From Chloroflexota bacterium (GTDB lineage: Bacteria; Chloroflexota; Limnocylindria; Limnocylindrales; CSP1-4): 64,000 nt of DNA. The stretch spans positions 4,946 to 68,945 of the forward strand of contig JAJYJR010000001.1 in NCBI GenBank assembly GCA_021789355.1, given 5' to 3'. Numbering within the stretch: the first letter of the stretch is position 1; each line of letters opens with the position of its first letter. This document shows positions 1 through 64,000 of the stretch, in pieces. The notes below the pieces were generated by a model. That model saw only the letters and a list, made by a program, of their open reading frames with translations, was not told the origin of the DNA and ran no database searches. The position numbers were made by a program, and so were the translations under genes.

Positions 1-2
1 TG

Positions 3-137
3 TCCGGGACGGTCATCACGGCGTGCCTGCGCGGCCCCGGGCTCGACGCCAGCGAGGCCCAGTTCCGCGCGCTCGTCGGCTCGATCCGCGGCGACCTGGT
101 CTTTAACCGCTTCCAGCTTGCCCGCCCGGCTCCCTGA
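3..137 (+). CDS. C-terminal end of an unidentified protein (5' end outside window)
   Basis: An open frame enters from the left edge and ends at TGA 135-137, giving 44 residues that end in FNRFQLARPAP. Composition (balanced hydrophobic and charged residues, GC-rich third positions) matches real coding sequence in this genome. No domain can be recognised from so short a tail, so no function is assigned. Confidence 0.5.
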   Translation, partial: SGTVITACLRGPGLDASEAQFRALVGSIRGDLVFNRFQLARPAP

Positions 138-404
138 CCAGAACGCGAGACGCAACCGCCCCGCATACCACCGCGCCAGCACCGCAGTGATCAGGGGAGA
201 CGGGCGATGGCGAGTTCTCCCGCGCGAATAAGGGACAGTTGTCGGGCGTGGCCTTCACTCATGCGAAGTCGCACCGAAGTGTCCGCGCACCGCACGCGCC
301 AGTATCGAGATCGGACCGCGCATGCCCAACGGTGCGATCGGCCGGCACTTCGTCCGAGACCGACGCTGGCGGATCCGTGAGACGCCACAGTGGGTTGTGG
401 CGGG

Positions 405-942
405 TCAGCAGCCGGTCGCGTCGAGGGTGATGTCCTGCGCGTGCTCCGGTGCGCCGAAGACGGCCGCGGGATCGACGGCATCGCGGTAGACGACGACGTT
501 GAAGCGCTCACGCCGGTCGAGGAACGCCACCGACGGCACGACGAGGCCCTGCAGCCCCGGGACCTGCGCGAGCAGGTGGCCGACCGCGGCCTGCCTGGCG
601 GCGAGATCGAGGATCCAGTCGGCGAGCGGCGCGGCTCCCATCGCGGCGACGACGTCCGCGCCGCGCAGGTCGAGCACCCGCTCAAGCGCGACGGCCACGC
701 GGAAGACGGCCCGCTCGAGCCGCTCCTCGCGACCCTCTGGCAGCTGCGTCCCGAAGCGCCGGCCGCACTCCGCCGTCACCACGCCGATGTCCGACGCGAC
801 GTGGTAGGCGCGCACGCCGCGCGCTCCAGCGGTTGTCATCGACCAGCCCCAGGTACGCGTCGTCGAGAACGGAACGGGTGGCTGCCCGGGGACGGTGACG
901 CAGCAGCTGGCCGGACCAGGGGCCGACCAGGTCGGCGAGCAT
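405..942 (-). pseudogene. RES-domain toxin, frameshifted
   Basis: RES-domain toxins of RES-Xre pairs degrade NAD+ (family knowledge). On the minus strand the ATG at 942 opens a frame reading through LDDAYLGLVDDNRWS. The conserved continuation RGVRAYHVASDIGVVTAE lies in a different frame and runs to the stop at 405 (core GLQGLVVPS and late NVVVY). The two parts join at about 815-825, implying one extra base or two missing. Together they match the usual RES layout of about 180 residues: an RW near the N terminus, Y-x-A-S about ten residues on, an internal acidic residue and a PS motif. The start lies three bases after the stop of the antitoxin stub, as in RES-Xre operons. A true frameshift or a sequencing error are both possible. 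Confidence 0.6.
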
Positions 943-945
943 CCG

Positions 946-1113
946 CTACGCCCAGTGCCCTTCGAGCGCGTTGATCAGGACCTGCCGGACGGCGTCCGGG
1001 TCGCCGTGTGCCAGCGCCTCGCGCGGCGTGCGCATCCCGAGGCTGCGGCGCGGCGTCGCCATGAAGAACGGCACGTCCTCCCTGTACACCTCGCCCGCCG
1101 CGGTGCTCGGCCG
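946..1113 (-). pseudogene. C-terminal stub of Xre/MbcA/ParS-type antitoxin
   Basis: A 55-residue minus-strand frame ends at TAG 946-948, immediately before the RES toxin start. Its tail RTPREALAHGDPDAVRQVL resembles the toxin-binding C-terminal domain of Xre/MbcA/ParS antitoxins (LGG-x-TP-x-EAL-x-G-D pattern). An in-frame stop at 1114-1116 cuts off everything upstream, so the DNA-binding N-terminal half is missing. An IS110 transposase fragment begins 23 bases further on, suggesting the antitoxin was lost to an insertion or deletion. Without antitoxin an intact toxin would be lethal, which fits the frameshift in the neighbouring RES gene. Confidence 0.55.
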
Positions 1114-1138
1114 TCATGGCAGCTCGAGGAGGCGCAGG

Positions 1139-1430
1139 GTGATCACGATCGGCATCGACCCGCACAAGACCAGCCACACCGCCGTCGCGCTCGATGGGGA
1201 CGGCCGCTGGCTCGCGGAGGTCAGGCTCCTTGCGAACCGGGCCACCACGCCACGGCTTCTCGCTTGGGCCGGCCGGTGGCCGGAGAGGACTTGGGCGATC
1301 GAAGGAGCATCGGGCCTCGGGCACCTCCTCGCCCAGCAGATCGTGGCTGTCGGCGAGACGGTCCTCGACGTGCCGGCGACGCTGGCTGCCCGACCCGCCG
1401 GCGGTTCCACTCGACTGGCGAGTGGTCGGC
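1139..1430 (+). mobile_element. IS110-family transposase N-terminal remnant
   Basis: From the GTG at 1139 the frame reads TIGIDPHKTSHTAVALD, then LANRATTPRLLAWAGRWPE and AIEGASGLGHLLAQQIV, the characteristic N-terminal RuvC-like DEDD domain of IS110 transposases (first Asp in GIDPHK, Glu in the WAIEGA block). Similarity is lost around residue 95 (after DVPATLAARP) and no C-terminal transposase domain follows, so this is an inactive remnant. Terminal repeats are not expected for IS110 and none were seen. Confidence 0.75.
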
Positions 1431-1583
1431 GGCATCAATGGAGACCGGCAGCCGGGCCTGCCTGCGCTCGTGTATTCCCCACGGCGCCATTCCATCGGCA
1501 CTCCTGCAGAGGGCTACAGATCTCTGCCGGTCCCTCCCTCCAGGTTGCCACCGTCGCCCGCCATCGTCCGCGGAGTTGCTGGG

Positions 1584-2279
1584 CTACGTCGCGGATGGCA
1601 TCCGGCGGCGCGGCGCGTGGGCATGCGTATCGCCGGAGATCGTCCTCTCGAGGGCGCCGATGCCGGACCGGACGAGTGCGCGGGTGAGATCGTCCGCGGA
1701 GTCGGCATCACCCCGGCGAATGGCTTCCGCGATCGCTTCGTGTTGCCCACACGACTCGCCCATCCGAGCGGGATTGGAAACGTTGGCGTACCGCAAGCGT
1801 CGGATCCGACCATCCATCGTTTCGAACAGTTCGCCCAGCACCTCGCTTCGCGCCATCCTGACCATCTGCTGGCGCCACTGCTCCACAACGTCCACGTACG
1901 TACCGACGTCGCCCCGCTCTACGATGGGTCGAAGACTCGCGGTCAGGCGGCTGAACGCTTCTCGTTCTTCGGGCCGCGCCCGCTCCGCAGCCCACCGTGC
2001 CATCAACGGCTCGAAGACTTCCTTGATGCGGTAGACGTCGAGCGCTTCCTGCGCGCTGATCTCGCGCACATAGATGCCCGAGCGAGGGAAGACCTCGACG
2101 AGACCGCGGCGCTGAAGTCGCTCGAGGGCCTCGCGGACGGGCGTTCGGCTCATGCCGAACTCGGCCGCCAGCTTGTCCATCCTGATGCGACTTCCCGGAC
2201 TCAACACGCCGGAGTCGATCATGTCCTCGATCTGGGTTGCTGCGACCTCGGTCGCCGACATGTAGCCGAGCGCGCGCAT
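1584..2279 (-). CDS. GntR-family transcriptional regulator, FCD subfamily
   Basis: A 231-aa protein with an N-terminal winged helix-turn-helix (residues about 10-75; recognition segment GMSRTPVREALERLQRRGLV) and a C-terminal all-helical FCD ligand-binding domain. FCD regulators usually sense carboxylates. Two of the usual metal-binding histidines are absent: the FH position reads WR in VVEQWRQQMVRM, and the last His is missing; QHEAI is kept. The gene is divergent from the ABC importer starting at 2532, with an inverted repeat at 2302-2320 between them, so it likely represses the importer and itself. The ATG at 2279 is preceded by AGGTAG; an internal ATG at 2258-2262 is also possible. Confidence 0.85.
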   Translation of the reverse strand: MRALGYMSATEVAATQIEDMIDSGVLSPGSRIRMDKLAAEFGMSRTPVREALERLQRRGLVEVFPRSGIYVREISAQEALDVYRIKEVFEPLMARWAAERARPEEREAFSRLTASLRPIVERGDVGTYVDVVEQWRQQMVRMARSEVLGELFETMDGRIRRLRYANVSNPARMGESCGQHEAIAEAIRRGDADSADDLTRALVRSGIGALERTISGDTHAHAPRRRMPSAT

Positions 2280-2301
2280 CTCTACCTAGCTAGCCTAAAA
2301 T

Positions 2302-2320
2302 CTGATACTTGACATATCAG
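2302..2320. promoter_or_regulatory. Candidate GntR operator, CTGATA-N7-TATCAG
   Basis: A perfect 6-bp inverted repeat with a 7-bp spacer lies 22 bp upstream of the GntR start codon and about 210 bp upstream of the divergent importer. A TTGACA hexamer overlaps the spacer. Size, symmetry and place fit an FCD-GntR operator; binding is inferred. Confidence 0.45.
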
Positions 2321-2531
2321 TTACCGTACCCCGCAGAGGCTACTCCACCAACGATAGCGCTTCGCCATCACACTTGGCCCGCCGCCGTCCCGCTGGCGGG
2401 CCAGGAATAGCATCAGCCAACGCGTCTAGGTGGAAGGGTCCAGACCAGCTGGCGGCGGCTCCCGCCAGCACCGCGAGTCAACAGGCGGCGTCCCCTGCTC
2501 GGATGGGCAGACCTCGATAGAGGAGGCGGCA

Positions 2532-3728
2532 ATGGTCTACGCGGTCCCTCGTTCCTCGTCCTCTCCACGCCACCGCTTGCGACCGGCCGCCGCGCTGCTT
2601 GCCGCCGCCGCCTTGGTCGTGTCGGCATGCTCGGGTACGACGTCCAGCACGACCGCCCCTGGCGTCGGCGCCGCGGGTACCTCGGCTGCCGCGGCGTCCG
2701 GCTCGTCGGCGCCGATCCTGGCCACGCTCACCGGCGCCGAGCGCACGCGCGTCGCGGGCCTCATCAGCAAGGCTCAGTCGGAGGGCTCACTGGCCTGGAT
2801 CGATTCAATTCCGGTCGCGTCGACCGCGCAGGCGATGTTCGCGGCATTCCAGCAGGAATACGGACTTCCGAACCTCAAGCTCAACTACCAACGCCTGAGC
2901 ACGTCGAAGATCGCGTCGCTCCTCGAGCAGGAAGTGACGGCGGGGAAGATCACAACCGACATTGCCGGCGCCGCCTTTCCCAAGATGTGGTCGCAGCTCA
3001 AGGCGTCCAATGCGCTCCTGCAGTACACGTCACCGGAGGCCTCGAACTACACCGCGTCCGCGGAGTACCTCGACGACAACCCCGGGTACTGGATCTCCTC
3101 GGATGCGTTCGGCCAAGTGCCGATCGCGAACACGAAGCAGTTCCCGACGCCCATCACGTCCTGGCAGGACCTCCTGTCTCCCTCGCTCAAGGGGAAGGTC
3201 TTCATGATCAACCCTGACGCGAGTTCCTCCATGCTCTACACCTACATCGCCCTCCGGCAGGTGCTGCCGCTCTCGTACTTCCAGCAACTCGCCGGGCAGG
3301 TAGGGGGCTTTTCGACGGGCAGCTCGGTGGCGGACGTTCAGGCGGTCACGAACGGGCAGGACACCGTGACGATCACGGTGGACTTCCGGCCGATCCAGTT
3401 CGCCAACACCGGCGTTCCCATGAAGAGCTACTACCCGAAAGAGGGCGTGCTGATGCTGGGCCAGTCATACGGCATCATGGCGAACGGGCCTGACCAAGCG
3501 GCGGCGGAACTCTTCGAGGACTTCCTCCTGAGCACGCAGGGACAGCAGATCTACGTCAACAAGGAAGGTGTCACCCCCGCCCGGTCCGGCGTCACCATGT
3601 CGCCCGCGCTCCTCCAGTACTCCCCGAAGTCCGTCAACGACGTCACCCTCCTGAAGTTCGACTGGAACACGCCGCAGGCGACGCTGGACCAGTATAAGAA
3701 CGAGTTCAACCAGGTGTTCCACCGGTAA
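2532..3728 (+). CDS. ABC transporter substrate-binding lipoprotein, Fe3+/family 1 type
   Basis: A 398-aa extracellular binding protein. The start ATG at 2532 follows AGAGGAGG. The first 35 residues form a lipoprotein signal (basic PRHRLR, hydrophobic run, lipobox VSAC) and are followed by a Ser/Thr/Ala-rich linker. The mature part has the two-lobed family 1 pattern (SLAWIDSIPV at the start of lobe 1, then LSPSLKGKVFMINPDASSS and YGIMANGPDQAAAELF), as in AfuA/FbpA-like iron and related anion or polyamine binders. It is the first gene of a complete importer with the permease at 3774 and the ATPase at 5524. Substrate cannot be read from sequence; the neighbouring TcuAB and PrpF genes suggest a tricarboxylate or its metal complex. 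Confidence 0.88.
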   Translation: MVYAVPRSSSSPRHRLRPAAALLAAAALVVSACSGTTSSTTAPGVGAAGTSAAAASGSSAPILATLTGAERTRVAGLISKAQSEGSLAWIDSIPVASTAQAMFAAFQQEYGLPNLKLNYQRLSTSKIASLLEQEVTAGKITTDIAGAAFPKMWSQLKASNALLQYTSPEASNYTASAEYLDDNPGYWISSDAFGQVPIANTKQFPTPITSWQDLLSPSLKGKVFMINPDASSSMLYTYIALRQVLPLSYFQQLAGQVGGFSTGSSVADVQAVTNGQDTVTITVDFRPIQFANTGVPMKSYYPKEGVLMLGQSYGIMANGPDQAAAELFEDFLLSTQGQQIYVNKEGVTPARSGVTMSPALLQYSPKSVNDVTLLKFDWNTPQATLDQYKNEFNQVFHR

Positions 3729-3773
3729 CGGTCGACACCGCGGCCTCGTCATCGGCGTACGAGCGGATCGGAG

Positions 3774-5543
3774 ATGGCGTCTGACGGTCGGACCGTGGGG
3801 CGGATCGAGGGCCCGGGGCACCGCTCTCCCGTCCACAACCCCCTTGCGCGCTTGACTCTGAACGCGAGGACGGATCGGGCCGCATTTGCGGCGGTCGCGC
3901 TCGCAGTCGCGACGGCGATCGTCGCGCCTGTCGCAGAGATCGTCCTGCGCAGCTTCGAGAAGCAAACGGGCCTGTTCACCAGCACCGCATCGCTCGCCAA
4001 CTACGAACGTCTGCTTTCGCCGGACATGGTGAGTTCGGGATCGGCCACGTTCATCATCGCGGCGGGCAGCGCGCTGCTCGCCACGGTCCTCGGCACGATC
4101 CTCGCCCTGGTCGTCGCCCGAACCGACGTCCCCGGCTGGAAATGGCTTGAACTGCTCGCCTACGTCCCGTTCTTCTGGACCCCGATGATCTCCGGCATTG
4201 CCTGGGCGTACCTCGCGGCTCCCGACACCGGCATCCTCAACCACTTGGCCGTCGCGACCGGCGTGTTCAGGGAGGGACCGTTCAACGCGTACACGTTGCC
4301 GGCGATCATCTTCGTGCTTGGCCTGTCCTGGGTGCCGATCGTCATGTTGCTCACGATCGGCACCCTCCGGCAGGCGGATCCGGCGCTCGAACATGCCTCC
4401 CGCGCATGCGGCGCCGGTCCCTTCCGCACGTTCTGGCGAGTGACCCTGCCGTTGGCCATTCCTGCGGTCAGCTCCGCCGCCGTACTCGTTTTCGTTCTCA
4501 GCGTCGACGAGTTCGGCGTCCCGATAATCCTCGGTTACCCCTACGGCACGCAGACATTGTCGACGCGTCTATACGACACCGTGCTGCAGTCGTTTCCGCC
4601 CAACTACAACCTCGCGGCCGCGATCGGCACCGTCATGGTTGCCGTCGCCCTCGTCGCCTTCTACCTTCAGCATCGGCTCGTGCGGGGTCGTTCGTTCGTG
4701 ACCGTGAGCGGTCGGAACGCCGGCGCCCAGCGCATCCGGCTCGGCGGCTGGCGGTGGCTCGCGTTCGCGCTCGCCGTCGCGTACGTCGCGCTTGCCGTGG
4801 TGCTGCCGCTCTGCGCGCTCGCGATCGCCGCGATCTCGGCGCGATGGACGGGCACGATCGATCTGCGCTACTTCACGACCGAGAATTTCCGCCTGCTGTT
4901 CACCGCCGATCCGCTCGCACAGACGGCGCTCGTCAACAGCATGTTCCTCGCGCCGGTGGCCGCGACGGTCGGCATCGCGCTCGCTCTGGCGGCGGCGTAC
5001 GGAACCCAACGGCTCAGGTTCCGCGGCGCGCGGCTCGTCGACCTCTTGCTTGGTATTCCCATAGCGGTTCCGGGCATGGCCCTCGCCGTGGGCATCCTCG
5101 ACCTCCTCATCCGCACCCCGGCGTACGCGACGCTGGCGATCATCGGGCTCGCGTACGTCGTCAGGTATTTCCCGTACGGACACCAGACCGTCGTCTCCGC
5201 CTTCGGCGGGTTGCACCCGGAACTGGAGGAGGCGGCGCAGGTTTCCGGCGGCGGACGGGTTCGTACCCTGCGTGCAGTCCTGTTGCCGCTCGTGCGACCG
5301 TCACTGCTCAGCGGCTGGCTGCTCCTGTGCATCATGTTTCTACGGGAAGTCTCGATGTCCAACATTCTGTGGAACAACGGGACGCAGGTCCTGTCGGTGG
5401 CGCTCCTCGATGCGGTCGAATTCCAGCCGGCCGGCGTTGCTGCCGCGTTCACCCTCGTGCAGGTGGCCGTCATTCTCGTGCCCATGCTCCTGATTCTTCG
5501 AATCGGCGGGCGAGACGCGCTGTATGCGTCATCTTCACGGTAG
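3774..5543 (+). CDS. ABC transporter permease, fused double-domain (FbpB/ThiP type)
   Basis: A 589-aa inner-membrane protein made of two homologous permease halves of about six helices each, the arrangement of FbpB/AfuB and ThiP. Two EAA loops, which dock to the ATPase, are visible: EHASRACGAGPFRTFWRVTL near residue 205 and EEAAQVSGGGRVRTLRAVLL near 484. It starts 45 bp after the binding-protein gene and overlaps the ATPase gene, so the three form one transcription unit. Confidence 0.9.
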   Translation: MASDGRTVGRIEGPGHRSPVHNPLARLTLNARTDRAAFAAVALAVATAIVAPVAEIVLRSFEKQTGLFTSTASLANYERLLSPDMVSSGSATFIIAAGSALLATVLGTILALVVARTDVPGWKWLELLAYVPFFWTPMISGIAWAYLAAPDTGILNHLAVATGVFREGPFNAYTLPAIIFVLGLSWVPIVMLLTIGTLRQADPALEHASRACGAGPFRTFWRVTLPLAIPAVSSAAVLVFVLSVDEFGVPIILGYPYGTQTLSTRLYDTVLQSFPPNYNLAAAIGTVMVAVALVAFYLQHRLVRGRSFVTVSGRNAGAQRIRLGGWRWLAFALAVAYVALAVVLPLCALAIAAISARWTGTIDLRYFTTENFRLLFTADPLAQTALVNSMFLAPVAATVGIALALAAAYGTQRLRFRGARLVDLLLGIPIAVPGMALAVGILDLLIRTPAYATLAIIGLAYVVRYFPYGHQTVVSAFGGLHPELEEAAQVSGGGRVRTLRAVLLPLVRPSLLSGWLLLCIMFLREVSMSNILWNNGTQVLSVALLDAVEFQPAGVAAAFTLVQVAVILVPMLLILRIGGRDALYASSSR

Positions 5544-6705
5544 GGGCCCTTTGGATACCAAGGTGTCCGCAACGGAGAGCGTACCTGTGAACGACGGTCC
5601 ATATCTGTCGGTGCAGGGCCTGAGACGGACGTACGACACGCACGGCGTGCATGGCATTTCGTTCAGCGCGCCCGAAGGTCAGCTGGTGACGCTGCTCGGC
5701 CCATCCGGGTGCGGAAAGACGACGACGTTGCGGTGCCTCGCCGGCATCGAGACGCCGGACGACGGGGAGATCAGCTTCGGCGGACGGACCGTCTTCTCTG
5801 CCGCGAGGCGGATCCAGGTGCCACCCGAGCGGCGCGACGTCGGCATGGTGTTCCAGTCATACGCGTTGTGGCCGCACATGACCGTGCGCGAGAACGTGGC
5901 ATTCCCGCTGTTGGCGCGGCATTACCCGAAGGCCGAGGTCGCGACTCGGGTGCGCGACCTGCTGAGTCTGGTCGGGCTGGCGGACTACGCCGATCGTCCC
6001 GCCACCCAGTTGAGCGGCGGACAGCAGCAGCGTGTGTCACTGGCGCGGGCGCTCGTCTACGAACCCCGGTTGCTGCTGTTTGACGAACCCCTCAGCAATC
6101 TTGACGCGCAGCTGCGTGAATCGATGCGACGGGACATCCGGCAGCTGCAGCAGAAGCTGGGAATCACCGCCGTGTACGTCACGCACGACCGCGCCGAGGC
6201 GCTCGCGATCTCGGATACCACGGTCGTGATGGCTGAGGGACGGATTCTGCAGGCCGGCCACCCGAACGAGTTGTTCCGGTGGCCCGCGTCGCGCTTCGTC
6301 GCGTCGCTGCTCGGGGACGCGGACTTCCTGCCCGGCACGATCGTCGACTGGTCCGCCAGTGGGTCACCACGCGAGGTGACGGTGGAGCTTCGCCTTTCGC
6401 ACGGCACGGCGCACATCCGCGCCCGAATGGCCGACGGGCTCGACGTCCGACGGGGCATGGCCGTCACGGTCTGTCTCCGCCCTGCCCGCGTGCGCATCGT
6501 GAAACCCGCGGCGGAGCGCTCTTCCTCGCTCGGGATGACGGGAACCGTAACCGACGTCGCGACGACCGGGACGGCCTTCGAGTACGGAGTCGACGTCGGG
6601 GGGGCGATGGTCCGAGTGGTGAGCCTCGACGAGCTCGGGGTCGCCCCTGGCGAGCGCGTCGCGGTGCTCCCGGACGAGGCGCACACGCACTGCCTGGTCG
6701 ACTAG
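5524..6705 (+). CDS. ABC transporter ATP-binding protein (PotA/FbpC type)
   Basis: The cytoplasmic ATPase of the first importer. It has Walker A GPSGCGKTTT, Q-loop VFQSYALWPH, signature LSGGQQQR, Walker B LLLFDEPLSNLD and switch THD, followed by a C-terminal TOBE-like domain of about 110 residues, typical of CUT1/FbpC/PotA ATPases. The frame allows an ATG at 5524 overlapping the permease stop by 20 bp. A GTG at 5587 with GGAG nine bases upstream would give a protein 21 residues shorter that starts just before the conserved LSVQGL strand; the latter is quite possibly the true start. Confidence 0.9.
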   Translation: MRHLHGRGPLDTKVSATESVPVNDGPYLSVQGLRRTYDTHGVHGISFSAPEGQLVTLLGPSGCGKTTTLRCLAGIETPDDGEISFGGRTVFSAARRIQVPPERRDVGMVFQSYALWPHMTVRENVAFPLLARHYPKAEVATRVRDLLSLVGLADYADRPATQLSGGQQQRVSLARALVYEPRLLLFDEPLSNLDAQLRESMRRDIRQLQQKLGITAVYVTHDRAEALAISDTTVVMAEGRILQAGHPNELFRWPASRFVASLLGDADFLPGTIVDWSASGSPREVTVELRLSHGTAHIRARMADGLDVRRGMAVTVCLRPARVRIVKPAAERSSSLGMTGTVTDVATTGTAFEYGVDVGGAMVRVVSLDELGVAPGERVAVLPDEAHTHCLVD

Positions 6706-6729
6706 AGACAGACGAGCGAGGAGCGGACG

Positions 6730-7911
6730 ATGACGGAGCTTGGGCCGACGGTCGTGCAATCGGCGATCACGTACGGACCGATGCAGGTCGACTGGGAGCC
6801 TCGCGTCGACTTCGAGCGTCTTCGCCGCGAGCGGTTGGCGAAGACGCGCGCCGCGATGGAGGCGGCGGGCGTTGAGCACCTGCTCCTGCTTCGTCTGGAG
6901 AACGCCCGCTATGCCACCGGCGTCAAGCGGCTCCACTGGCCGACCCTGCACGTGGGCGGCGGCCCCGTCGTCTGGCTCGAGTCCCAAGGTGATCCGACGA
7001 TCTGGATCATCGACCCCGAGTTCGCACACCGATCACTGCCTGTGATTCCGCAGCAGTGTTTTCGCTCGCCCCACGCGATCGATCTTCCCGAGGACGCGGA
7101 GCGGTTCGCGACGGAGCTTCGCGATTCGGTCGCGGGAGCACTCGACGGATCGAGAATCGCCGCCGATCTCTGGCCGCCCGCCCTGCTCGACGCGATGCAC
7201 AAAACGTTTCCGCGGACCGAACTCGTCGATGGACAGCAGGTGATGTTGAGCGCGAGATCGATCAAGACCCGCGACGAGATCGCCTGCATGATGATGGCGT
7301 ATTCGATGTCCGAAGCGTCCATGCAGGCGGCGGCGAACGCCCTGACGCCGGGCATCCGCGAATGCGAACTGGTCGGCATCGCGCTGAAGCGCATGGCGGA
7401 TTTCGGGTCCGAGACCGCGCAATGCTCGGTCGTCGTGAACTCGGGTCCCGGCAGCTATCCGTACCGTCGCTTCCACACTGATCGGATCATCCAGCACGGC
7501 GAGTTCGTCAACATGGACTTCGGCGCCTGTTTCAATGGCTACTTCGGAGACTTCTGCCGCCCCTACGTGTGCGGTGGGAGATCGTCTCCCGAGCAGCGCG
7601 ACATCTTCAATCGAGCGCTCGACATGCAGCTCGATGCCCTCAATATGCTCGGCCCAGGGAAGACCCCGGCCGAGATCTGCCAGCGGCTCGGGCGCCGGAC
7701 GATCGGGCACGGCCTCGGGATCTCCGCGTTCGAGCCGCCGCACCTGCGGGCCGTCGACACGTTCGAGCTGCGCCCCGGGATGACCTTCTCGGTGATCTCG
7801 ACCCCCGTTGGGAAGGAAGGAGTCGGGGGCGTCCATATCGAGGACGAGGTGGTCATCACGGAGACGGGCATTCTGCTGTATTCGACCTACCCTCGAACCC
7901 TGGGCGCGTAA
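6730..7911 (+). CDS. M24-family peptidase-like protein with an altered metal site
   Basis: A 393-aa protein of the pita-bread fold (Xaa-Pro aminopeptidase, creatinase, DMSP lyase DddP). N-terminal creatinase-like domain to about residue 160, catalytic domain thereafter. Metal ligands D263 (NMDFG), D274 (FGDFCR), H327 (GHGLG) and E371 (HIEDE) are present. The other glutamate, normally in an F-T-I-E-P motif, is replaced: the segment reads FSVIS with Ile at 356. It may therefore act as a non-hydrolytic member like creatinase, or with one metal. It lies 24 bp after the ATPase and 3 bp before an oxidoreductase, within the catabolic operon. Substrate unknown. Confidence 0.82.
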   Translation: MTELGPTVVQSAITYGPMQVDWEPRVDFERLRRERLAKTRAAMEAAGVEHLLLLRLENARYATGVKRLHWPTLHVGGGPVVWLESQGDPTIWIIDPEFAHRSLPVIPQQCFRSPHAIDLPEDAERFATELRDSVAGALDGSRIAADLWPPALLDAMHKTFPRTELVDGQQVMLSARSIKTRDEIACMMMAYSMSEASMQAAANALTPGIRECELVGIALKRMADFGSETAQCSVVVNSGPGSYPYRRFHTDRIIQHGEFVNMDFGACFNGYFGDFCRPYVCGGRSSPEQRDIFNRALDMQLDALNMLGPGKTPAEICQRLGRRTIGHGLGISAFEPPHLRAVDTFELRPGMTFSVISTPVGKEGVGGVHIEDEVVITETGILLYSTYPRTLGA

Positions 7912-7914
7912 GGG

Positions 7915-8934
7915 ATGCGGGCCAAGTGGGCGCTGGTCGGCCTCGGCCGCCACGCGGAGCAGTACGTCGCCCCGGCGATCCGGGCTTCTGCGCTCGGCGA
8001 GCTCGTGGCCGTGTGCAGCAGTGATGGGCGTCGAGCGCAGGAATTCGCCGCGAACGCGGGCGGCGCACGTGTGTATGCCTCCCTTGACGAGCTGCTGCGG
8101 GACCAGGACGCCGAGTTCGTCTACCTGTGCTCCGCGAACTACGCGCACGAGGAGCAGGCGGTCCGCGTCGCCGGCGCATCCCGCCACGTCTTCTGTGAGA
8201 AGCCGCTCGCGTCCTCTGTGGCGGCGTGCGAACGGATGGTAGCGGCCTGTGCGCGGGCAGGGGTGCAGCTGGGGGTGGGGTATCACCTTCGCCAGGGTCC
8301 GGCGCACCAGGAGGCGCGACGGCTCATCTTCGATGGGGCAATTGGGCGTGTGCTGTCAGCCCGCATCCAGTACTTCCACGTCGTCGCCCCCAGTGGAGAG
8401 CCCCCGAAGCCGAAGTGGCGGCTCGACCCGGCCCTCGGCGGTGGCGAATTCATCGGTACGGGGAATCACGCACTCGACCTTGCGCGGTACCTGCTCGGCG
8501 ACGACGTCGCCGCCGTGAAGGCGGCGGCGCTGCGTGCTGCCGGCGACGAGCAGGGACAGGCGGTCACTGTATCCGCGCGCATGCAATCCGGCGCCTTGGT
8601 CTCGATCGAGTTCGGGCGCGCGAAACACGCCGAGAACGCGGCCGCGGTCGTCGGATCGAACGGCACGATCGTGCTCCGCGATTCGATTGGGAATTTCAGC
8701 GGCGGCACGCTCCTGCTGATGACGGACGCCGGCACGAGTACGCGATCGTGGCCGAGATTGGACGCGTATGCCGCGCAGGTTGATGACTTCGTGAGCGCGG
8801 TCCGAAGCGGATCGCGGCCTGCCGCGGACGGCATCGACGGCGTGCGCGTGGCGGAGATCGTTGCAGCGGCAGAGGCGTCGGTCGCGAGCGGCTGTGAGGT
8901 CTCGCTCGCCGGACTACCCGACTCCAAAGGCTGA
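7915..8934 (+). CDS. Gfo/Idh/MocA-family NAD(P)-dependent oxidoreductase
   Basis: A 339-aa protein with an N-terminal Rossmann fold (VGLGRHA, a GxGxxA dinucleotide motif at about residues 9-15), the family hallmark CEKPLA at about residues 92-97, and a C-terminal alpha/beta substrate domain with GGGEFIGTGNHALDLARYLL. Family members oxidise sugar or cyclitol hydroxyls or reduce imines. The ATG is 3 bp after the M24 stop, implying translational coupling. It is clearly paralogous to the gene at 13728 (both open W-A-[LI]-V-G-x-GRHA). The substrate is not predictable. Confidence 0.88.
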   Translation: MRAKWALVGLGRHAEQYVAPAIRASALGELVAVCSSDGRRAQEFAANAGGARVYASLDELLRDQDAEFVYLCSANYAHEEQAVRVAGASRHVFCEKPLASSVAACERMVAACARAGVQLGVGYHLRQGPAHQEARRLIFDGAIGRVLSARIQYFHVVAPSGEPPKPKWRLDPALGGGEFIGTGNHALDLARYLLGDDVAAVKAAALRAAGDEQGQAVTVSARMQSGALVSIEFGRAKHAENAAAVVGSNGTIVLRDSIGNFSGGTLLLMTDAGTSTRSWPRLDAYAAQVDDFVSAVRSGSRPAADGIDGVRVAEIVAAAEASVASGCEVSLAGLPDSKG

Positions 8935-9049
8935 GACCTTGTGCTTCAACCCTTCCTGTCCAACCACGCTGCGCCACCACTCCTCGTGCCAAGCCGCGGG
9001 CCTCGAAACCCGTGAACGGGGAAACGGCGACCGATGTCGGAGGTGACAC

Positions 9050-9889
9050 GTGAAGTTCGCGTTCTTTGACGATTTCCAGCTCGGGCTCGTTGACCGGGAG
9101 CGGCTCAAGCCTCTCGCGGAGGCGATCGACCTAGGCCGCGGCTCACCGCAGGAGCAGCTGCAGGGCTTGATCGACCGCTACGACGAACTTCGCCCGAGGT
9201 TGCTGGCGCTGACCGCGGAGAGAGCGGACGGGCCGGACATCGGGAGCGTCTGTCTACGAGCGCCGGTGCCGCGTCCGGGGCAGCTCATCTGCTCGATCCG
9301 CAACTACATCGACGGGCGACCGAGGTCGGAAGAGGCCGACTTCTTTCTCAAGTCACCCCTGTCCGTCGTGGGCAACGAGTCCACGATCACCCTGCCCCCG
9401 ATCCAGGCGCGGGTGTTCCAGCATGAGCCCGAACTGGCGCTCGTCGTCCGTGGGGCCGGCCGCGGCGTTCCCGTTGACCAGGCGATGGATCACGTGTTCG
9501 GCTACACGTGCTTTCTCGACGTCTCGGCCCGCGACGCTGGCGGCTCCTTCTACCGCAAGAAGTCGTTTCCCGCGTTTGGCCCGATGGGGCCCGTACTCGT
9601 GACCGCTGACGAGATCGCCGACCCGGGACATGTCCGGATTCGTCTGTGGGTCGATGACACCCTTCGGCAGGACTTCTCCACGGACCAGATGGACCACTCG
9701 ATTCCCGAGTTGATCGCATCCGCCTCGAGCGTGAGCGGGATCGAGACCGGCGACGTGATCGCCACCGGGACGTACCACATCGGGCTGGGGCCGCTGCAGA
9801 ACGGCAACTCCGTCGCGATGGAGATCGATGGGATCGGGCGGCTGACCGCCAACGTGGTGGATCCGTTGGATCGCCATTGGGATGTGTGA
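9050..9889 (+). CDS. Fumarylacetoacetate hydrolase (FAH) family protein
   Basis: A 279-aa cytoplasmic enzyme. GTG start at 9050 with GGAGGTG nine bases upstream. Family C-C-hydrolase or decarboxylase motifs are present: metal-binding HEPELALVV, the FLDVSARD motif, KSFPAFGPMGP and GDVIATGTYHIGLGP. FAH-family enzymes cleave or decarboxylate beta-diketo acids, acylpyruvates and related 2-oxo acids using Mg2+. In this cluster it could release pyruvate- or oxaloacetate-like units from a tricarboxylate intermediate, which is inference. Confidence 0.87.
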   Translation: MKFAFFDDFQLGLVDRERLKPLAEAIDLGRGSPQEQLQGLIDRYDELRPRLLALTAERADGPDIGSVCLRAPVPRPGQLICSIRNYIDGRPRSEEADFFLKSPLSVVGNESTITLPPIQARVFQHEPELALVVRGAGRGVPVDQAMDHVFGYTCFLDVSARDAGGSFYRKKSFPAFGPMGPVLVTADEIADPGHVRIRLWVDDTLRQDFSTDQMDHSIPELIASASSVSGIETGDVIATGTYHIGLGPLQNGNSVAMEIDGIGRLTANVVDPLDRHWDV

Positions 9890-9922
9890 CCCAAGGGGTC
9901 GCCGATTAACGCGGAGGAACGG

Positions 9923-10201
9923 GTGTTGGCGAGCACTACAGCGAGCACCGACACGTGGCGCGGCCTGTTCCATCGAGGTGACCAGGTCGGGGTCAGGTGC
10001 GCGCTGATGCGAGGCGGAACCAGCCGCGGCGCAGTCCTGCGAGCGGAGGACCTGCCAGCCAATCGGGGGCTGCGAGAACGGCTGATTCTCGCGATCTATG
10101 GGAGCCCGGATCTGCGGCAGGTCGACGGAATCGGGGGCGCGGACCTCGTGAACCCGCAGTCGCCAGCCGTTTGCGCTGCCGAGAGGGAGCACGTGGCGTG
10201 A
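9923..10201 (+). pseudogene. Truncated PrpF-family isomerase (N-terminal 50 residues retained)
   Basis: A 92-codon frame with GTG start at 9923 and a good ribosome site (GGAGG). Residues 24-73 (VRCALMRGGTSRGAVLRAED to YGSPDLRQVDGIGGAD) match the N terminus of PrpF aconitate isomerases and are closely similar to the full-length copy at 29034. After IGGAD the frame continues with unrelated sequence and stops at 10199-10201. The stop overlaps the ATG of the next dehydrogenase (TGATG), so translation of the stub may still couple to it. Probably a deletion or recombination relic. Confidence 0.72.
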
Positions 10202-11223
10202 TGGATCAACACCGTGTCGTGGCGTTTAGCGAGCGCCTGCTCCCCCTCACCGAGGAGGAGCGACGGATCGAAGCGGAGCCCAACGTCGAGCTCAGGGTCG
10301 CGGGTCTCTGGTCCGAAGAGGCGATCGCACGAGCGGCGTCCGACGCAGCCGTGCTCATCGTCGGCTCGGTCGAACCGCTGACAGGGGCCGTTCTCCGATC
10401 GCTGCCGCAGTGCCGGCTGATCGTCCGTCGCGGCGTCGGTTACGACAACGTCGACGTGCAGTCCGCCACCGAGCTCGGCATCGCCGTCGCGTTCACGCCC
10501 GGCGCGTCGGTCGAGGAGGTGTCAGACCACGCCCTCGCGCTCCTGCTCGTACTCGAACGGCGCGTGGTCGTCCTCGACCGTGCGGTTCGGTCCGGCGCAT
10601 GGCAGCACGATCCGACGACGATCGCCTCGATCCGCGCGCCGATCCGACGTCTACGGTCGTTGACCCTCGGGATCGTCGGGCTGGGCCAGATCGGCCGGGC
10701 CCTCGCCCTGAAGGCGGGTCCCCTGGTCGGCCGCGTGATCGGATCCGACCCGTACCTGTCACACGACGAGGCCGGCGCACTCGGCGTCGAGCTTGTCTCC
10801 TTCGAGGAGTTGCTCGAGATCTCCGACCTGATCAGCATCCACGCACCGCTGACGCCCGAGACGCGCCACATGTTCGATGCGCAGGCATTCGCCCGCATGC
10901 GGCCGACGACGGGCATCGTCAACACAGCTCGCGGCGCTCTGGTCGACCATGCGGCCCTCGTCGATGCGCTCGCCGCTGGACGGATCGGAGGCGCGGCGCT
11001 CGATGTCGTCGACGAAGAGCCCCTCCCTGAGGGTCACCCGCTCCTCGACGCGCCGAACGTGATCCTGACCGGCCACTCTGCCGCGAGCAGCACGTCGTCC
11101 ACGGGGGAGTTGCGGAGGCGGACGGTCGACGCCGCGCTCGCCGCGCTGCGTGGCGAGGTCCCGCCGGTCCTCGTCGACCCCTCCGTCGTGGAGCGCCCCG
11201 CCTTCCGGCTCGCCGCGCGGTGA
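10201..11223 (+). CDS. D-2-hydroxyacid dehydrogenase (CtBP/SerA-like)
   Basis: A 340-aa NAD(P)-dependent dehydrogenase. The Rossmann motif GIVGLGQIGRAL is near residue 155. The catalytic residues of the family are visible: Arg in NTARGALVD, Glu in DVVDEEPLPEGHPL and His in ILTGHSA. It reduces 2-oxo acids or oxidises D-2-hydroxy acids. The ATG overlaps the stop of the PrpF stub and is followed by the creatininase-family gene, so it belongs to the same + strand unit. Confidence 0.9.
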   Translation: MDQHRVVAFSERLLPLTEEERRIEAEPNVELRVAGLWSEEAIARAASDAAVLIVGSVEPLTGAVLRSLPQCRLIVRRGVGYDNVDVQSATELGIAVAFTPGASVEEVSDHALALLLVLERRVVVLDRAVRSGAWQHDPTTIASIRAPIRRLRSLTLGIVGLGQIGRALALKAGPLVGRVIGSDPYLSHDEAGALGVELVSFEELLEISDLISIHAPLTPETRHMFDAQAFARMRPTTGIVNTARGALVDHAALVDALAAGRIGGAALDVVDEEPLPEGHPLLDAPNVILTGHSAASSTSSTGELRRRTVDAALAALRGEVPPVLVDPSVVERPAFRLAAR

Positions 11224-11311
11224 TGAGGGGCAGGGCGACGGGCGCGGCACCGCCGGCGTCTGGGTCGAGGTCAAGCGAAGGGTTGTGTGAGGGTATGCGG
11301 AGGAGTGAGCG

Positions 11312-12157
11312 TTGAAGAAGTACTCGCTGCAGGACATATCGTGGGTGGAGGCCGATCGGCTTCAACGGGACGCAAGCGGCGTCGTGCTCGTGCCGTTCGC
11401 GTCGATCGAAGGGCATGGCAGGCACTGTCCGCTCGGGACGGATTCGTGGATGGCGCAGGCGGTCACGGAACGGGCCGCCGAGGTCGCGCATGTCCCGTTC
11501 ACGCCCCTCATCCCCGCCGGCGTCTCGCCGCAGCACCTCGACGGTCGGCCTGGCACGCTGACGGTTCGCGAGCACATCTTCGTCGAGTATCTCCACGACG
11601 TGTGTCGAAGCCTCGTCGCGGGCGGGTGGACGAAGATCGTGCTGGTGAATGGCCACGAGGGCAACATCCCGGCCGTGTGGAACGTGATGCGCCGGATCAA
11701 GTACGAGACGGGAGCCCTGTGCATCGGGCTGGACATCGGCGTCCTGATGAAGACCGCCCTCGATGACATCGTCGAGAACCCGCCCGAGGAACTCCCCGCC
11801 TGGCACGCGAGCGAGATCGAGACCTCGCTCATGCTCGCCGTCGACCCGGAGATGGTGAACTGGGAGCTAGCGAAGGCCGAGTATCCACACACGCCGAGCG
11901 TCGTGGCCGCATCGCGCAAGTTCAACCAGGACGCGGGGTTCTCGAAGTCGATTAGGTTCGGGAAGTACCAAGTCTACATGCCGCAGGAGAACTCCGACTA
12001 CAGCGTCTCGAGCACCGTGGGGAACCCCGAGCGCGCCACCGCCGAAAAGGGCGCGCGGATGCTGGACCGGTTCGTGAGCATCGCCGTGGACCTGTGCGAG
12101 GACCTCAAGGGTCTGGACGTGAACGTGCACACCACGGCATTCGTAGATCGCATGTGA
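11312..12157 (+). CDS. Creatininase-family amidohydrolase
   Basis: A 281-aa protein. TTG start at 11312 with GCGGAGG about eight bases upstream. Creatininase metal-site motifs are present: SIEGHGRHCPLGTD (E, H and D ligands) near residue 30 and NGHEGNIPAV near residue 114, followed by an acidic block HASEIETSLML. Family members hydrolyse cyclic amides or formamides with two metal ions. Presence beside the M24 protein, whose fold includes creatinase, hints at a nitrogen-containing substrate, but the true substrate is unknown. Confidence 0.87.
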   Translation: MKKYSLQDISWVEADRLQRDASGVVLVPFASIEGHGRHCPLGTDSWMAQAVTERAAEVAHVPFTPLIPAGVSPQHLDGRPGTLTVREHIFVEYLHDVCRSLVAGGWTKIVLVNGHEGNIPAVWNVMRRIKYETGALCIGLDIGVLMKTALDDIVENPPEELPAWHASEIETSLMLAVDPEMVNWELAKAEYPHTPSVVAASRKFNQDAGFSKSIRFGKYQVYMPQENSDYSVSSTVGNPERATAEKGARMLDRFVSIAVDLCEDLKGLDVNVHTTAFVDRM

Positions 12158-12175
12158 CGCCCGAGTGCTAGGTAG

Positions 12176-13543
12176 GTGCGAAGTGTGAGCGCCATGCTGA
12201 CCGCAAGTGAACGGATCGGGCAGTTCGTCGCCACGGTCCGTCCGCACGATCTTCCCGACGACATCGTCGAGAACGTGGCCCTTCGTTTCGTCGACACGTT
12301 CGCGGTGGCCATCGCGGGCAGTGGCGAGGCGGCGTCGCGCATCACGCGTGAGTACGTTCGGTCCGCGGGCGTATCGGGGGGATCCTCCATCTGGGGGACG
12401 AGGGAGTCGGCCTGCCCCGAAGGCGCAGCGTTGGCGAACAGCGTCGCCGGCCACGCGCTCGACTACGACGACGTCGCCTTCCCGCTCACCGGACACCCGA
12501 GCGTCGTGCTGCTCCCGGCACTGATCTCGCTGGGCGAGGCCGGGGAAGCGACCGGGGAGGACGTCGCGGCGGGCTACTACGTGGGCTACGAGGTCGCGCA
12601 GAAGGTTGGCCGTGTCATCGCCGCCACCCACTACGCGCGCGGGTGGCACTGCACGGCCACGATCGGCGTGATCGGTGCGGCGGCGGCATGCAGTCACCTG
12701 CTTCGACTCGACGCCGAAGAGTCTGCCGCCGCGATCGGGATCGCCGCGGCCCAGGTCGCCGGGGTGCGGCGCAGCTTCGGCACGATGGCGAAGCCGCTGC
12801 AGGCCGGCAACGCGGCCGCGGCCGGCGTGCGCGCGGCGCGACTGGCGGCGCTCGGCATGACCGCGCCGCTGGACGCGCTCGACGGCCCGTCTGGCTTCGT
12901 GGACGTGTACGGGGGTGGCGAGGATCTCGGAGCTGAGCTCGAACGCCTCGGCGAGAGCCCGGGTGAACTCGTCAGCAACGGCGTCTTCGTCAAGAAGTAC
13001 CCGTGCTGCTACGACACCCAGCGCGCGATCGAGGCGGCGCTGGAACTCGTGCGCGAGCGGCCCATCGATCCGCAGGACATTCGCGCGGTCCGCGTGCGGG
13101 TGCACCCCACGGGCCTCACTGCGCTGATGCACTCGAGGCCGGAGACCGGGCTGGAGGGCAAGTTCAGCCTCGAGTACACCGTCTCGGCGGCGGTCCACGA
13201 CCGAGCGGTCGGGCTCGGCACGTTCACGGACGACGCGGTGCGGCGACCGACGATCCAGGCGCTCCTCCGCAAGGTGGAGCGCTCGGAGGACGAGGGCGAC
13301 GTCCCGCCGCATCGGGCGGTCGTCGAGGTCGCCCTGGCGGACGGAGAGCGGTGCATCGCGCGGGTCGAGGAGCTGCCGGGGAGCCCGCAGTTACCGCTTT
13401 CGGTCGCGGAACTGGACGCGAAGGTGCGCGACTGCGCCTCCTACGCGGGACGGGGCCTCAACGCCCGAGAACTGATCGGCGTGGCGCAGGATTGGCGGCA
13501 TCGTCCCATCTCGGCGCTCGTCGCGGCGGCCACGGTCCGGTGA
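12176..13543 (+). CDS. MmgE/PrpD-family protein (copy 1)
   Basis: A protein of about 452-455 aa of the family that includes 2-methylcitrate dehydratase, cis-aconitate decarboxylase and iminodisuccinate epimerase. Hallmarks are the N-terminal helix bundle with RFVDTFAVAIAGSGE, the catalytic-region signature NSVAGHALDYDDV near residue 85, RSFGTMAKPLQAGNAA, and VKKYPCCYDTQRAIEA. Start may be GTG 12176, GTG 12185 (GGTAGG at a better distance) or ATG 12194. Likely acts on tricarboxylate-like substrates produced or consumed by TcuA, PrpF and the dehydrogenases nearby. Confidence 0.87.
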   Translation: MRSVSAMLTASERIGQFVATVRPHDLPDDIVENVALRFVDTFAVAIAGSGEAASRITREYVRSAGVSGGSSIWGTRESACPEGAALANSVAGHALDYDDVAFPLTGHPSVVLLPALISLGEAGEATGEDVAAGYYVGYEVAQKVGRVIAATHYARGWHCTATIGVIGAAAACSHLLRLDAEESAAAIGIAAAQVAGVRRSFGTMAKPLQAGNAAAAGVRAARLAALGMTAPLDALDGPSGFVDVYGGGEDLGAELERLGESPGELVSNGVFVKKYPCCYDTQRAIEAALELVRERPIDPQDIRAVRVRVHPTGLTALMHSRPETGLEGKFSLEYTVSAAVHDRAVGLGTFTDDAVRRPTIQALLRKVERSEDEGDVPPHRAVVEVALADGERCIARVEELPGSPQLPLSVAELDAKVRDCASYAGRGLNARELIGVAQDWRHRPISALVAAATVR

Positions 13544-13727
13544 GCGGGATGGGAGGCGGTCGGCGCGGGCCGCTGGGCCGTGGCAGTCGGGCGCCCCGGG
13601 ACGACCCTAGGGAACGAAGGGCGTTGTGGCCCGGACGCGAGCGGAATCGGCGCGGGCGGCCGGGGCGGTGGGTGGGACGATGCCCAGCCGGGACGGCTGA
13701 CGAAGTAGGCGAGGACGGGCGGTCGGG

Positions 13728-14741
13728 GTGAGCGAACAGGTGGGTTGGGCAATCGTCGGGACGGGGCGGCACGCCGATACGCGGATGGCACCCGCCCTCC
13801 GACGAGCGTCGCGCGGCCGTCTCGTCGCCGTCTTCAGCCGTGACCTCGGCCGAGCCCACGAGTTCGCGGCGAGGCACGGCGCCGACGCGGGGTACGCGTC
13901 CTACGAGCGGCTCCTCGACGATCCAGGGGTCGACGTCGTGTACGTGTCGACCCCTCACGCCCTTCATCACGACTTCGTGCTCGGCGCGGCGAAAGCGGGC
14001 AAGCACGTGCTCTGTGAGAAGCCGCTGGCGCTGACGGTCAGCGATGCCAGGGAGATGCTCGATGCCTGCCGCGTGTCGGGCGTGCGGCTCGGGGTGTGCT
14101 TCCAGAACCGCTTTCATCCGGCGCACGTGGAGACGAGGCGCCTCGTGGCTGAGGGCCGGGTCGGGCAGGTCCAGATGGCGCGCGCGCAGTACAGCCGCCA
14201 CGGCCTTGAGCCGTTGTCCGGTTGGCGAGCAGACGCGACGATCGGTGGCGCGGGGAGCCTGATGGGACTCGGCCTCCACGCTCTCGATCTCGTGCGGTAT
14301 GTGTCGGGCGAGGAGTTCGCGGAAGTCACCGCGCTGATGGATTCCGATCCCGCGTCCGGCGTCCTCGACGAGGAAGTCGCACTGCTCGTGCGACTCGGCA
14401 ACGGCGGGTTTGCCTTCGTCAACGCGAACCGGGACATGCCCTGGGCGACGAACGAGCTCGCGATCGAGGGTTATCGCGCGCGGGTGCGCACGAGCAACAC
14501 CGTCGGGACGATGCTCCGCGGCAGCCTCGAGGTGGAGACCGAGAACGCGTCGGCCAAGTTCGAGTACTCGGACCCGGACCCAGCCACTGCGCTGTACGCG
14601 GCGATGGTCGACGACTTCTGCGACGCCGTCGTCGATGGGCGCGAGCCGAGGGCGACCGGCAGCGACGGGCTTGCGATGGTGCGGCTGACCGAGGCGATCC
14701 TGCGATCCGTCACCGAGTCGCGCACGGTTCGGTTGCAGTAG
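13728..14741 (+). CDS. Gfo/Idh/MocA-family oxidoreductase (second copy)
   Basis: A 337-aa paralogue of the protein at 7915. GTG start at 13728. Dinucleotide motif WAIVGTGRHA at residues 5-14, CEKPLALTV at about residues 92-100, and substrate-domain signature SLMGLGLHALDLVRYVSG. About 180 bp of gene-free DNA precede it. The two copies share order of motifs and length, so they likely arose by duplication within the cluster and act on related substrates or successive steps. Confidence 0.88.
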   Translation: MSEQVGWAIVGTGRHADTRMAPALRRASRGRLVAVFSRDLGRAHEFAARHGADAGYASYERLLDDPGVDVVYVSTPHALHHDFVLGAAKAGKHVLCEKPLALTVSDAREMLDACRVSGVRLGVCFQNRFHPAHVETRRLVAEGRVGQVQMARAQYSRHGLEPLSGWRADATIGGAGSLMGLGLHALDLVRYVSGEEFAEVTALMDSDPASGVLDEEVALLVRLGNGGFAFVNANRDMPWATNELAIEGYRARVRTSNTVGTMLRGSLEVETENASAKFEYSDPDPATALYAAMVDDFCDAVVDGREPRATGSDGLAMVRLTEAILRSVTESRTVRLQ

Positions 14742-14803
14742 GTGTCGGGACGGACGCGCCAAGGCCGAGCGGCGGCATACCCCGAGCCCGCACCGCTCAC
14801 GCG

Positions 14804-16180
14804 ATGAGACCCGACGTCGTCGTCGTCGGCTCCGGAAACGCCGCCATCAGCGCCGCCATCAGCGCTCGGCGGGAGGGCGCGCGCGTGCTCGTCCTCGAGC
14901 GCGCCCCCGTCGAGTTCCGCGGCGGGAACACGCGGCACACGCGCGACATCCGGCACGCGCACGCGACCAGCCTTCCGAGCGCGCCGGGCGTGTACGCCGA
15001 AGACGAGTTCCTGGCGGATCTCGAGAGCGTCAGCGACGGGACGCAGGACCGCTCGTTCGCCCGGCTCGTCGTCGAGGAGTCGGCCGCCCTCCCGGCCTGG
15101 ATGGAGCGCCACGGCGTGCGCTGGCAGCCGCAGCTGCGCGGGGCGCTCCACCTCTCGCGCACGAACTCGTTCTTCCTCGGCGGCGGCAAGGCCCTGCTGA
15201 ACGCCTATCACGAGGCCGCGGCGGCGCTCGGCGTCGAGGTCGCGTACGACACCTGCGTGGAGGGTGTGGAGCCGCTCGACGGGAAGGTGCGGATCCGGGT
15301 CCGGGGCGCGCCCGATGCGACGCTCGAGGCTCCGGCGGTCGTCGTTGCGGCGGGTGGCTTCGAGGCGAACCTCGACTGGCTGCGCCGCTACTGGGGGGAC
15401 GCGGTCGACAACTACATCGTCCGAGGCAGCCCGTACAACGACGGCACCATCCTAGCGAACCTGCTGAGCTTGGGCGCCGCGAGCGTCGGCGATCCGAAGG
15501 GGTTCCACGCCGTGGCGGTCGACGCGCGGTCGCCGAAGTACGACGGCGGGATCGTGACGCGCGTCGACGCGACGCCCTACGGGGTCGCCGTAAATGCCGA
15601 CGGCCGGCGCTTCTACGACGAGGGCGAGGACCTGTGGCCGAAGCGCTACGCGAGCTGGGGCAGGCTCATCGCCGAGCAGCCCGGGCAGGCGGCATATGCG
15701 CTATTCGACAGCGCCGTCCGGGGCCTCTTCATCCCGTCGGTCTTCCCGGCGGTCGTGGCCGACACCCTCCCCGACCTCGCGCGTGCCCTGCGCCTCGACC
15801 CGGCCCGGGTCTCCGGAACCGTCGACGAGTTCAACGGCCACCTCGATCACGGCGGTCGGTTCGACCCGGGCGTCCTCGACGGCGTCTCGACGCAGGGTCT
15901 CCATCCCGCGAAGTCGAACTGGGCCGTGCCCATCAGCCGGCCTCCGTTCGGGGCGTACCCACTCCGACCCGGGATCACGTTCACGTACATGGGCGTGAAG
16001 GTGGACCTGACGTGCCGCGTCCTGAAGCCGGATGGGAGCGCGCTCCCAGGGATCTTCGCGGCGGGTGAGCTCATGGCGGGCAACGTGCTGACGAAGGGCT
16101 ATCTAGCGGGTCTCGGACTGACGATCGGGACCGTGTCCGGAATTCGGGCGGGCAGGGAGGCCGCACGACATGCTCGATGA
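14804..16180 (+). CDS. tcuA: FAD-dependent tricarballylate dehydrogenase-like (TcuA family)
   Basis: A 458-aa flavoprotein. The frame is open far upstream, but the ATG at 14804 directly precedes the FAD-binding motif VVVVGSGNAAISAAISAR and gives the length normal for TcuA. GGNTRHTRDIRHAH and the C-terminal YMGVKVDLTCRVL plus LAGLGLTIGTVSGIRAG are characteristic of the TcuA/fumarate-reductase-like group. TcuA oxidises tricarballylate to cis-aconitate. Its gene overlaps tcuB by 11 bp, the classic pairing. The catalytic substrate could be another tricarboxylate. Confidence 0.85.
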   Translation: MRPDVVVVGSGNAAISAAISARREGARVLVLERAPVEFRGGNTRHTRDIRHAHATSLPSAPGVYAEDEFLADLESVSDGTQDRSFARLVVEESAALPAWMERHGVRWQPQLRGALHLSRTNSFFLGGGKALLNAYHEAAAALGVEVAYDTCVEGVEPLDGKVRIRVRGAPDATLEAPAVVVAAGGFEANLDWLRRYWGDAVDNYIVRGSPYNDGTILANLLSLGAASVGDPKGFHAVAVDARSPKYDGGIVTRVDATPYGVAVNADGRRFYDEGEDLWPKRYASWGRLIAEQPGQAAYALFDSAVRGLFIPSVFPAVVADTLPDLARALRLDPARVSGTVDEFNGHLDHGGRFDPGVLDGVSTQGLHPAKSNWAVPISRPPFGAYPLRPGITFTYMGVKVDLTCRVLKPDGSALPGIFAAGELMAGNVLTKGYLAGLGLTIGTVSGIRAGREAARHAR

Positions 16181-17327
16181 GCTGCTGAAGGATGCGCAAC
16201 ACCAGCTCGAGGTGTGCAACGCGTGCCGCTACTGCGAGGGCTACTGCGCAGTGTTCCCGGCGCTCGAGCGGCGCACCAGCTTCGAACGGGACGCCGTCGC
16301 GTACATCGCGAACCTCTGCCACGACTGCCACGACTGCTACTACGCCTGCCCGTACGCACCGCCGCACGAGTTCGGCATCGACCTCCCGCGGGTCCTCGCC
16401 GACGTGCGCGTCGCGACGTACGCCGAGGCCACGCCCGTTGGCGCGCTCCGCGCCGCCCGGAACGTCGTGCGCCAAGACCTCAGCCTGACCCTCCTCGGCG
16501 GGCTGCTCGTGCTCGTGGTGACGCTGCTCGTGTCCGGATCTGCCATGTTCGCGCCGCAGACTGGGCCCGGCGCTTTCTACCGGGTGATCCCCTGGGCGCT
16601 GATGGTCGTCCCCGGGCTCCTGCTCGGGCTGTGGGTCGCCGTCTCGCTCGCGATCGGCGGCTTCCGATTCTACCGGGCGACGGGCGCGACTCCAGACAAG
16701 TGGGTGGACGTCCGTGCGCTCGGCGGGGCGACGTGGGAGGCGCTGACCCTGCGCTGGCTGGGCGGCGGAGGAGACGGCTGCCGCTATCCGACATCGCGCG
16801 TCTCGAACGCGCGCGTCTATCTCCACACCCTCGTGTTCGGCGGGTTCGCGCTGACGTTCCTGTCGACCGTCATCGCGGCCCTCGAGCAGGACATCCTCGA
16901 CCAGCTGCCGCCCTACCCGGTCGTCAGCGCGCCCGTGATCACGGGTTCCGTCGGCGGCCTGGCGATGATCGCCGGGTGCGGCGGGCTGCTCGTGCTGAAG
17001 GCAAAGGCCAACCGCCGCACGGGCAGTAAGGAGATGCGCGGGCTCGACGTCGCGTTCCTCGCCAACCTCGGGTTCGCCTCGCTCACCGGGATGTCGCTCC
17101 TCGCATTCCGGGACACGAGCGTCATGGGCATCCTACTCGTCGCGCACTTCGCCACGCTCGGCACGCTCTACATCACGGCGCCGTACACCAAGTTCGCGCA
17201 CTTCGTGTACCGGTACGCGGCGCTCGTCCGCAACCGGATCGAGACCGAACGCGAACAGGTCGAGCCCGAGACGGCGGCGCACGGGGACATCGGGCCCGGA
17301 GAGAGGTCGGCGTCGGTCCGGGCATAG
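16170..17327 (+). CDS. tcuB: TcuB/CitB-type 4Fe-4S membrane protein
   Basis: A 385-aa protein that re-oxidises TcuA by passing electrons to the quinone pool. The N terminus carries two cysteine clusters: CNACRYCEGYC (Cys 16, 19, 22, 26) and CHDCHDCYYACP (Cys 50, 53, 56, 60), expected to hold two [4Fe-4S] centres. Several membrane helices follow (about residues 108-132, 135-162, 215-240, 255-278, 295-315 and 320-340). The 11-bp overlap with tcuA indicates coupled translation. No tcuC-type MFS transporter is present; the ABC importers may replace it. Confidence 0.88.
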   Translation: MLDELLKDAQHQLEVCNACRYCEGYCAVFPALERRTSFERDAVAYIANLCHDCHDCYYACPYAPPHEFGIDLPRVLADVRVATYAEATPVGALRAARNVVRQDLSLTLLGGLLVLVVTLLVSGSAMFAPQTGPGAFYRVIPWALMVVPGLLLGLWVAVSLAIGGFRFYRATGATPDKWVDVRALGGATWEALTLRWLGGGGDGCRYPTSRVSNARVYLHTLVFGGFALTFLSTVIAALEQDILDQLPPYPVVSAPVITGSVGGLAMIAGCGGLLVLKAKANRRTGSKEMRGLDVAFLANLGFASLTGMSLLAFRDTSVMGILLVAHFATLGTLYITAPYTKFAHFVYRYAALVRNRIETEREQVEPETAAHGDIGPGERSASVRA

Positions 17328-17644
17328 GGAGGTCTCGGGGTCACTACATGGGTAGTTCACCTGCTGGAGATCCGCGCTTGACAACGGCGCCATACTTGGT
17401 CCCAAGGTTGGCGCCGAATGTGGCGCCAACCATCTCCACAGCGTTTCGTCCTCATCAGTGTCGACGGCAGCCCATGTTGCGTTGCCGGTTGGCGGCGGTC
17501 GGAGAGCAGAGACGGAGGTGGCCCCCAGTCCGGTTGCCCGGGTTTCGCCAGCGCCGGCCGGCGGCCCGCCGAGATCGTTCGGGGCGGCGGGGCGCGTGGG
17601 TCGCGCAGGTAGAAGAGTCCACTACCGACAGGCTTGGCAGAACA
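17328..17644. other. Intergenic region after tcuB with an operator-like palindrome
   Basis: 317 bp without a supported gene. It contains three GGCGCC motifs and a perfect 10-bp inverted repeat described separately. A TTGACA hexamer at 17378-17383 lies just upstream, but a convincing -10 element at 17 bp was not found. The region probably carries the promoter of the regulator at 17645. Confidence 0.4.
17406..17431. promoter_or_regulatory. Perfect inverted repeat GGTTGGCGCC-N6-GGCGCCAACC
   Basis: Two 10-bp arms (17406-17415 and 17422-17431) are exact reverse complements with a 6-bp spacer. A further GGCGCC half site is at 17386-17391, 24 bp from the first, roughly two helical turns. It precedes the GntR gene at 17645, so it is a candidate autoregulatory operator; a transcript hairpin is the alternative. 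Confidence 0.5.
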
Positions 17645-18352
17645 ATGGTGGTACCGAGCTTGAGAGGCTCGCTGAACGAGATCACGTACGCACAGGTACG
17701 TGATCGCATACTCACAGGAAGGCTCATGCCGGGAGAGCGGCTCGTGGAAGCTGATCTCGTCTCGGCGCTTCGGGTCAGTCGCGCGTCAGTGCGAGCCGCT
17801 CTGACACGGCTTGCCCATGACGGCCTCGTCGAAAAGCAGCCGAATCGAGGCGCGCGCGTACGGCTCATCGGTGAAGCCGAGGCGATCGAGATCACCGAAG
17901 CGCGCTCAGTAGTCGAAGCTCTCGCTTGCCACTACGCGGCGATCAGGGCGACTGATGCGGAACTCTCTGAGCTGTCGGCGCAACTGCGACTGCTTGATCG
18001 ACTGTTCGCGGATCAGGACCTCTTGGCCTATTCCGATGCAAACAGCCGTCTGCACACCCTCATTCTGGGTGCTTCGCACCACACCACGGCGCAGCGGCTC
18101 GCCTCAGCGCTGCAGGGCCAAACGGTGCGTTTCCAGTACCGGACGATCCTGCTGCCAGGGCGAGCACAACAGTCGTTTGGGGAACACCAGGCGATTGTAA
18201 CTTCAATCATCGCGCACAACCCCGAGGCCGCTGAAACAGCCATGCGGACTCACTTGTGGAACTTGGCCATGAGGCTCTCGGAGAAGATGGGAATGCGTGC
18301 TGACGTGGAGCCTTCCCTTCCGGAGTATGCGCTGAGCGAGATGCTCGAGTAG
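17645..18352 (+). CDS. GntR-family transcriptional regulator, FCD subfamily (second)
   Basis: A 235-aa regulator. The frame opens earlier, but the ATG at 17645 gives the normal family length with a winged-helix domain at residues 8-72 (RVSRASVRAALTRLAHDGLV). The FCD domain keeps the full metal-binding set: Asp and His in SDANSRLHTLI, His in GEHQAIV and His in RTHLWNL. It likely binds a di- or tricarboxylate effector. It sits directly upstream of the second ABC importer and downstream of tcuAB, and probably controls the importer. Confidence 0.87.
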   Translation: MVVPSLRGSLNEITYAQVRDRILTGRLMPGERLVEADLVSALRVSRASVRAALTRLAHDGLVEKQPNRGARVRLIGEAEAIEITEARSVVEALACHYAAIRATDAELSELSAQLRLLDRLFADQDLLAYSDANSRLHTLILGASHHTTAQRLASALQGQTVRFQYRTILLPGRAQQSFGEHQAIVTSIIAHNPEAAETAMRTHLWNLAMRLSEKMGMRADVEPSLPEYALSEMLE

Positions 18353-18416
18353 ATGTCGCTGTCGGCCCCGGTGCGACGGCGTGGATCATGCCGGAGCTTG
18401 AAGCGTGTTACTAGGT

Positions 18417-18434
18417 CCGCCCAATGGTGGGCGG
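18417..18434. promoter_or_regulatory. Short inverted repeat CCGCCCA-N4-TGGGCGG upstream of importer 2
   Basis: A perfect 7-bp inverted repeat with a 4-nt loop lies 65 bp after the GntR stop and 116 bp before the binding-protein start. It could be a weak terminator stem or an operator; no T tract follows. Confidence 0.35.
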
Positions 18435-18549
18435 CAAGTAGGCAGTTGGAGGGTGTGCAAGGGCAGAACCTTCTTCATCGGCGCGCTTGGTCTGCAGATC
18501 CCAAGTGGTTCCAACCATGACGTCTCTCTGAGAACTCGGAGGAGCAACA

Positions 18550-19749
18550 GTGGAGTTATCACGGTGGCACCGCCGACAACTAATGTCGAGTCGGCCAAGG
18601 CTTGTTGCCGCCATCACAGGCTGCGTCCTGGTTGCCGCGTGCTCAAGTAGCGCCGCGCCGTCCGCGGCGGACACCGTCGCAGGTGCCGCCTCGTCCCAGG
18701 GCGCATCATCATCCTCATCCGCCGGCGTCCCCCCTGACTTGGCTCAAGCCTGGCAGTTCATGCAGCAACAGATGCCGGGCGTGCCGTTGAGCCTTCTCGA
18801 GGCGGCGCAGAAGGAAGGGACGGTGATGGTCTACGCGGGGACGTGGACGAGCGCACAGAATGCTCTCGATGCCGGCTTCGAGAAGGTCTTCCCGTTCGTG
18901 AAGGTCCAGCTCTACACGGCGGATACCGGGCAGAGGGACGCTCGCTTCCTGGCGGAGGAGAAAGCAGGCAAACACATCGCTGACGTGATCCAAGAGACTG
19001 ACGTCGGAACCCTCGAGTCCTTTGTGAAGCAGGGTCTCGTGGCGAACTACACGATCAGCAGCTCCGGTGACTATCAGAAGAGCCTGGAAGATCCTGGGTA
19101 CGCATACCCGCTCCGCGTGGCAATGGTCGGCATCGCGTGGAACACCAACTTGGTGAGCGCGGCAGAGGCACAGGCCCTCAACACCTGGCAGGGCGTGACA
19201 GATCCAACCTGGAAGGGTCGCGCGGGTATCGTCGATCCGGCGGCTGGAGGCGTCGCATACCTTCCGTGGTATGCGTGGGACAAGCTGTACGGGCAGTCAT
19301 TTATCCAGAAGGTCACGGGCAACAAGCCACAGGTATTCTCTGCGATCAACCCGGCGGCGGCCTCTTTGGCCTCCGGCAGCATTTCTGTCCTTCTGAACGC
19401 GAGTGAGACCGGGCTCCTGCCGCTCCAGGCGAAGGGGGCACCCATCCAGTGGTCACTTCCGTCGCCGGGAGTTGGGCCGGCGACCCTGCAGGCGGTTGCG
19501 GCAAACGCCCCCGATCCGAGCGCTGCCCGGTTGTTCCAGGAGTACACGTTCAGCGCAGCGGGATACCCGCTCTGGCAGAAGGATGGTGGAGCGCCTTCTC
19601 GGCTGAACTACCAGGATCAGCGGCCGATAGCCAAGCAGAGCTGGTACCACATGCCCACCACGATGTTCTCGTACGACGCGGCTGCAGCGACCGCAGCTCA
19701 GCCCCAGATCGTCAATCTCGTTCACAGTGCGCTTGGCGTAGCGAAGTAG
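18550..19749 (+). CDS. ABC transporter substrate-binding lipoprotein (second importer)
   Basis: A 399-aa exported binding protein of the same family 1/Fe3+ type as the one at 2532. GTG start at 18550 with GGAGGAGC seven to eight bases upstream. Signal peptide ends in the lipobox LVAAC at about residue 32, followed by a Ser/Ala linker. Mature motifs include TVMVYAGTWTSAQNALDAGF, a typical lobe-1 strand, and VGIAWNTNLVS and DPTWKGRAGIVDPAAGG. A strong hairpin separates it from the permease, probably reducing downstream expression relative to the abundant binding protein. Confidence 0.88.
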   Translation: MELSRWHRRQLMSSRPRLVAAITGCVLVAACSSSAAPSAADTVAGAASSQGASSSSSAGVPPDLAQAWQFMQQQMPGVPLSLLEAAQKEGTVMVYAGTWTSAQNALDAGFEKVFPFVKVQLYTADTGQRDARFLAEEKAGKHIADVIQETDVGTLESFVKQGLVANYTISSSGDYQKSLEDPGYAYPLRVAMVGIAWNTNLVSAAEAQALNTWQGVTDPTWKGRAGIVDPAAGGVAYLPWYAWDKLYGQSFIQKVTGNKPQVFSAINPAAASLASGSISVLLNASETGLLPLQAKGAPIQWSLPSPGVGPATLQAVAANAPDPSAARLFQEYTFSAAGYPLWQKDGGAPSRLNYQDQRPIAKQSWYHMPTTMFSYDAAAATAAQPQIVNLVHSALGVAK

Positions 19750-19756
19750 GCGAGAC

Positions 19757-19804
19757 GCCCGTGGTGGCCCGGTGCGCCTCCGCGCGCACCGGGCCACCAC
19801 GGGC
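19757..19804 (+). terminator. Perfect 21-bp hairpin between binding protein and permease genes
   Basis: Arms 19757-19777 and 19784-19804 are exact reverse complements over 21 bp, very GC-rich, with a 6-nt loop CTCCGC. It starts 8 bp after the binding-protein stop. No T tract follows (next bases GACTTAAG), so it may be a partial terminator or an mRNA-stabilising 3' structure that sets unequal expression of the importer genes. Confidence 0.65.
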
Positions 19805-19889
19805 GACTTAAGCGCGGATCCCCAAGCTAGGCCTCAAGCCGAGCGGGACGAACGGACGGGGAAGTCGGACACGGCGTCGGAGCACTGAA

Positions 19890-21629
19890 TTGGGACACTT
19901 GCGAACGGCTGCTGCATCGTCGCCTTTGGCCGCCAAGAGACGTGCCGGTCTCGGCCGTGTTCCGCTCTTCGGTGTGGCGTCACTTGGCATCGTCGCGATT
20001 GTCTCGCTGTTGGTGCTGCTGCCCACTGCGTCGATCTTCTATGGGTCGCTGCGATCGGAGGCCGATCAGGTCTCTCTGACGCTCGCGAACTGGGCCACGG
20101 TCTATCTCGGCCCCTCGTACCGCGGGCCATTCCTCAACACGGTCATTCTGTCGGTCGTCGTCGCCTCGATCTGCGTCGTGCTGGGGACGGGTATGGCTTG
20201 GGTCGTGGCACGCACCGATGCTCCAGGGCGCCGTGCCCTGAGCCTGTTGTTGTATCTGCCCGTCATGGTGTCGCCATTGATCACAGCGCTCGCGTGGGTT
20301 GCGTTGGCGGCGCCCGCGGCAGGTTTCCTGAACGCGGGGATTCACGCCCTCTTTCCCGGTGTTCAGACCGCCTTCAACATCTATTCACTGCCGGGCGTTG
20401 TGTTCGTGATGGTTCTGCACTACGCCCCGTATGCGTATCTTGCTGCCTTCGTCGCAATGCGGGGCCTGGACGCGTCTCTGGAAGACGCGTCGTATGTCTT
20501 GGGGGCTGGCCCGCTGACCACGGCCCGGAGGATGACGCTGCCGCTGATCACGCCAGCGCTGGCATCCGGGGCCCTGCTGACCTTTGTGTTCGTGGCCGAG
20601 AACTTCTCGGTTCCGACGATGCTCGGAACGCCTGTTGGCTACAACACGCTGCCTTCCAGTCTCTACTTCGATCTGAACGTGGCGCCGGCCCACCCCGGGC
20701 TGGCGGCCGCCGCCGGCACGATGCTGCTGGCCCTGGGGCTGCTCGGCACGGTCGTGCAGCGCCGTCTCACCGCCCGGGGACGCCGGTACGTCACGATCGG
20801 CGGCAAAGGAGGCCGTCCTCGACTCGTCCGTCTCGGACGCCTTCGCTACCTAGCATCGGGTCTCTGCCTGCTCTACCTGGTGCTCGCCATCTTCCTTCCG
20901 TATGCAGCGCTCGTCGCCGGCTCCTTCATGCAATACGTCACATCCACGATTACGCCCACGCTCTTCACGACGAGCAACTACACGGAGCTCGCGTCATCGC
21001 AGTACCTGTCGCCGATCGAAAACACGCTGCTCCTGTCCGTGATCGGAGGTTTCGCAGCTAGCCTCTTCTACGTTGTCGTCAGCTACTTCGTGATCAGGGC
21101 GCGGACGCGTACGAGGGTAGTGCTCGATTACCTCACGATCGCGCCGACCGCCATCCCCGCGATGGTGCTGGCGATCGGCCTTCTCTGGGCTTTCGTCTCG
21201 CTGCCTCTGCCGGTCTACGGCACCCTCTGGATACTGGGACTCGCCTACATCACGAAGTACCTGGGATACGGCGTCCGCCAAACGACGTCGTCGATGGTCC
21301 AGATCTCCGCGGAACTGGAGGAGGCTGCGCGAGTCAGCGGTGCTGACGCACTACGAGCGTTCCGCGACATCGTGTTCCCGATCGTTCGGCCTGCGTTTCT
21401 ATCGCTGTGGATGCTGTTGCTCATCCTGTTTTCCGTGGAAGTGAGCTCGACGATCCTCTTGTATTCGCCGAACACAGAGACCGCCACCGTGCTGCTCTGG
21501 AATCAGCTCGCGAACGGTGCGACGACGACGGCCTTCGCGATCGCCGTGCTGCAGGCCACCGCCGTGTTTGCCATCTTGCTCCTACTGAGCCGCGTGTTCG
21601 GCACCACGTGGATGCGGGGCGGGGAGTAG
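19890..21629 (+). CDS. ABC transporter permease, fused double-domain (second importer)
   Basis: A 579-aa inner-membrane protein with two permease halves, homologous to the one at 3774. EAA loops: EDASYVLGAGPLTTARRMTL near residue 197 and EEAARVSGADALRAFRDIVF near 476. TTG start at 19890 with only a weak GGAG upstream; a slightly later start is possible because the first hydrophobic segment begins about residue 28. It ends 2 bp before the ATPase gene. Confidence 0.9.
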   Translation: MGHLRTAAASSPLAAKRRAGLGRVPLFGVASLGIVAIVSLLVLLPTASIFYGSLRSEADQVSLTLANWATVYLGPSYRGPFLNTVILSVVVASICVVLGTGMAWVVARTDAPGRRALSLLLYLPVMVSPLITALAWVALAAPAAGFLNAGIHALFPGVQTAFNIYSLPGVVFVMVLHYAPYAYLAAFVAMRGLDASLEDASYVLGAGPLTTARRMTLPLITPALASGALLTFVFVAENFSVPTMLGTPVGYNTLPSSLYFDLNVAPAHPGLAAAAGTMLLALGLLGTVVQRRLTARGRRYVTIGGKGGRPRLVRLGRLRYLASGLCLLYLVLAIFLPYAALVAGSFMQYVTSTITPTLFTTSNYTELASSQYLSPIENTLLLSVIGGFAASLFYVVVSYFVIRARTRTRVVLDYLTIAPTAIPAMVLAIGLLWAFVSLPLPVYGTLWILGLAYITKYLGYGVRQTTSSMVQISAELEEAARVSGADALRAFRDIVFPIVRPAFLSLWMLLLILFSVEVSSTILLYSPNTETATVLLWNQLANGATTTAFAIAVLQATAVFAILLLLSRVFGTTWMRGGE

Positions 21630-21631
21630 TC

Positions 21632-22738
21632 ATGGAACGGCAATGCGATTCGGCCACTAGCGTCCCGGCGATCGAGGTGGAGGCGCTTGCAAAGCGGTTC
21701 GGTTCCGTGACGGCCGTCGACTCGTTGTCCTTCAGCGTGGTACGCGGCGAGATCCTTGTCTTGCTCGGATCGAGCGGCTGCGGCAAGACGACGACACTCC
21801 GCTGCATCGCGGGTCTGGAGGACGTCTCCGGCGGTCAAATTCGAATCGGGGGCGAAATCGTCGCCTCTGCCGGAGTGCACGTTCCGCCGGAACGCCGTGG
21901 CGTCGGCATGGTCTTCCAGTCGTACGCCCTGTGGCCGCACATGAGCGTTCGCCAGAACGTCGGGTATGGGCTTCGCCTGGCGCGAGTGCCGCGGGGTGAG
22001 CTCGACGCCAGGGTGGAGGCGGCGCTGGCGACTGTCGGCCTGAAGGGATTGGAAGGTCGGTATCCCTTCGAGCTGAGCGGGGGGCAACAGCAGCGTGTGG
22101 CGCTCGCCCGCGGAATCGTGACGCGGCCACGCGTCCTGCTGCTCGATGAGCCGCTGAGCAACCTCGACGCGAAGTTGCGCGAGCAGATGCGCGATGAGCT
22201 GCGCGACCTCATCAAGGGGGTGGGCATCACGAGTGTCTACATCACGCACGATCAGACGGAGGCAATGGTCATCGCCGACCGCGTGATCGTCATGAACGAC
22301 GGGGCGGCGGTAGAAGAGGCCGCTCCCCGCGATCTCTACCGGGCTCCGCGCACGCGGTTCGCTGCACAGTTTGTCGGCATGGCGAGTTTCGTCCCGGCGG
22401 TAGCGGTACGGCTCGAGGAGCAGGGCCAGCGGGCCGTATTCCGCAGTGAGGACGGTCTTGAGGTGCGGGCGTGCGGACAACGCGGCGTCCAAGTGGGTAC
22501 GGCCGTCACGTTGATGATCCGCCCGGAACACGTCGCTCTCGGAGATGGGACCAGGGTGTTGGCCAATCGGTGGGTCGGCCAGGTCAGGAAGAGCGTGTTC
22601 CTTGGCGCTACGACGGAGTACGAGGTGGCGGTGGGGACGCATGTCCTGCGGGCTCATGCCGTGGGCGACGTCGAGCTGCGCGGGGAGGTCGCGGTCGGGG
22701 TGGCGGCCCAAGACGTGCACTGGCTCGACGCGGAGTAG
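21632..22738 (+). CDS. ABC transporter ATP-binding protein (second importer)
   Basis: A 368-aa ATPase. The frame is open upstream, but the ATG at 21632 follows GGGGAG and gives the normal family start. Motifs: Walker A GSSGCGKTTT, Q-loop VFQSYALWPH, signature LSGGQQQR, Walker B LLLDEPLSNLD and THD switch, then a TOBE-like C-terminal domain with ARPEHV-type strand LMIRPEHVALG. It is paralogous to the ATPase at 5524. With the genes at 18550 and 19890 it makes a second complete importer. Confidence 0.92.
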   Translation: MERQCDSATSVPAIEVEALAKRFGSVTAVDSLSFSVVRGEILVLLGSSGCGKTTTLRCIAGLEDVSGGQIRIGGEIVASAGVHVPPERRGVGMVFQSYALWPHMSVRQNVGYGLRLARVPRGELDARVEAALATVGLKGLEGRYPFELSGGQQQRVALARGIVTRPRVLLLDEPLSNLDAKLREQMRDELRDLIKGVGITSVYITHDQTEAMVIADRVIVMNDGAAVEEAAPRDLYRAPRTRFAAQFVGMASFVPAVAVRLEEQGQRAVFRSEDGLEVRACGQRGVQVGTAVTLMIRPEHVALGDGTRVLANRWVGQVRKSVFLGATTEYEVAVGTHVLRAHAVGDVELRGEVAVGVAAQDVHWLDAE

Positions 22739-22782
22739 GCGAGGCGGCGCTCGTCCAGGTTAGGAACAGCAAGAGGAGCGAC

Positions 22783-23937
22783 ATGACTGCTACGACCACG
22801 GGAAGGACTGCACCGACCGCACCCATCCTTCCCCCGATCGCGATGGAGCCCCGGATCCTACTCGGCCCGGGTCCCGACATGGTCCACCCGCGCGTCACCG
22901 CGGCCATGACCGCGCCGCTCCTCGGGCACCTCGACCCCGACTTCCTGGCGATCATGGATGGCACCCAGCAGCTGCTGCGCTACGCGTTTCGCACCGACAA
23001 CCGCCTGACGCTCCCGATCTCGGGGACCGGCTCGGCCGGCATGGAGGCGGCCGTCGCCTCGATCGTCGAACCCGGCGATCAGGTCCTCGTCTGCATCAAC
23101 GGGTACTTCGGTGGCCGGATCGCCGAGATGGCGCGGCGCCACGGCGGAGACGTCGAGACGATCGAGCGGCCGTGGGGCGAGGTGTTCGGCCCCGACGAGG
23201 TGCGCGACGCGCTCCGCCGCCGGCCTGCCCGCGTGGTCGCGATCGTGCAGGCCGAGACCTCGACGGGGGCGCTGCAACCGCTGCCGGAGATCGCGCAGGT
23301 CGTCCACGATCAGGGGGGCCTCCTCGTCGTCGACGCGGTGACGTCGCTGGCGGGTGTGCCCCTCGAGGTCGACGGCTGGGACCTCGACGTCGTCTACAGC
23401 GGGACACAGAAGTGTGTCGGCGCGCCGCCAGGGCTCGCGCCGCTCACAATCGGCCCGCGCGCCGAGGAGAAGCTCGCGGCGCGTGCCACGCCCGTCGACA
23501 CCTGGTACCTCGACCTCTCGATCCTGCAGCGCTACTGGGGCCTCGAGCGGACGTACCACCACACCGCGCCGATCGCGCTCAATTTCGCCCTGTACGAGGC
23601 ACTCCGCATGATCGCCCAGGAGGGTCTCGAGGCGCGCTGGGAGCGGCACGGGCGCAACGCGCAGCTGCTGTGGGACGGGCTCGAGGCGCTAGGCATGACA
23701 CTGCAAGTGCCGGCGCAGCACCGTCTCGCGTCGCTCACGACCGTGCGCATCCCCGACGGGGTCGACGACGCGGCGGTGCGGGGGCGCCTGCTGCGCGAAT
23801 ACGGCATCGAGATCGGCGGCGGGTTGGGCGACCTCAAGGGCCGGGTCTGGCGCATCGGGCTCATGGCGTACTCCTCGCGCCCGGAGAACGTCGAGCTACT
23901 GCTCGGCGTGCTGCGGCGGATCCTCGGCCGCCGATGA
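22783..23937 (+). CDS. Class V aminotransferase (alanine/serine/ureidoglycine-glyoxylate type)
   Basis: A 384-aa PLP enzyme. ATG at 22783 preceded by AAGAGGAG. Features: N-terminal LGPGPDMVHPRV, glycine-rich PISGTGSAGMEAA, VDAVTSLAGVPLEVDGWDLD with the PLP-binding Asp, and the Schiff-base lysine K210 in YSGTQKCVGAPPG. C-terminal IGGGLGDLKGRVWRIGLMAY is typical of the AGXT/PucG group, which uses glyoxylate as amino acceptor. It follows the second importer by 44 bp, suggesting that imported compounds carry an amino group. Confidence 0.9.
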   Translation: MTATTTGRTAPTAPILPPIAMEPRILLGPGPDMVHPRVTAAMTAPLLGHLDPDFLAIMDGTQQLLRYAFRTDNRLTLPISGTGSAGMEAAVASIVEPGDQVLVCINGYFGGRIAEMARRHGGDVETIERPWGEVFGPDEVRDALRRRPARVVAIVQAETSTGALQPLPEIAQVVHDQGGLLVVDAVTSLAGVPLEVDGWDLDVVYSGTQKCVGAPPGLAPLTIGPRAEEKLAARATPVDTWYLDLSILQRYWGLERTYHHTAPIALNFALYEALRMIAQEGLEARWERHGRNAQLLWDGLEALGMTLQVPAQHRLASLTTVRIPDGVDDAAVRGRLLREYGIEIGGGLGDLKGRVWRIGLMAYSSRPENVELLLGVLRRILGRR

Positions 23938-24004
23938 TGCGTGACGGAATCGGCCTGGTGGAGCGGGTAGTTGGCATGCGGTCAGTCGGAGGAGGGCAGC
24001 GGGT

Positions 24005-24661
24005 ATGACCGAGGCGCGGGCGCGACTGCTCCCGCGGGACGGGACCGACCTCCTCGACCCGTCTCGATGTGCGCTCCTCCTCTGGGACCTGCAGAACGGA
24101 CTCGGCGGTCACGCGTATGACCTCGCCCGGCTGACGGAACGCTGGAAAGAGCTGCACGATACCGCGCGCGACGCCGGCGTCCTCATCGTGCGAAGCAAAC
24201 ACGTCGCTCCGCCTCTCGAGCTCATGGACGACACCGAGGTGTGGCGGATCATGCGCAAGCAGGGCGTGGAGCGAGTGGAGGATCTGCGCCCGTACATGGT
24301 GCGCGGGACCGACGACGTCGCGTTCATCGAGGGGTTCGATCCGGACGCAGCCGAGCTCGTGGTCGAGAAGTCGACACCGTCGCTCTTCGTGGGAACGGCG
24401 GCGGAGGCCCGGATTCGCGCGAGCGGGGCGCGCTGCCTCGTGCTTGCCGGCGTCGCCACCGACATCGGGATCGAGTTCACCGCACGCCACGCCGCTGCCC
24501 TTGGCTTCTACCCGCTCGTCGCCGAGGACGCCGTCGGTGCGTACACACCGGAGGCGCAGGCGCGAGGCCTCGCGTGTTTGGGCTCGTTCGCCCTGTCCGC
24601 CAAGACCGAGACGATCGTGAAGGCGTGGCGTGGCGGCACCCGGAGGGAGGCAGATGTCTAG
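24005..24661 (+). CDS. Isochorismatase-fold hydrolase lacking the catalytic cysteine
   Basis: A 218-aa protein of the isochorismatase/cysteine-hydrolase superfamily. Conserved Asp28 (LLWDLQNG) and Lys122 (VVEKSTPSLFVGT) are present, and the cis-peptide region GVATD is intact, but the nucleophile position in GVATDIGIEFTAR is Gly155 instead of Cys. Amidase-type members need that cysteine; true isochorismatases do not. It may therefore be a vinyl-ether hydrolase-like or otherwise divergent enzyme. It ends inside the start of the next MmgE/PrpD gene (8-bp overlap). Confidence 0.85.
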   Translation: MTEARARLLPRDGTDLLDPSRCALLLWDLQNGLGGHAYDLARLTERWKELHDTARDAGVLIVRSKHVAPPLELMDDTEVWRIMRKQGVERVEDLRPYMVRGTDDVAFIEGFDPDAAELVVEKSTPSLFVGTAAEARIRASGARCLVLAGVATDIGIEFTARHAAALGFYPLVAEDAVGAYTPEAQARGLACLGSFALSAKTETIVKAWRGGTRREADV

Positions 24662-26066
24662 CGTGAGCACCGCCGACAGCGCGGGAATGACGGCGAAGCT
24701 CGCGCGCTTCGTCGAGCGCGCCACCTTCGCCGATCTGCCGCTGGCGACGATCGAGAACGCGAAGCTCGCGATCCTGGACACGCTCGCGTGCGCCCTCGCA
24801 GCCTCGCGGTTCCCGGTCGGGACGATCATGATCGACCACGTGCGCGAGACCGGAGCGCCGGGGCGTGCAACCGTGTGGCCGGCCGGTTACCGCACCGCGC
24901 CATCCCTCGCGGCGTGGGCGAACGGCCATCTTGCCAACGCCGTCGACTACGACATCAGCCTGCACCTCGACACCCATGTGGCCCCGGCGGCATTCGCGGT
25001 CGCCGAGCAGCAGCGCGTCGACGGCCGATCATTTCTGGCTGCGTACATCGCTGGTCGCGAGGTCGGCGCCCGCCTCATGAAGGCGCTCGACGGACAACGC
25101 GTGAAAGGGCGTGGCGTCTCGCACCGGGGCTGGTGGCACGTCGGTCTCGTTGCTCCGCTCGACGCCGCTGCGGTCGCCGCGCGCCTCCTCGGCCTCGATG
25201 ACGGCGGGATCGCGACGGCGATGGGCATCGCGTCGGTCAGCGCAGGCGGGTTCCGGCGCAACCTCGGCACGATGGCGAAGTCGCTCGGCTCCGCCAAGGG
25301 CGCACGTGACGGCGTCGACGCGGCGTTCCTCGCGCGTCGCGGTTTCACCGCCGAGCCCGCCATCCTCGAAGCTCCGATGGGACTCATCGAGACGTTGTGC
25401 CCGGCGGGCGAGTTCGATTCGGATGCGTTGCTCAGCGGGCTTGGTACGCACTACGAGCTGGAAGCGGCGCCGAAGTGCAAGCCCTTCCCGGCGTGTGGTC
25501 CGGCAAACCCGCAGATCGACGCCCTGCTTGAGCTGCAGCGGGCCGAGCACCTCGACCCGCTGCAGGTCGAGCGTGTCGTGGCGAACTTCCACTCGCACTC
25601 GCTCCTGCGGCCGCAAGCTCGCGACCAGATAGAGGCCGGGTTCTCGACGCCGTACGTCATCGCGGTGACGCTCACGGACGCCGCGTTCGGGTTGCGTCAG
25701 TTGGGCAATGACCGAGTGCAGGACCCTGCCGTCCGTGCCCTGATGGAGAGGATTGCGAACGACCCTGAGGCGCCTGACGGTCGTGTGACTGTCACCATGC
25801 GGGACGGACGCACCCTCGTCACCGAGACAACCACCCGTCGGGTTCTGAGTAACTGGGACGAGGTCGCGACGAAGTTCGACGAGTCTGCGGAGACCTGCAT
25901 GAGCAGCGGTGCCGCTGGTGAGGTGAAGGACGCATTGGCGCGGCTCGAGAGCGCGGCCGACGTCTCAGAAATCATGGGCATCCTCTACTCTGGAACGACT
26001 GCTACGAGCGTGCGCAGCAGGATTGTGGCGGATGCGGCGTCCGGTTCGGCAAACGAGAAGAACTGA
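24654..26066 (+). CDS. MmgE/PrpD-family protein (copy 2)
   Basis: A 470-aa family member. ATG at 24654 preceded by GGAGGGAGG. Family segments: AILDTLACALAASRFP, WANGHLANAVDYDIS (the D-Y-D core), FRRNLGTMAKSLGSAKGARDG, and CKPFPACGPANPQIDALLEL, the position of the conserved K-x-[YF]-P-[CA]-C. The C-terminal 50 residues (after VRVLSNWDEVATKF) form a longer tail than usual. Translation is coupled to the isochorismatase-like gene. Reaction could be dehydration, decarboxylation or epimerisation of a polycarboxylate. Confidence 0.87.
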   Translation: MSSVSTADSAGMTAKLARFVERATFADLPLATIENAKLAILDTLACALAASRFPVGTIMIDHVRETGAPGRATVWPAGYRTAPSLAAWANGHLANAVDYDISLHLDTHVAPAAFAVAEQQRVDGRSFLAAYIAGREVGARLMKALDGQRVKGRGVSHRGWWHVGLVAPLDAAAVAARLLGLDDGGIATAMGIASVSAGGFRRNLGTMAKSLGSAKGARDGVDAAFLARRGFTAEPAILEAPMGLIETLCPAGEFDSDALLSGLGTHYELEAAPKCKPFPACGPANPQIDALLELQRAEHLDPLQVERVVANFHSHSLLRPQARDQIEAGFSTPYVIAVTLTDAAFGLRQLGNDRVQDPAVRALMERIANDPEAPDGRVTVTMRDGRTLVTETTTRRVLSNWDEVATKFDESAETCMSSGAAGEVKDALARLESAADVSEIMGILYSGTTATSVRSRIVADAASGSANEKN

Positions 26067-26130
26067 ACCGCAATGCTTGATCGAGCGACACACCAACCCG
26101 CCCAGTCGGGACCACGTCGACCGGCAGACA

Positions 26131-26155
26131 CGCGCGGGCCCGCCCGACCCGCGCG
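26131..26155. promoter_or_regulatory. GC-rich hairpin CGCGCGGG-N9-CCCGCGCG
   Basis: A perfect 8-bp inverted repeat in the 284-bp gap between MmgE/PrpD copies 2 and 3. Could act as a terminator or attenuator; no T tract follows. Confidence 0.4.
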
Positions 26156-26200
26156 TTCGGTCACCCTCCGGGCGTTGCGAACCCTCGGTTCGACGCTGGG

Positions 26201-26217
26201 TGGCGCCTGGAGCGCCA
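26201..26217. promoter_or_regulatory. Hairpin TGGCGC-N5-GCGCCA with extended stem
   Basis: Perfect 6-bp arms, extended by CTGG and CCAG after one G-G mismatch to about 11 positions. It lies 134 bp before the next ATG, in the same gap as the hairpin at 26131. Confidence 0.35.
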
Positions 26218-26350
26218 GCCAGGAACCCCACGACGGCGGCGGCAGGGGGACAGGGAGGAAGGCCCGGCAGCTCCCGTCGCCCCGAACGACAACCCCAGTC
26301 AATAGCTGTCACGCCAGGGAGGCGGAGCGTCATGGCTAGGAGAACCTCGG

Positions 26351-27748
26351 ATGACTAGCGCGGCCGTGAAGGAGGCCGAGGCGATCCCCACCGACCAGTT
26401 GCTCACGTGGGCGAGCCTCCTCACCCTCGCGGATCTCCCGAGCAGCGCTGTCGAGCGGCTGCGCGATGACCTCGTCGACGGACTCGGCTGCGGCCTCTTC
26501 GGATCCACGCTCCCGGCGACGCGCATCATCGGCGACACCCTGTTCGAGCAGGCGGGCAGACGACCAGGCAGTGCGACGGTATGGGGCACCCGGTCACAGG
26601 CTGCGCCGCTCGACTCGGTGGTGATCAACGCCGCCGGCCTGAACGGCTTCGAGCTCGACGACGGCAATCGGCTCGTCCGGAACGTCCACGGAGCGGTGAC
26701 CGTCTATCCCGTGCTCCTCGCCGTCGCGGAGCTGACCGGCCAGGTGTCTGGTCCGGACGTATTCGCCGCCGCGGCCGCCGGGTGGGAAACCTCGGTACGT
26801 ATCTCTAAGGCGCTTGGGCCGACAGTGATGGATCGCGGCTTCTACGGCACGCCGATGTACGCGACGCTCGGCGCGGCGGTCGCGGCTGGGCGCGCACTTC
26901 ACCTCGACCCGGAGATGATGAAGGCGGCCTTTGAGCTCGCCCTCCTCCGCTCAAGTGGCCTCAGTGTCACATCTGAGCAGGGGATCGGCAAACCGCTGGC
27001 GTCGGGCGAGGCGGTGCGCGCCGGCCTGCTCGCTGCGCTGCTCGCTTCGAAGGGAGCCCGCGGGCCGCGCCACGCCTACGATCACCCAAAGGGCTACGCC
27101 GCGACGTACAGCGCATCCGAAGAGCGCACCGACGACGCCCTCATCGTGCGCGAGGGGGACCCGCTCGCGTGCGAGCATATTCTGTTCAAGGCGTATGCCT
27201 CCTGCGGCGCGGGCCATCCCGTCGGCGATATCGTCGGGGACATCATGACGAAGCACGCGTCGATCAGCCCCGACGCGGTTGGCAGCGTGCAGATCCGGAT
27301 CGGGGTCACGGGCGCGCGGCACATTGGCGGCCCGTATGTCCCGAGCGATGTCACGAACGCCCAGTTCAACCTTCGATACTGCGTCGCCGTCCAGCTGCTT
27401 GAGGGCGATGTGTCGGTGAGGCAGTTCCGACCCGAACTGCTCGCCGACGAGCGCGTGCTTGAACTGACGAAGCGGATCGAGGTAATCGGCGATCCCGCCG
27501 TCGGATCCCGCTCGACTCGTGTCCGGAACGAGGCCTTCGTCACGATGCGGATGAAAGACGGAACGGTTCTCGACGGTCACGCGGAGGCCAGCCGCGACCC
27601 TGATCGTGCAGCCATCCGCCGGAAGTTCGTCGGTCTGGCGTCCGGCGTGATCTCCCCATCGACGCAAGCGAGGATCCTGGCCGCCGTCGATGACCTGGAG
27701 AACCAACCGAACGCCGCCGCGCTCGCGGCGCTCCTCAGGCCTGAGTGA
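26351..27748 (+). CDS. MmgE/PrpD-family protein (copy 3)
   Basis: A 465-aa family member. Motifs: VDGLGCGLFGSTLP, AGLNGFELDDGNRL (the D-D of the family signature), and a C-terminal domain with FNLRYCVAVQLLEGDVSVRQF. It diverges from copies 1 and 2 in that the RTFGTMAKPL segment is replaced by EQGIGKPLASGEAVRAG, and CGAGHP takes the place of the K-x-P-x-C segment. Three such genes in about 15 kb imply successive or alternative polycarboxylate reactions. It is followed after about 40 bp by the DapA-like gene. Confidence 0.87.
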   Translation: MTSAAVKEAEAIPTDQLLTWASLLTLADLPSSAVERLRDDLVDGLGCGLFGSTLPATRIIGDTLFEQAGRRPGSATVWGTRSQAAPLDSVVINAAGLNGFELDDGNRLVRNVHGAVTVYPVLLAVAELTGQVSGPDVFAAAAAGWETSVRISKALGPTVMDRGFYGTPMYATLGAAVAAGRALHLDPEMMKAAFELALLRSSGLSVTSEQGIGKPLASGEAVRAGLLAALLASKGARGPRHAYDHPKGYAATYSASEERTDDALIVREGDPLACEHILFKAYASCGAGHPVGDIVGDIMTKHASISPDAVGSVQIRIGVTGARHIGGPYVPSDVTNAQFNLRYCVAVQLLEGDVSVRQFRPELLADERVLELTKRIEVIGDPAVGSRSTRVRNEAFVTMRMKDGTVLDGHAEASRDPDRAAIRRKFVGLASGVISPSTQARILAAVDDLENQPNAAALAALLRPE

Positions 27749-27788
27749 TTTGAACGGACAGGTGTCAGCGCATAGGAAAGGGGCAGGA

Positions 27789-28757
27789 GTGATCGACAAC
27801 GGGAAGCCTCGCGCATTCGCTTTCAGCATCACGCCGTTCGATGAGAACGACCGTCTCGATGAGGCGACGCTGCGCGCGCACTTGCGACGCCTGCGCGATG
27901 CAGGAATCGGTGTGTACATGGGCGGCAGCGGTGGCGGCGAGGCGTACTCGCTCACACCCGCCGAGCATCAGCGCGTGCTCGAGATCGGCGTCGAGGAAAT
28001 GAAGGGGAAGGTCCCCGTCTACGCCGCCTCGTTCGAGCCGCGCACCGCCGCGCAGATGTATGAGCATGCGCAGGTGGCGATCAAGGCCGGTGTGGACGCG
28101 GTCCAGCTGTACGCCGTCGAAGGCGGACACGGGATGGTCCCGACGGACCGTGAGCTTGAGGCGTACTTCGACGAGCTGATCACGCAGATCGACTCGAAGA
28201 TCATCATCGCCTCACACCAGGGGCTGCGCTACAAGTTCGACATCGGGCTGCTCAGCAGGCTGATCCACCGGTACGTCGACAAGATCATCGCGGTCAACTT
28301 CATTCAAGAATCGCCGAGCTATCTCATCGACATGCACGATGCTTTCGGCGACAAGGTCAAGATCTACAGCGGTGGCACGAAGTGGGCCATCACGAACCTC
28401 GGCCTGGGCGGCTGGGGCTTCAACTCCTCCGAAACGAACGTCATGCCGAACACCGCGATGACCGTTATCGAAGCGTTCAAGCGCGGCGATGTCGGGACGG
28501 CCGTTGAAGCGCACATGAGCATGCTCCGGCTCACGCGAGCCTTCGACGTCCTCGCGCCAGCGACCCCGCGGCCGATGAAGACGATCCTCCAGCTGCTCGG
28601 GCTGCCCTCGGGACAGCTGCGCAAGCCGTACCTGACCCCGGTGGGCGAAGAGCTGGAGAGGATGCGACGGTACCTCGCAAAGTTCGATATTTTGGGGACG
28701 GAGCGCAAGTTCGCCGAGTATCGGGCGCGGGTGACCGAGGAGTCTGACGCTCACTGA
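27789..28757 (+). CDS. DapA-family aldolase-like protein without the Schiff-base lysine
   Basis: A 322-aa TIM-barrel protein. GTG start at 27789 after AAAGGGG; GTG 27762 is an alternative. DapA/NAL family traits: GSGGGEAYSLTPAEH near residue 40 (the carboxylate-binding G-x-x-GE-x-x-L-x-x-EH motif) and KVPVYAASFEPRTAAQM. The lysine that forms the Schiff base should lie in an I-V-G-I-K motif; the equivalent here is IIAVN with Asn170, and the partner Tyr (YNxP) reads SHQG. Schiff-base aldol chemistry is thus unlikely, and hydratase, decarboxylase or regulatory activity should be considered. Confidence 0.82.
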   Translation: MIDNGKPRAFAFSITPFDENDRLDEATLRAHLRRLRDAGIGVYMGGSGGGEAYSLTPAEHQRVLEIGVEEMKGKVPVYAASFEPRTAAQMYEHAQVAIKAGVDAVQLYAVEGGHGMVPTDRELEAYFDELITQIDSKIIIASHQGLRYKFDIGLLSRLIHRYVDKIIAVNFIQESPSYLIDMHDAFGDKVKIYSGGTKWAITNLGLGGWGFNSSETNVMPNTAMTVIEAFKRGDVGTAVEAHMSMLRLTRAFDVLAPATPRPMKTILQLLGLPSGQLRKPYLTPVGEELERMRRYLAKFDILGTERKFAEYRARVTEESDAH

Positions 28758-29033
28758 GGCGCGGCTGCCGAATGGCGCCGTGGCTCCGGCCGACCACCGC
28801 CGTTCCGCATTTGAAGTAGTCGCTCCTCGAACCTGTTCTTGATCACGGGCGCGCCCGACCGAGCCATGCGCCGGACATCGATGCTCCAGCCGGCGAGCGA
28901 CCGCTGTCGAAGTCGCGAGGCCGGTCCCGGCCCGAGATCCTCGAGCTGCCGGCGCGAGTGGAGCCGACGGAAGGGCTGGCTTGTCAACGCACGAACCGTT
29001 CAGTGGGTCGCGGCAGCAGCGAAGGCAAGGGAT

Positions 29034-30248
29034 ATGACAACGACCAACGACGAAGTAGCTCGGCCGCGAGATCGGCCTGAAGTCCATTTACGGGGCGAAC
29101 AGCTCGCGATCCCGTGCGTGTTCATGCGAGGCGGTACCTCGCGCGGCGCATTTCTGCTGCGACGCGATCTCCCCACCGACCGGGCTTCCCTCGATCGCGT
29201 GATCCTCTCCATCTACGGCAGTCCGGATCCACGGCAGATCGACGGGGTCGGTGGGGCGCATCCTCTCACAAGCAAAGTCGCCATCATTGGTTCCTCGACT
29301 CGTCCGGACGCGGATGTGGACTACACGTTTGGACAGGTGCGGATCGATGAGCCGGTCGTCGACTACGATGGCAACTGCGGGAACATGTCCGCAGCCGTCG
29401 GGCCCTTTGCGATCGAGCAGGGACTCGTTCTCGCCCGAGAGCCGGTGACGACAGTCCGGATCCACAACACGAACACCGGCAAGGTCTTCACGGCGGACGT
29501 GCCCGTCTGCGATGGCGTCTCGCGCGTCGAGGGAGACACCGAGATCCCCGGCGTGCCGGGATCGGGCGCTGGCATCTGGCTCGACTTCGCGGATTCCGGG
29601 GGCAGCATGACCGGAGGCATACTGCCAACGGGCCTCCGTCGCGAGGAGCTTGGCACGAGCAGGAGCCACCAGTACGTTGTGTCCCTCGTCGATGTCGCGA
29701 ACCCCTGCGTGTTCGTGCTCGCTTCCGACCTTGGGTTGACAGGCACAGAGTTGCCGACAGACTTCGAACAACGCCCGGAGCTGATGTGTGAGCTCGAGGA
29801 GATTCGAAGCGCGGCAGCCGCTCGGTTGGGCTTCGTCTCCGAGGCGTCGCTCGCCACGGAGCAGAGCCCGGCCGTCCCGAAGATGTGCATCGTCGCCCCG
29901 CCGCAGGACTACCTCACGAGCGCGGGATCGAAGATATGCGGTGATGACGTTAACCTGGTCGCCCGCAGTATGACGATGCAGCGGCCGCATCCCGCGTATC
30001 AGGTGACCGGGGCGACGTGCACGGCAATCGCGGCACTCCTCGCCGACACCGTGGTGGCCCAGGTGTACCGACCCGAGGCTGGTGCGCCCGTCCGGATCGG
30101 ACATCCGAGCGGGATCATGCGGATCGATGCGATCGTGGAGGACGGGCCGGAGCCGCGGATCCTCCGCGCCGCACAGGAGCGGACGGCGCGTCGGATCATG
30201 GATGGCTTCGTCTACGTTCCAGTGGGTAGAGCCGGCATCGAGGCATAG
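29034..30248 (+). CDS. PrpF-family aconitate/4-oxalomesaconate isomerase
   Basis: A 404-aa protein of the diaminopimelate-epimerase-like PrpF fold. The ATG at 29034 follows AAGG; upstream codons in the frame lack family similarity. Hallmarks are IPCVFMRGGTSRGAFLL near residue 25, QIDGVGGAHPLTSKVAII, DYDGNCGNMSAAVGPFAI (with the conserved Cys in GNCGN) and the C-terminal IGHPSGIM. PrpF members move a double bond or interconvert cis and trans aconitates, which links TcuA product (cis-aconitate) to MmgE/PrpD substrates. Last gene of the catabolic cluster. Confidence 0.9.
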   Translation: MTTTNDEVARPRDRPEVHLRGEQLAIPCVFMRGGTSRGAFLLRRDLPTDRASLDRVILSIYGSPDPRQIDGVGGAHPLTSKVAIIGSSTRPDADVDYTFGQVRIDEPVVDYDGNCGNMSAAVGPFAIEQGLVLAREPVTTVRIHNTNTGKVFTADVPVCDGVSRVEGDTEIPGVPGSGAGIWLDFADSGGSMTGGILPTGLRREELGTSRSHQYVVSLVDVANPCVFVLASDLGLTGTELPTDFEQRPELMCELEEIRSAAAARLGFVSEASLATEQSPAVPKMCIVAPPQDYLTSAGSKICGDDVNLVARSMTMQRPHPAYQVTGATCTAIAALLADTVVAQVYRPEAGAPVRIGHPSGIMRIDAIVEDGPEPRILRAAQERTARRIMDGFVYVPVGRAGIEA

Positions 30249-30253
30249 TCACG

Positions 30254-30693
30254 CGGGTCCGGGAGCCCGTAGCGGACGCGCCCGCTCGACCGCTGGCCGG
30301 ATCGGCGGCTTCCGTCCTGGCTCCATCAAGCCTGACGGGCCTTCTTGAGGGATGTACTGATCAGCGCGAAGCGCTACCTCCTCTATCGCGACAGCACGGA
30401 TGGGGGAGGGCCTGATCTCGTGCATGTTCAGGACGGCCCGGAGGAGGATTCCGGAGACGACGAACCGGGCGAACTGACCGATTGGGCAGGGCCAACAGAA
30501 CGAACGCGAGGACGCGAACAAGAGTCGGAAGGAGGTCGGGCCACCCGGCGGCGGCGAAGTCTGCTTGGATCGAGTTGCCAAGCAGGATGACGAGCATGAT
30601 CGCGCCGACGAATATCAGGGTACTTAGAGCCTGTGTACGAAAGATCGTGGGCGGCCGGCGCTCACGGAGCGCAGTTCGTCTTCGGCGGTACAT
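30254..30693 (-). pseudogene. Small membrane protein, frameshifted
   Basis: On the minus strand an ATG at 30693 leads to LSTLIFVGAIMLVILLGNSI and LLPTLVRVLAFVLLALP, two good membrane helices. Near 30485 the hydrophobic pattern moves to another frame that reads IGQFARFVVSGILLRAVLNM and then EVALRADQYIPQEGP. The two together look like one protein of about 140 residues with three helices, broken by a single-base shift. Family not recognised. It sits in degraded DNA between the catabolic cluster and an IS256 remnant. Confidence 0.4.
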
Positions 30694-30934
30694 GACCGGA
30701 ACGCCCGTGCGCTTCGGCGTTGACCTGTCGAATGCCCTCGCGCGGCACCAGGGCCGCTATGGCCGAGTGTTGCAGCCCTGAACGGGCGAACCGCTGTGTC
30801 AGACCGCCAGCGTCGGTCGAGTGAGGAGTGCGGCGTCTTCCCAGAGAGCCATGAGGCGGTCGGTCTCCTCGACTGCCGTGCCAGCACCGTCGACAACGTC
30901 GGCTTGGTCGTACGCCCCGTCCGGTTGTGACCCG

Positions 30935-31228
30935 ATGGCCGAGGACAGGATGGCGGTGCTCGAGACGGTGCGCAAGGCGATCGCGGACGGCGACGTCGAC
31001 TTCCTGCGTGAGGGGGTCCGCGTGCTGGCCCGGGCGGTCAAGGCCGAAGTCACCGACCTCACCGGCATCCCGCATCTCGAGCGGGATCCGGAGCACCGCC
31101 TGACCCGCCGCAACGGGTACCGCGAGCGGCGCGGGGACACGCGGGTGGGCACGGTGGGGCTGGCGTGGAGGGCGGCACAGATGCGGCTGACCTCGCTCCT
31201 TGAGAGCGACGCGATGCCGAGAGGATAG
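30935..31228 (+). mobile_element. IS256-family (mutator-type) transposase N-terminal remnant
   Basis: From the ATG at 30935 the frame reads AVLETVRKAIADGDVDFLRE, then EVTDLTGIPHLERDPEHRLT and RRNGYRERRGDTRVGTV, the conserved N-terminal segment of actinobacterial and Chloroflexota IS256 transposases. Similarity ends near 31155, before the DDE catalytic domain. The remnant stops almost against the 3' end of the large defence ATPase and marks the left edge of the defence island. Confidence 0.72.
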
Positions 31229-31230
31229 CT

Positions 31231-34200
31231 CTAGTCCGTTGCCCGGACAGTTCCTCCGCCGTGCTTGGAGAGGCGCGGACGCACTCGAACCAGCTGAGGC
31301 CTGCGGAACTCCCGCGAGTTGGTCGACCACACAAAGGCGGCACCGGAGTCGAGTCGTGTGAGCTGGGACGGCAGCAGACCAGCCTCACCGAAGTCGGCGT
31401 TGGCCCGCTTGATGTGATCGAGCCAGGTCGGGGCCGTGAATCGGTGGACGAAGATGACCGACGAAAGCTCGACCACTTCCCTCGGGACCGACGGAGGATT
31501 CTGGGACGCGATCACCACGCTTGTGCCGCGATGACGCATCTCGCGGATCGTCTCGACGATCTTGTTGGTCAGCTTTGGCTGGTCCATGTACTTGTGCGCC
31601 TCGTCGAAGACGATGAGCTTGTTGAAGTGACCGCCCTTCCATTCCGCCTGCGAGAACCGCCCGAGCAGAATCATGAACAGCGACAGTGCTTCGTCGCTCT
31701 CTATGAGTTCATCGCGGAGATCAACGATCAGGAGCCGCCCCGGGACCAAGTGGTCGCCCACGGTGTCGGTCTCCGAGATGTACGGGCGGGCGAAGCGGAG
31801 CCGGGTCTGCGCGATCCGCTTCTGGCCGCTCGACAGATCGCTGACGTCGATCTCGGCCTCAAGCGCATCTGCCGAGATGCGCTCCCGAAGCCTGCGGAAA
31901 ATGCCGTTCATTGCCTTCGAGTACATCTGGTCGCCCCCCTCAATCCCCATGAGGAGCTTCCAGTCGTCGAGTCGGAGTTCGTTGGCGCCGAGCAACATCG
32001 GCCGCACGTCGAGGCCCGGGAAATCAGCCGCGCGGTCCGAGACGAGATCGGGTGGGACGAGGATGCGGACGTCGTCCACACCTGTCGGCACGGCGCCATA
32101 GGTGCTGAGCAGGTCGCGAACGGCGGCCTCGTCGTCGTTCGGGTGTGCCATCGCCGCGAACTCGGGCACGTACGAGTTGTCGGTCGAGTAGTGGAACACG
32201 ACGGCGCCGAGCGGACTCGGCAGCCGATTCACAGGCGTATCCTGGATGAGCGCGGCTTCGATGATGGTGCCAAGGGTGTAGCTCTTCCCCGATCCTTGGA
32301 CGCCGAAGACGGACACGACGTTCGTTCCGTCCATGTCAAGCGCGACGGGCAGCGCCCCCGGCACCCGCCCAATGACGCCGAACTGGCGACGTGACGGCGC
32401 CATGCCGATCACTACGACCGAGGCTGGATCTGGCCCGCCTGTCTGGTCTGCCTGCCGCTCCGGCTCGACCGTCGGTACATCGGGTGCCCTGCGCACGTCA
32501 CCCGTTTCAGCGCGACCGGCCTGAGCCTCCCCGGCTGGCACCGGCGATGGTCTGCCGCCCGCCGCGGTCCGGACGGTCTCCGAGAAGGACAGACTCGGCG
32601 GCAAAGTGGCGTGCCGCTCGTCCGGCCTCAGCAGAAGTCCCTCGATGCTGTCCCGCCCGATCTTCGTGAACTCGATCCCCTCGTCGACGAAGGTGTCGGT
32701 CCCGGGGCGTTCGAGGTCGAACACGAGCCCCAGCTCGGCGAACCCGAGCGTGAAACTGGAGTCGGCGGTGTCGATGAAAGTCCGGCAGGCGTCCGCGTAT
32801 CCGGGCTCGATCAGGCGGTAGCGGAGAGCGCGGTCGAGATAGCGGCGCATGGTAGTAATGACGTAGCGGAGACGCATCACGGCTGCCAGCGATCCTGGTT
32901 CCCGTCGATCCTCTGCGTCGAACATCGCCTCCCGCAGCGCCTTCCGCGAGTTCGCAAGCTGCTTTCGCATGGTCAGGGCGAGGTCGGCCGGTATCCCCAG
33001 ATCGCCCCCCGAGCGAACTTTCAGTTCGACGATGTGGAACGTGATCCTGCGTTCAGAGGGCTCGATCCTCACCACCGCGAGGTCGGAACGCGACAATCCG
33101 GATTCAGAATCGGCGGCGACTGCGCGGAACAGCTCCTGGTGCAGATCGAGCGGAATGACGAGTGACCGGCGGAGCGTCCCGTTGTTCTGAAGCCACACTG
33201 CGCCGAGCGCCAGCGAGAGTGCCTCGTCGGCGTGGTTGCGGTCAGCCAAGAGACGGAGGCTCGCTCCTGCTCCGACCGCCTGCAGCGAGTCGAGCAGGCG
33301 CTCGAGTCGGTCGTCTGCGATCTGCAAGCCATGTCTCGCCAGCGCGGGGCCGATAACAGCCCTAAGTTCGCTCCGTGACTTGGTCGAGACGAGCACGTGC
33401 CTCTCCGGGCGCGCGGTGAGCAAGTCTCCGGACTCCACGACGTACCGGGGCGTCGCTCCCTCCCCCGCCGGCGCATCGAGAAACTCGTCCCCAAAGACTG
33501 GGTCGATGGTCACGACCCAGTCCGAGGCGCGATGGACGGCATCGATGACGCTTTGTTTCACGCGGTCGAGCTCGAGCCGGACCGCCACATCCTGCACCGC
33601 AGTCCCGCCAAGCCGGACCGCTGCGGCGCCGTGAGCGCCCGCGTAGACCCGTTCGAAGAGATCGGAAGCCGTCGGCGAGGCGGCGACTCTTGTCCGCCAC
33701 GTAGGGGTCTGCCCCTCCAGACGGTAGACCGGCACGGGTTCAACGATCAAGCCGGACCCAAAAAGTGAGCGTCCGTCGGCAGTGCGATCCACCGCTTCGA
33801 GTTCGGGCTCGAACCAGTCGAGCAGGAATGTCAGGTGGGCCGGGTAGCTGGAAGGATCTTTGATGAGATCCTCGAGACGGTGCTTGCTGTAGGTGAAGCG
33901 CGGCGCAAGTGAGTCCGGGGATGCGGCGAGAAGTGCATCGGCCGCGTCGTTGCGCCAGCGCCGGGCCTCGTCCGGACTTGCCATGAAATCGTCGATCGCA
34001 CGTCCGAGTTCGTCGTGGTACAGCTCGGACGCGAACATCCGTACGACGTAGCGGCGGGTTCTGCCGAGCGGCTCGTCCTGAAGCTCGAGCAACGACTGCA
34101 GGACGGCCTCGCCGCCGCCAGGCTGAATGAAGTTGACAACGGCAGTCTCGACCCAAGGGTGGGCGGACAAGTACCTGACGATACGGCGAGTGATTTCGTG

Positions 34201-36276
34201 CGGGGCGGCAACCGAGATCCCGGGGGCAGCGAAGCCAAGCCAGTGGGCCAACCTTGACAGGGTCGCGGGGACGTCGCTCGCGGACGGGCGCAGGTAGACC
34301 GTCCAGTCGATGCCAAAGCATGCGACCGAGCGAAGCAGCCCGTGGTCTCCGGGAACGACCATAGGAACGTGCTGGGGCAGCACGCCATCGATGGCCGCGG
34401 TGAGGCCGGGGACAGTCGGACCCCCTCGTCGCAGAGCTTCAGCGAACGCGGTCGAGTGCCGCAGCCGCCAGAGCAGCCGGAGCGGATGTGTCGGCCCGGC
34501 GAGCCTGAGCTCTCCGTGGCCGGGATCGCGCACGACCAGCTGGTCGACCGAGAGCAGAGCCGTTCTCGCCTCCGGATCCGGGGCATTCGAGATCGCCTCT
34601 AGCCACGAGTTCGCATATGCCTCGATGACCGGCGCGATGGCTTCAAGGTCGCCCAGCGCCACGAGAGGCGGAAGATCGCTCCCTTCGACGGGCAGGCGGG
34701 CATGCTGCACGGCGTCGAACGCCCGTTCTCGCGCGATAAGGAAGTCCTCGGGCACTCCAGTCGGCACTGCGAAGGCTTCCTCCGGCGTGCTCTCGCCGAA
34801 GCTCGTGGCGTACCGCCCGAGCGACCGCGGGTCCTCCAGCGTGTAGCGTTCAAGCTCGGAGAGCACGGGCGAGAAACGAAGCTCGAACGAATCGGCGACG
34901 TTCTCCCACCCCAGGCGGGCGAGCATCCGGCCCGAACGGGCGTCTTTGGAGAGGACGATGTGCTCGGCGCCGATGGGGCCATCGAATGCCTCGGCTCGCG
35001 CGACCAGTCGCGCCCCCGCAACGCTCGTCGCCGACCGAACGGTCGGCTCGGGTCCCGGCAGGTCGGTCTGGATGCGGAGGGTCGTGCTGAGCGCCGTCCG
35101 GACGAGGATGCCGGCCGTATCGCGGGCGACCAGCCGGAACCGGTAGAACCCGGGCTCCAGATCCGCAGCATCGACACGGAACGTCCACTGGCCGGACGTG
35201 GTCTTGGGCAGCTGTGCCCGCCTCTTGCGAGCGAAGACGCCGGTATCCAGCAAATCATCGTCGCTGTCTCCGACGCGGACGAGGTCGAGCACGAGTTCGT
35301 ACAGACCATCAATCTCGGCAGGCGCCGGTCTCGCGCGGTAGCGGATGCCGATCCGCGCCTTCGCCTTCTTGAGGGTGGGCTCGACATCGGCCGAGATATC
35401 ACCCGCGAGAGCGAGCACGCCCAGTTCCCGGAGCTCCACCGGCCCGCCCGGGTGCAGGGACGCGAAATCAACTCCCCGTTCCGCGAGCCTCGACGCGATC
35501 TCGTGGCGATCCAGCACGCCATCGCGCAGGGCGTCGGCCAGCCTCCGCTCTAGATCTCCGTCGCTGGTGGCGAGCTGTTCTCCGATCGAGCGAAGACGCT
35601 CGGCAGGCGGTTCCGGCTCGGTGAGCGACTCCATTGCACGGAGATTCCGAGTGAGGCGTCCCTTTACTCGCTCCTCGTCTTCCTCCCCGAGCGAGCGATC
35701 CGGGATCAGGCCGAGCGCGTCCAAAGCCTGACCGACTGTCTCTGGACTCGGGTCCCGCAGGATGCGCTGCAGGTAATCCACCTGACTTCGCGGGCTGATC
35801 CCCAGCGGAACCGCGAGATCCGTGACCTGCCGAACACGGGCCGAAATGGCGGGCGTCGTCGACGCGATCCGTTCCAGCAACTGGGCGCACAGCGTGACGT
35901 TGGCATCGCTGACGTCGACGACTTCGAAGGTGGATGCCCCGAAGCTGTCCTCCGCCGCGAGCAGCAGGCCGGCCTCGAGGATCACAACGAGGCGCGCGCC
36001 CTGCGCGTCGATGGAGTTCCGAAGTTCGACGACCTTCGTCGGAGAAGCGTGCCACGCCTCGACGGGACTTGCGCGGACGAGGCGCACCACGTCGTCTCCG
36101 AGTCTCTCCCAGAGCACACGCGCAACCTGCTCAGCGATCGTCCCGGGAAGATGAGGAACCTGGATGCAGTGGCCCGGCCCACGTTGTCTGACAACTGATT
36201 CGACGCGGTCAGCGATGGTCTCGACCAGACCCGGCGGGGGGGCTCCCATGTTCTGAAGAGTCGTCGCCGTGCTCAC
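31231..36276 (-). CDS. Very large HerA/DUF87-type ATPase, MAD8/DptH-like defence protein
   Basis: A 1681-aa protein. The first 1200 residues have no recognised motif apart from a Pro/Gly linker at about 1230-1300. The C-terminal 360 residues form a HerA/FtsK-like hexameric ATPase: Walker A GVQGSGKSYTLG near residue 1329, Walker B KLIVFDEAHKYM near 1555, and a sensor region RHRGTSVVIASQNPPSVP. Size and layout match the ATP-binding subunit of methylation-associated defence (MAD8) and the DptH protein of phosphorothioate restriction. The ATG overlaps the upstream stop by 4 bp. Probably a DNA translocase or pump acting on invading DNA. Confidence 0.83.
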   Translation of the reverse strand: MSTATTLQNMGAPPPGLVETIADRVESVVRQRGPGHCIQVPHLPGTIAEQVARVLWERLGDDVVRLVRASPVEAWHASPTKVVELRNSIDAQGARLVVILEAGLLLAAEDSFGASTFEVVDVSDANVTLCAQLLERIASTTPAISARVRQVTDLAVPLGISPRSQVDYLQRILRDPSPETVGQALDALGLIPDRSLGEEDEERVKGRLTRNLRAMESLTEPEPPAERLRSIGEQLATSDGDLERRLADALRDGVLDRHEIASRLAERGVDFASLHPGGPVELRELGVLALAGDISADVEPTLKKAKARIGIRYRARPAPAEIDGLYELVLDLVRVGDSDDDLLDTGVFARKRRAQLPKTTSGQWTFRVDAADLEPGFYRFRLVARDTAGILVRTALSTTLRIQTDLPGPEPTVRSATSVAGARLVARAEAFDGPIGAEHIVLSKDARSGRMLARLGWENVADSFELRFSPVLSELERYTLEDPRSLGRYATSFGESTPEEAFAVPTGVPEDFLIARERAFDAVQHARLPVEGSDLPPLVALGDLEAIAPVIEAYANSWLEAISNAPDPEARTALLSVDQLVVRDPGHGELRLAGPTHPLRLLWRLRHSTAFAEALRRGGPTVPGLTAAIDGVLPQHVPMVVPGDHGLLRSVACFGIDWTVYLRPSASDVPATLSRLAHWLGFAAPGISVAAPHEITRRIVRYLSAHPWVETAVVNFIQPGGGEAVLQSLLELQDEPLGRTRRYVVRMFASELYHDELGRAIDDFMASPDEARRWRNDAADALLAASPDSLAPRFTYSKHRLEDLIKDPSSYPAHLTFLLDWFEPELEAVDRTADGRSLFGSGLIVEPVPVYRLEGQTPTWRTRVAASPTASDLFERVYAGAHGAAAVRLGGTAVQDVAVRLELDRVKQSVIDAVHRASDWVVTIDPVFGDEFLDAPAGEGATPRYVVESGDLLTARPERHVLVSTKSRSELRAVIGPALARHGLQIADDRLERLLDSLQAVGAGASLRLLADRNHADEALSLALGAVWLQNNGTLRRSLVIPLDLHQELFRAVAADSESGLSRSDLAVVRIEPSERRITFHIVELKVRSGGDLGIPADLALTMRKQLANSRKALREAMFDAEDRREPGSLAAVMRLRYVITTMRRYLDRALRYRLIEPGYADACRTFIDTADSSFTLGFAELGLVFDLERPGTDTFVDEGIEFTKIGRDSIEGLLLRPDERHATLPPSLSFSETVRTAAGGRPSPVPAGEAQAGRAETGDVRRAPDVPTVEPERQADQTGGPDPASVVVIGMAPSRRQFGVIGRVPGALPVALDMDGTNVVSVFGVQGSGKSYTLGTIIEAALIQDTPVNRLPSPLGAVVFHYSTDNSYVPEFAAMAHPNDDEAAVRDLLSTYGAVPTGVDDVRILVPPDLVSDRAADFPGLDVRPMLLGANELRLDDWKLLMGIEGGDQMYSKAMNGIFRRLRERISADALEAEIDVSDLSSGQKRIAQTRLRFARPYISETDTVGDHLVPGRLLIVDLRDELIESDEALSLFMILLGRFSQAEWKGGHFNKLIVFDEAHKYMDQPKLTNKIVETIREMRHRGTSVVIASQNPPSVPREVVELSSVIFVHRFTAPTWLDHIKRANADFGEAGLLPSQLTRLDSGAAFVWSTNSREFRRPQLVRVRPRLSKHGGGTVRATD

Positions 36277-37832
36277 AGCCGTACCCTCGGCCGCACGGTC
36301 TGCGCAAGGTAGGCGTCCGACTGATCCGTGAACACCCCGGTCTCACGGAGTCGCGCCCTGAAGCGTTGCGCGTTGTCGGCAAGCACGCGGATCGCAGCGG
36401 GGTCCTCGGCGTCCAGGGCGGGCGCGTGTGCAATGAGAAAGCCGTAACGATCCCGGAAGCGATCGATGAGCTGGTCGACGCGGAGAGGCGCCGTCCGGAC
36501 GCCCCCTGCCTCGAACCGCACCGCCGAGATCAGAACGAGAGTCTCGAGAAGACTCGGGGAAAGCACGGCCCGGCGCCGCCGCCGCCCGCCGAGCGGCTGC
36601 CTCAGGAGACCATCTGAAGCGTTCTTCCCGAGGAGCGAGTCAAGAAGCCATCGGTTGTAGCTCGTCCAGCGGCGTTCCGCGTACTGGCAGAGGACCGCAT
36701 GGTACGTGCGGAACGCGTTGAACCCCATTCGCCGGTGTCGATGTTCGAGTTCAGTGATCGCCTCCTTGGCGGTGTCGTCCTCCAGGTTGTTACGGAGATC
36801 GGCGAGCTGTATGTCGAAGTAGCGTTCGAGCTCAGATGCCTTGGCCTGCTTCTCGAGGCCTGCGATTTCCGCCAGCGTCGTGTGCGGATACGACAGATTC
36901 CGCTCCTTCTCCTCGTAGTGGGCGAACTGATCGAGTTTCTTGAGCGCGAGATGGCTGCGCACGTATCGCGCGATCCACTCCTCCTCTCGCGCCCACGCTG
37001 CCTCCGCATATTGGGCGATCTGCGAGTTCGCATCCTCCCCGCAGTCCACCACAAGCTCGACCGGCTGTGCGCATCTGCCCGCGCGTTCTCGCGCGTCGCA
37101 CGTCGAGCAGCGCCACTCGCCGCCCGAGCCCTCGATGGCCACGACGATTCGGAACATCCTCAGGAAGTGCAGGCCGAGGTGGAGCCCGGTTATCCGCCTT
37201 ATGTGGTCGACAATCGAGGCCCGCGGCAGCACTCGTCGATACGCAAGAACAGCCCGCAGATCCTCGGCGTACATAACCGCCTGCCGCCAGCACAGCGGCT
37301 CGACGTCCGGATCCGGACTCTTCGGTGTATCGGCAGGCTGGTCTTCGCCCAGCAGACGAAGCGCAAGACTCGGAAGATCGAGTGTCTCGTCCGTGCTGGG
37401 CTCGATGAACGCAAGCAACTCGTCCAGCAGCGCGGCATCCGCGTGCCGTATCCACGAATAGACCTGCCTCGATGCGAAGGAGTCGTTGTTCTCCTTCGGG
37501 TTGCGCACCCTTGCCGCGTCAAGGTGGACCGGCCGCGCTACGGTGAAGGCGTCGGGGTCCTTCTTCCTCGTGAAGACCAGATCCGCTCGAAGCCACGCCT
37601 CTGATGCCCCTGGGAGATCACGGAATCCTCGAAACAACTCGTTCCCTTCCATCTGTGCCGCCAAGTCCGCGACCGTGATCCTCTGCGACCCAGAGAGGCG
37701 TACAACTGGCCGGTTGTCGTGCTTTACGCGCAGCCACAGGAACGTAAGCAGCTGCTCGAGCTCGACGGCACGCACGTCGATGACGCTGATCTGCTCGAGC
37801 CGCCATTCCTTGTGCGCACCTTTGAGGAGCAT
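36273..37832 (-). CDS. Uncharacterised defence protein, MAD7-like, with a Cys cluster
   Basis: A 519-aa protein between the kinase and the large ATPase, overlapping the kinase stop by 1 bp and the ATPase start by 4 bp. No catalytic motif is recognised. A four-cysteine knuckle (CSTC at about residue 238, then Cys in AGRC and DCGEDAN) may bind zinc. The middle part is rich in charged helices (EEEWIARYVRSHLALKKLDQF, EKQAKASELERYF). By position it corresponds to MAD7 of methylation-associated defence systems, whose biochemical role is not established. Function inferred from operon only. Confidence 0.75.
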   Translation of the reverse strand: MLLKGAHKEWRLEQISVIDVRAVELEQLLTFLWLRVKHDNRPVVRLSGSQRITVADLAAQMEGNELFRGFRDLPGASEAWLRADLVFTRKKDPDAFTVARPVHLDAARVRNPKENNDSFASRQVYSWIRHADAALLDELLAFIEPSTDETLDLPSLALRLLGEDQPADTPKSPDPDVEPLCWRQAVMYAEDLRAVLAYRRVLPRASIVDHIRRITGLHLGLHFLRMFRIVVAIEGSGGEWRCSTCDARERAGRCAQPVELVVDCGEDANSQIAQYAEAAWAREEEWIARYVRSHLALKKLDQFAHYEEKERNLSYPHTTLAEIAGLEKQAKASELERYFDIQLADLRNNLEDDTAKEAITELEHRHRRMGFNAFRTYHAVLCQYAERRWTSYNRWLLDSLLGKNASDGLLRQPLGGRRRRRAVLSPSLLETLVLISAVRFEAGGVRTAPLRVDQLIDRFRDRYGFLIAHAPALDAEDPAAIRVLADNAQRFRARLRETGVFTDQSDAYLAQTVRPRVRL

Positions 37833-40800
37833 CAGCTGATCGCCTCGATCTGGATTCCTTCGGCAGCGAGTCTCCTGATCCCGTAGAACTGGCGTTCGCC
37901 GCGAGCCAGCAGCAACTCATCGGCCGGCATCGCCCCCAGCTGCTCCTTGAAGACGCGCAGGTTGAGCCAGGCACCCTGAAGCTCCTCGCGGCTGGGGCGG
38001 AAACCGGCCCGCACGCGCTCAAGCGTCTCGAACAGATCGAGGTCGACGTCGAGTTGGACCCCAGCGCGCTTCGAATGCCGGAGCCTGACCGTGTCGGGTT
38101 GAAACTCGATGTAGCGAAGGCCGGACTCCGGGATGACGGGTTCCAGCAAGAAATCAGTGGCGTGGTGAACTACGAAGGTTCGGTCGGATCCTCCGAACTC
38201 GCCGACCAATCGGACGGCGAGTCGCGCATCCGACTCTGCCGGAAACCGGCCCTCGCTGTTCGAGATTGCCTGCACGATCTTTCGGAGTGCACCCTCCGTC
38301 GACCCCTCGAGCATCTCAACGAACGTACCGAGGCTCCGGTAGGGAAACATCGAAACCCAGCCGGGATCCTCCCGCTCAAAGAAGTAGACTCGCCGGAGCG
38401 ACGCATGCACGAAAGTGACGAGGTCCGAAACACCGGCGACAGCCGGGTCGGAAGACCGAGCCGATTCGCGGGCTTCGCCGAAGTACCGGATGTCTGCATT
38501 GTCGGAATCCCCGTGCGGGAGGATTTCAGCAAGAGGCGCCGACCACAGCCGCCCGTCGAGTTCGGGATCCGCCGCGCGCGCGACGTCGAGCGTTGCGATC
38601 AGCTGAAGCAGCCGATCGCGTGCGGCGGAGGGACGGAAGGCAGGCGACGTCACCGCGCCCGCGAAAATCGCATTGTAGAAGCGGCCGGCTACGACAGCGC
38701 CGTCATCGGCGCCTTGGGCGAGCTCGACGATCTCCGAGCAATCCCGATCGCCCACCACCGCAAAGGCGAGCGCCGAGCGAAGATCCCGCATAGTGATGTG
38801 CAGCCGGCGCCGCAGTCGTGCGACGTCGAGCAGCTTGCGCGTGCGCTCCGCGATGCGAGGACCGAGGACCCGGTCTCGCAGCGCCTTCGCATTGGCCCGT
38901 GCATAGCAGGTTGTCGCTGCCACGCATCGCTCACACGGCGCCCATAGCGGCTCGGACGCAAGCAATGCAAGCAGCGCGGGGACCGCCGGCGAGGCATCCG
39001 ACGTCAGCGCGCGGAGATTGAGGTTGACGAGAACAAGCCACGGGGAATCAGGGGCTGCATGGCCGTCCAGAAGCCGTTCCACGGTCGATGCAAGCATCGG
39101 GAACTCGGCGCGATGGCTCTCCAGGAAGTCGAGGAGCCGGCCCTCGTTGATCGCAATCACTCGCGTCTCGCGCCCGGAAAGTGCCGGCTCGGATCCCGCG
39201 AAAGGCTCGAAGAACGCCGTGACGACTCGGTCGCTCGTTTCCTCCCCTTCGTCCTGGGAGCCGTCCCAGTTCGTCAGGAACACTCGGTTGGCGAGACGAG
39301 CCGTGACGCCGTTACCATCGGGGTGCGTGGCGACGGTTGCTCCGGCCCGCGCCAGTTCCGACTCGAGTCGCTGGACGAATGCCGTCTTGCCGTCTCCCGC
39401 GTTGCCCGTGACCACGACAAGCTGGTAAGTCCCGTCGAGAACGTCGCGTGTCAGGTGGTCGTCCAACGCCGTGGGCACGTAGAACCAATCCGTGAAGTCG
39501 TCGAGCCCGCGGGTCCCGGCGTTCGAGGTCCGCGATTGCGAGAAGAACGAGAGCAGCCGGTGCTGGTATGCATTCCAGTTCGGACGCACCAGCTCGTCGA
39601 CCGGCACAGGCGGTGGTCTCCGCACGGGTGGGGCCACCCTGCCAGCATCGCCCTTCAGCGCCGAGAGGCGGTCGCGCAGCTCCCCGGCCGAGCTTAGCCT
39701 GTCCCGCCGCTCGGGGGCGAGGCCTTCCAGGAGAAGCTGGCCAAGCCCCTCGGGTTCGGCCAATGCCGCAGCCTGGTCGCGCGCCTCTTGCCGGCTTAGG
39801 CGTCTGCCTGCGAGGAGCTCAGCGAGGACGGCGCACAAGGCAAACACATCGCACGACGCGTCCCATCCCGCCGTCGCGACATCGGCCGGTCGGTACGTCA
39901 CGGTACCAACTTCGGTGGCGCCGACGGTCGCCATTCCTCCGGACACATTGAAGTCGAACAACTTGGCGTGACCATCCGCCAGCACCAGCACGTTCTCGGG
40001 TTTCACGTCGCGATGCAGGAGCCCGTGCGTGTGCAGATGCTCAAGGACGTCGGCCAGTTCGGCGCCCAGTTCCAGAACACGCGCGGCAGGAAGGTGCTCG
40101 GAGACGAGCGCGTCGAGGGACGTGCCGTCGATCCACGGTGCAAGTTGGAACGTCTCGTGCCGCGAAACAGTGTTGCCGCGCCTCCTGATCGAGTGCATGA
40201 CCTCAACGAAGGTCGGCTTCACGATCCCCGGGTGATCAGGCATCGCCGCCAGAAGCTCGAACTCACGGCACGGATCCACGCGGTCCCGATACTCCGGCCG
40301 GACGAACTTCGCCGCAAACAGAGTCTCGAGCACCGAGTCGTAGACCTGGATGACGAGGGACAGCCCGCCCGTTCGGATCGGGCTGCCACGGACGACGTAC
40401 CGCTCGTCGATCTCGTCGTTCGCTTCGAACTCCACCGGGAGCCCCGGAGAGGTGGACAGCCGGCGGAGGAACTCGTCGGCGTCGGCCGGTCTCAGGTCCG
40501 GTTCGTCCTCCAGTGCTGCGCGAAAGCTCGGCAGCCAGTCGGGCGATACGCGGTCCAGCCCGCCGAAGATCGTGAGGCCGATCTTCGCCGCAGACCAAAC
40601 ATCGGACCGAGCTGAGCTACGGGCCGGAGTCTCCCGGACTTCGGGCGCCACGTAGTCACCGCTCAGCTCCGCTGCGTACCGCGTCACCGCGCCCGGGGGA
40701 ACAGGAAGGCGGGCGTAGTCGAAGTCTGCGAGGAGCATCCCGCCGTCGGGGTCGAGGTAGATGCACGACGGACTCAGGTTCCGATGTACGACTCCGCCCC

Positions 40801-41749
40801 GGTGGACCGACGCGAGTGCGCCCAACAGCTCCCTGAACAGGTCCCGCGCGTCACCTTGGTCGGGACGTGTCTCCAAAAGGAGGTGTTCGAGTGACTCGCC
40901 CTGGGGCCACTGCGTTACCACGACGAACCCGTCGTCCGCCTCCTCGACGGATGCCACGCGAAGCACCTGTGCTCCGCTGTTGCCCAGTCTCGTCAACGCC
41001 GTCAGGTCGCGAAGTGCAACGTCCTTCTGCGCCGCCGCGTCTGCCCCCGTCAACAGCGGATCCAGGCTGTATCGCTTGAGGCGCGAGGGCAGTGTCCCCG
41101 CAGGCGCCGCGCGGGGGACTGCGCGCCAGGTCTCCCAGTGTGCGGTCGCCTCGACGAGCTCGAGCAACCTCCACGCCCCGACCTCGTCCGCACCCTTGAC
41201 CGGGCGCGCGGCCGAGGTCAGGAGATCCGCAAGCCGCTCGGCGCCGTGATCTGGGAAGTCGGGCAGTCGATGATGCGGCTCGGCCCCGAGAAGACGCCCG
41301 ACAAGCTGGTCGGCGAGCACCACCTGCGAACGGAAGTTGCCCTCGAGATCCGGCTCCGCGTCGGAGACAAGGACCACGAGGGCCTCGAAGTAGGCGCTGG
41401 ACAGGGCAGGCGCGAGGTCCCTCACGTGTTCCCGGAGGATCTGAGCCTTCCGCTGCGTCAGCTTCACCGGGTTCGGCCGATAGGTCGCGCCTTCTCCGGC
41501 GATGCCGGGCAGTTCCCATTCGCGGTCGTTGCCTCTGATCCGACCGATCCACGCCTTGATTTCGATCAGGTGTGCGCGGCCCCTCGGCGAGAAGACGGCC
41601 GCGTCGCATTCGTAGAAACGGCCCGGCCTCCACTCCAGCCAGAAGTTCGCCGCGACATGCCAGTCATCTGGCAGCCGGTCGCGGAGCAGCTGAAGGATGA
41701 CCCTTTCGCCGTCGTTTTCGGGTTGCCCCGCAGAGTGGACGACCGCCAT
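37832..41749 (-). CDS. NERD-pseudokinase-Ser/Thr kinase-P-loop protein, PglW/MAD6-like
   Basis: A 1305-aa multidomain protein. Residues 1-130 are a NERD nuclease-related domain (ECDAAVF and IEIKAW). Residues about 205-425 resemble a kinase with degraded motifs (HRNLSP near 321, ADFDYA in place of DFG), probably a pseudokinase. Residues about 445-700 are a full kinase: [16 protein letters not shown] near 578, FDFNVSG and the TVTYRPADV activation segment. Residues from about 745 hold a P-loop NTPase (Walker [11 protein letters not shown] near 785) with a C-terminal helical region. This architecture matches PglW of BREX type 2 and the MAD6 kinase. It likely senses infection and phosphorylates partners encoded beside it. 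Confidence 0.87.
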
Positions 41750-41846
41750 CGCCTACCGCCCTCGGGAATAGCACGCCTTGACCAGCAGCCATTATGGCTC
41801 GCCGGCGCCGGCCGGAACTCGCGCTCTGCGCACAGGCCTCCGATCT

Positions 41847-43382
41847 CTATGGCAGCAAGGCCCCGAGCAGAGACGAAGCTAGTGACGTGCCTGAGGTCCA
41901 GCACGAGGCGAAGCCCGCCTCCGAGTCCGACTCCAGTGCGTGCAATCCTCCGACCGTGGCGCGACGGAGCGCGCGTTCGATGGCACCGGCTGCTCGCGGG
42001 ATCGTGTGCCGAACGTGCCGTCCGTCTCGCACGATGCCGGTCTCGCGACCGCCGACTACGGCCAGCACTGCCCTCAGATCACCGACCGCTCCGGTACCTT
42101 CCAGCCTCCATCCAGACTGTCCGTCGACAAGGAGTCGCCACTGCTGCCCCGCAAGCGACACCCGGCGGACCAAGTGCTCGAGTCGCATCCAGGACACCCA
42201 TCGATCGCTCAGAACCGGAGCGACGATGTCGGGGGCGAGGGAGGCTCGCGCCGCTCGAGCTTCGTCCGGTTGCCCGACCTCGACCCAGACGAGCCCGCCG
42301 GGTGTGACCAGAACGTGGTCAGGGAGACGATCGCGCGGGTCAGCCACGCCAACCGCCACGCGGCAGCGCCGGCCGTTTGTCACCGCCAGGTAGCGCTGGT
42401 CGGGGTGCAGGTCGCTGCCGAGGTCCCACTCGGGCCCCCACTCCGTGACCGGTCGAATGGCTGTGGCTGCAGCGGAAACGGCCTCCCGGAGTGCCCGATC
42501 CCGTCTCTTGTCGGCTACGACACGCAAGGCATCCGGTTCGGATGTAGCAACGCCCAGGCGCCGCGATACGTGGTGCCAGAAGGCAGGCCCAGCAGCTGCG
42601 TCAGGAGGCAGCCCGACAAGCGCCGAAAGCCGCGCCGCCGGATCGGCGGTCGCCGTTCCTCGCGACAGTTGTAGTCGGTAGCGCGGCAGATCGAACGAGA
42701 TGAAAAGCCAGTCTCCGTCAGCGGCATCGGAGGGGATCAGCTGATCGAACCGACCACGGCAACCGGCGCGCCCTTGGCCCCGCCACAGCGTCAGCACTGG
42801 GCCGCCCCGATCGTCAGGAACCACGTCGAGGATCTGCTGCGGCGCGAGCCCGGCCGCGGCGACAAGGCTTTCAGGGACCGGCACTCGGGAGGCACGGCGG
42901 AGCCGCGGCGAGATCGAGAGCCGAAGCGACCATCCGAAGTCCAGCCTGAAGGTCGCCGGGTTCGTCGACGGGTGCGGGATCTCGCGGGCCGGAGCATGCT
43001 CGGGGCAACGCAGGGGTCGCCGTCCGTGCAGGCGTGGCCGGGACCAGTAGTGTCCCTCCTCGCACCACAGCCTGACGAAGTCGCCCTGTCCCTCCGTGCC
43101 GCCGAGGCGCCCGCTCGTCGGGAGGGCCCCCCTCCGGACACGCAGATCCTCGCCTTCCCCGGCCTGCGCAGCGGCGGCGGCTGCAGGCCGCTGGACCGGC
43201 ATGGCGCTTCGGTTCGTGAAACGAGGCTCGGCAGGGTGCGTCTTTGCCGCCTTGTGCGCGTGGTCGGGACACGAGTCCGGGCAGGCCGCGCTGGTTGGCA
43301 GCCTCCACCAGTAGTGGCTGCCACGTGCGCACCAGGGTCGATCGAGCCTCCCCGGCCCGCTATTGGTCACTGGGCTCGACAT
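41847..43382 (-). CDS. Uncharacterised protein with two putative zinc knuckles (paralogue A)
   Basis: About 511 aa from the ATG at 43382; the frame also allows a start at 43490. Not recognised. Two N-terminal knuckles, WCARGSHYWWRLP with SCPDH, and WCEEGHYWSRPR with RCPEH, follow the pattern W-C-x(3-5)-H-Y-W-x-R-P-x(n)-C-P-x-H, which suggests Zn binding through Cys and His. The main body shares blocks with the next gene: LAPQQILDVVP, LFISFDLPRYRL, CRVAVGVADPRDRLPDH and VTPGGLVWVEV, and RWVSWMRLEHLVRRVSL. It starts the core of the kinase operon (97 bp before the kinase). DNA or target recognition is a guess. Confidence 0.72.
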   Translation of the reverse strand: MSSPVTNSGPGRLDRPWCARGSHYWWRLPTSAACPDSCPDHAHKAAKTHPAEPRFTNRSAMPVQRPAAAAAAQAGEGEDLRVRRGALPTSGRLGGTEGQGDFVRLWCEEGHYWSRPRLHGRRPLRCPEHAPAREIPHPSTNPATFRLDFGWSLRLSISPRLRRASRVPVPESLVAAAGLAPQQILDVVPDDRGGPVLTLWRGQGRAGCRGRFDQLIPSDAADGDWLFISFDLPRYRLQLSRGTATADPAARLSALVGLPPDAAAGPAFWHHVSRRLGVATSEPDALRVVADKRRDRALREAVSAAATAIRPVTEWGPEWDLGSDLHPDQRYLAVTNGRRCRVAVGVADPRDRLPDHVLVTPGGLVWVEVGQPDEARAARASLAPDIVAPVLSDRWVSWMRLEHLVRRVSLAGQQWRLLVDGQSGWRLEGTGAVGDLRAVLAVVGGRETGIVRDGRHVRHTIPRAAGAIERALRRATVGGLHALESDSEAGFASCWTSGTSLASSLLGALLP

Positions 43383-43514
43383 GGCATCCGCCGACGCGCG
43401 CCTCGACACCACTCGAGCGGAGCATCGGGCGCCGGCATCGCGCGTTCCGCCTGGAAGCGCGCGACGAGCGAGCGTTCGCGCCGGGTGCACGACTGCAACT
43501 CCCTGGGCATCCGG

Positions 43515-44945
43515 CTAGTCAAGGATCAGGGTCCCGAGGATCGACGACGCGGTTCGCAGGCCAGAGTGCCAGCGGGATGCAAACCCAACCGACGCGTCGG
43601 ACTCAATCGTCGCCAATGATGCCGCGCGTGCCCGTTGGATGGCCCGGTCGACGGCGATGGCGGAACGGGGAATGACGTGCTTCTGCCGACGAGGCTCGCG
43701 GATCGAGCCCGGTTTCCGCATGGCGATCTCATCCAGCGCGGAGACGAGGTCGCGGTACCGGCCTCCGCCCTCAACGCACCAACGGCCCGACTCGTCCACG
43801 GCGATGCGCCACTCTCGGCCGGAGAGGGAGAGTCGTCTGGCCAAGTGCTCCAACCTCATCCATTCCACCCAGCGTTCGCTGAGTGCCGGGGTGACGATAT
43901 CCGGCAGGAGGTCAGACCGCGCGGCGATTGCCTCTTCGACCGCGTCGACCTCGACCCAAACCAGCCCCCCCGGCGTCACCAGATACTCGTCCGAGAGGCG
44001 GTCGCGCGGGTCGGCGATTCCGACGGCCACACGGCAGCTTCGACCGCTGGTGACGGCGAGGAATCGATCGTCCTCCTCGAGAGTGCCGACAAGGTCCCAG
44101 CCAGTCGCCCAACCCCCAGCCGGGACCCGGCCTCGTACAGCCGCACTGACCGCCGCCTCCAGTTCCGGGTCACCCCTCGTTCTGGCCAGGTCGATCAGCT
44201 CGCGGGGATCCCTCGGGGACACGCCGAGCCGACGAGCGACGCGATCCCAGAACCTCGGGTCGACGGGCGATCCCGGCGGCAGGCCGACAAATGCAGCGAT
44301 CTGCTCCTGAGGCGACGCTGCCGTCGGGCGCGTCAAGGTAATCGTGTAGCGGGGCAGGTCGAACGACAGGAAGAGGAAGTCGCCAAACATTGCATCCCGA
44401 GGGACGATCCGCCCGATCGCTCCCCGGCACCAAGCGGTCCCCCTGCCGCGCCAAAGCTGCAGGGTCGACCCTAACCCCCTCGCTGGCACGGCATCGGTCA
44501 GCTGCTGCGGCGCCATGCCTATCGCGGCTGCCAGGGAGTCGGGCATGAGGAGCTGTGACGCGTGCCGCAAGTCGTAGGTAACTTCGAGCCTGAGCGACCA
44601 TCCGGAATCGAGATGGAAGCATGAGGGATCGGACGAGGGATGTCCGGGGTCCCCGGCCGCGTCGTGCAGGGGGCATGAGGCGGGAGCGCGGCCGCGCACC
44701 AAGGGCCGTGTCCAGTAGTGGGAGCCGGTCTCGCACCAGTGCCGGCTAACCGCCACGCGATCGTCGAAGCTGGTCCTGCGGCTCCTCTGGCTCGATACGG
44801 GTCGCCCCGATGTCCGCGTGCCTGAAGCTGCTGCCTCGAGCCGGGCAGTCAGAATGCGATCCCAGTAGTTGGACCAGTCGACCGAGTCCCAGTCGTCGGT
44901 GTTCCAGTCATACCAGTCCGTCGCAGAATCATGCCCGAGCAGCAT
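43515..44945 (-). CDS. Uncharacterised protein with one putative zinc knuckle (paralogue B)
   Basis: 476 aa from the ATG at 44945, preceded by AGGAG eight bases upstream; longer GTG starts are less likely. The first 35 residues are Trp/Asp/Tyr-rich (DWYDWNTDDWDSVDWSNYW), followed by one knuckle (WCETGSHYWTRP ... SCPLH). The body aligns throughout with paralogue A: MAPQQLTDAVP, LFLSFDLPRYTI, CRVAVGIADPRDRLSDE, LVTPGGLVWVEV, RWVEWMRLEHLARRLSL. The tandem duplication, diverged to perhaps half identity, suggests a heteromeric pair. First gene of the leftward defence operon. Confidence 0.72.
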   Translation of the reverse strand: MLLGHDSATDWYDWNTDDWDSVDWSNYWDRILTARLEAAASGTRTSGRPVSSQRSRRTSFDDRVAVSRHWCETGSHYWTRPLVRGRAPASCPLHDAAGDPGHPSSDPSCFHLDSGWSLRLEVTYDLRHASQLLMPDSLAAAIGMAPQQLTDAVPARGLGSTLQLWRGRGTAWCRGAIGRIVPRDAMFGDFLFLSFDLPRYTITLTRPTAASPQEQIAAFVGLPPGSPVDPRFWDRVARRLGVSPRDPRELIDLARTRGDPELEAAVSAAVRGRVPAGGWATGWDLVGTLEEDDRFLAVTSGRSCRVAVGIADPRDRLSDEYLVTPGGLVWVEVDAVEEAIAARSDLLPDIVTPALSERWVEWMRLEHLARRLSLSGREWRIAVDESGRWCVEGGGRYRDLVSALDEIAMRKPGSIREPRRQKHVIPRSAIAVDRAIQRARAASLATIESDASVGFASRWHSGLRTASSILGTLILD

Positions 44946-45272
44946 CCGCCGCTCTCCTGTTGCCCGCACCCTCACGTGCGGAGTCGTACCCAGAACGACG
45001 CCGCATCCAAGCCCTTGCCCGGCTCAGGGAGACAGCGTACACGTAGCGGCGACCGTCGGTCGTGGGATCTGCAACATGGTGGTCACCCGCCAGGCATGCT
45101 GGTCGCCTTTGTGAACGGTCCCGAGTGTCGGATTTCACGATCTGTTGTGCGTAGGCAACCGGATCACCTCAGGAATAGGGTCGAGACGGGCGATCCTCGT
45201 GACGCGCTAGTTGGCACGACGCGCACCGAAGCTCCGTCGCGTTGCGGTCATGGAAAGGAGAACGTGAGGGCT
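44946..45272. promoter_or_regulatory. Divergent promoter region of the two defence operons
   Basis: 327 bp between the leftward kinase operon and the rightward restriction-modification operon. No coding sequence is supported. It must hold promoters for both directions. A short inverted repeat CGACC-GTC-GGTCG lies at 45049-45061. AAAGGAG at 45254-45260 is the ribosome site of the methyltransferase. No C-protein-like operator was identified. Confidence 0.5.
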
Positions 45273-46412
45273 ATGATTGGCGGGCGGGGGTCTCTGGACG
45301 GAGGCAGAACGATCGCAGCACGGCTTGTCCGGACTGGTCTGAGCGAAACGGAGGCGGCGAGCCTCTGGTCTGTTCCGGTTGCTCAGCCCGAGCCGCACGT
45401 GCCGTTCCGGTTCATCGACCTCTTCGCCGGGATCGGCGGGATCCGCCTGGGCCTCGAGCGCGCCGGCGGCCGCTGCGTCTACACGGTCGAGTTCGACCGG
45501 TTTGCGATGCAGACCTACAGCGCCAACTTCGGCGAGCTCCTTGCCGATGGCAGCCGGAGGCCGGAGCCGCCGCGCGACATCTACGACGTACGGGTGACGG
45601 ACCTGCCCCCGTACGACGTCCTCGCGGCCGGGTTCCCCTGCCAGCCGTTCAGCCTCGCGGGAGTCAGCAAGAAGCTCAGCCTGGGGCGCCAGCACGGCTT
45701 CGAGGACAAGAAGAGCGGCAACCTGTTCTTCGAGATCATGCGGCTCGTCGACGAGGCCGGGACGCCGCCGCCCATGCTGTTCCTGGAGAACGTCAAGCAC
45801 CTCACCCGCCATGACAAGGGGAAGACCTTCCGGGTGATCCGGGACACCATCGAGGACCGCGGCTACAACCTCGCCTGGAAGGTCATCGATGCCCAGCCGT
45901 GGGTGCCCCAGCACCGTGAGCGCACCTTTATGATCGCCCTGCACCGGGACGTCTATGGGGACCGGTACTTCGAGTTCCCGGAACAGCGGCCGGAGGGACC
46001 GCGCCCGGTGCTCGACCGTCTGCTGGAGACCGGGCCGGTCGATCCGAAGTACACGCTGTCGGAGCACCTCTGGGGATACCTGCAGGACTACGCGGCCAAG
46101 CACCGGGCGGCCGGCAACGGGTTTGGCTACGGGCTGGTCGGCCCCGCGGATGTCGCGCGAACCCTCAGCGCCCGCTATCACAAGGACGGCTCCGAGATCC
46201 TGGTCGCCACAGGCGATCCCACGCCGAGGCGGCTGACGCCGAGGGAGTGCGCGCGCCTCATGGGCTATCCCGACGACTTCGTTGTCCCGGTCTCCGACAC
46301 GCAGGCCTACCGGCAGTTCGGCAACTCCGTGGCCGTGCCGGTCATCGAATGGCTGGGGCGCGCGATCGTGGAGCAGGGTCTGGTGGCGCCCCTTCCGAAC
46401 CCCGGTGACTGA
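45273..46412 (+). CDS. DNA (cytosine-5) methyltransferase, Dcm/EcoRII-type
   Basis: A 379-aa methyltransferase. Conserved motifs: I FIDLFAGIGGIRLGLERAG near residue 45, IV GFPCQPFSLAG with catalytic Cys near 123, VI FLENVKHL, VIII QHRERTFMIAL and X RQFGNSVAVPV. A 40-residue N-terminal extension precedes motif I, as in Dcm. ATG at 45273 is twelve bases from AAGGAG, while GTG 45264 is three, so either could be used. It modifies a C in the site protected from the adjacent EcoRII-type enzyme, plausibly CCWGG. Its stop overlaps the endonuclease start. Confidence 0.9.
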   Translation: MIGGRGSLDGGRTIAARLVRTGLSETEAASLWSVPVAQPEPHVPFRFIDLFAGIGGIRLGLERAGGRCVYTVEFDRFAMQTYSANFGELLADGSRRPEPPRDIYDVRVTDLPPYDVLAAGFPCQPFSLAGVSKKLSLGRQHGFEDKKSGNLFFEIMRLVDEAGTPPPMLFLENVKHLTRHDKGKTFRVIRDTIEDRGYNLAWKVIDAQPWVPQHRERTFMIALHRDVYGDRYFEFPEQRPEGPRPVLDRLLETGPVDPKYTLSEHLWGYLQDYAAKHRAAGNGFGYGLVGPADVARTLSARYHKDGSEILVATGDPTPRRLTPRECARLMGYPDDFVVPVSDTQAYRQFGNSVAVPVIEWLGRAIVEQGLVAPLPNPGD

Positions 46413-47616
46413 CCACGGCGCTCGCGTTGCACTGAAGCGCCTCACGGCGGTCGAGGTCGACCCGTCGCGATCGAACCAGCATGAGATCCAGGGCGGAGCC
46501 CTCCGGGAGGCACTCAGCTTCGCCTCCGGCCGAACCGAGGGCACGCTCACGGTCGTCTTCCTCGACGACGGCGACGAACCGCGGACGGATGCGACCGTCT
46601 ACACCCTGTCGAACGTCCGCAGGCGCCACCCTGAACGCGCCCCCGAATATCACCTCTACTACCGAAGCGAACTCATTCAGGGGGTCGCGCGCCCCGGCGA
46701 CCTGATCGTGGTGATCCGCGAGGACGAGTCGAACGACCTGACGGCACTCATCGCCCGTGCGGGGACGTCGGTCGAGGAGCGTCTCCTTGACCGCGTCTTC
46801 TCGCACACGCTGGGCGTGGGCGACGAGTTCATCGGGATCGAGACCCCGTCAGCGACCTCGGCTCGAGGCCAGCTGCTCCTCGGGCTCGCCGCCCCGGCTC
46901 CAGCCGAAGGAGCCGTCCTGGACGTGCGCCGGCATCCCCTATACGCCAGCGCCCTGGCAGCCGGCGTACTGCCGACGACGGCGGAGATGGCCCGTGCTGC
47001 GCACGAGATCGTCGAAGGGTTGGGGTACAGGGCTGCCGATCCCGACGCACTGATCGAGGCATACCTGGATACCGAGACTGCCCTGTTCGTTGCTCTGAAT
47101 ACCGAGCTCGGGCAGCGACGGGTCACCGCGCTTGCGTCTGGGGGAGCTGACTTCAGTGAACTGCTCGCGTTCTTCAGGGCGAACCTCAATGCCGCTCGGT
47201 CGCGGCGTGGTGCCAGTCTGCAGCACCACTTTGCGGCAGTGCTGGATCGGACTGGACTTGCCTACACTGCCCAGTGCACGACGGAGCGGAGGGAAACGCC
47301 CGACTTTGTGCTTCCTGGGTGCACCGCGTACCACGATGCCGCCTTCCCGGCTGACCGGCTCCGGATGGTGGCATGCAAGTCGACGGCGCGGGAACGCTGG
47401 CGGCAAGTCCTGCGTGAAGCCCGCCGGATCGAGCAGAAGTACCTCCTCACCCTCGATGACCAGCTCACGGACCAGACCGTCAGAGCGATGGTCGATGCAC
47501 AACTCCGCCCGTTCCTCCCTCGAGCACTCCGGGAGAGGGCCTACGCGCGACGGGTTGTCAGCGAGCTTCTTGGGAGCGTGACCGACTTGGTCGCTGCTCT
47601 TCGCGAGGCAGCGTAG
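46405..47616 (+). CDS. Type II restriction endonuclease, EcoRII family
   Basis: A 403-aa protein, practically the length of EcoRII (404). GTG start at 46405 lies within the end of the methyltransferase gene. N-terminal part (to about 190) would be the effector DNA-binding domain. The C-terminal part has the EcoRII-C PD-(D/E)XK core: RRETPDFVLPG near residue 298, then DRLRMVACKSTARERWRQVL near 318, followed by EARRIEQKYLLTLDDQLT. Cleaves unmodified DNA at the site methylated by the neighbour. EcoRII enzymes need two sites (type IIE). Confidence 0.85.
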   Translation: MTDHGARVALKRLTAVEVDPSRSNQHEIQGGALREALSFASGRTEGTLTVVFLDDGDEPRTDATVYTLSNVRRRHPERAPEYHLYYRSELIQGVARPGDLIVVIREDESNDLTALIARAGTSVEERLLDRVFSHTLGVGDEFIGIETPSATSARGQLLLGLAAPAPAEGAVLDVRRHPLYASALAAGVLPTTAEMARAAHEIVEGLGYRAADPDALIEAYLDTETALFVALNTELGQRRVTALASGGADFSELLAFFRANLNAARSRRGASLQHHFAAVLDRTGLAYTAQCTTERRETPDFVLPGCTAYHDAAFPADRLRMVACKSTARERWRQVLREARRIEQKYLLTLDDQLTDQTVRAMVDAQLRPFLPRALRERAYARRVVSELLGSVTDLVAALREAA

Positions 47617-47618
47617 AC

Positions 47619-48029
47619 GTGGCAGATGTCGTGGACCGTGCCACTCGCAGTCGGATGATGTCAGGAATCCGTGGCAGGAACACGCGCCCGGAACTGCTGG
47701 TCAGGCGCTATCTCCATGCCGAGGGCTTCCGGTACCGCCTGCATGCTCGTCATCTCCCCGGCACGCCTGACATCGTTCTGCCGCGATACCGGGCAGTGAT
47801 CTTCGTCCACGGCTGCTTCTGGCACCGCCACGAAGGTTGTCAATATGCATACCGTCCGAAGTCGAACACGGAGTTCTGGGAGGCCAAGCTCAGCGCGAAC
47901 GCGGCGAGAGATGCTCGATCAGTTGACTCGCTCGCCGCTCTGGGTTGGAGCGTATTCATCGTATGGGAGTGCGACACGTCGCCCGCCACGTTGTCCCATA
48001 TTGGCAGGCTGATCCGGGAGCGGAAGTAG
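47619..48029 (+). CDS. vsr: Very short patch repair endonuclease
   Basis: A 136-aa protein with the full Vsr signature: SRMMSGIRGRNTRPELLVRR near the N terminus, LPGTPDIVLP with the catalytic Asp, and VIFVHGCFWHRHEGC with the structural zinc ligands. It nicks next to T:G mismatches produced by deamination of 5-methylcytosine, so it protects sites of the C5 methyltransferase from mutation. GTG start 2 bp after the endonuclease stop; same operon. Confidence 0.93.
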   Translation: MADVVDRATRSRMMSGIRGRNTRPELLVRRYLHAEGFRYRLHARHLPGTPDIVLPRYRAVIFVHGCFWHRHEGCQYAYRPKSNTEFWEAKLSANAARDARSVDSLAALGWSVFIVWECDTSPATLSHIGRLIRERK

Positions 48030-48606
48030 CGCGTCGAGAGGGGTTTACCGGAGGCACCCCCAGGACCTCCGTGCCATTTGAGCTGTCCCGGCGCGCGAGC
48101 AGGATGACGCCGAGATGCCGAGACCCCGCTTGACGAACGCACACCGCCCGTCCTGCCCGAAGGGCCACGAGGGCCCGGTGCAGTTATGAAGTGCCGACAC
48201 GCGGAGACGAATCGGCCCCAGCGCCACGCGGGGACATCTGGCGGAAGCTCTGGCGATGAGCGGCTACCTGGTCGGGCTCGTCTGCTTCCTGCTCGTCGTG
48301 GTCGGGCTCACGCCTCGTGTGGCGCGGGGAGTTCAGCGCCCTGCTGGGACGCGGATGGCGGATCAATCTCGGCCAGGTCGCCTGGCTGGCCTTGCTCTCC
48401 GGCCCGTTGCGGCCCCCAAGCCTCCGGCGGAAAGGTTGTTGCGAATGCAACCGCCCCGCAGTTAGCACACCCCGCCGCAGTGACGCCGTGGATCCTGGTC
48501 GCCGTTAGCGCCCCGCCAGGGCTTGACGGCGAGGCCCACCGGCGTAGACTCTAACGACGTTCGACTCTGAACGGTTCCGAGTCTAAGGCGATGGGAGCGT
48601 AGGGAC
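48030..48606. other. Gene-poor gap with decayed fragments
   Basis: 577 bp. A 24-codon frame at 48115-48189 (PRPRLTNAHRPSCPKGHEG) looks like the beginning of a zinc-ribbon transposase. From 48256 a frame reads SGYLVGLVCFLLVVVGLTP, and near 48320 another frame continues GEFSALLGRGWRINLGQVAW, so a small membrane-protein gene may be broken here. The last 60 bp carry the palindromes before the ATPase gene. Nothing intact is supported. Confidence 0.4.
48545..48585. promoter_or_regulatory. Nested palindromes upstream of the DUF234-type ATPase
   Basis: TAGACTC (48545-48551) and GAGTCTA (48579-48585) form an inverted repeat; inside it, 48563-48583 is an imperfect 21-bp palindrome (GACTC-N-GAAC-N-GTTC-N-GAGTC). 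The region ends 21 bp before the GTG at 48607. Likely operator of an unidentified repressor or an autoregulatory site. Confidence 0.45.
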
Positions 48607-50058
48607 GTGCCGCGGTTCGTTGGGCGGGGTCGAGAGCTACGTGCGCTCCAGGCCGAGCTCGACGAGTGCCAACAGACCGGACAGGGCCGCCTCGTCACCA
48701 TTCGAGGTCGACGGCAGGTTGGCAAGAGCGCGCTCGCCGAACGATGGCTCGAAGGCTACGGTGGCCCTGCCGTGTTCTTCGAGGCTCATGGCTACACCGA
48801 GACGCGGGAACTCGGACGGTTTCGCGACGCGCTCGCGGCGTCTTCGCTGCCCTCGGCTGCGCAGGCGTCGGGCGTCACCTTCGGCGATTGGCAGGCGGCC
48901 CTGGTCACCGCGGCGGCAAACGCGTGCCGGGAACGGCCATCCGTCATCGTTCTCGACGAGTTCCCGGATCTGTGCGACAGGGTTCGAGACGCCGATGGCA
49001 ACGCAGCGCCCAGCCCGCAGGAAGGGGCGATCCGGGCGGCGTGGCGAGAGTTGCAGAAGTTGCCGGTGATGGTTGTTCTCATCGGCTCCGACCTCTCGAT
49101 GATGACTCGGCTCACGACATACGGCTTCCCGTTGTTTCAGCGGCCGACGCGTCAGATGGTCGTGGAGCCACTGTCTCCACTCGAGGTTTCCCAGATCACA
49201 GGTCGAAGCGGAGACGCTGCGATCGATGCCTACCTCGTCACTGGCGGCTTTCCGAAGATCGTCGATCTGTGGCGCGTCGGCAGCCTGGAGTCGTTTCTGC
49301 GCAAGGAGCTCGCAGATCCGAGCTCGGAGTATGTGACGGCGGCCGCGCGAATCCTCGATGGCGAGCTACCGGCTGCGATTGCGGCCCGAACGGTGTTGTC
49401 CGTCATTGGTGCCGGCGAGCGAACGCACAAGGGCATCGTTGACGGGACGGGCATCGAGGGAAAGAACCTGGGGTATCCACTCCGCACCTTGGCCGACAAG
49501 GGCCTCATCACTTCGGCGCTTCCGCTCTCAACCGCCCGGTCTGATGCGCGTCGCTACCGCGTGGCCGACCCCTATCTGCGTTTCTGGCTCCGCTTCATCG
49601 AGCCGATCCGTGGCGAGATCGACCGCGGCATCGGAGCAACGAATGCCGGCCGGATAGCGCGAGCCTTCTTGGACTACTCCGGCCTCGCCGTCGAACCGAT
49701 CGTCCGCTCTGCACTCGAGCGAATGAGTGCGGCTGGCGATGAACGCTTGGGGGGAGGAAGGATCGTCGGCGGCTTCTGGACGAAGGACAACCAAGTCGAG
49801 ATCGATCTCGTGGGAGCCGATCGGGAGGAGCCCGGCGACAAGCTCCAGCTGAGCTTCGTCGGAACGATCAAATGGCGGTCCGCCAAGGCCCTCGACGGAT
49901 CTGACATCGCCCGGCTGGAGGCTGCCACTCTCCGCCTGGCCGGCGCCAACCGAGACACCCCTGTCGTTGCCGTATCGAGGCGCGGCTTCGAGCGTATCGC
50001 CCGCCCCGTCGCGGAAGTCACCGCGGAGGAGCTGCTCGCAGCCTTCCCGGCGGACTGA
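48607..50058 (+). CDS. AAA ATPase with DUF234-like nuclease-fold C terminus
   Basis: A 483-aa protein of the archaeal-type ATPase/DUF234 family. N-terminal ATPase: VGRGRELRALQAEL, Walker A GRRQVGKSALAERWL near residue 35, Walker B SVIVLDEFPDL near 115. Middle winged-helix region with GIVDGTGIEGKNLGYPLRTL, then RYRVADPYLRFWLRFIEP. The C-terminal NQVEIDLVG ... GTIKWRS has the D-x(n)-IK spacing of PD-(D/E)XK nuclease-fold domains. Such proteins are common in defence islands and near toxin genes, but function is not settled. GTG start with GTAGGGACG and no strong ribosome site. Confidence 0.8.
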   Translation: MPRFVGRGRELRALQAELDECQQTGQGRLVTIRGRRQVGKSALAERWLEGYGGPAVFFEAHGYTETRELGRFRDALAASSLPSAAQASGVTFGDWQAALVTAAANACRERPSVIVLDEFPDLCDRVRDADGNAAPSPQEGAIRAAWRELQKLPVMVVLIGSDLSMMTRLTTYGFPLFQRPTRQMVVEPLSPLEVSQITGRSGDAAIDAYLVTGGFPKIVDLWRVGSLESFLRKELADPSSEYVTAAARILDGELPAAIAARTVLSVIGAGERTHKGIVDGTGIEGKNLGYPLRTLADKGLITSALPLSTARSDARRYRVADPYLRFWLRFIEPIRGEIDRGIGATNAGRIARAFLDYSGLAVEPIVRSALERMSAAGDERLGGGRIVGGFWTKDNQVEIDLVGADREEPGDKLQLSFVGTIKWRSAKALDGSDIARLEAATLRLAGANRDTPVVAVSRRGFERIARPVAEVTAEELLAAFPAD

Positions 50059-50862
50059 GTCGGTCTCTGGGTCGAGCGCCGGACTTACCCACCGGCTGTG
50101 ACGCACAAGGATGCGGGCATGGAACGTGTGGAGCGTGAAGAGGTCGAGCTGGGAAGCCGGGGTCGGGCACACGGCGCACGATGAGGCGCACGGGCCGGGT
50201 ATCCTTCCGATCGGCGAACACGGCGGAGGGCGTCTCGGCCACGTCCGCCCCGCAGTCCAGGCACCACGGAATGGGCGTCTAGGCATCCTTAGGGGATCGC
50301 CTCGACCGGGCGGCGCACGCTGCGCTGCCAGACCGAGGAGGCTGTACAGGCCCCTGGCAAACGCCAACATGACCCGGCCGCGCGCGCCTCCAGGGCGTGG
50401 AAGCAAGCATGGCGCTGACGTCCAGTGCGCCAAAGATCGTCGGTCCGTCCATTCACGGCGGAGTAACTCGCCCCCCGGGGTGGTCACGACCGGGTGGCCC
50501 ACTCTCGCCTCCGCCCGCAAGCGCGCACGCACCCGCTGGGTCTTGCGCTGGCCGGTGCTCCTGGTCGGTCAAGCTCGGACGCCAGCACGCCTCGCGGTAG
50601 GTGGCTCCGACGACGTTCGCCGGCACCGTCCGGTCCTGCCGCCCGCCGCGCTCCGTCCGCCGCCGGTGGGGCGCGGGGCACCCGGAGACGGCGGGAGCCA
50701 CCCGAGCGAGCCGGGCGGCGGGTCCAAGTCCCCCGTGGGCACAGATCGGAACGCACGCAACCGCCGAGCGAATCGAGCAGCCTATCAACGGTGCAGCTCG
50801 ATCGCCCGGCGGTGTTGGCCTATGTGCTGACTGGCGCCGATGAAGCCACAGTCAGGCCCGGA
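50059..50862 (-). mobile_element. Degraded IS1380-like transposase region
   Basis: 804 bp without an intact gene. On the minus strand from 50242 the frame reads AVFADRKDTRPVRLIVRR, and at about 50168 a second frame continues PTPASQLDLFTLHTFHARILV. Joined, they resemble the RLIVRR-x-RPTPGAQLxLF segment of IS1380/IS4-group transposases. Nothing else in the gap is recognisable. It marks the right edge of the defence island. Limits of the remnant are uncertain. Confidence 0.42.
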
Positions 50863-52245
50863 TCAGTACCCGGCGAGCACCTGGGGCGTGACCGTGTACA
50901 GCGTGTGGAGCTGGCCGGCGCTGTTGAACTGGACGACATCCCAGCCCGAGAACACGTTGTGGTACTGGTTGAAGCCCCCCTGTTCGCCGACGCCCTGGTA
51001 GGTGATCTTCTGGCCCGACTTCAGCAGTTGGAGACACGTCGCGTAGGTGAAGCACTGCGTGCCGGGCGCGTTGGCGACGTCGGTGATCTTGTTCACCCAG
51101 ACGGACGGGTCGGTCGAGTTCGCGTCGGTCATCGCAAGCGCCGCGATGATGATCGCGTCGTACATGTTGTCGGCGAGGTCAAGCGGCTGGTTGGTCTTGT
51201 AGACCGCCTGATAGTCCTGGACGTAGTGCGTCCAGGCTTCTCCAGTCGGCGGGGTTCCCGCCATGCCCGTCAGGTACTTCGTCGCGTAACTCATGCCCAT
51301 CGCGTTGGCGATGGTGCTGCTGGCCCCGTTGTCGGTGCCGATGATGGGGACGTTTAGATCGCCCAGCTGTTCCATGTCATGGAACAGGGCGCCCGCCGTC
51401 TGGGCATCGCTCTGCCAGAAGATGGCATCGGGGTGCTTGGCGAAGACCTGCTCGATCTCCGTGCGATAGGAACTCTGGTCCGGCGCGATCGCCGCGTTGG
51501 CGACGACCGTGCCGCCGTGCGAGGTATACGCCTGCAGGAGGGGCGGAATGATGGTTTGCGAGTTCGCCCCGCTATCGAAGATGAACGCCGCGTGCGTGTA
51601 GCCCTGGTGGATCGCATAGGCCGCCTCGGCCTTCGCCATGGTGGCGTCCGAGACGGTGACCCGGAACACGTACTTGTAGTTCATCGTGTCGTAGGTGGTC
51701 GCGCCGGCCACCAGGAAGTCCACCAGGTGCGAGGGGTCGAAGAGCTTGATCACGGCGCCCGCGGTGAACACCGTGGGGCCGAGCATGAACGCCGGGTTCT
51801 GCAGCAGCAGGGCGTGCCAGGCTGGCACGGCATCGACTGTGTCGCCGGCATCATCCTGGAGCGACGCGGTCAGCGGATGGCCAAGCACGCCGCCTGCCTG
51901 GTTGACTTCGTAGATCCCCACCTTGCCGCCGTGGTTCAGCGCGTCGCCCACGAAGGAGATCTTCCCGGTCATCGGGAAGAGCTCGGCCACCACCACGGGC
52001 GAGCCCGTGGGGGGCGCCGCACTCGCCGCGGCCCCGACACCTGCGCTGGCGGCGGCCGAAGCCATCGGCGAGGCCGCTGGTGCCGCGCTGGTCACCGCGC
52101 TGGATGGCGGCGGGGCCGCGCTCGCGGGCGCGGCTGACGGCGTTGCCGCGCTCGAGCACGCCGCGGCGACGAGCGAGACGGCTGCCACGGCAGCCAGCCA
52201 GCGGGGCCATCGGCCCGGGCCACGAACCGTTTGAGATGGGTACAT
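50863..52245 (-). CDS. Branched-chain amino acid-type ABC substrate-binding lipoprotein
   Basis: A 460-aa exported protein from the ATG at 52245, preceded by GGAGGAGG. Lipoprotein signal with lipobox VAAAC at about residue 30, then an unusually long Ala/Ser/Pro linker (about 50 residues). Periplasmic-binding fold type I of LivJ/LivK kind: VVVAELFPMTGKISFVG, AINQ-type strand VGIYEVNQAGGVLGHPL, and DAIFWQSDAQTAGALFHDME. Last gene of the leftward liv-type operon. The ligand is an amino acid, small amide or aromatic acid; not determinable. Confidence 0.88.
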   Translation of the reverse strand: MYPSQTVRGPGRWPRWLAAVAAVSLVAAACSSAATPSAAPASAAPPPSSAVTSAAPAASPMASAAASAGVGAAASAAPPTGSPVVVAELFPMTGKISFVGDALNHGGKVGIYEVNQAGGVLGHPLTASLQDDAGDTVDAVPAWHALLLQNPAFMLGPTVFTAGAVIKLFDPSHLVDFLVAGATTYDTMNYKYVFRVTVSDATMAKAEAAYAIHQGYTHAAFIFDSGANSQTIIPPLLQAYTSHGGTVVANAAIAPDQSSYRTEIEQVFAKHPDAIFWQSDAQTAGALFHDMEQLGDLNVPIIGTDNGASSTIANAMGMSYATKYLTGMAGTPPTGEAWTHYVQDYQAVYKTNQPLDLADNMYDAIIIAALAMTDANSTDPSVWVNKITDVANAPGTQCFTYATCLQLLKSGQKITYQGVGEQGGFNQYHNVFSGWDVVQFNSAGQLHTLYTVTPQVLAGY

Positions 52246-52346
52246 CAGTGCCTCCTCCTGTTGCGCCACGCGATCGTGCTCTCACGCCGCCGGCAGCGCC
52301 GGCCTGGCGGCGTGGTCATCGCGCCAGTAGAACCGGGGACGTGGGT

Positions 52347-53081
52347 TCAGTCGTACGCTGGCGCTCCTCCGCTGGCCTCGACTTTCCCGAGGAAGATCGC
52401 GCCCAGGTCCGCCCGGGCGACCTCTGCCGCCGCCCCGGCCAAGTGGTTGCGACCGGCCACCAGGACATACACCCAGTCGGCATGCGCGAGCGCAAGCTCC
52501 ACGTTCTGCTCGACCACCACGACCGCGGTGCCGGCCGCCGCGATCTCGGCGGCCTTCTCCCACACACGCTCGATGTAGACGGGGGCCAAGCCCCCGGTGG
52601 GCTCGTCGAGGAGGAGCACCTTCGGGTCGAGCATCAGGGCGCGTGCGATGGCCAGCATGTTCCGTTGCCCGCCACTCAGGGCTCCGGCGCGGCGCGACGC
52701 GGCCGAACGCAGGTCCGGGAAGACCGACAGCACCTGCTCGATGCGCGGACGCGGATCGCCCGAGTGCGTGTAGAACCCCATCTCCAGGTTCTCGATGACG
52801 CTCAAGCGGGGGAACACGTTGCTGACCTGCGGCACATAGGCGAGGCCCGCCGCCGTGATCCGGTGGGTCGGGAGACCCGTGACGTCGGTGCCGGCCAGCT
52901 CGATCGTGCCGTGCATCAGGGGTAGCAGGCCCACGGCCGCCTTCAGCAGGGTCGACTTGCCGGCCCCGTTGGGTCCCACCACGGCCGTGATGCGGCCCGC
53001 CTCGGCGCCCAGGTCGACCAGGGTGTCGATGGGCGCCCCACCGTAGCCGCAGGTGATCTGGTGGAGGGCGAGCGCGGTCAT
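52347..53081 (-). CDS. livF: Branched-chain amino acid-type ABC ATPase LivF
   Basis: A 244-aa ATPase. Walker A GPNGAGKSTLL, signature LSGGQRNMLAIARAL, Walker B VLLLDEPTGGLAP, and the LivF-specific end of the domain with EQNVELALAHADWVYVL. The ATG overlaps the livG stop by 4 bp. Works with LivG as the heterodimeric motor of the importer. Confidence 0.9.
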   Translation of the reverse strand: MTALALHQITCGYGGAPIDTLVDLGAEAGRITAVVGPNGAGKSTLLKAAVGLLPLMHGTIELAGTDVTGLPTHRITAAGLAYVPQVSNVFPRLSVIENLEMGFYTHSGDPRPRIEQVLSVFPDLRSAASRRAGALSGGQRNMLAIARALMLDPKVLLLDEPTGGLAPVYIERVWEKAAEIAAAGTAVVVVEQNVELALAHADWVYVLVAGRNHLAGAAAEVARADLGAIFLGKVEASGGAPAYD

Positions 53082-53851
53082 GCCGCAGCCCCCCGGCCAA
53101 GGTAGGCGCCCAGCACCTCGTCGCTGCGCCGATGATCGGCCATCGAGCCCACGGCCAGCACGCGGCCCTCGGCCATCACGACCACCGGATCACAGAGGCG
53201 GTCGACCACGCCGAGGTTGTGCTCGACCATGAGGAAGGTGATCCCCTCGGCGCGCAACCGGCGGATATGCGCCTCCAGTTGCGCCACCAAGGCCGGGTTG
53301 ATACCGGCCATCGGCTCGTCGAGCAAGAGCAGCTTCGGGCGCGCCATCACCGCGCGAGCCAGTTCGAGCAAGCGCTTTTGACCGCCGCTCAGGGTCTCGG
53401 CATGGTCGTTGCGCAGACCATCGAGACCGAAGATCTCGAGCAGGCCGCGCGCCTCGCGGACGAGCTCGCGCTCGGCGGCGGCGATCCGCCCGCGCCGGAA
53501 CACGGCGCCCACCAGGGACTCGTCGATCCGGCCCGTGGCGGCCACAAGGACGTTCTCCAGCACGGTCAGACGCTTGAACTCACGGGACAGCTGGAAGGTG
53601 CGGATGAGCCCGGCCCGGGCCAGGCGATCGGGCGGCCAGCCGCCCACGTCGTCTCCGCCGTACCGCACGCCGCCGCTCTGCAGGTGCAGGGCGCCAGCGA
53701 CCACGTCAACGAGCGTGGTCTTGCCCGCACCATTGGGCCCGATAAGGCCACAGATGGTGCCCTCCGGCACATCGAAGGAGCAGCCATTGACCGCCTGCAC
53801 CCCGCCGTAGGAGTGCACCACGTCGACGACCGACAGCAGCGGCTCACTCAC
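53078..53851 (-). CDS. livG: Branched-chain amino acid-type ABC ATPase LivG
   Basis: A 257-aa ATPase. Walker A GPNGAGKTTLVD, signature LSGGQKRLLELARAV, Walker B LLLLDEPMAGINP, and EHNLGVVDRLCDPVVVM, typical of LivG. The start overlaps the livM stop by 8 bp. Slightly shorter insert after Walker A than in LivF-type paralogues of amino acid systems is not seen; length is normal. Confidence 0.9.
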   Translation of the reverse strand: MSEPLLSVVDVVHSYGGVQAVNGCSFDVPEGTICGLIGPNGAGKTTLVDVVAGALHLQSGGVRYGGDDVGGWPPDRLARAGLIRTFQLSREFKRLTVLENVLVAATGRIDESLVGAVFRRGRIAAAERELVREARGLLEIFGLDGLRNDHAETLSGGQKRLLELARAVMARPKLLLLDEPMAGINPALVAQLEAHIRRLRAEGITFLMVEHNLGVVDRLCDPVVVMAEGRVLAVGSMADHRRSDEVLGAYLGRGAAA

Positions 53852-54845
53852 CGGTGGCTACCTCCGTGTGCGACCCCGGGGCCCCGACCGTGCGCTCGAA
53901 GTAGCGGCGCCGGACCTCGGGGATCACGCCCTGCGGCCGGAAGTACAGGACCAGGATCACCAGGACGCCGATGGCGATGTTGCGCGTGGCGCCGATGAGG
54001 TCCGGATGATCCGGGATGGTCGGCAGTAGTCCGGTGCCCTCGATGATCACGATGCGAACGAGCAGCGCCCCGAGCACGGCGCCCCAGACGTTGCCCCGGC
54101 CACCCACGATGAGGGCCGAGAAGACGATCACCGTCTCGACGATGGCCCAGGCGTTGGGGCTCATCGCGCTCAGAAACTCGATCGTGAGCGCCCCCGCGAT
54201 CCCGGAATAGATGCATCCGATGACCATCGCACTCAGACGCATCCGCACCGTCGGCTTGCCGAAGGCCGCCGCCACGTCGGAGTCCTCGCGGATCGCCCGT
54301 AAGGCCCGCCCGAAGGGGGAGTGCTCGATCCGGTAGGCGACGGTGAAGAGGGCGGCCACCGCCACCAGCGCGATCGGGATGAACACGAAGACGTAGTTGT
54401 TGGGGTCCACGTTGAGCTGGGCCTCCAGGGGCTGCGGCACCCCGATCAGGCCCTGCTGCCCGTTGAACAGCCCGGTCGCGGTACTGGCCACGCTCCAGGA
54501 GATCGTCCACACCGCGACCAGCACCATGGCCAGGTAGTCGCTGCGGATGCGTCGGATGGCGATCACGCCGATCAGGAGCCCCGCTGCGCCGGCCGCCAGG
54601 GCCCCGATCACGAGGTCCAGCGGGAACGGCAGGTTCAACCCGAGGATCCACTGCAAGCCGGGCTGATTGGAGGGTGGCAGGGTCGCGATGCCGGCGAAGT
54701 AGGCCCCGATGGCCATGAACGTGATGTACGAGAAGTCGAAGATGCCCGCCATCCCGAAGGTGATGTTGAGCCCGAGGGTCAGGATGCAGTAGATGAGGAA
54801 GTAGACCGCCAGGGTGGCGAGATAGAAGTTCAGATCGTGCGGCAT
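53844..54845 (-). CDS. livM: Branched-chain amino acid-type ABC permease LivM
   Basis: A 333-aa inner-membrane protein with about nine helices. LivM traits: LTLGLNITFGMAGIFDFSYITFMAIGAY at residues 20-48, IRRIRSDYLAMVLVAVW, GRALRAIREDSDVAAAFG (the ATPase-coupling loop) and the late GGRGNVWGAVLGALLV. Starts 8 bp after livH. No fused ATPase domain. Confidence 0.9.
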   Translation of the reverse strand: MPHDLNFYLATLAVYFLIYCILTLGLNITFGMAGIFDFSYITFMAIGAYFAGIATLPPSNQPGLQWILGLNLPFPLDLVIGALAAGAAGLLIGVIAIRRIRSDYLAMVLVAVWTISWSVASTATGLFNGQQGLIGVPQPLEAQLNVDPNNYVFVFIPIALVAVAALFTVAYRIEHSPFGRALRAIREDSDVAAAFGKPTVRMRLSAMVIGCIYSGIAGALTIEFLSAMSPNAWAIVETVIVFSALIVGGRGNVWGAVLGALLVRIVIIEGTGLLPTIPDHPDLIGATRNIAIGVLVILVLYFRPQGVIPEVRRRYFERTVGAPGSHTEVATGE

Positions 54846-54853
54846 CTTTCAGC

Positions 54854-55729
54854 TCACCCTCTCGCGAACAGCGAGGCGATGCCGGCGGGCCGCACGAGCA
54901 GCACCGCCACCAATACCAGGAAGGCCACATCGAGCTTGTAGGCGGAGGGGATGAAAACGGCGGAGATCTCCACCACGAGGCCGATCACCACCGCCCCGGC
55001 CATCGCCCCATAGGGCCGGCCGATCCCGCCGAACACGACCGCGGCGAAGATCACGAAGAGGAAGGTGACCCCGACGTTGGGATCGAACGAGCCAACGTTC
55101 AGGGCCAGCACCCCGCCGGCCAGGCCCGCCAGCACGCCGGACAGGACCCAAACGATGGTGGTCACCCCCTGGGTGGGAATGCCGGTCACCTCGGCCAGAC
55201 TCTTGTCGTCGGAGATCGCGCGCATCGCCTTGCCGAGCCGGGTGCGGGTGAGCACCAGGTGGATGGCCACCATCACCACGATCGCCAGCGCGATGACCGC
55301 CAGTTGCTGCGCCGACAGGAGGAAGGGACCCAGGTTGACCGGAGTGTCCACCCCGATGTTGTAGTTGTGGATGTCGCCGCCCCAGATGGCCAGAATCAGG
55401 TTCGAGAGGATCAGCGAGACCGCGAACGTAACGATCAGGATGTGGAACGTGGGCCCCGCCCGACGGGTGAACGGATCGAGCACGAAGCGACTGAGCGCCA
55501 GCACCGGGATGGTCATGAGCAGGGCGCCCACGAAGAGGGCCGGCCAGAAGGGCCACCCGAGGCCCACGTTCAGGGTCCAGGTGAGGTAGGCCCCCAGGGT
55601 CATGAAATCGCCGTAGGCGAAATTGACGTAGTTGGTCATCCCGAACTGGAGGGTCAGTCCCACTGCCGCCAGGGCCAGGATCGAGGCGGTGACCAACCCG
55701 AACCCGATCGAGTTCAGGAAGATGTCCAT
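54854..55729 (-). CDS. livH: Branched-chain amino acid-type ABC permease LivH
   Basis: A 291-aa inner-membrane protein. The frame is open to 55834, but the ATG at 55729 (MDIFLNSIGFGLV) begins exactly at the first helix of LivH and removes a Cys/Arg-rich leader that overlaps the upstream gene. Traits: GLTLQFGMTNYVNFAYGDFMTLGAY, GKAMRAISDDKSLAEVTGI (coupling loop) and VFGGIGRPYGAMAGAVVIGL. Confidence 0.88.
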   Translation of the reverse strand: MDIFLNSIGFGLVTASILALAAVGLTLQFGMTNYVNFAYGDFMTLGAYLTWTLNVGLGWPFWPALFVGALLMTIPVLALSRFVLDPFTRRAGPTFHILIVTFAVSLILSNLILAIWGGDIHNYNIGVDTPVNLGPFLLSAQQLAVIALAIVVMVAIHLVLTRTRLGKAMRAISDDKSLAEVTGIPTQGVTTIVWVLSGVLAGLAGGVLALNVGSFDPNVGVTFLFVIFAAVVFGGIGRPYGAMAGAVVIGLVVEISAVFIPSAYKLDVAFLVLVAVLLVRPAGIASLFARG

Positions 55730-55778
55730 GCTCAGCGCGCCCCGCTGGCGCGAACCCAGGCGGATCTGCGGGACGCGC

Positions 55779-56840
55779 TCATCGCACCGATCCCGCGTCG
55801 ATCGCCGCGTCGAGCACCGCGTCGAGCAGCGCATCGGCCGACGAGACCGGCGCCACGCAGCCGGGTGCCACGATCAGGTGACGGCCGCCGGTCTGGCGGA
55901 TCGCGTCGGCCACCTCCGCGCGCACCGCATCCGGTGTCCCGTGCACCAGCCGCTCCGGCCCGCGGTGCACGCCGCCCATGAGACTGCGGCGGGTGCGCCC
56001 GAGCCCCGCCGCCAGGGAGGGTTCGGTCTCGCGGTCCTCCCAGCTCACGATGTCCACCGGATAGCGGTCCGCTAGGTCAAGCAGGGGGCGCTCCCCGTGG
56101 AGATGGAGGATCAGGAGCCAGGCGCGGGCGCGCAGCGCGTCGAGCACCCGCAGGTCGTAGGGGACACCCCACCGGGCGTACGTGTCGGCATCACGCTCGC
56201 CCGCCAGCTGCGTGGCGAAGTAGAACCCGTCGGCGCCCGCGTCGAGACACGCCTCGGCGAACGCGATCACGTCGTCGGCAAGGCGGGTCAGGGTGGCGGC
56301 GGCCCGGGCCTCATCCTCGAACTCCGGGGCGGCGTCCGGGGTCCCCACGATCTTGGCGGCCATGGTGAGCGGACTGAAGATGGTCTGCACCAGCGGGACC
56401 TCGGGGCCCACCCGCGCGCGTACCTGTTGCACGACCGCGACGTGCTGGCGGAGGGTGCCGCGCTCGGGCGAGACGGCGGGCAGGCGCGCCCAGTCCGAGT
56501 CCTGGCGAATGGGGCCCGCCGCGTACAGGGTGGTGCCGATGTCGTCGGCCGAGGGACGCACCGTCACCCCGTAGTCGATCACGGAGTACATGCCGGTGGG
56601 CATGAGCTTGATGAGATCGACGCCGAAGCGCCGGTGGAACTCGACGGTGGCGTCGGCCAGCAGCTCGGGGGTGTGATCGCGACCCGGGAAGTGGTGCCAG
56701 AAGCTCACCGGCACCCGATCGGGCTCCTCGCCGGCGAGGACGGCGGCCAGGCGCTCGCGCGACGACAGGCGCTGCGGCGTGCCGGTCCCCGAACGCGCCG
56801 TGTCGTGGCGGCCGCCGGTGGACTGCTGCAGGCTACTCAT
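55779..56840 (-). CDS. Uroporphyrinogen decarboxylase-family protein (not HemE)
   Basis: A 353-aa TIM-barrel protein. UroD-family elements: SSRERLAAVLAGEEPDRVPV at residues 26-45, FGVDLIKLMPTGMY, a C-terminal GGVHRGPERLVHGTPDAV and GGRHLIVAPGCVAP. The HemE active-site motif (RQAGRY) is replaced by FWHHFPGRDH, so it is not a heme enzyme; it belongs to the broad group that includes cobalamin-dependent methyltransferases (MtaA-like) and O-demethylases. No corrinoid protein is encoded nearby. It sits between a PLP enzyme and the Liv importer, so it may process the imported compound. Confidence 0.82.
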   Translation of the reverse strand: MSSLQQSTGGRHDTARSGTGTPQRLSSRERLAAVLAGEEPDRVPVSFWHHFPGRDHTPELLADATVEFHRRFGVDLIKLMPTGMYSVIDYGVTVRPSADDIGTTLYAAGPIRQDSDWARLPAVSPERGTLRQHVAVVQQVRARVGPEVPLVQTIFSPLTMAAKIVGTPDAAPEFEDEARAAATLTRLADDVIAFAEACLDAGADGFYFATQLAGERDADTYARWGVPYDLRVLDALRARAWLLILHLHGERPLLDLADRYPVDIVSWEDRETEPSLAAGLGRTRRSLMGGVHRGPERLVHGTPDAVRAEVADAIRQTGGRHLIVAPGCVAPVSSADALLDAVLDAAIDAGSVR

Positions 56841-56870
56841 GCGGGCTCGGCCTCCTCCTCTACACCCGGA

Positions 56871-58292
56871 TTACGAACTCTCGCCGTGAACACCCGCGCT
56901 GCCGCTCAAGGCGACGGGCAGCGCCGGCCAAGTGCGCGGTTCCGGCTCCGGCAGGTACTCGCCCGTCGCCGGCTCCAGGCGGTAGCGCCAACCTGGTCCG
57001 CTCGCCACCAGCGACGCCAGGGCGGCGTGCAGGGCATCGACATCCGCCCGGGTGGTCCCCAAGCCCATGCTCGCGCGGACCGCGCCCGGGACGTGGCCCC
57101 GGTCCCCGCCCGCGATCTCGGCCCGGATGACGCCCGCCTCCGAGGGGGCGATCCGCAGCAGATGCAGCACGAGCGGGTGCGCGCAGAAGCAACCGTGTCG
57201 CACACCGATCCCATGCTCGGCGCTCAGGATGGCGGCCAGCTCGCTGTGCCAGTACCCCCGCAGGTTGAAGGCGACGATCCCGAGACGGGGAGCACCCACG
57301 TCCCACAGCGCGTACAGCTCGAGGCCCGGGATGGTGGCCAGACGCTGGCGCGCATAGGCGGCCAGGGCCAGTTCTTCGTCGGCCAGGTGCGCCATCCCAT
57401 AGTCGGCCAGCGCCCGACACGCGGCCCCCATCGCCACCGCCCCCACCACGTTCGGCGAGCCCGCTTCCTGGCGCTCCGGCAGCGCCGCCCAGAGCACGCT
57501 GTCGAGGGTCACGAAGTCGACCGCTCCCCCGCCCCGCAGATAGGGGGCCTCGTTGGTCAGCCAGTCGGGACGGCCGAGGAGGGCGCCGGCCCCGAAGGGT
57601 GCGTACATCTTGTGGCCGGAGACGGCGAGATAGTCCACGGCCCAGGCGCTCACGTCGATCGGGAAATGCGGCGCCAGCTGGGCGCCGTCGAGCAGGACTC
57701 GGGCCCCGTGTGCGTGCGCCAAGGCCGCTACCTCGGGGATCGGCCATACCTCCCCGGTCACGTTGGACGCACCGGTCACCGCGACCAGGCGAGGACCGCT
57801 GCGCGACCGCCGAAGCGCGGACTCCAGCTGCTCCAGCACGCCCGCCGGACTCGTGGGGATTGACAGGTAGGTGACCTCGAGGCCGCGCCGACGCCAGGGG
57901 AGCATGTCCGCGTGGTGCTCCGCCCCGAACGCGACCACCTCGGTCCGCTCGGGCAGCGCGGAGGCGAGCAGGTTGATCGCGTCGGTGGTGTTGCGCACGA
58001 AGAGCACCGTGTCGTCGGGGCGCGCCCCGAAGAACCGGCGCACCTCCTCGCGGGCGCCCTCGTAGGCCGCAGTCGCCACCTGCGACTTGAAGCCGGCGCC
58101 GCGGTGCACGCTGCTGTACCAGGGGAGAAAGTCGGCGACCGCCTGGGCGACCTCGGTGAGCGCCGGCGTGCTCGCCGCGTAGTCGAGGTTCACGTACCGC
58201 CGCGAGGCACCGGTGACGAGGGGTACCGCAATGTCCGCCCCCACGAGCGTGGGTGCCGGCCGCGTAGCCTGAACCTCTCGAAGCGCGCTCAT
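56871..58292 (-). CDS. Class V aminotransferase / cysteine desulfurase-like PLP enzyme
   Basis: A 473-aa PLP enzyme. Traits: RYVNLDYAASTPAL near residue 32, FVRNTTDAINLLA, GASNVTGEVWPIPEV, LLDGAQLAPHFPIDV, and the Schiff-base lysine in LAVSGHKMYAPFGAG near residue 227. A Cys-containing loop RHGCFCAHPLVL occurs where group II desulfurases have RxGHHCA, so desulfurase or selenocysteine-lyase activity is possible. The C-terminal end is about 60 residues longer than typical. The ATG overlaps the GntR stop by 4 bp. Confidence 0.86.
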   Translation of the reverse strand: MSALREVQATRPAPTLVGADIAVPLVTGASRRYVNLDYAASTPALTEVAQAVADFLPWYSSVHRGAGFKSQVATAAYEGAREEVRRFFGARPDDTVLFVRNTTDAINLLASALPERTEVVAFGAEHHADMLPWRRRGLEVTYLSIPTSPAGVLEQLESALRRSRSGPRLVAVTGASNVTGEVWPIPEVAALAHAHGARVLLDGAQLAPHFPIDVSAWAVDYLAVSGHKMYAPFGAGALLGRPDWLTNEAPYLRGGGAVDFVTLDSVLWAALPERQEAGSPNVVGAVAMGAACRALADYGMAHLADEELALAAYARQRLATIPGLELYALWDVGAPRLGIVAFNLRGYWHSELAAILSAEHGIGVRHGCFCAHPLVLHLLRIAPSEAGVIRAEIAGGDRGHVPGAVRASMGLGTTRADVDALHAALASLVASGPGWRYRLEPATGEYLPEPEPRTWPALPVALSGSAGVHGESS

Positions 58293-59005
58293 CTGGCCAT
58301 CGCGGTCACGGCCACGCCGATGCGAGCCGACAGGACATCCGGACTGGCCATCAGCCCATCGAGGATCATCTTCTGCGAGGTGCGCGACTGCGCGACGGCC
58401 ACCGCACGGGCCCGCTCCGCGTCGCCGGTCTTGATGGCGTCGAGGAGATCCTCATGCTCGTGCACGATCTCGACGGCGCGGGTCGAGTAGAGCAGCCCGA
58501 TACGGAACAGGCGCTCGAGCTGGTGCAGGGCCTCCTCGAGCGCGCTGGCAAGTCGGTCGTTGCCCCCGGCCCGCGCGACCGTGCAATGGAACTCGGTGTT
58601 CCGCTCCAGGAACTCGTCGACGCTGGCCGGATCCTGCTCGTGGTAGCTCGACTGGCACAGGCGCTCCAGAGCGCGCAGCTGGGTCACATCGGCCAGCCGG
58701 CTGGCGGCCAGGCTCGCCGCCTCGCCCTCCAGGAGCGCCCGGAAGGCCGTAAGCTCGAGGGTGTCCTTGAGGGTTACCGGTGCCGCGCGACAGCCTGACC
58801 GTGGATCGATCTCGACCAGCCGCTCGCGGCGCAGCTGCGCCAGCGCCTCGCGCACCGGGGTCTTGCTGAGACCGAGCTCGGCCGCCACCTGTGCCTCGGT
58901 GAATGCCTCACCTGGGGCGATCTCGAGCCGGATGATGCGCCGCAGGATGTATTCATAGGCCGATCTGGTACGGCTGACGTCGGTACCTGATGTATAAGCG
59001 ACCAT
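58289..59005 (-). CDS. GntR-family transcriptional regulator, FCD subfamily (third)
   Basis: A 238-aa regulator at the head of the leftward operon. Winged helix at residues 14-80 (GLSKTPVREALAQLRRERLVEI), FCD domain with His in NTEFHCTVA and HEHEDLLDAI; the third metal-binding His is absent (AQSRTSQ). It is translationally coupled to the aminotransferase and likely represses its own operon through the inverted repeat at 59043-59058. Confidence 0.86.
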   Translation of the reverse strand: MVAYTSGTDVSRTRSAYEYILRRIIRLEIAPGEAFTEAQVAAELGLSKTPVREALAQLRRERLVEIDPRSGCRAAPVTLKDTLELTAFRALLEGEAASLAASRLADVTQLRALERLCQSSYHEQDPASVDEFLERNTEFHCTVARAGGNDRLASALEEALHQLERLFRIGLLYSTRAVEIVHEHEDLLDAIKTGDAERARAVAVAQSRTSQKMILDGLMASPDVLSARIGVAVTAMAR

Positions 59006-59042
59006 GATCGAGCATTCTTGCTAGTGACGATCGGAATGTCGC

Positions 59043-59058
59043 CTACCCAAGTGGGTAG
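59043..59058. promoter_or_regulatory. Inverted repeat CTACCCA-AG-TGGGTAG upstream of GntR
   Basis: Perfect 7-bp arms with a 2-bp centre, 37 bp upstream of the GntR start codon. A related CTACCCAGTGGGG occurs at 59115-59127, about 72 bp away. Good candidate operator for the regulator at 58289. Confidence 0.48.
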
Positions 59059-59341
59059 CTCGAAGCGACAGGGCTTGTCGCCACGCGATCGCCTGATCAG
59101 GCCCGCTGCGACGGCTACCCAGTGGGGTTCAGGTTCGAGTCTGGCACGGATGTTCTAATTCACGCTGTGGGCGAGCCCCATGCGGGGTCGCTGCACGTGG
59201 ACGCGAGGACCCGCCTGACAGCCACGGAGACAGCCCCGGCGGTGCGACGCTGTCCGTCGCGGTGGACGTAGTGGATGAGCAACACGCGTCAGGTGGCGCT
59301 CATGAGGCTCCAGATGATGCCATGGACGGGTCCCGGGCAGG

Positions 59342-59386
59342 CTTTTAACCCTCGTGTCCTGGGTTCGAATCCCAGCCGGCTCACCA
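59342..59386 (+). tRNA. tRNA-Lys-like 3' half (fragment; possible attachment site)
   Basis: The segment begins with an anticodon loop CTTTTAA, then CCTCGTGTCCTGGG, a perfect T arm (CTGGG-TTCGAAT-CCCAG), the acceptor strand CCGGCTC, A and CCA. A matching 5' acceptor GAGCCGG, D arm and anticodon 5' stem are not present upstream. Integrases of many islands recombine in the 3' half of tRNA genes and leave such copies at one end. Confidence 0.6.
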
Positions 59387-59472
59387 GCATGCGGTGTATC
59401 CGGAACGTGCAGACCACAAGATGTTGTGCTTGTGGCTGTCAACCCGGGCGATTCGACCCATTCGCCGGCTCA

Positions 59473-59511
59473 CCGTGGGACGAGGCGGCGCTCGATCGGC
59501 TGGCCGAGCGG
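59473..59511 (+). repeat. Direct repeat, copy 1 (partner at 60821-60859)
   Basis: This 39-bp stretch matches 60821-60859 at 33 of 39 positions, with the first 19 bases (CCGTGGGACGAGGCGGCGC) identical. A weaker third copy is at 62442-62464. In each case the repeat lies 50-130 bp downstream of a minus-strand gene stop (59598, 60919, 62513). Confidence 0.5.
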
Positions 59512-59597
59512 CGGGCCAGGTCGAGCAGGCGGAACACCCCCGTTCTGATCGGCCGGACGCGATCCGTGAGGCAATCGGCGCCGCCGCCGAGTCCCGG

Positions 59598-60455
59598 TCA
59601 GGGGGTGGCACACACGACGTACGCCTGGAAGACGAAGGGGTCCGCCGATGCGGCCAACCCGGCCGCCCACCCGGCGGGAGTCTGCCCGCTCGGGACCGGA
59701 GTTGGGATGGGGTTGCCCGGGACAGCCGGGAAGCTGCCCCAAAGCACGTAATCGAGGCCAGAGGCGGACGGCTGCGTGATCTGCCAGCCGCCCCCCGTCG
59801 CCACTTCCCCGGTGTTGCAGGCGGCGTACGACCATGCCACGGTCGGTGGAGTCGCAAGCGGAGGGACGGTGGTGGAAGGACCGTAGCGCACCACCACGCT
59901 CGTGGGCCCCGCCGGTCCCTGCGGACCCTGGGGACCCGCCGGGCCCGTCGCGCCGACCGGTCCCTGCGGCCCGGTGGCCCCCATCGCCCCGGCCGGGCCC
60001 TGGGGTCCCACCGGTCCGGCCGGACCCTGCGCACCCGAGGCCCCCGTGAGCGCCACGCCGGTGCCCCAGCCGGCGCTCGTCTTGGGTCCGTACAGGCGGG
60101 ACGCGGCCAGGTCGAGGTAGAGGTCGCCGGTGCTACCGAGGGAGGGTGCCGGGGCCCCCTGACCGGAGAGGATCTGGGTGCCCGGGGTGCCTGCCGCCCC
60201 CGGGAGCCCGGGGGTGCCCCGCTCGGTCCAGGCGACGCGCGTGCCGACCCGGCAGGCCGGGCGGGCCTGGGCGGCCGAGGTGAGGTAGGTCACCTGGCTC
60301 AACTGTCCGTCGTGCAGGCAGGCGTAGTAGGTGCCCCCGCCGCTGCCGTCTGCCACCGCGACCGCCACGCTGCCCACGGCCAACCCGACGGCCACCGAGA
60401 CCGCCACCACCACCACCTGCCGGGAGACGGCGCCAACCCTGGGACGCACGTGCAT
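59598..60455 (-). CDS. Exported collagen-like repeat protein
   Basis: A 285-aa protein. ATG at 60455 with GGAGGT six bases upstream. Residues 10-36 form a signal or anchor helix. A module [20 protein letters not shown] ... CRVGTRVAW is followed by a first collagen-like bit ([13 protein letters not shown]), the block [19 protein letters not shown], and about 17 Gly-x-y triplets ([19 protein letters not shown]...). The C-terminal 95 residues, with [16 protein letters not shown], resemble tails of other bacterial collagen-like proteins. Likely a surface or matrix protein; related to the gene at 60919. Confidence 0.8.
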
Positions 60456-60918
60456 CGGGTACCTCCGTCGCGACCTCCAGGCGCGCGGGGCCCACGCTCG
60501 CGCTGCACGCTGGGGACGCCCGCCGACTGTATGGCGCGACCCGCATCGGCGTCCAGATGGAGGCGTGTCGGGGGCATACCACCATGCGCACCGCCCGTGT
60601 CAGCGGCATCACGCGCGCTGCCGGCCGTGCCCCGCGTACGGGCAGGCCGGCGACGTCGGCTGTAGCGGGACGTCACCCCGGTGGCCCACCGGGCCGTCAG
60701 CGATCCAGCCGCGCGAGGGTCGGGCGGCGCGGTGGTGGCACCACCCCCTCGGCCGGCTGGTGGGTAGCCTGCAGGGGCCGCGCTCGGTCGCGGGCAACAC
60801 TCCAGGACCCACCCACTCAGCCGTGGGACGAGGCGGCGCGGGAGCTGCTGGCCGAGCTCGGTGATGCTCTGTCGGGCGCGCTGGGTCCGCGAGCTCGACG
60901 TCGCCCACGAGACCGGGC
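60456..60918. other. Gap between the two collagen-like genes
   Basis: 463 bp. Apart from a direct-repeat copy at 60821-60859, nothing recognisable is seen; long open frames on the + strand here are GC-driven and lack coding character. Confidence 0.4.
60821..60859 (+). repeat. Direct repeat, copy 2
   Basis: Second copy of the 39-bp repeat; see 59473-59511. Read on the + strand both copies encode P-W-D-E-A-A then [LR]-[DE]-x-L-A-E, so the repeat may be the relic of a coding segment, duplicated along with the collagen-like genes. Confidence 0.5.
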
Positions 60919-62319
60919 CTACGATACGTTGAGCACCGCCATCGAGGACACCGTGGCTGCGTCTCCGGCGGTCACCGTCGCGGTGTTGTCGATCGTGCTC
61001 GGGCCGCTCCCCACGGTGGCCGCCACCGAGAGCGTGTCCGTGAACCCTGCCGCCAGCGTGCCGATCACCCAGGTGCCGGTCAGCGCGTTGTAGGTGCCCA
61101 CCGACGGGGTGGCACTGACGAACGTCAATCCAGCCGGCAGCAGGTCGTTGACGTTGACGTTGGTCGCGTCGGAGGGCCCACCGTTGCTCAGGCTGACGGT
61201 GAAGGTGACCGTCTGGCCGGGGCTGACGGTCTCGCTGGCGTGCCCGTCGGCGAGCTTGGTGATCGAGAGGTCGGCCTGCGGCGTCAGAGAGTCGGTGTCG
61301 GTTGCCGTGTTGTTGCTGGGGTTGGGGTCGGTCAGGCTGGCCGGCGGAGTCACCGTGGCGGTGTCGACGAACACGCCCGCGCCAGCGGGCAGAGACGGAT
61401 CGACGGTACCCGTCAGTATCAACTGGGCCGTCATGCCGGCCGCGAGATTGAGGCCGGTCCACTCGACCTGCCCGTTGCCCAGGTTGACGTACGTCACACC
61501 TCCCGGTGTGTTGGGGCTCGACGGGTTCAGAAAGCCTGTGGGCAGCGTGTCGATCACGTCAGCGCCGGCGACGTTCGCCGGCCCGGCGTTCGAGACGACC
61601 ACCGTGTACGTGTCTGTCGTGCCGGGCACGACTGTCGTGGCGTTGTCCGTGACGGTGATCGAGAGGTCGGCGGGGATGGCCACGCAGGTCAGGCTGATGG
61701 CGCCCGTCGAGGCATTGACCGACACCGACACGGTGCCGGCCGACGAGCCGACCGTGCATGGGCTGCCCTGCAGGGCGGTCAGGGTCGCGGGTCCCGCCGG
61801 GCCCTGCGCCCCGGTCGCCCCCTGCCGCCCGGGGATGCCCTGCGGGCCGGCTGGTCCCTGGGGACCCGTTGCGCCTGCCGGACCGGTGCCCCCGGGCGCG
61901 CCCGCGAGGGAGACACCGCTGCCCCAGCCGACGCTGGTCTTGGGCCCGTACAGCCGGTACGCGCTCGTGTCGAGGTACACGTCGCCGAGCGATCCGAGGG
62001 CGCTCGCCGGCGCCCCGGTCCCCGCCAGCAGCGAGGCACCCGGACTTCCGGCCGGCCCCGCCGGGCCTGCCGGGCCGCTCTTGGTCCAGGCGATGCGATG
62101 AGTGCCAGACGGACAGATCGGTCGCGCCTGCTCGCTGGAGGTTACCAGCGTGACATGGCTCAGCAGGCCGCCCCCGAGACACGCGTAGTACGTGCCGCCA
62201 CCACCAGAGCTGCCGCCCAGGGCGACGGCGACGCTGCCCGCCCCGAACCCGAGGGCGGCCACCAGGGCAAACACGAGCGTCCGACGGACAGATCCGGACA
62301 GCAGCGTTCGAACACGCAT
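60919..62319 (-). CDS. Exported protein with collagen-like segment and two DUF11 repeats
   Basis: A 466-aa protein from the ATG at 62319, with AGGAGG ten bases upstream; the open frame further 5' is Arg/Pro-rich and unlikely. Signal helix at residues 10-32. The N-terminal module (TYYACLGGGLLSHVTLVTSS ... CPSGTHRIAW) and GSLGDVYLDTSAYRLYGPK are shared with the gene at 59598. A collagen-like stretch of about 14 triplets follows. Two DUF11 Ig-like repeats come next: ADLSITVTDNATTVVPG near residue 255 and ADLSITKLADGHASETVSPG near 365, each ending in a dense Asn/Thr strand. Probably a surface adhesin or sheath protein. Confidence 0.82.
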   Translation of the reverse strand: MRVRTLLSGSVRRTLVFALVAALGFGAGSVAVALGGSSGGGGTYYACLGGGLLSHVTLVTSSEQARPICPSGTHRIAWTKSGPAGPAGPAGSPGASLLAGTGAPASALGSLGDVYLDTSAYRLYGPKTSVGWGSGVSLAGAPGGTGPAGATGPQGPAGPQGIPGRQGATGAQGPAGPATLTALQGSPCTVGSSAGTVSVSVNASTGAISLTCVAIPADLSITVTDNATTVVPGTTDTYTVVVSNAGPANVAGADVIDTLPTGFLNPSSPNTPGGVTYVNLGNGQVEWTGLNLAAGMTAQLILTGTVDPSLPAGAGVFVDTATVTPPASLTDPNPSNNTATDTDSLTPQADLSITKLADGHASETVSPGQTVTFTVSLSNGGPSDATNVNVNDLLPAGLTFVSATPSVGTYNALTGTWVIGTLAAGFTDTLSVAATVGSGPSTIDNTATVTAGDAATVSSMAVLNVS

Positions 62320-62441
62320 CGGGACGCTCCTCCTGCCGCCGCCACGCGGGCTTGCCCCTCGCTCGCCTCGGCGTGCTCCGCAGCCTCCGGCAGTGTGAGG
62401 CCACCAGGCTGGCACGTCCAGCGAACCGCTGGCCCCTTCAG

Positions 62442-62464
62442 CCGGTGGGTGACGAGGTGGCGCG
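62442..62464 (+). repeat. Direct repeat, degenerate copy 3
   Basis: CCGGTGGGTGACGAGGTGGCGCG resembles the first 20 bases of the copies at 59473 and 60821 with small insertions. It lies 49 bp beyond the stop of the membrane-protein gene at 62513. Confidence 0.3.
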
Positions 62465-62512
62465 TGTAGAAGGTGTGGCGCGGTACCTGTCGAGCGCAGA
62501 GGGTGCGGGCGG

Positions 62513-63529
62513 CTATGTTCCGGAGGTGTCCGACGGCAAAGCTTGCATGGAACGCAGAAACGTGTCCACGTCATCGCTCGGGGCACCGACGCTGCTCACG
62601 AGCACGATCGTACCGTCCACGAAGAACCAACAATCCTCGATCTGGGGAGTCCAGTCCACCAGGAACATCCAGCGCTCGTAGCGAAGGCAGGTGGCCTCCC
62701 CGACGGGCAGGGTCATCCGCGCGGCCGTCGCGGTGCTGTTGCCTTCGAGAAGGAGGCTAGCGCCGGAAGTCTGGGCCACGACCCTCGCCTCCAGCCCATC
62801 GAGCGTCGTGGGCAGCGGCGACCCGTCCACGAGTTCGCTCACGCCGCGCTTCACCATCACGCCGACTTGCTCGGGACTCGCGTCCCGGGCCATCGCCCAG
62901 AGGATCTCACCGTGGGCCGGCGACGTGACGTGCCAGCCCGATGGGACCACCACCGAGAGCCCGACCTCGTAGATGCATGAACGCCCTTCGGGGCAGCTGT
63001 GGAAGAGGCCACCCCAACGCAGATCGCCGCGGGCCGTGCCGATCGCGACGAGCCCCAGCGCCACGCCTGCGACCGCCACGACCAGTGGCAGCCCGTGGAA
63101 ACCCCCCGCCTGGGGCCACACCATGAGCTTGAGGCCGAACCCGAACGAGCCGAGCACGAGAGCGGAGCCCAGGGCGAGCACAGGAAGCGCGAGCCCGAGG
63201 ATGCTGTAGAACCCCGTCGGGTCCGGCAGCAGCAACACCACGAGCACCGTCGCGGCGAGCGCGGGGAGCACGGCTCCGCACAGCATCCCGGCCCAGGCGC
63301 GTCGGGAACCGGCTACCGAGGCGGTCACGAACCCGAGAGCGACGAACGCCGCCCCGGCGATGATCAGGCCGCCCTCGGGGAACGTGACCTCGGCCCACGA
63401 CAGCAGGACGGCGCCGGCCGCCACGCTGACGGCAGCGCCTAGCGTCAGGCCTATGCGGAACGCATGAGGCGATCCGGCCACGACCCCCGATGGAAGCCGG
63501 AACCAGTCTTCGTTGTCAGGCGGTTCCAT
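62513..63529 (-). CDS. Multi-pass membrane protein with extracellular C-terminal domain
   Basis: A 338-aa protein of unknown family from the ATG at 63529, preceded by AGGAGGGGAG; the frame continues upstream but without coding character. Six hydrophobic segments between residues about 20 and 185 (for example RIGLTLGAAVSVAAGAVLLS, AALPALAATVLVVLLL-like, LPLVVAVAGVALGLVAIG), then a C-terminal domain of about 145 residues with Cys pairs (SCPEGRSCIYE) and VVVPSGWHVTSPAHGEILW. Presumably the last domain faces outside. Function unknown. Confidence 0.7.
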   Translation of the reverse strand: MEPPDNEDWFRLPSGVVAGSPHAFRIGLTLGAAVSVAAGAVLLSWAEVTFPEGGLIIAGAAFVALGFVTASVAGSRRAWAGMLCGAVLPALAATVLVVLLLPDPTGFYSILGLALPVLALGSALVLGSFGFGLKLMVWPQAGGFHGLPLVVAVAGVALGLVAIGTARGDLRWGGLFHSCPEGRSCIYEVGLSVVVPSGWHVTSPAHGEILWAMARDASPEQVGVMVKRGVSELVDGSPLPTTLDGLEARVVAQTSGASLLLEGNSTATAARMTLPVGEATCLRYERWMFLVDWTPQIEDCWFFVDGTIVLVSSVGAPSDDVDTFLRSMQALPSDTSGT

Positions 63530-63755
63530 CTCTCCCCTCCTGCAACAGGCCCATGAGTCTCGCCGCGCGGTCGGCACGGTGGACAGGCGACCGTTGGACG
63601 TCAGCCGCGTGTCAGAGCCCACGTCTGCCAGCGCGGCAGCCGCGCGCCATCCGATGGCGGCGGTCAATGGGACACGGGGCTGTCGCCGGGTGATGGCCAG
63701 ACCGTCTCCGTTATCGTGGGATCGAAGAGGTACTCGCGGTCTTCCCGCGCGTGAG

Positions 63756-64000
63756 TCAGTCGATGTGCACCTTCGCGCAGGCAGTGGAGTAGGCATGCAC
63801 GCTGCCATCGACGAACGTCCAGACGATGCCCCAGTCGGTGTTGTGGAGGATGGGCGGAATGTCCGCCGGGGTGTTGCGCGCCTGTCCATACGCGTCGCCG
63901 TGCGCATCGGTGGTCAGCGTGACCCCCGGCAGGTCGAAGTCGTAGAGGCCGCCCGGAGCACAACTCGTGTCGGTGTAGAAGCTGAGGACCACCTGGTACT
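63756..64000 (-). CDS. C-terminal part of a hypothetical protein (5' end outside window)
   Basis: The minus-strand frame enters from the right edge and ends at 63756, giving about 80 residues: VLSFYTDTSCAPGGLYDFDL, then ILHNTDWGIVWTFVDGSVHA and STACAKVHID. Two cysteines could form a disulfide, suggesting an exported protein like its neighbours. A GTG at 63992 may be internal. No family recognised. Confidence 0.5.
   Translation of the reverse strand, partial: YQVVLSFYTDTSCAPGGLYDFDLPGVTLTTDAHGDAYGQARNTPADIPPILHNTDWGIVWTFVDGSVHAYSTACAKVHID

Follow-up and report, generated by a model that had tools for sequence, protein, structure and literature searches.

For SspFGH, the available text of PMC8092258 reports that each of the three genes is required for protection. 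The related DndFGH proteins are described in the main text of PMC10853773, where a subset of DndF combines a NERD domain with an inactive and an active kinase, DndG carries three winged HTH domains and DndH joins a restriction endonuclease (REase) to a HerA/FtsK ATPase; the same NERD-kinase layout is given for DndF in the main text of PMC12839542. In the former account, DndFGH acts without an inbuilt modification module, and phosphorothioation genes are optional in the family. B3 domains are found in the CglI and NgoAVII systems: according to the available text of PMC4267653, an ATPase and an R-protein with a B3 domain occur there together with a C5 methyltransferase, and the B3 domain binds the cognate site. 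In the literature searched, outside which most subscription papers lie, we found, among the papers listed, no B3 domain described in anti-phage, kinase or HerA defence, and no description of a B3-carrying variant of MADS or DndFGH. The locus analyzed here, in which proteins with a B3-like domain stand in one operon with homologs of MAD6, MAD7 and MAD8, bears on the question of target finding and host sparing by complexes of the DndFGH and MADS types.

Organization of the locus

The window, that is, the whole stretch of 64,000 nucleotides analyzed here (G+C content of 68%), contains a five-gene operon read leftward on the minus strand, in which the ORF list places paralogs A and B ahead of the MAD6-, MAD7- and MAD8-like genes (Table 1). 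Its divergence from an EcoRII-type set, put forward in a preliminary description of this DNA, is borne out by the ORF coordinates and by the Pfam, PADLOC and NCBIfam assignments. Within the trio, the genes for the 1681-aa and 519-aa proteins overlap by four bases and those for the 519-aa and 1305-aa proteins by one base. As read from the sequence, the ORF of paralog A is open from 43515 to 44975 and probably starts at 44945, with an ATG behind CAGGAGAG, and an AAAGGAG motif lies upstream of the two candidate starts of the methyltransferase, at 45264 and 45273. With the starts of these two genes so corrected, a gap of about 0.3 kb separates the divergent leftward and rightward operons, which do not overlap. 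For paralog B, the protein collection holds the form that starts at 43382.

Table 1. Genes of the leftward operon and of the divergent rightward set, in window coordinates
Feature	Position	Strand	Description
Paralog A	43515..44945	-	476 aa if read from the likely ATG; single CCHH knuckle at about 70-94, B3-like domain at about 112-208, C-terminal domain without recognized fold
Paralog B	41847..43382	-	511 aa in this form (ORF open from 43490); CCHH zinc knuckle present twice, core as in A
MAD6/DndF-type protein, 1305 aa	37832..41749	-	NERD nuclease, then a pseudokinase, a kinase that looks active (HRD, DFN) and a P-loop ATPase similar to SspF
MAD7/SspG/DndG-like protein, 519 aa	36273..37832	-	NCBIfam and PADLOC similarity
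MAD8/DndH-like protein, 1681 aa	31231..36276	-	PD-(D/E)xK-type nuclease motif at about 1064-1086; HerA-type ATPase, Walker A at about 1325, Walker B at about 1555
C5-cytosine methyltransferase, Dcm-like	45264..46412	+	Start probably at 45264 or 45273, the ORF being open from 44931
EcoRII-type endonuclease, 403 aa	46405..47616	+	From GTG at 46405; ORF open from 46282; EcoRII-C
Vsr mismatch endonuclease	47619..48029	+	Pfam, PADLOC

Among the neighbors scanned, catabolic genes lie to the left of the defense genes, and an AAA/DUF234 ATPase followed by transporter and catabolic genes lies to the right. The cluster abutting the defense genes on the left (22471-30248, plus strand) comprises two MmgE/PrpD genes together with DHDPS-like, isochorismatase, aminotransferase and PrpF genes, and the ATPase located just past Vsr (48607-50058, plus strand) is an AAA_16/DUF234 protein with similarity to the PADLOC model PDC-S27. 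Neither PglX nor PglZ nor BrxC was recognized by Pfam among 28 window ORFs scanned, PADLOC covering 10 of the window ORFs, and no phosphorothioation genes were recognized among the window neighbors scanned.

The MAD6-8-like trio

The assignment of the last three genes of the operon as MAD6-8-like is upheld by NCBIfam similarity (2e-89 for MAD6, 2e-100 for MAD7 and 4e-28 for MAD8), by PADLOC similarity to SspF (1.6e-20, located in the C-terminal half of the kinase protein), SspG (6.2e-9, in the 519-aa protein) and HerA (2.8e-8), and by conserved motifs. At the same time, all three proteins fall below the NCBIfam MADS equivalog cut-offs (301, 337 and 98.6 bits, for cut-offs of 460, 410 and 175, respectively), and all four proteins scanned in a canonical actinobacterial MADS locus (MADS2, 5, 6 and 7) score over their cut-offs. 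Seven loci were aligned, namely the window, a Patulibacter MAG and five canonical MADS. Conserved across them are the E-x-D and D/E-x-K residues of NERD, the succession of pseudokinase and kinase (with HCD in place of HRD in three of the canonical loci), the P-loop GNAGDGKT and, in the MAD8-like protein, the PD-(D/E)xK-type motif and the HerA Walker motifs. The content of the DndFGH/SspFGH superfamily is likewise present: a DndF-like P-loop protein, a DndG-like protein and a DndH-like REase with a HerA/FtsK ATPase. Between the window and Patulibacter, the trio proteins share 40-45% identity, and either set is 24-32% identical to the canonical MADS proteins (26-32% for the window), the two canonical actinobacterial loci being 42-47% identical to a betaproteobacterial one.

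Absence of the MADS methyltransferase and S subunit

The adenine methyltransferase and the S subunit had been reported as missing from the locus, and their absence is supported both for the window and for the whole MAG of a second lineage, Patulibacter. In the window, tblastn searches with four MAD2-type and three MAD5-type proteins returned chance matches only (lowest E of 0.30), and the Patulibacter MAG (4.6 Mb, without a completeness figure) presents no match to MAD2, MAD5, N6_Mtase or DndC. This absence is reciprocal across three genomes, since MAD2 and MAD5 are over cut-off in both of the canonical actinobacterial genomes compared and a member of the B3 family, to which the paralogs belong, is present in neither; the DndC model matches none of the three genomes, Patulibacter included. 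Four plasmid records match the window MAD7, and in all three of those examined an N-6 DNA methylase lies upstream of the trio. An S subunit is annotated in two of them, and in the third a stretch labeled as hypothetical matches a MAD5 protein.

The preliminary description had also contemplated that the trio might cluster inside a known MADS clade, its adenine methyltransferase having simply been lost. In an unrooted quick tree of MAD7 with 91 rows (5 canonical and 86 others, leaving out 5 of the 89 non-window rows, all below 450 aa), the five canonical MADS rows, which are few and in part long-branched, are split from the 86 window-like rows with an SH-aLRT of 100. The window belongs to a group of seven (99), and Patulibacter falls with P0077 in a separate group (100), both of them outside the five canonical MADS sampled in a tree whose root is unplaced. 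Together with the identity values, this split argues, if thinly, that the window trio is not a single MADS locus that has recently come to be without its methyltransferase.

The paralogs and their B3-like domain

Paralogs A and B are 52% identical over 408 aa, and a pattern search locates the CCHH knuckle pattern W-C-x(3-4)-H-x-W ... C-P-x-H once in A and twice in B. A domain in each paralog models as a B3 DNA-binding fold, which suggests that both proteins may bind DNA. At the sequence level, 15 family members gave no match to Pfam B3 at E-values up to 10, and PDB sequence searches returned no relevant chain. The notion that the paralog pair replaces the usual modification and recognition components divides in two: with the B3-like fold, replacement of the recognition component becomes concrete, and nothing suggests a methyltransferase that would take over modification.

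The likely full-length members of the family span 391-578 aa and share a conserved C-terminal region of some 270 residues. The paralog tree places A together with P0008, from contig 21816 (94/93), and leaves B without a supported placement. Three other members (P0009, P0010 and P0011) have an additional N-terminal domain that is conserved, bears a CxxC pair and is missing in A and B of the window. The knuckle looks like a lineage-typical zinc knuckle outside the Pfam models that matched. The knuckle part of the profile also matches short stretches, some of them at the ends of other ORFs, in genomes of the Patulibacter class (L021, L022, L024 and L025). By sequence, only distant kin of the B3-like module were detected, in two large HTH proteins of the Patulibacter phylum (L026, 1492-3366, minus strand; L027, 10-2334, plus strand) that carry it near their C-terminal part, and in one of the two Sigma70_r4 is over cut-off. 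These proteins may possibly represent the source, or a sister family, of the paralogs. Among viral and mobile sequences, PHROGs gave only a chance-level match (E of 0.04, in one relative) for A, B and two relatives, four scans of viral contigs found no relative each, and plasmid searches with paralog A and with the Patulibacter B3 protein found no match.

Instead of defined sites, the B3 proteins could read modified phage bases, and the locus would then act in type-IV-like, modification-dependent restriction for which self methylation is unneeded. Such a reading agrees with an operon devoid of a methyltransferase and with the relationship by fold between the paralogs and LlaJI.R1, which belongs to the McrBC group. 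On the other hand, the B3 domains of CglI and NgoAVII bind a defined sequence, 5'-GCCGC-3', and not a modification, according to the available text of PMC4267653, and we regard recognition of modified bases as decidedly improbable.

Linkage of the B3 family to the trio

In the Patulibacter MAG, the B3 gene is the last of the operon and starts inside the MAD8 stop codon (TGATG), with a one-base overlap. It is also a single copy, so that the pair of paralogs singled out in the preliminary description is not a constant feature: B3 profile matches are restricted to A and B in the window and to one gene in the Patulibacter loci, with none in the stretches examined of the five canonical loci. A B3-family protein and a MAD7 homolog are further paired on four metagenome contigs (21816, with two family members, 24299, 37901 and 54055), where pairing stands for contigs of equal size and same source, with no other identifier. 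Hence, six loci (the window, Patulibacter and the four metagenome contigs) present a B3 protein together with a trio homolog.

Among the matches listed, the six MAD7 homologs nearest to that of the window are 66-75% identical to it; the three that lie on contigs longer than 20 kb are all paired with a B3 protein, and the other three lie on contigs of 1.5-5.2 kb. Overall, only 5 of the 27 MAD7 homologs on contigs of at least 20 kb are paired with a B3-family member among the matches listed, the remaining 22 being unpaired. From the side of the B3 family, two of the eight contigs longer than 15 kb (72451 and 17241) lack MAD7 among the matches listed, and the shorter ones (2479, 2678, 3150, 3472, 5217 and 8619) are too short to judge linkage. 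The Patulibacter MAD7 is itself absent from the MAD7 matches listed and, given that the protein searches missed known members, distant trio homologs may either be without a B3 gene or carry an unrecognized one.

Occurrence of the paralog family elsewhere without the trio had been named as evidence against the association. Beyond the Patulibacter protein, no full-length B3-family member was found in 399 genomes of the Patulibacter class and 396 of its phylum (overlapping sets, with the best four candidates per genome scored), and the family accompanies the trio in those loci that are readable or linkable. A scan of genome contigs with the paralog alignment yielded no relatives among 240 pattern matches, at a low sensitivity that missed the Patulibacter member. 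With MAD7, the equivalent scan yielded one relative among 40 pattern matches, an alignment search detected the gene in 1 of 399 genomes of the class (best three candidates per genome) and 1 of 232 of the order (best six per genome), and the NCBIfam model detected it in 3 of 396 genomes of the phylum.

It might be contended that the paralogs are unrelated to the trio and merely neighbor it in defense islands, as both readable loci are of this kind and 22 of the 27 trio homologs on long contigs are without a family member among the matches listed. We deem this highly improbable: the genes are linked on the same strand in two lineages with separate positions in the MAD7 tree, one of these lineages shows the one-base overlap with MAD8, and four further contigs pair B3 and MAD7. 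The position of the B3 gene bears also on a possible role of the paralogs as DNA-binding regulators (controller proteins) of the operon, acting outside the restriction complex. B3 domains occur in plant transcription factors too, the related module resides in two HTH proteins, one of them with Sigma70_r4, and A and B stand first in the window operon, all of which would suit a regulator; a gene placed last and overlapping the MAD8 stop, as in Patulibacter, would not, and neither would the large size of the family proteins and their conserved C-terminal region. A regulatory role is, in our view, improbable.

Neighboring C5 methyltransferases

Another proposal of the preliminary description was that the trio uses 5-methylcytosine from the neighboring methyltransferase as self mark. 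The B3 proteins would then bind sites protected by a resident C5 methyltransferase, and the trio would attack DNA without the host 5-methylcytosine pattern. What speaks for it in the two loci is proximity: a C5 methyltransferase lies about 0.3 kb from the operon in the window, and the Patulibacter MAG, which has no N6_Mtase match, has only two C5 methyltransferase matches. Both share a contig with its B3 gene, at distances of about 2 and 15 kb from that gene and within 17 kb of it. A precedent is offered by CglI and NgoAVII, where the available text of PMC4267653 describes a C5 methyltransferase as partner of an ATPase and an R-protein bearing a B3 domain.

Several observations point the other way. 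The window methyltransferase is part of a complete EcoRII-type set and sits with its own endonuclease, and AAA_5 and 414-aa genes come after the nearer methyltransferase of Patulibacter, the three of which we take to be a McrB/LlaJI-like restriction-modification set; the best solved relative of the AAA_5 protein is midasin, with a McrB-type chain appearing at an E-value of 0.027 only. Moreover, the best PADLOC models of the window and nearer Patulibacter methyltransferases differ, which gives no sign of a shared, orthologous methyltransferase, and defense genes cluster regardless, only two loci having been readable. We consider a 5-methylcytosine self mark unlikely. The second cluster beside the Patulibacter trio (L001, 16617-21518; L003, 5688-19801) comprises the two C5 methyltransferases, the AAA_5 protein, and 414-aa and 158-aa ORFs without a Pfam match.

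An encompassing scheme would have a B3-aimed DndFGH/MADS-type complex, without a methyltransferase of its own and with exchangeable B3 proteins, spare the host through the 5-methylcytosine of a neighboring C5 restriction-modification system, two unrelated systems thereby relying on one self mark. We consider this scheme, taken as a whole, unlikely.

Proposed function of the operon

With moderate confidence, we interpret the five leftward genes as encoding one DndFGH/MADS-type restriction complex that has no methyltransferase of its own and in which the B3 proteins would serve as targeting subunits, replacing the S subunit (MAD5). The paralogs would bind specific DNA sites by means of their B3 domains and deliver the trio to those sites. 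The DndF-like ATPase and kinase protein might sense the target or license the attack, and the HerA-type motor and PD-(D/E)xK nuclease, the motifs of which are observed in the MAD8-like protein, would move along the DNA and cut it. Host sites might be spared by site avoidance, by a second licensing signal or by 5-methylcytosine from a resident restriction-modification system.

If this interpretation is correct, a lineage without the methyltransferase and S subunit, and with a B3/zinc-knuckle family in the operon instead, would show the targeting module to be exchangeable, and it would give prokaryotic B3 domains a new setting outside restriction endonucleases proper. The available evidence suggests that this kind of defense can exchange its module for targeting, and it is this exchange that would come as the chief surprise to specialists.

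Comparison with known systems

The rightward set of the window, with a C5 methyltransferase, an EcoRII-C endonuclease and Vsr in one operon, is an ordinary member of the EcoRII restriction-modification systems with Vsr and presents nothing unusual. With type 2 BREX, the MAD6-like protein of the window has in common the NERD, pseudokinase and kinase half of PglW; its C-terminal half, however, is SspF/DndF-like, and no other BREX gene was recognized among the ORFs scanned. CglI and NgoAVII likewise associate a B3 recognition protein with an ATPase but, in the available text of PMC4267653, they include the C5 methyltransferase in the system and fuse the B3 domain to a PLD nuclease, whereas the nuclease and motor motifs of the window sit in the MAD8-like protein.

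In architecture, the locus resembles DndFGH/SspFGH, as the window trio reproduces the subset described in the main text of PMC10853773: NERD with inactive and active kinases and a P-loop ATPase, a DndG-like protein and a DndH-like REase with HerA. It departs from these systems in the lack of a DndC match in the Patulibacter MAG and in the B3 domain, a term that, like EcoRII, is absent from the main text of both PMC10853773 and PMC12839542. With MADS, finally, the window shares homologous MAD6, MAD7 and MAD8 proteins in a common order and with shared motifs. Canonical MADS possesses MAD2 and MAD5, whereas the window is without both and harbors B3/zinc-knuckle proteins in their stead.
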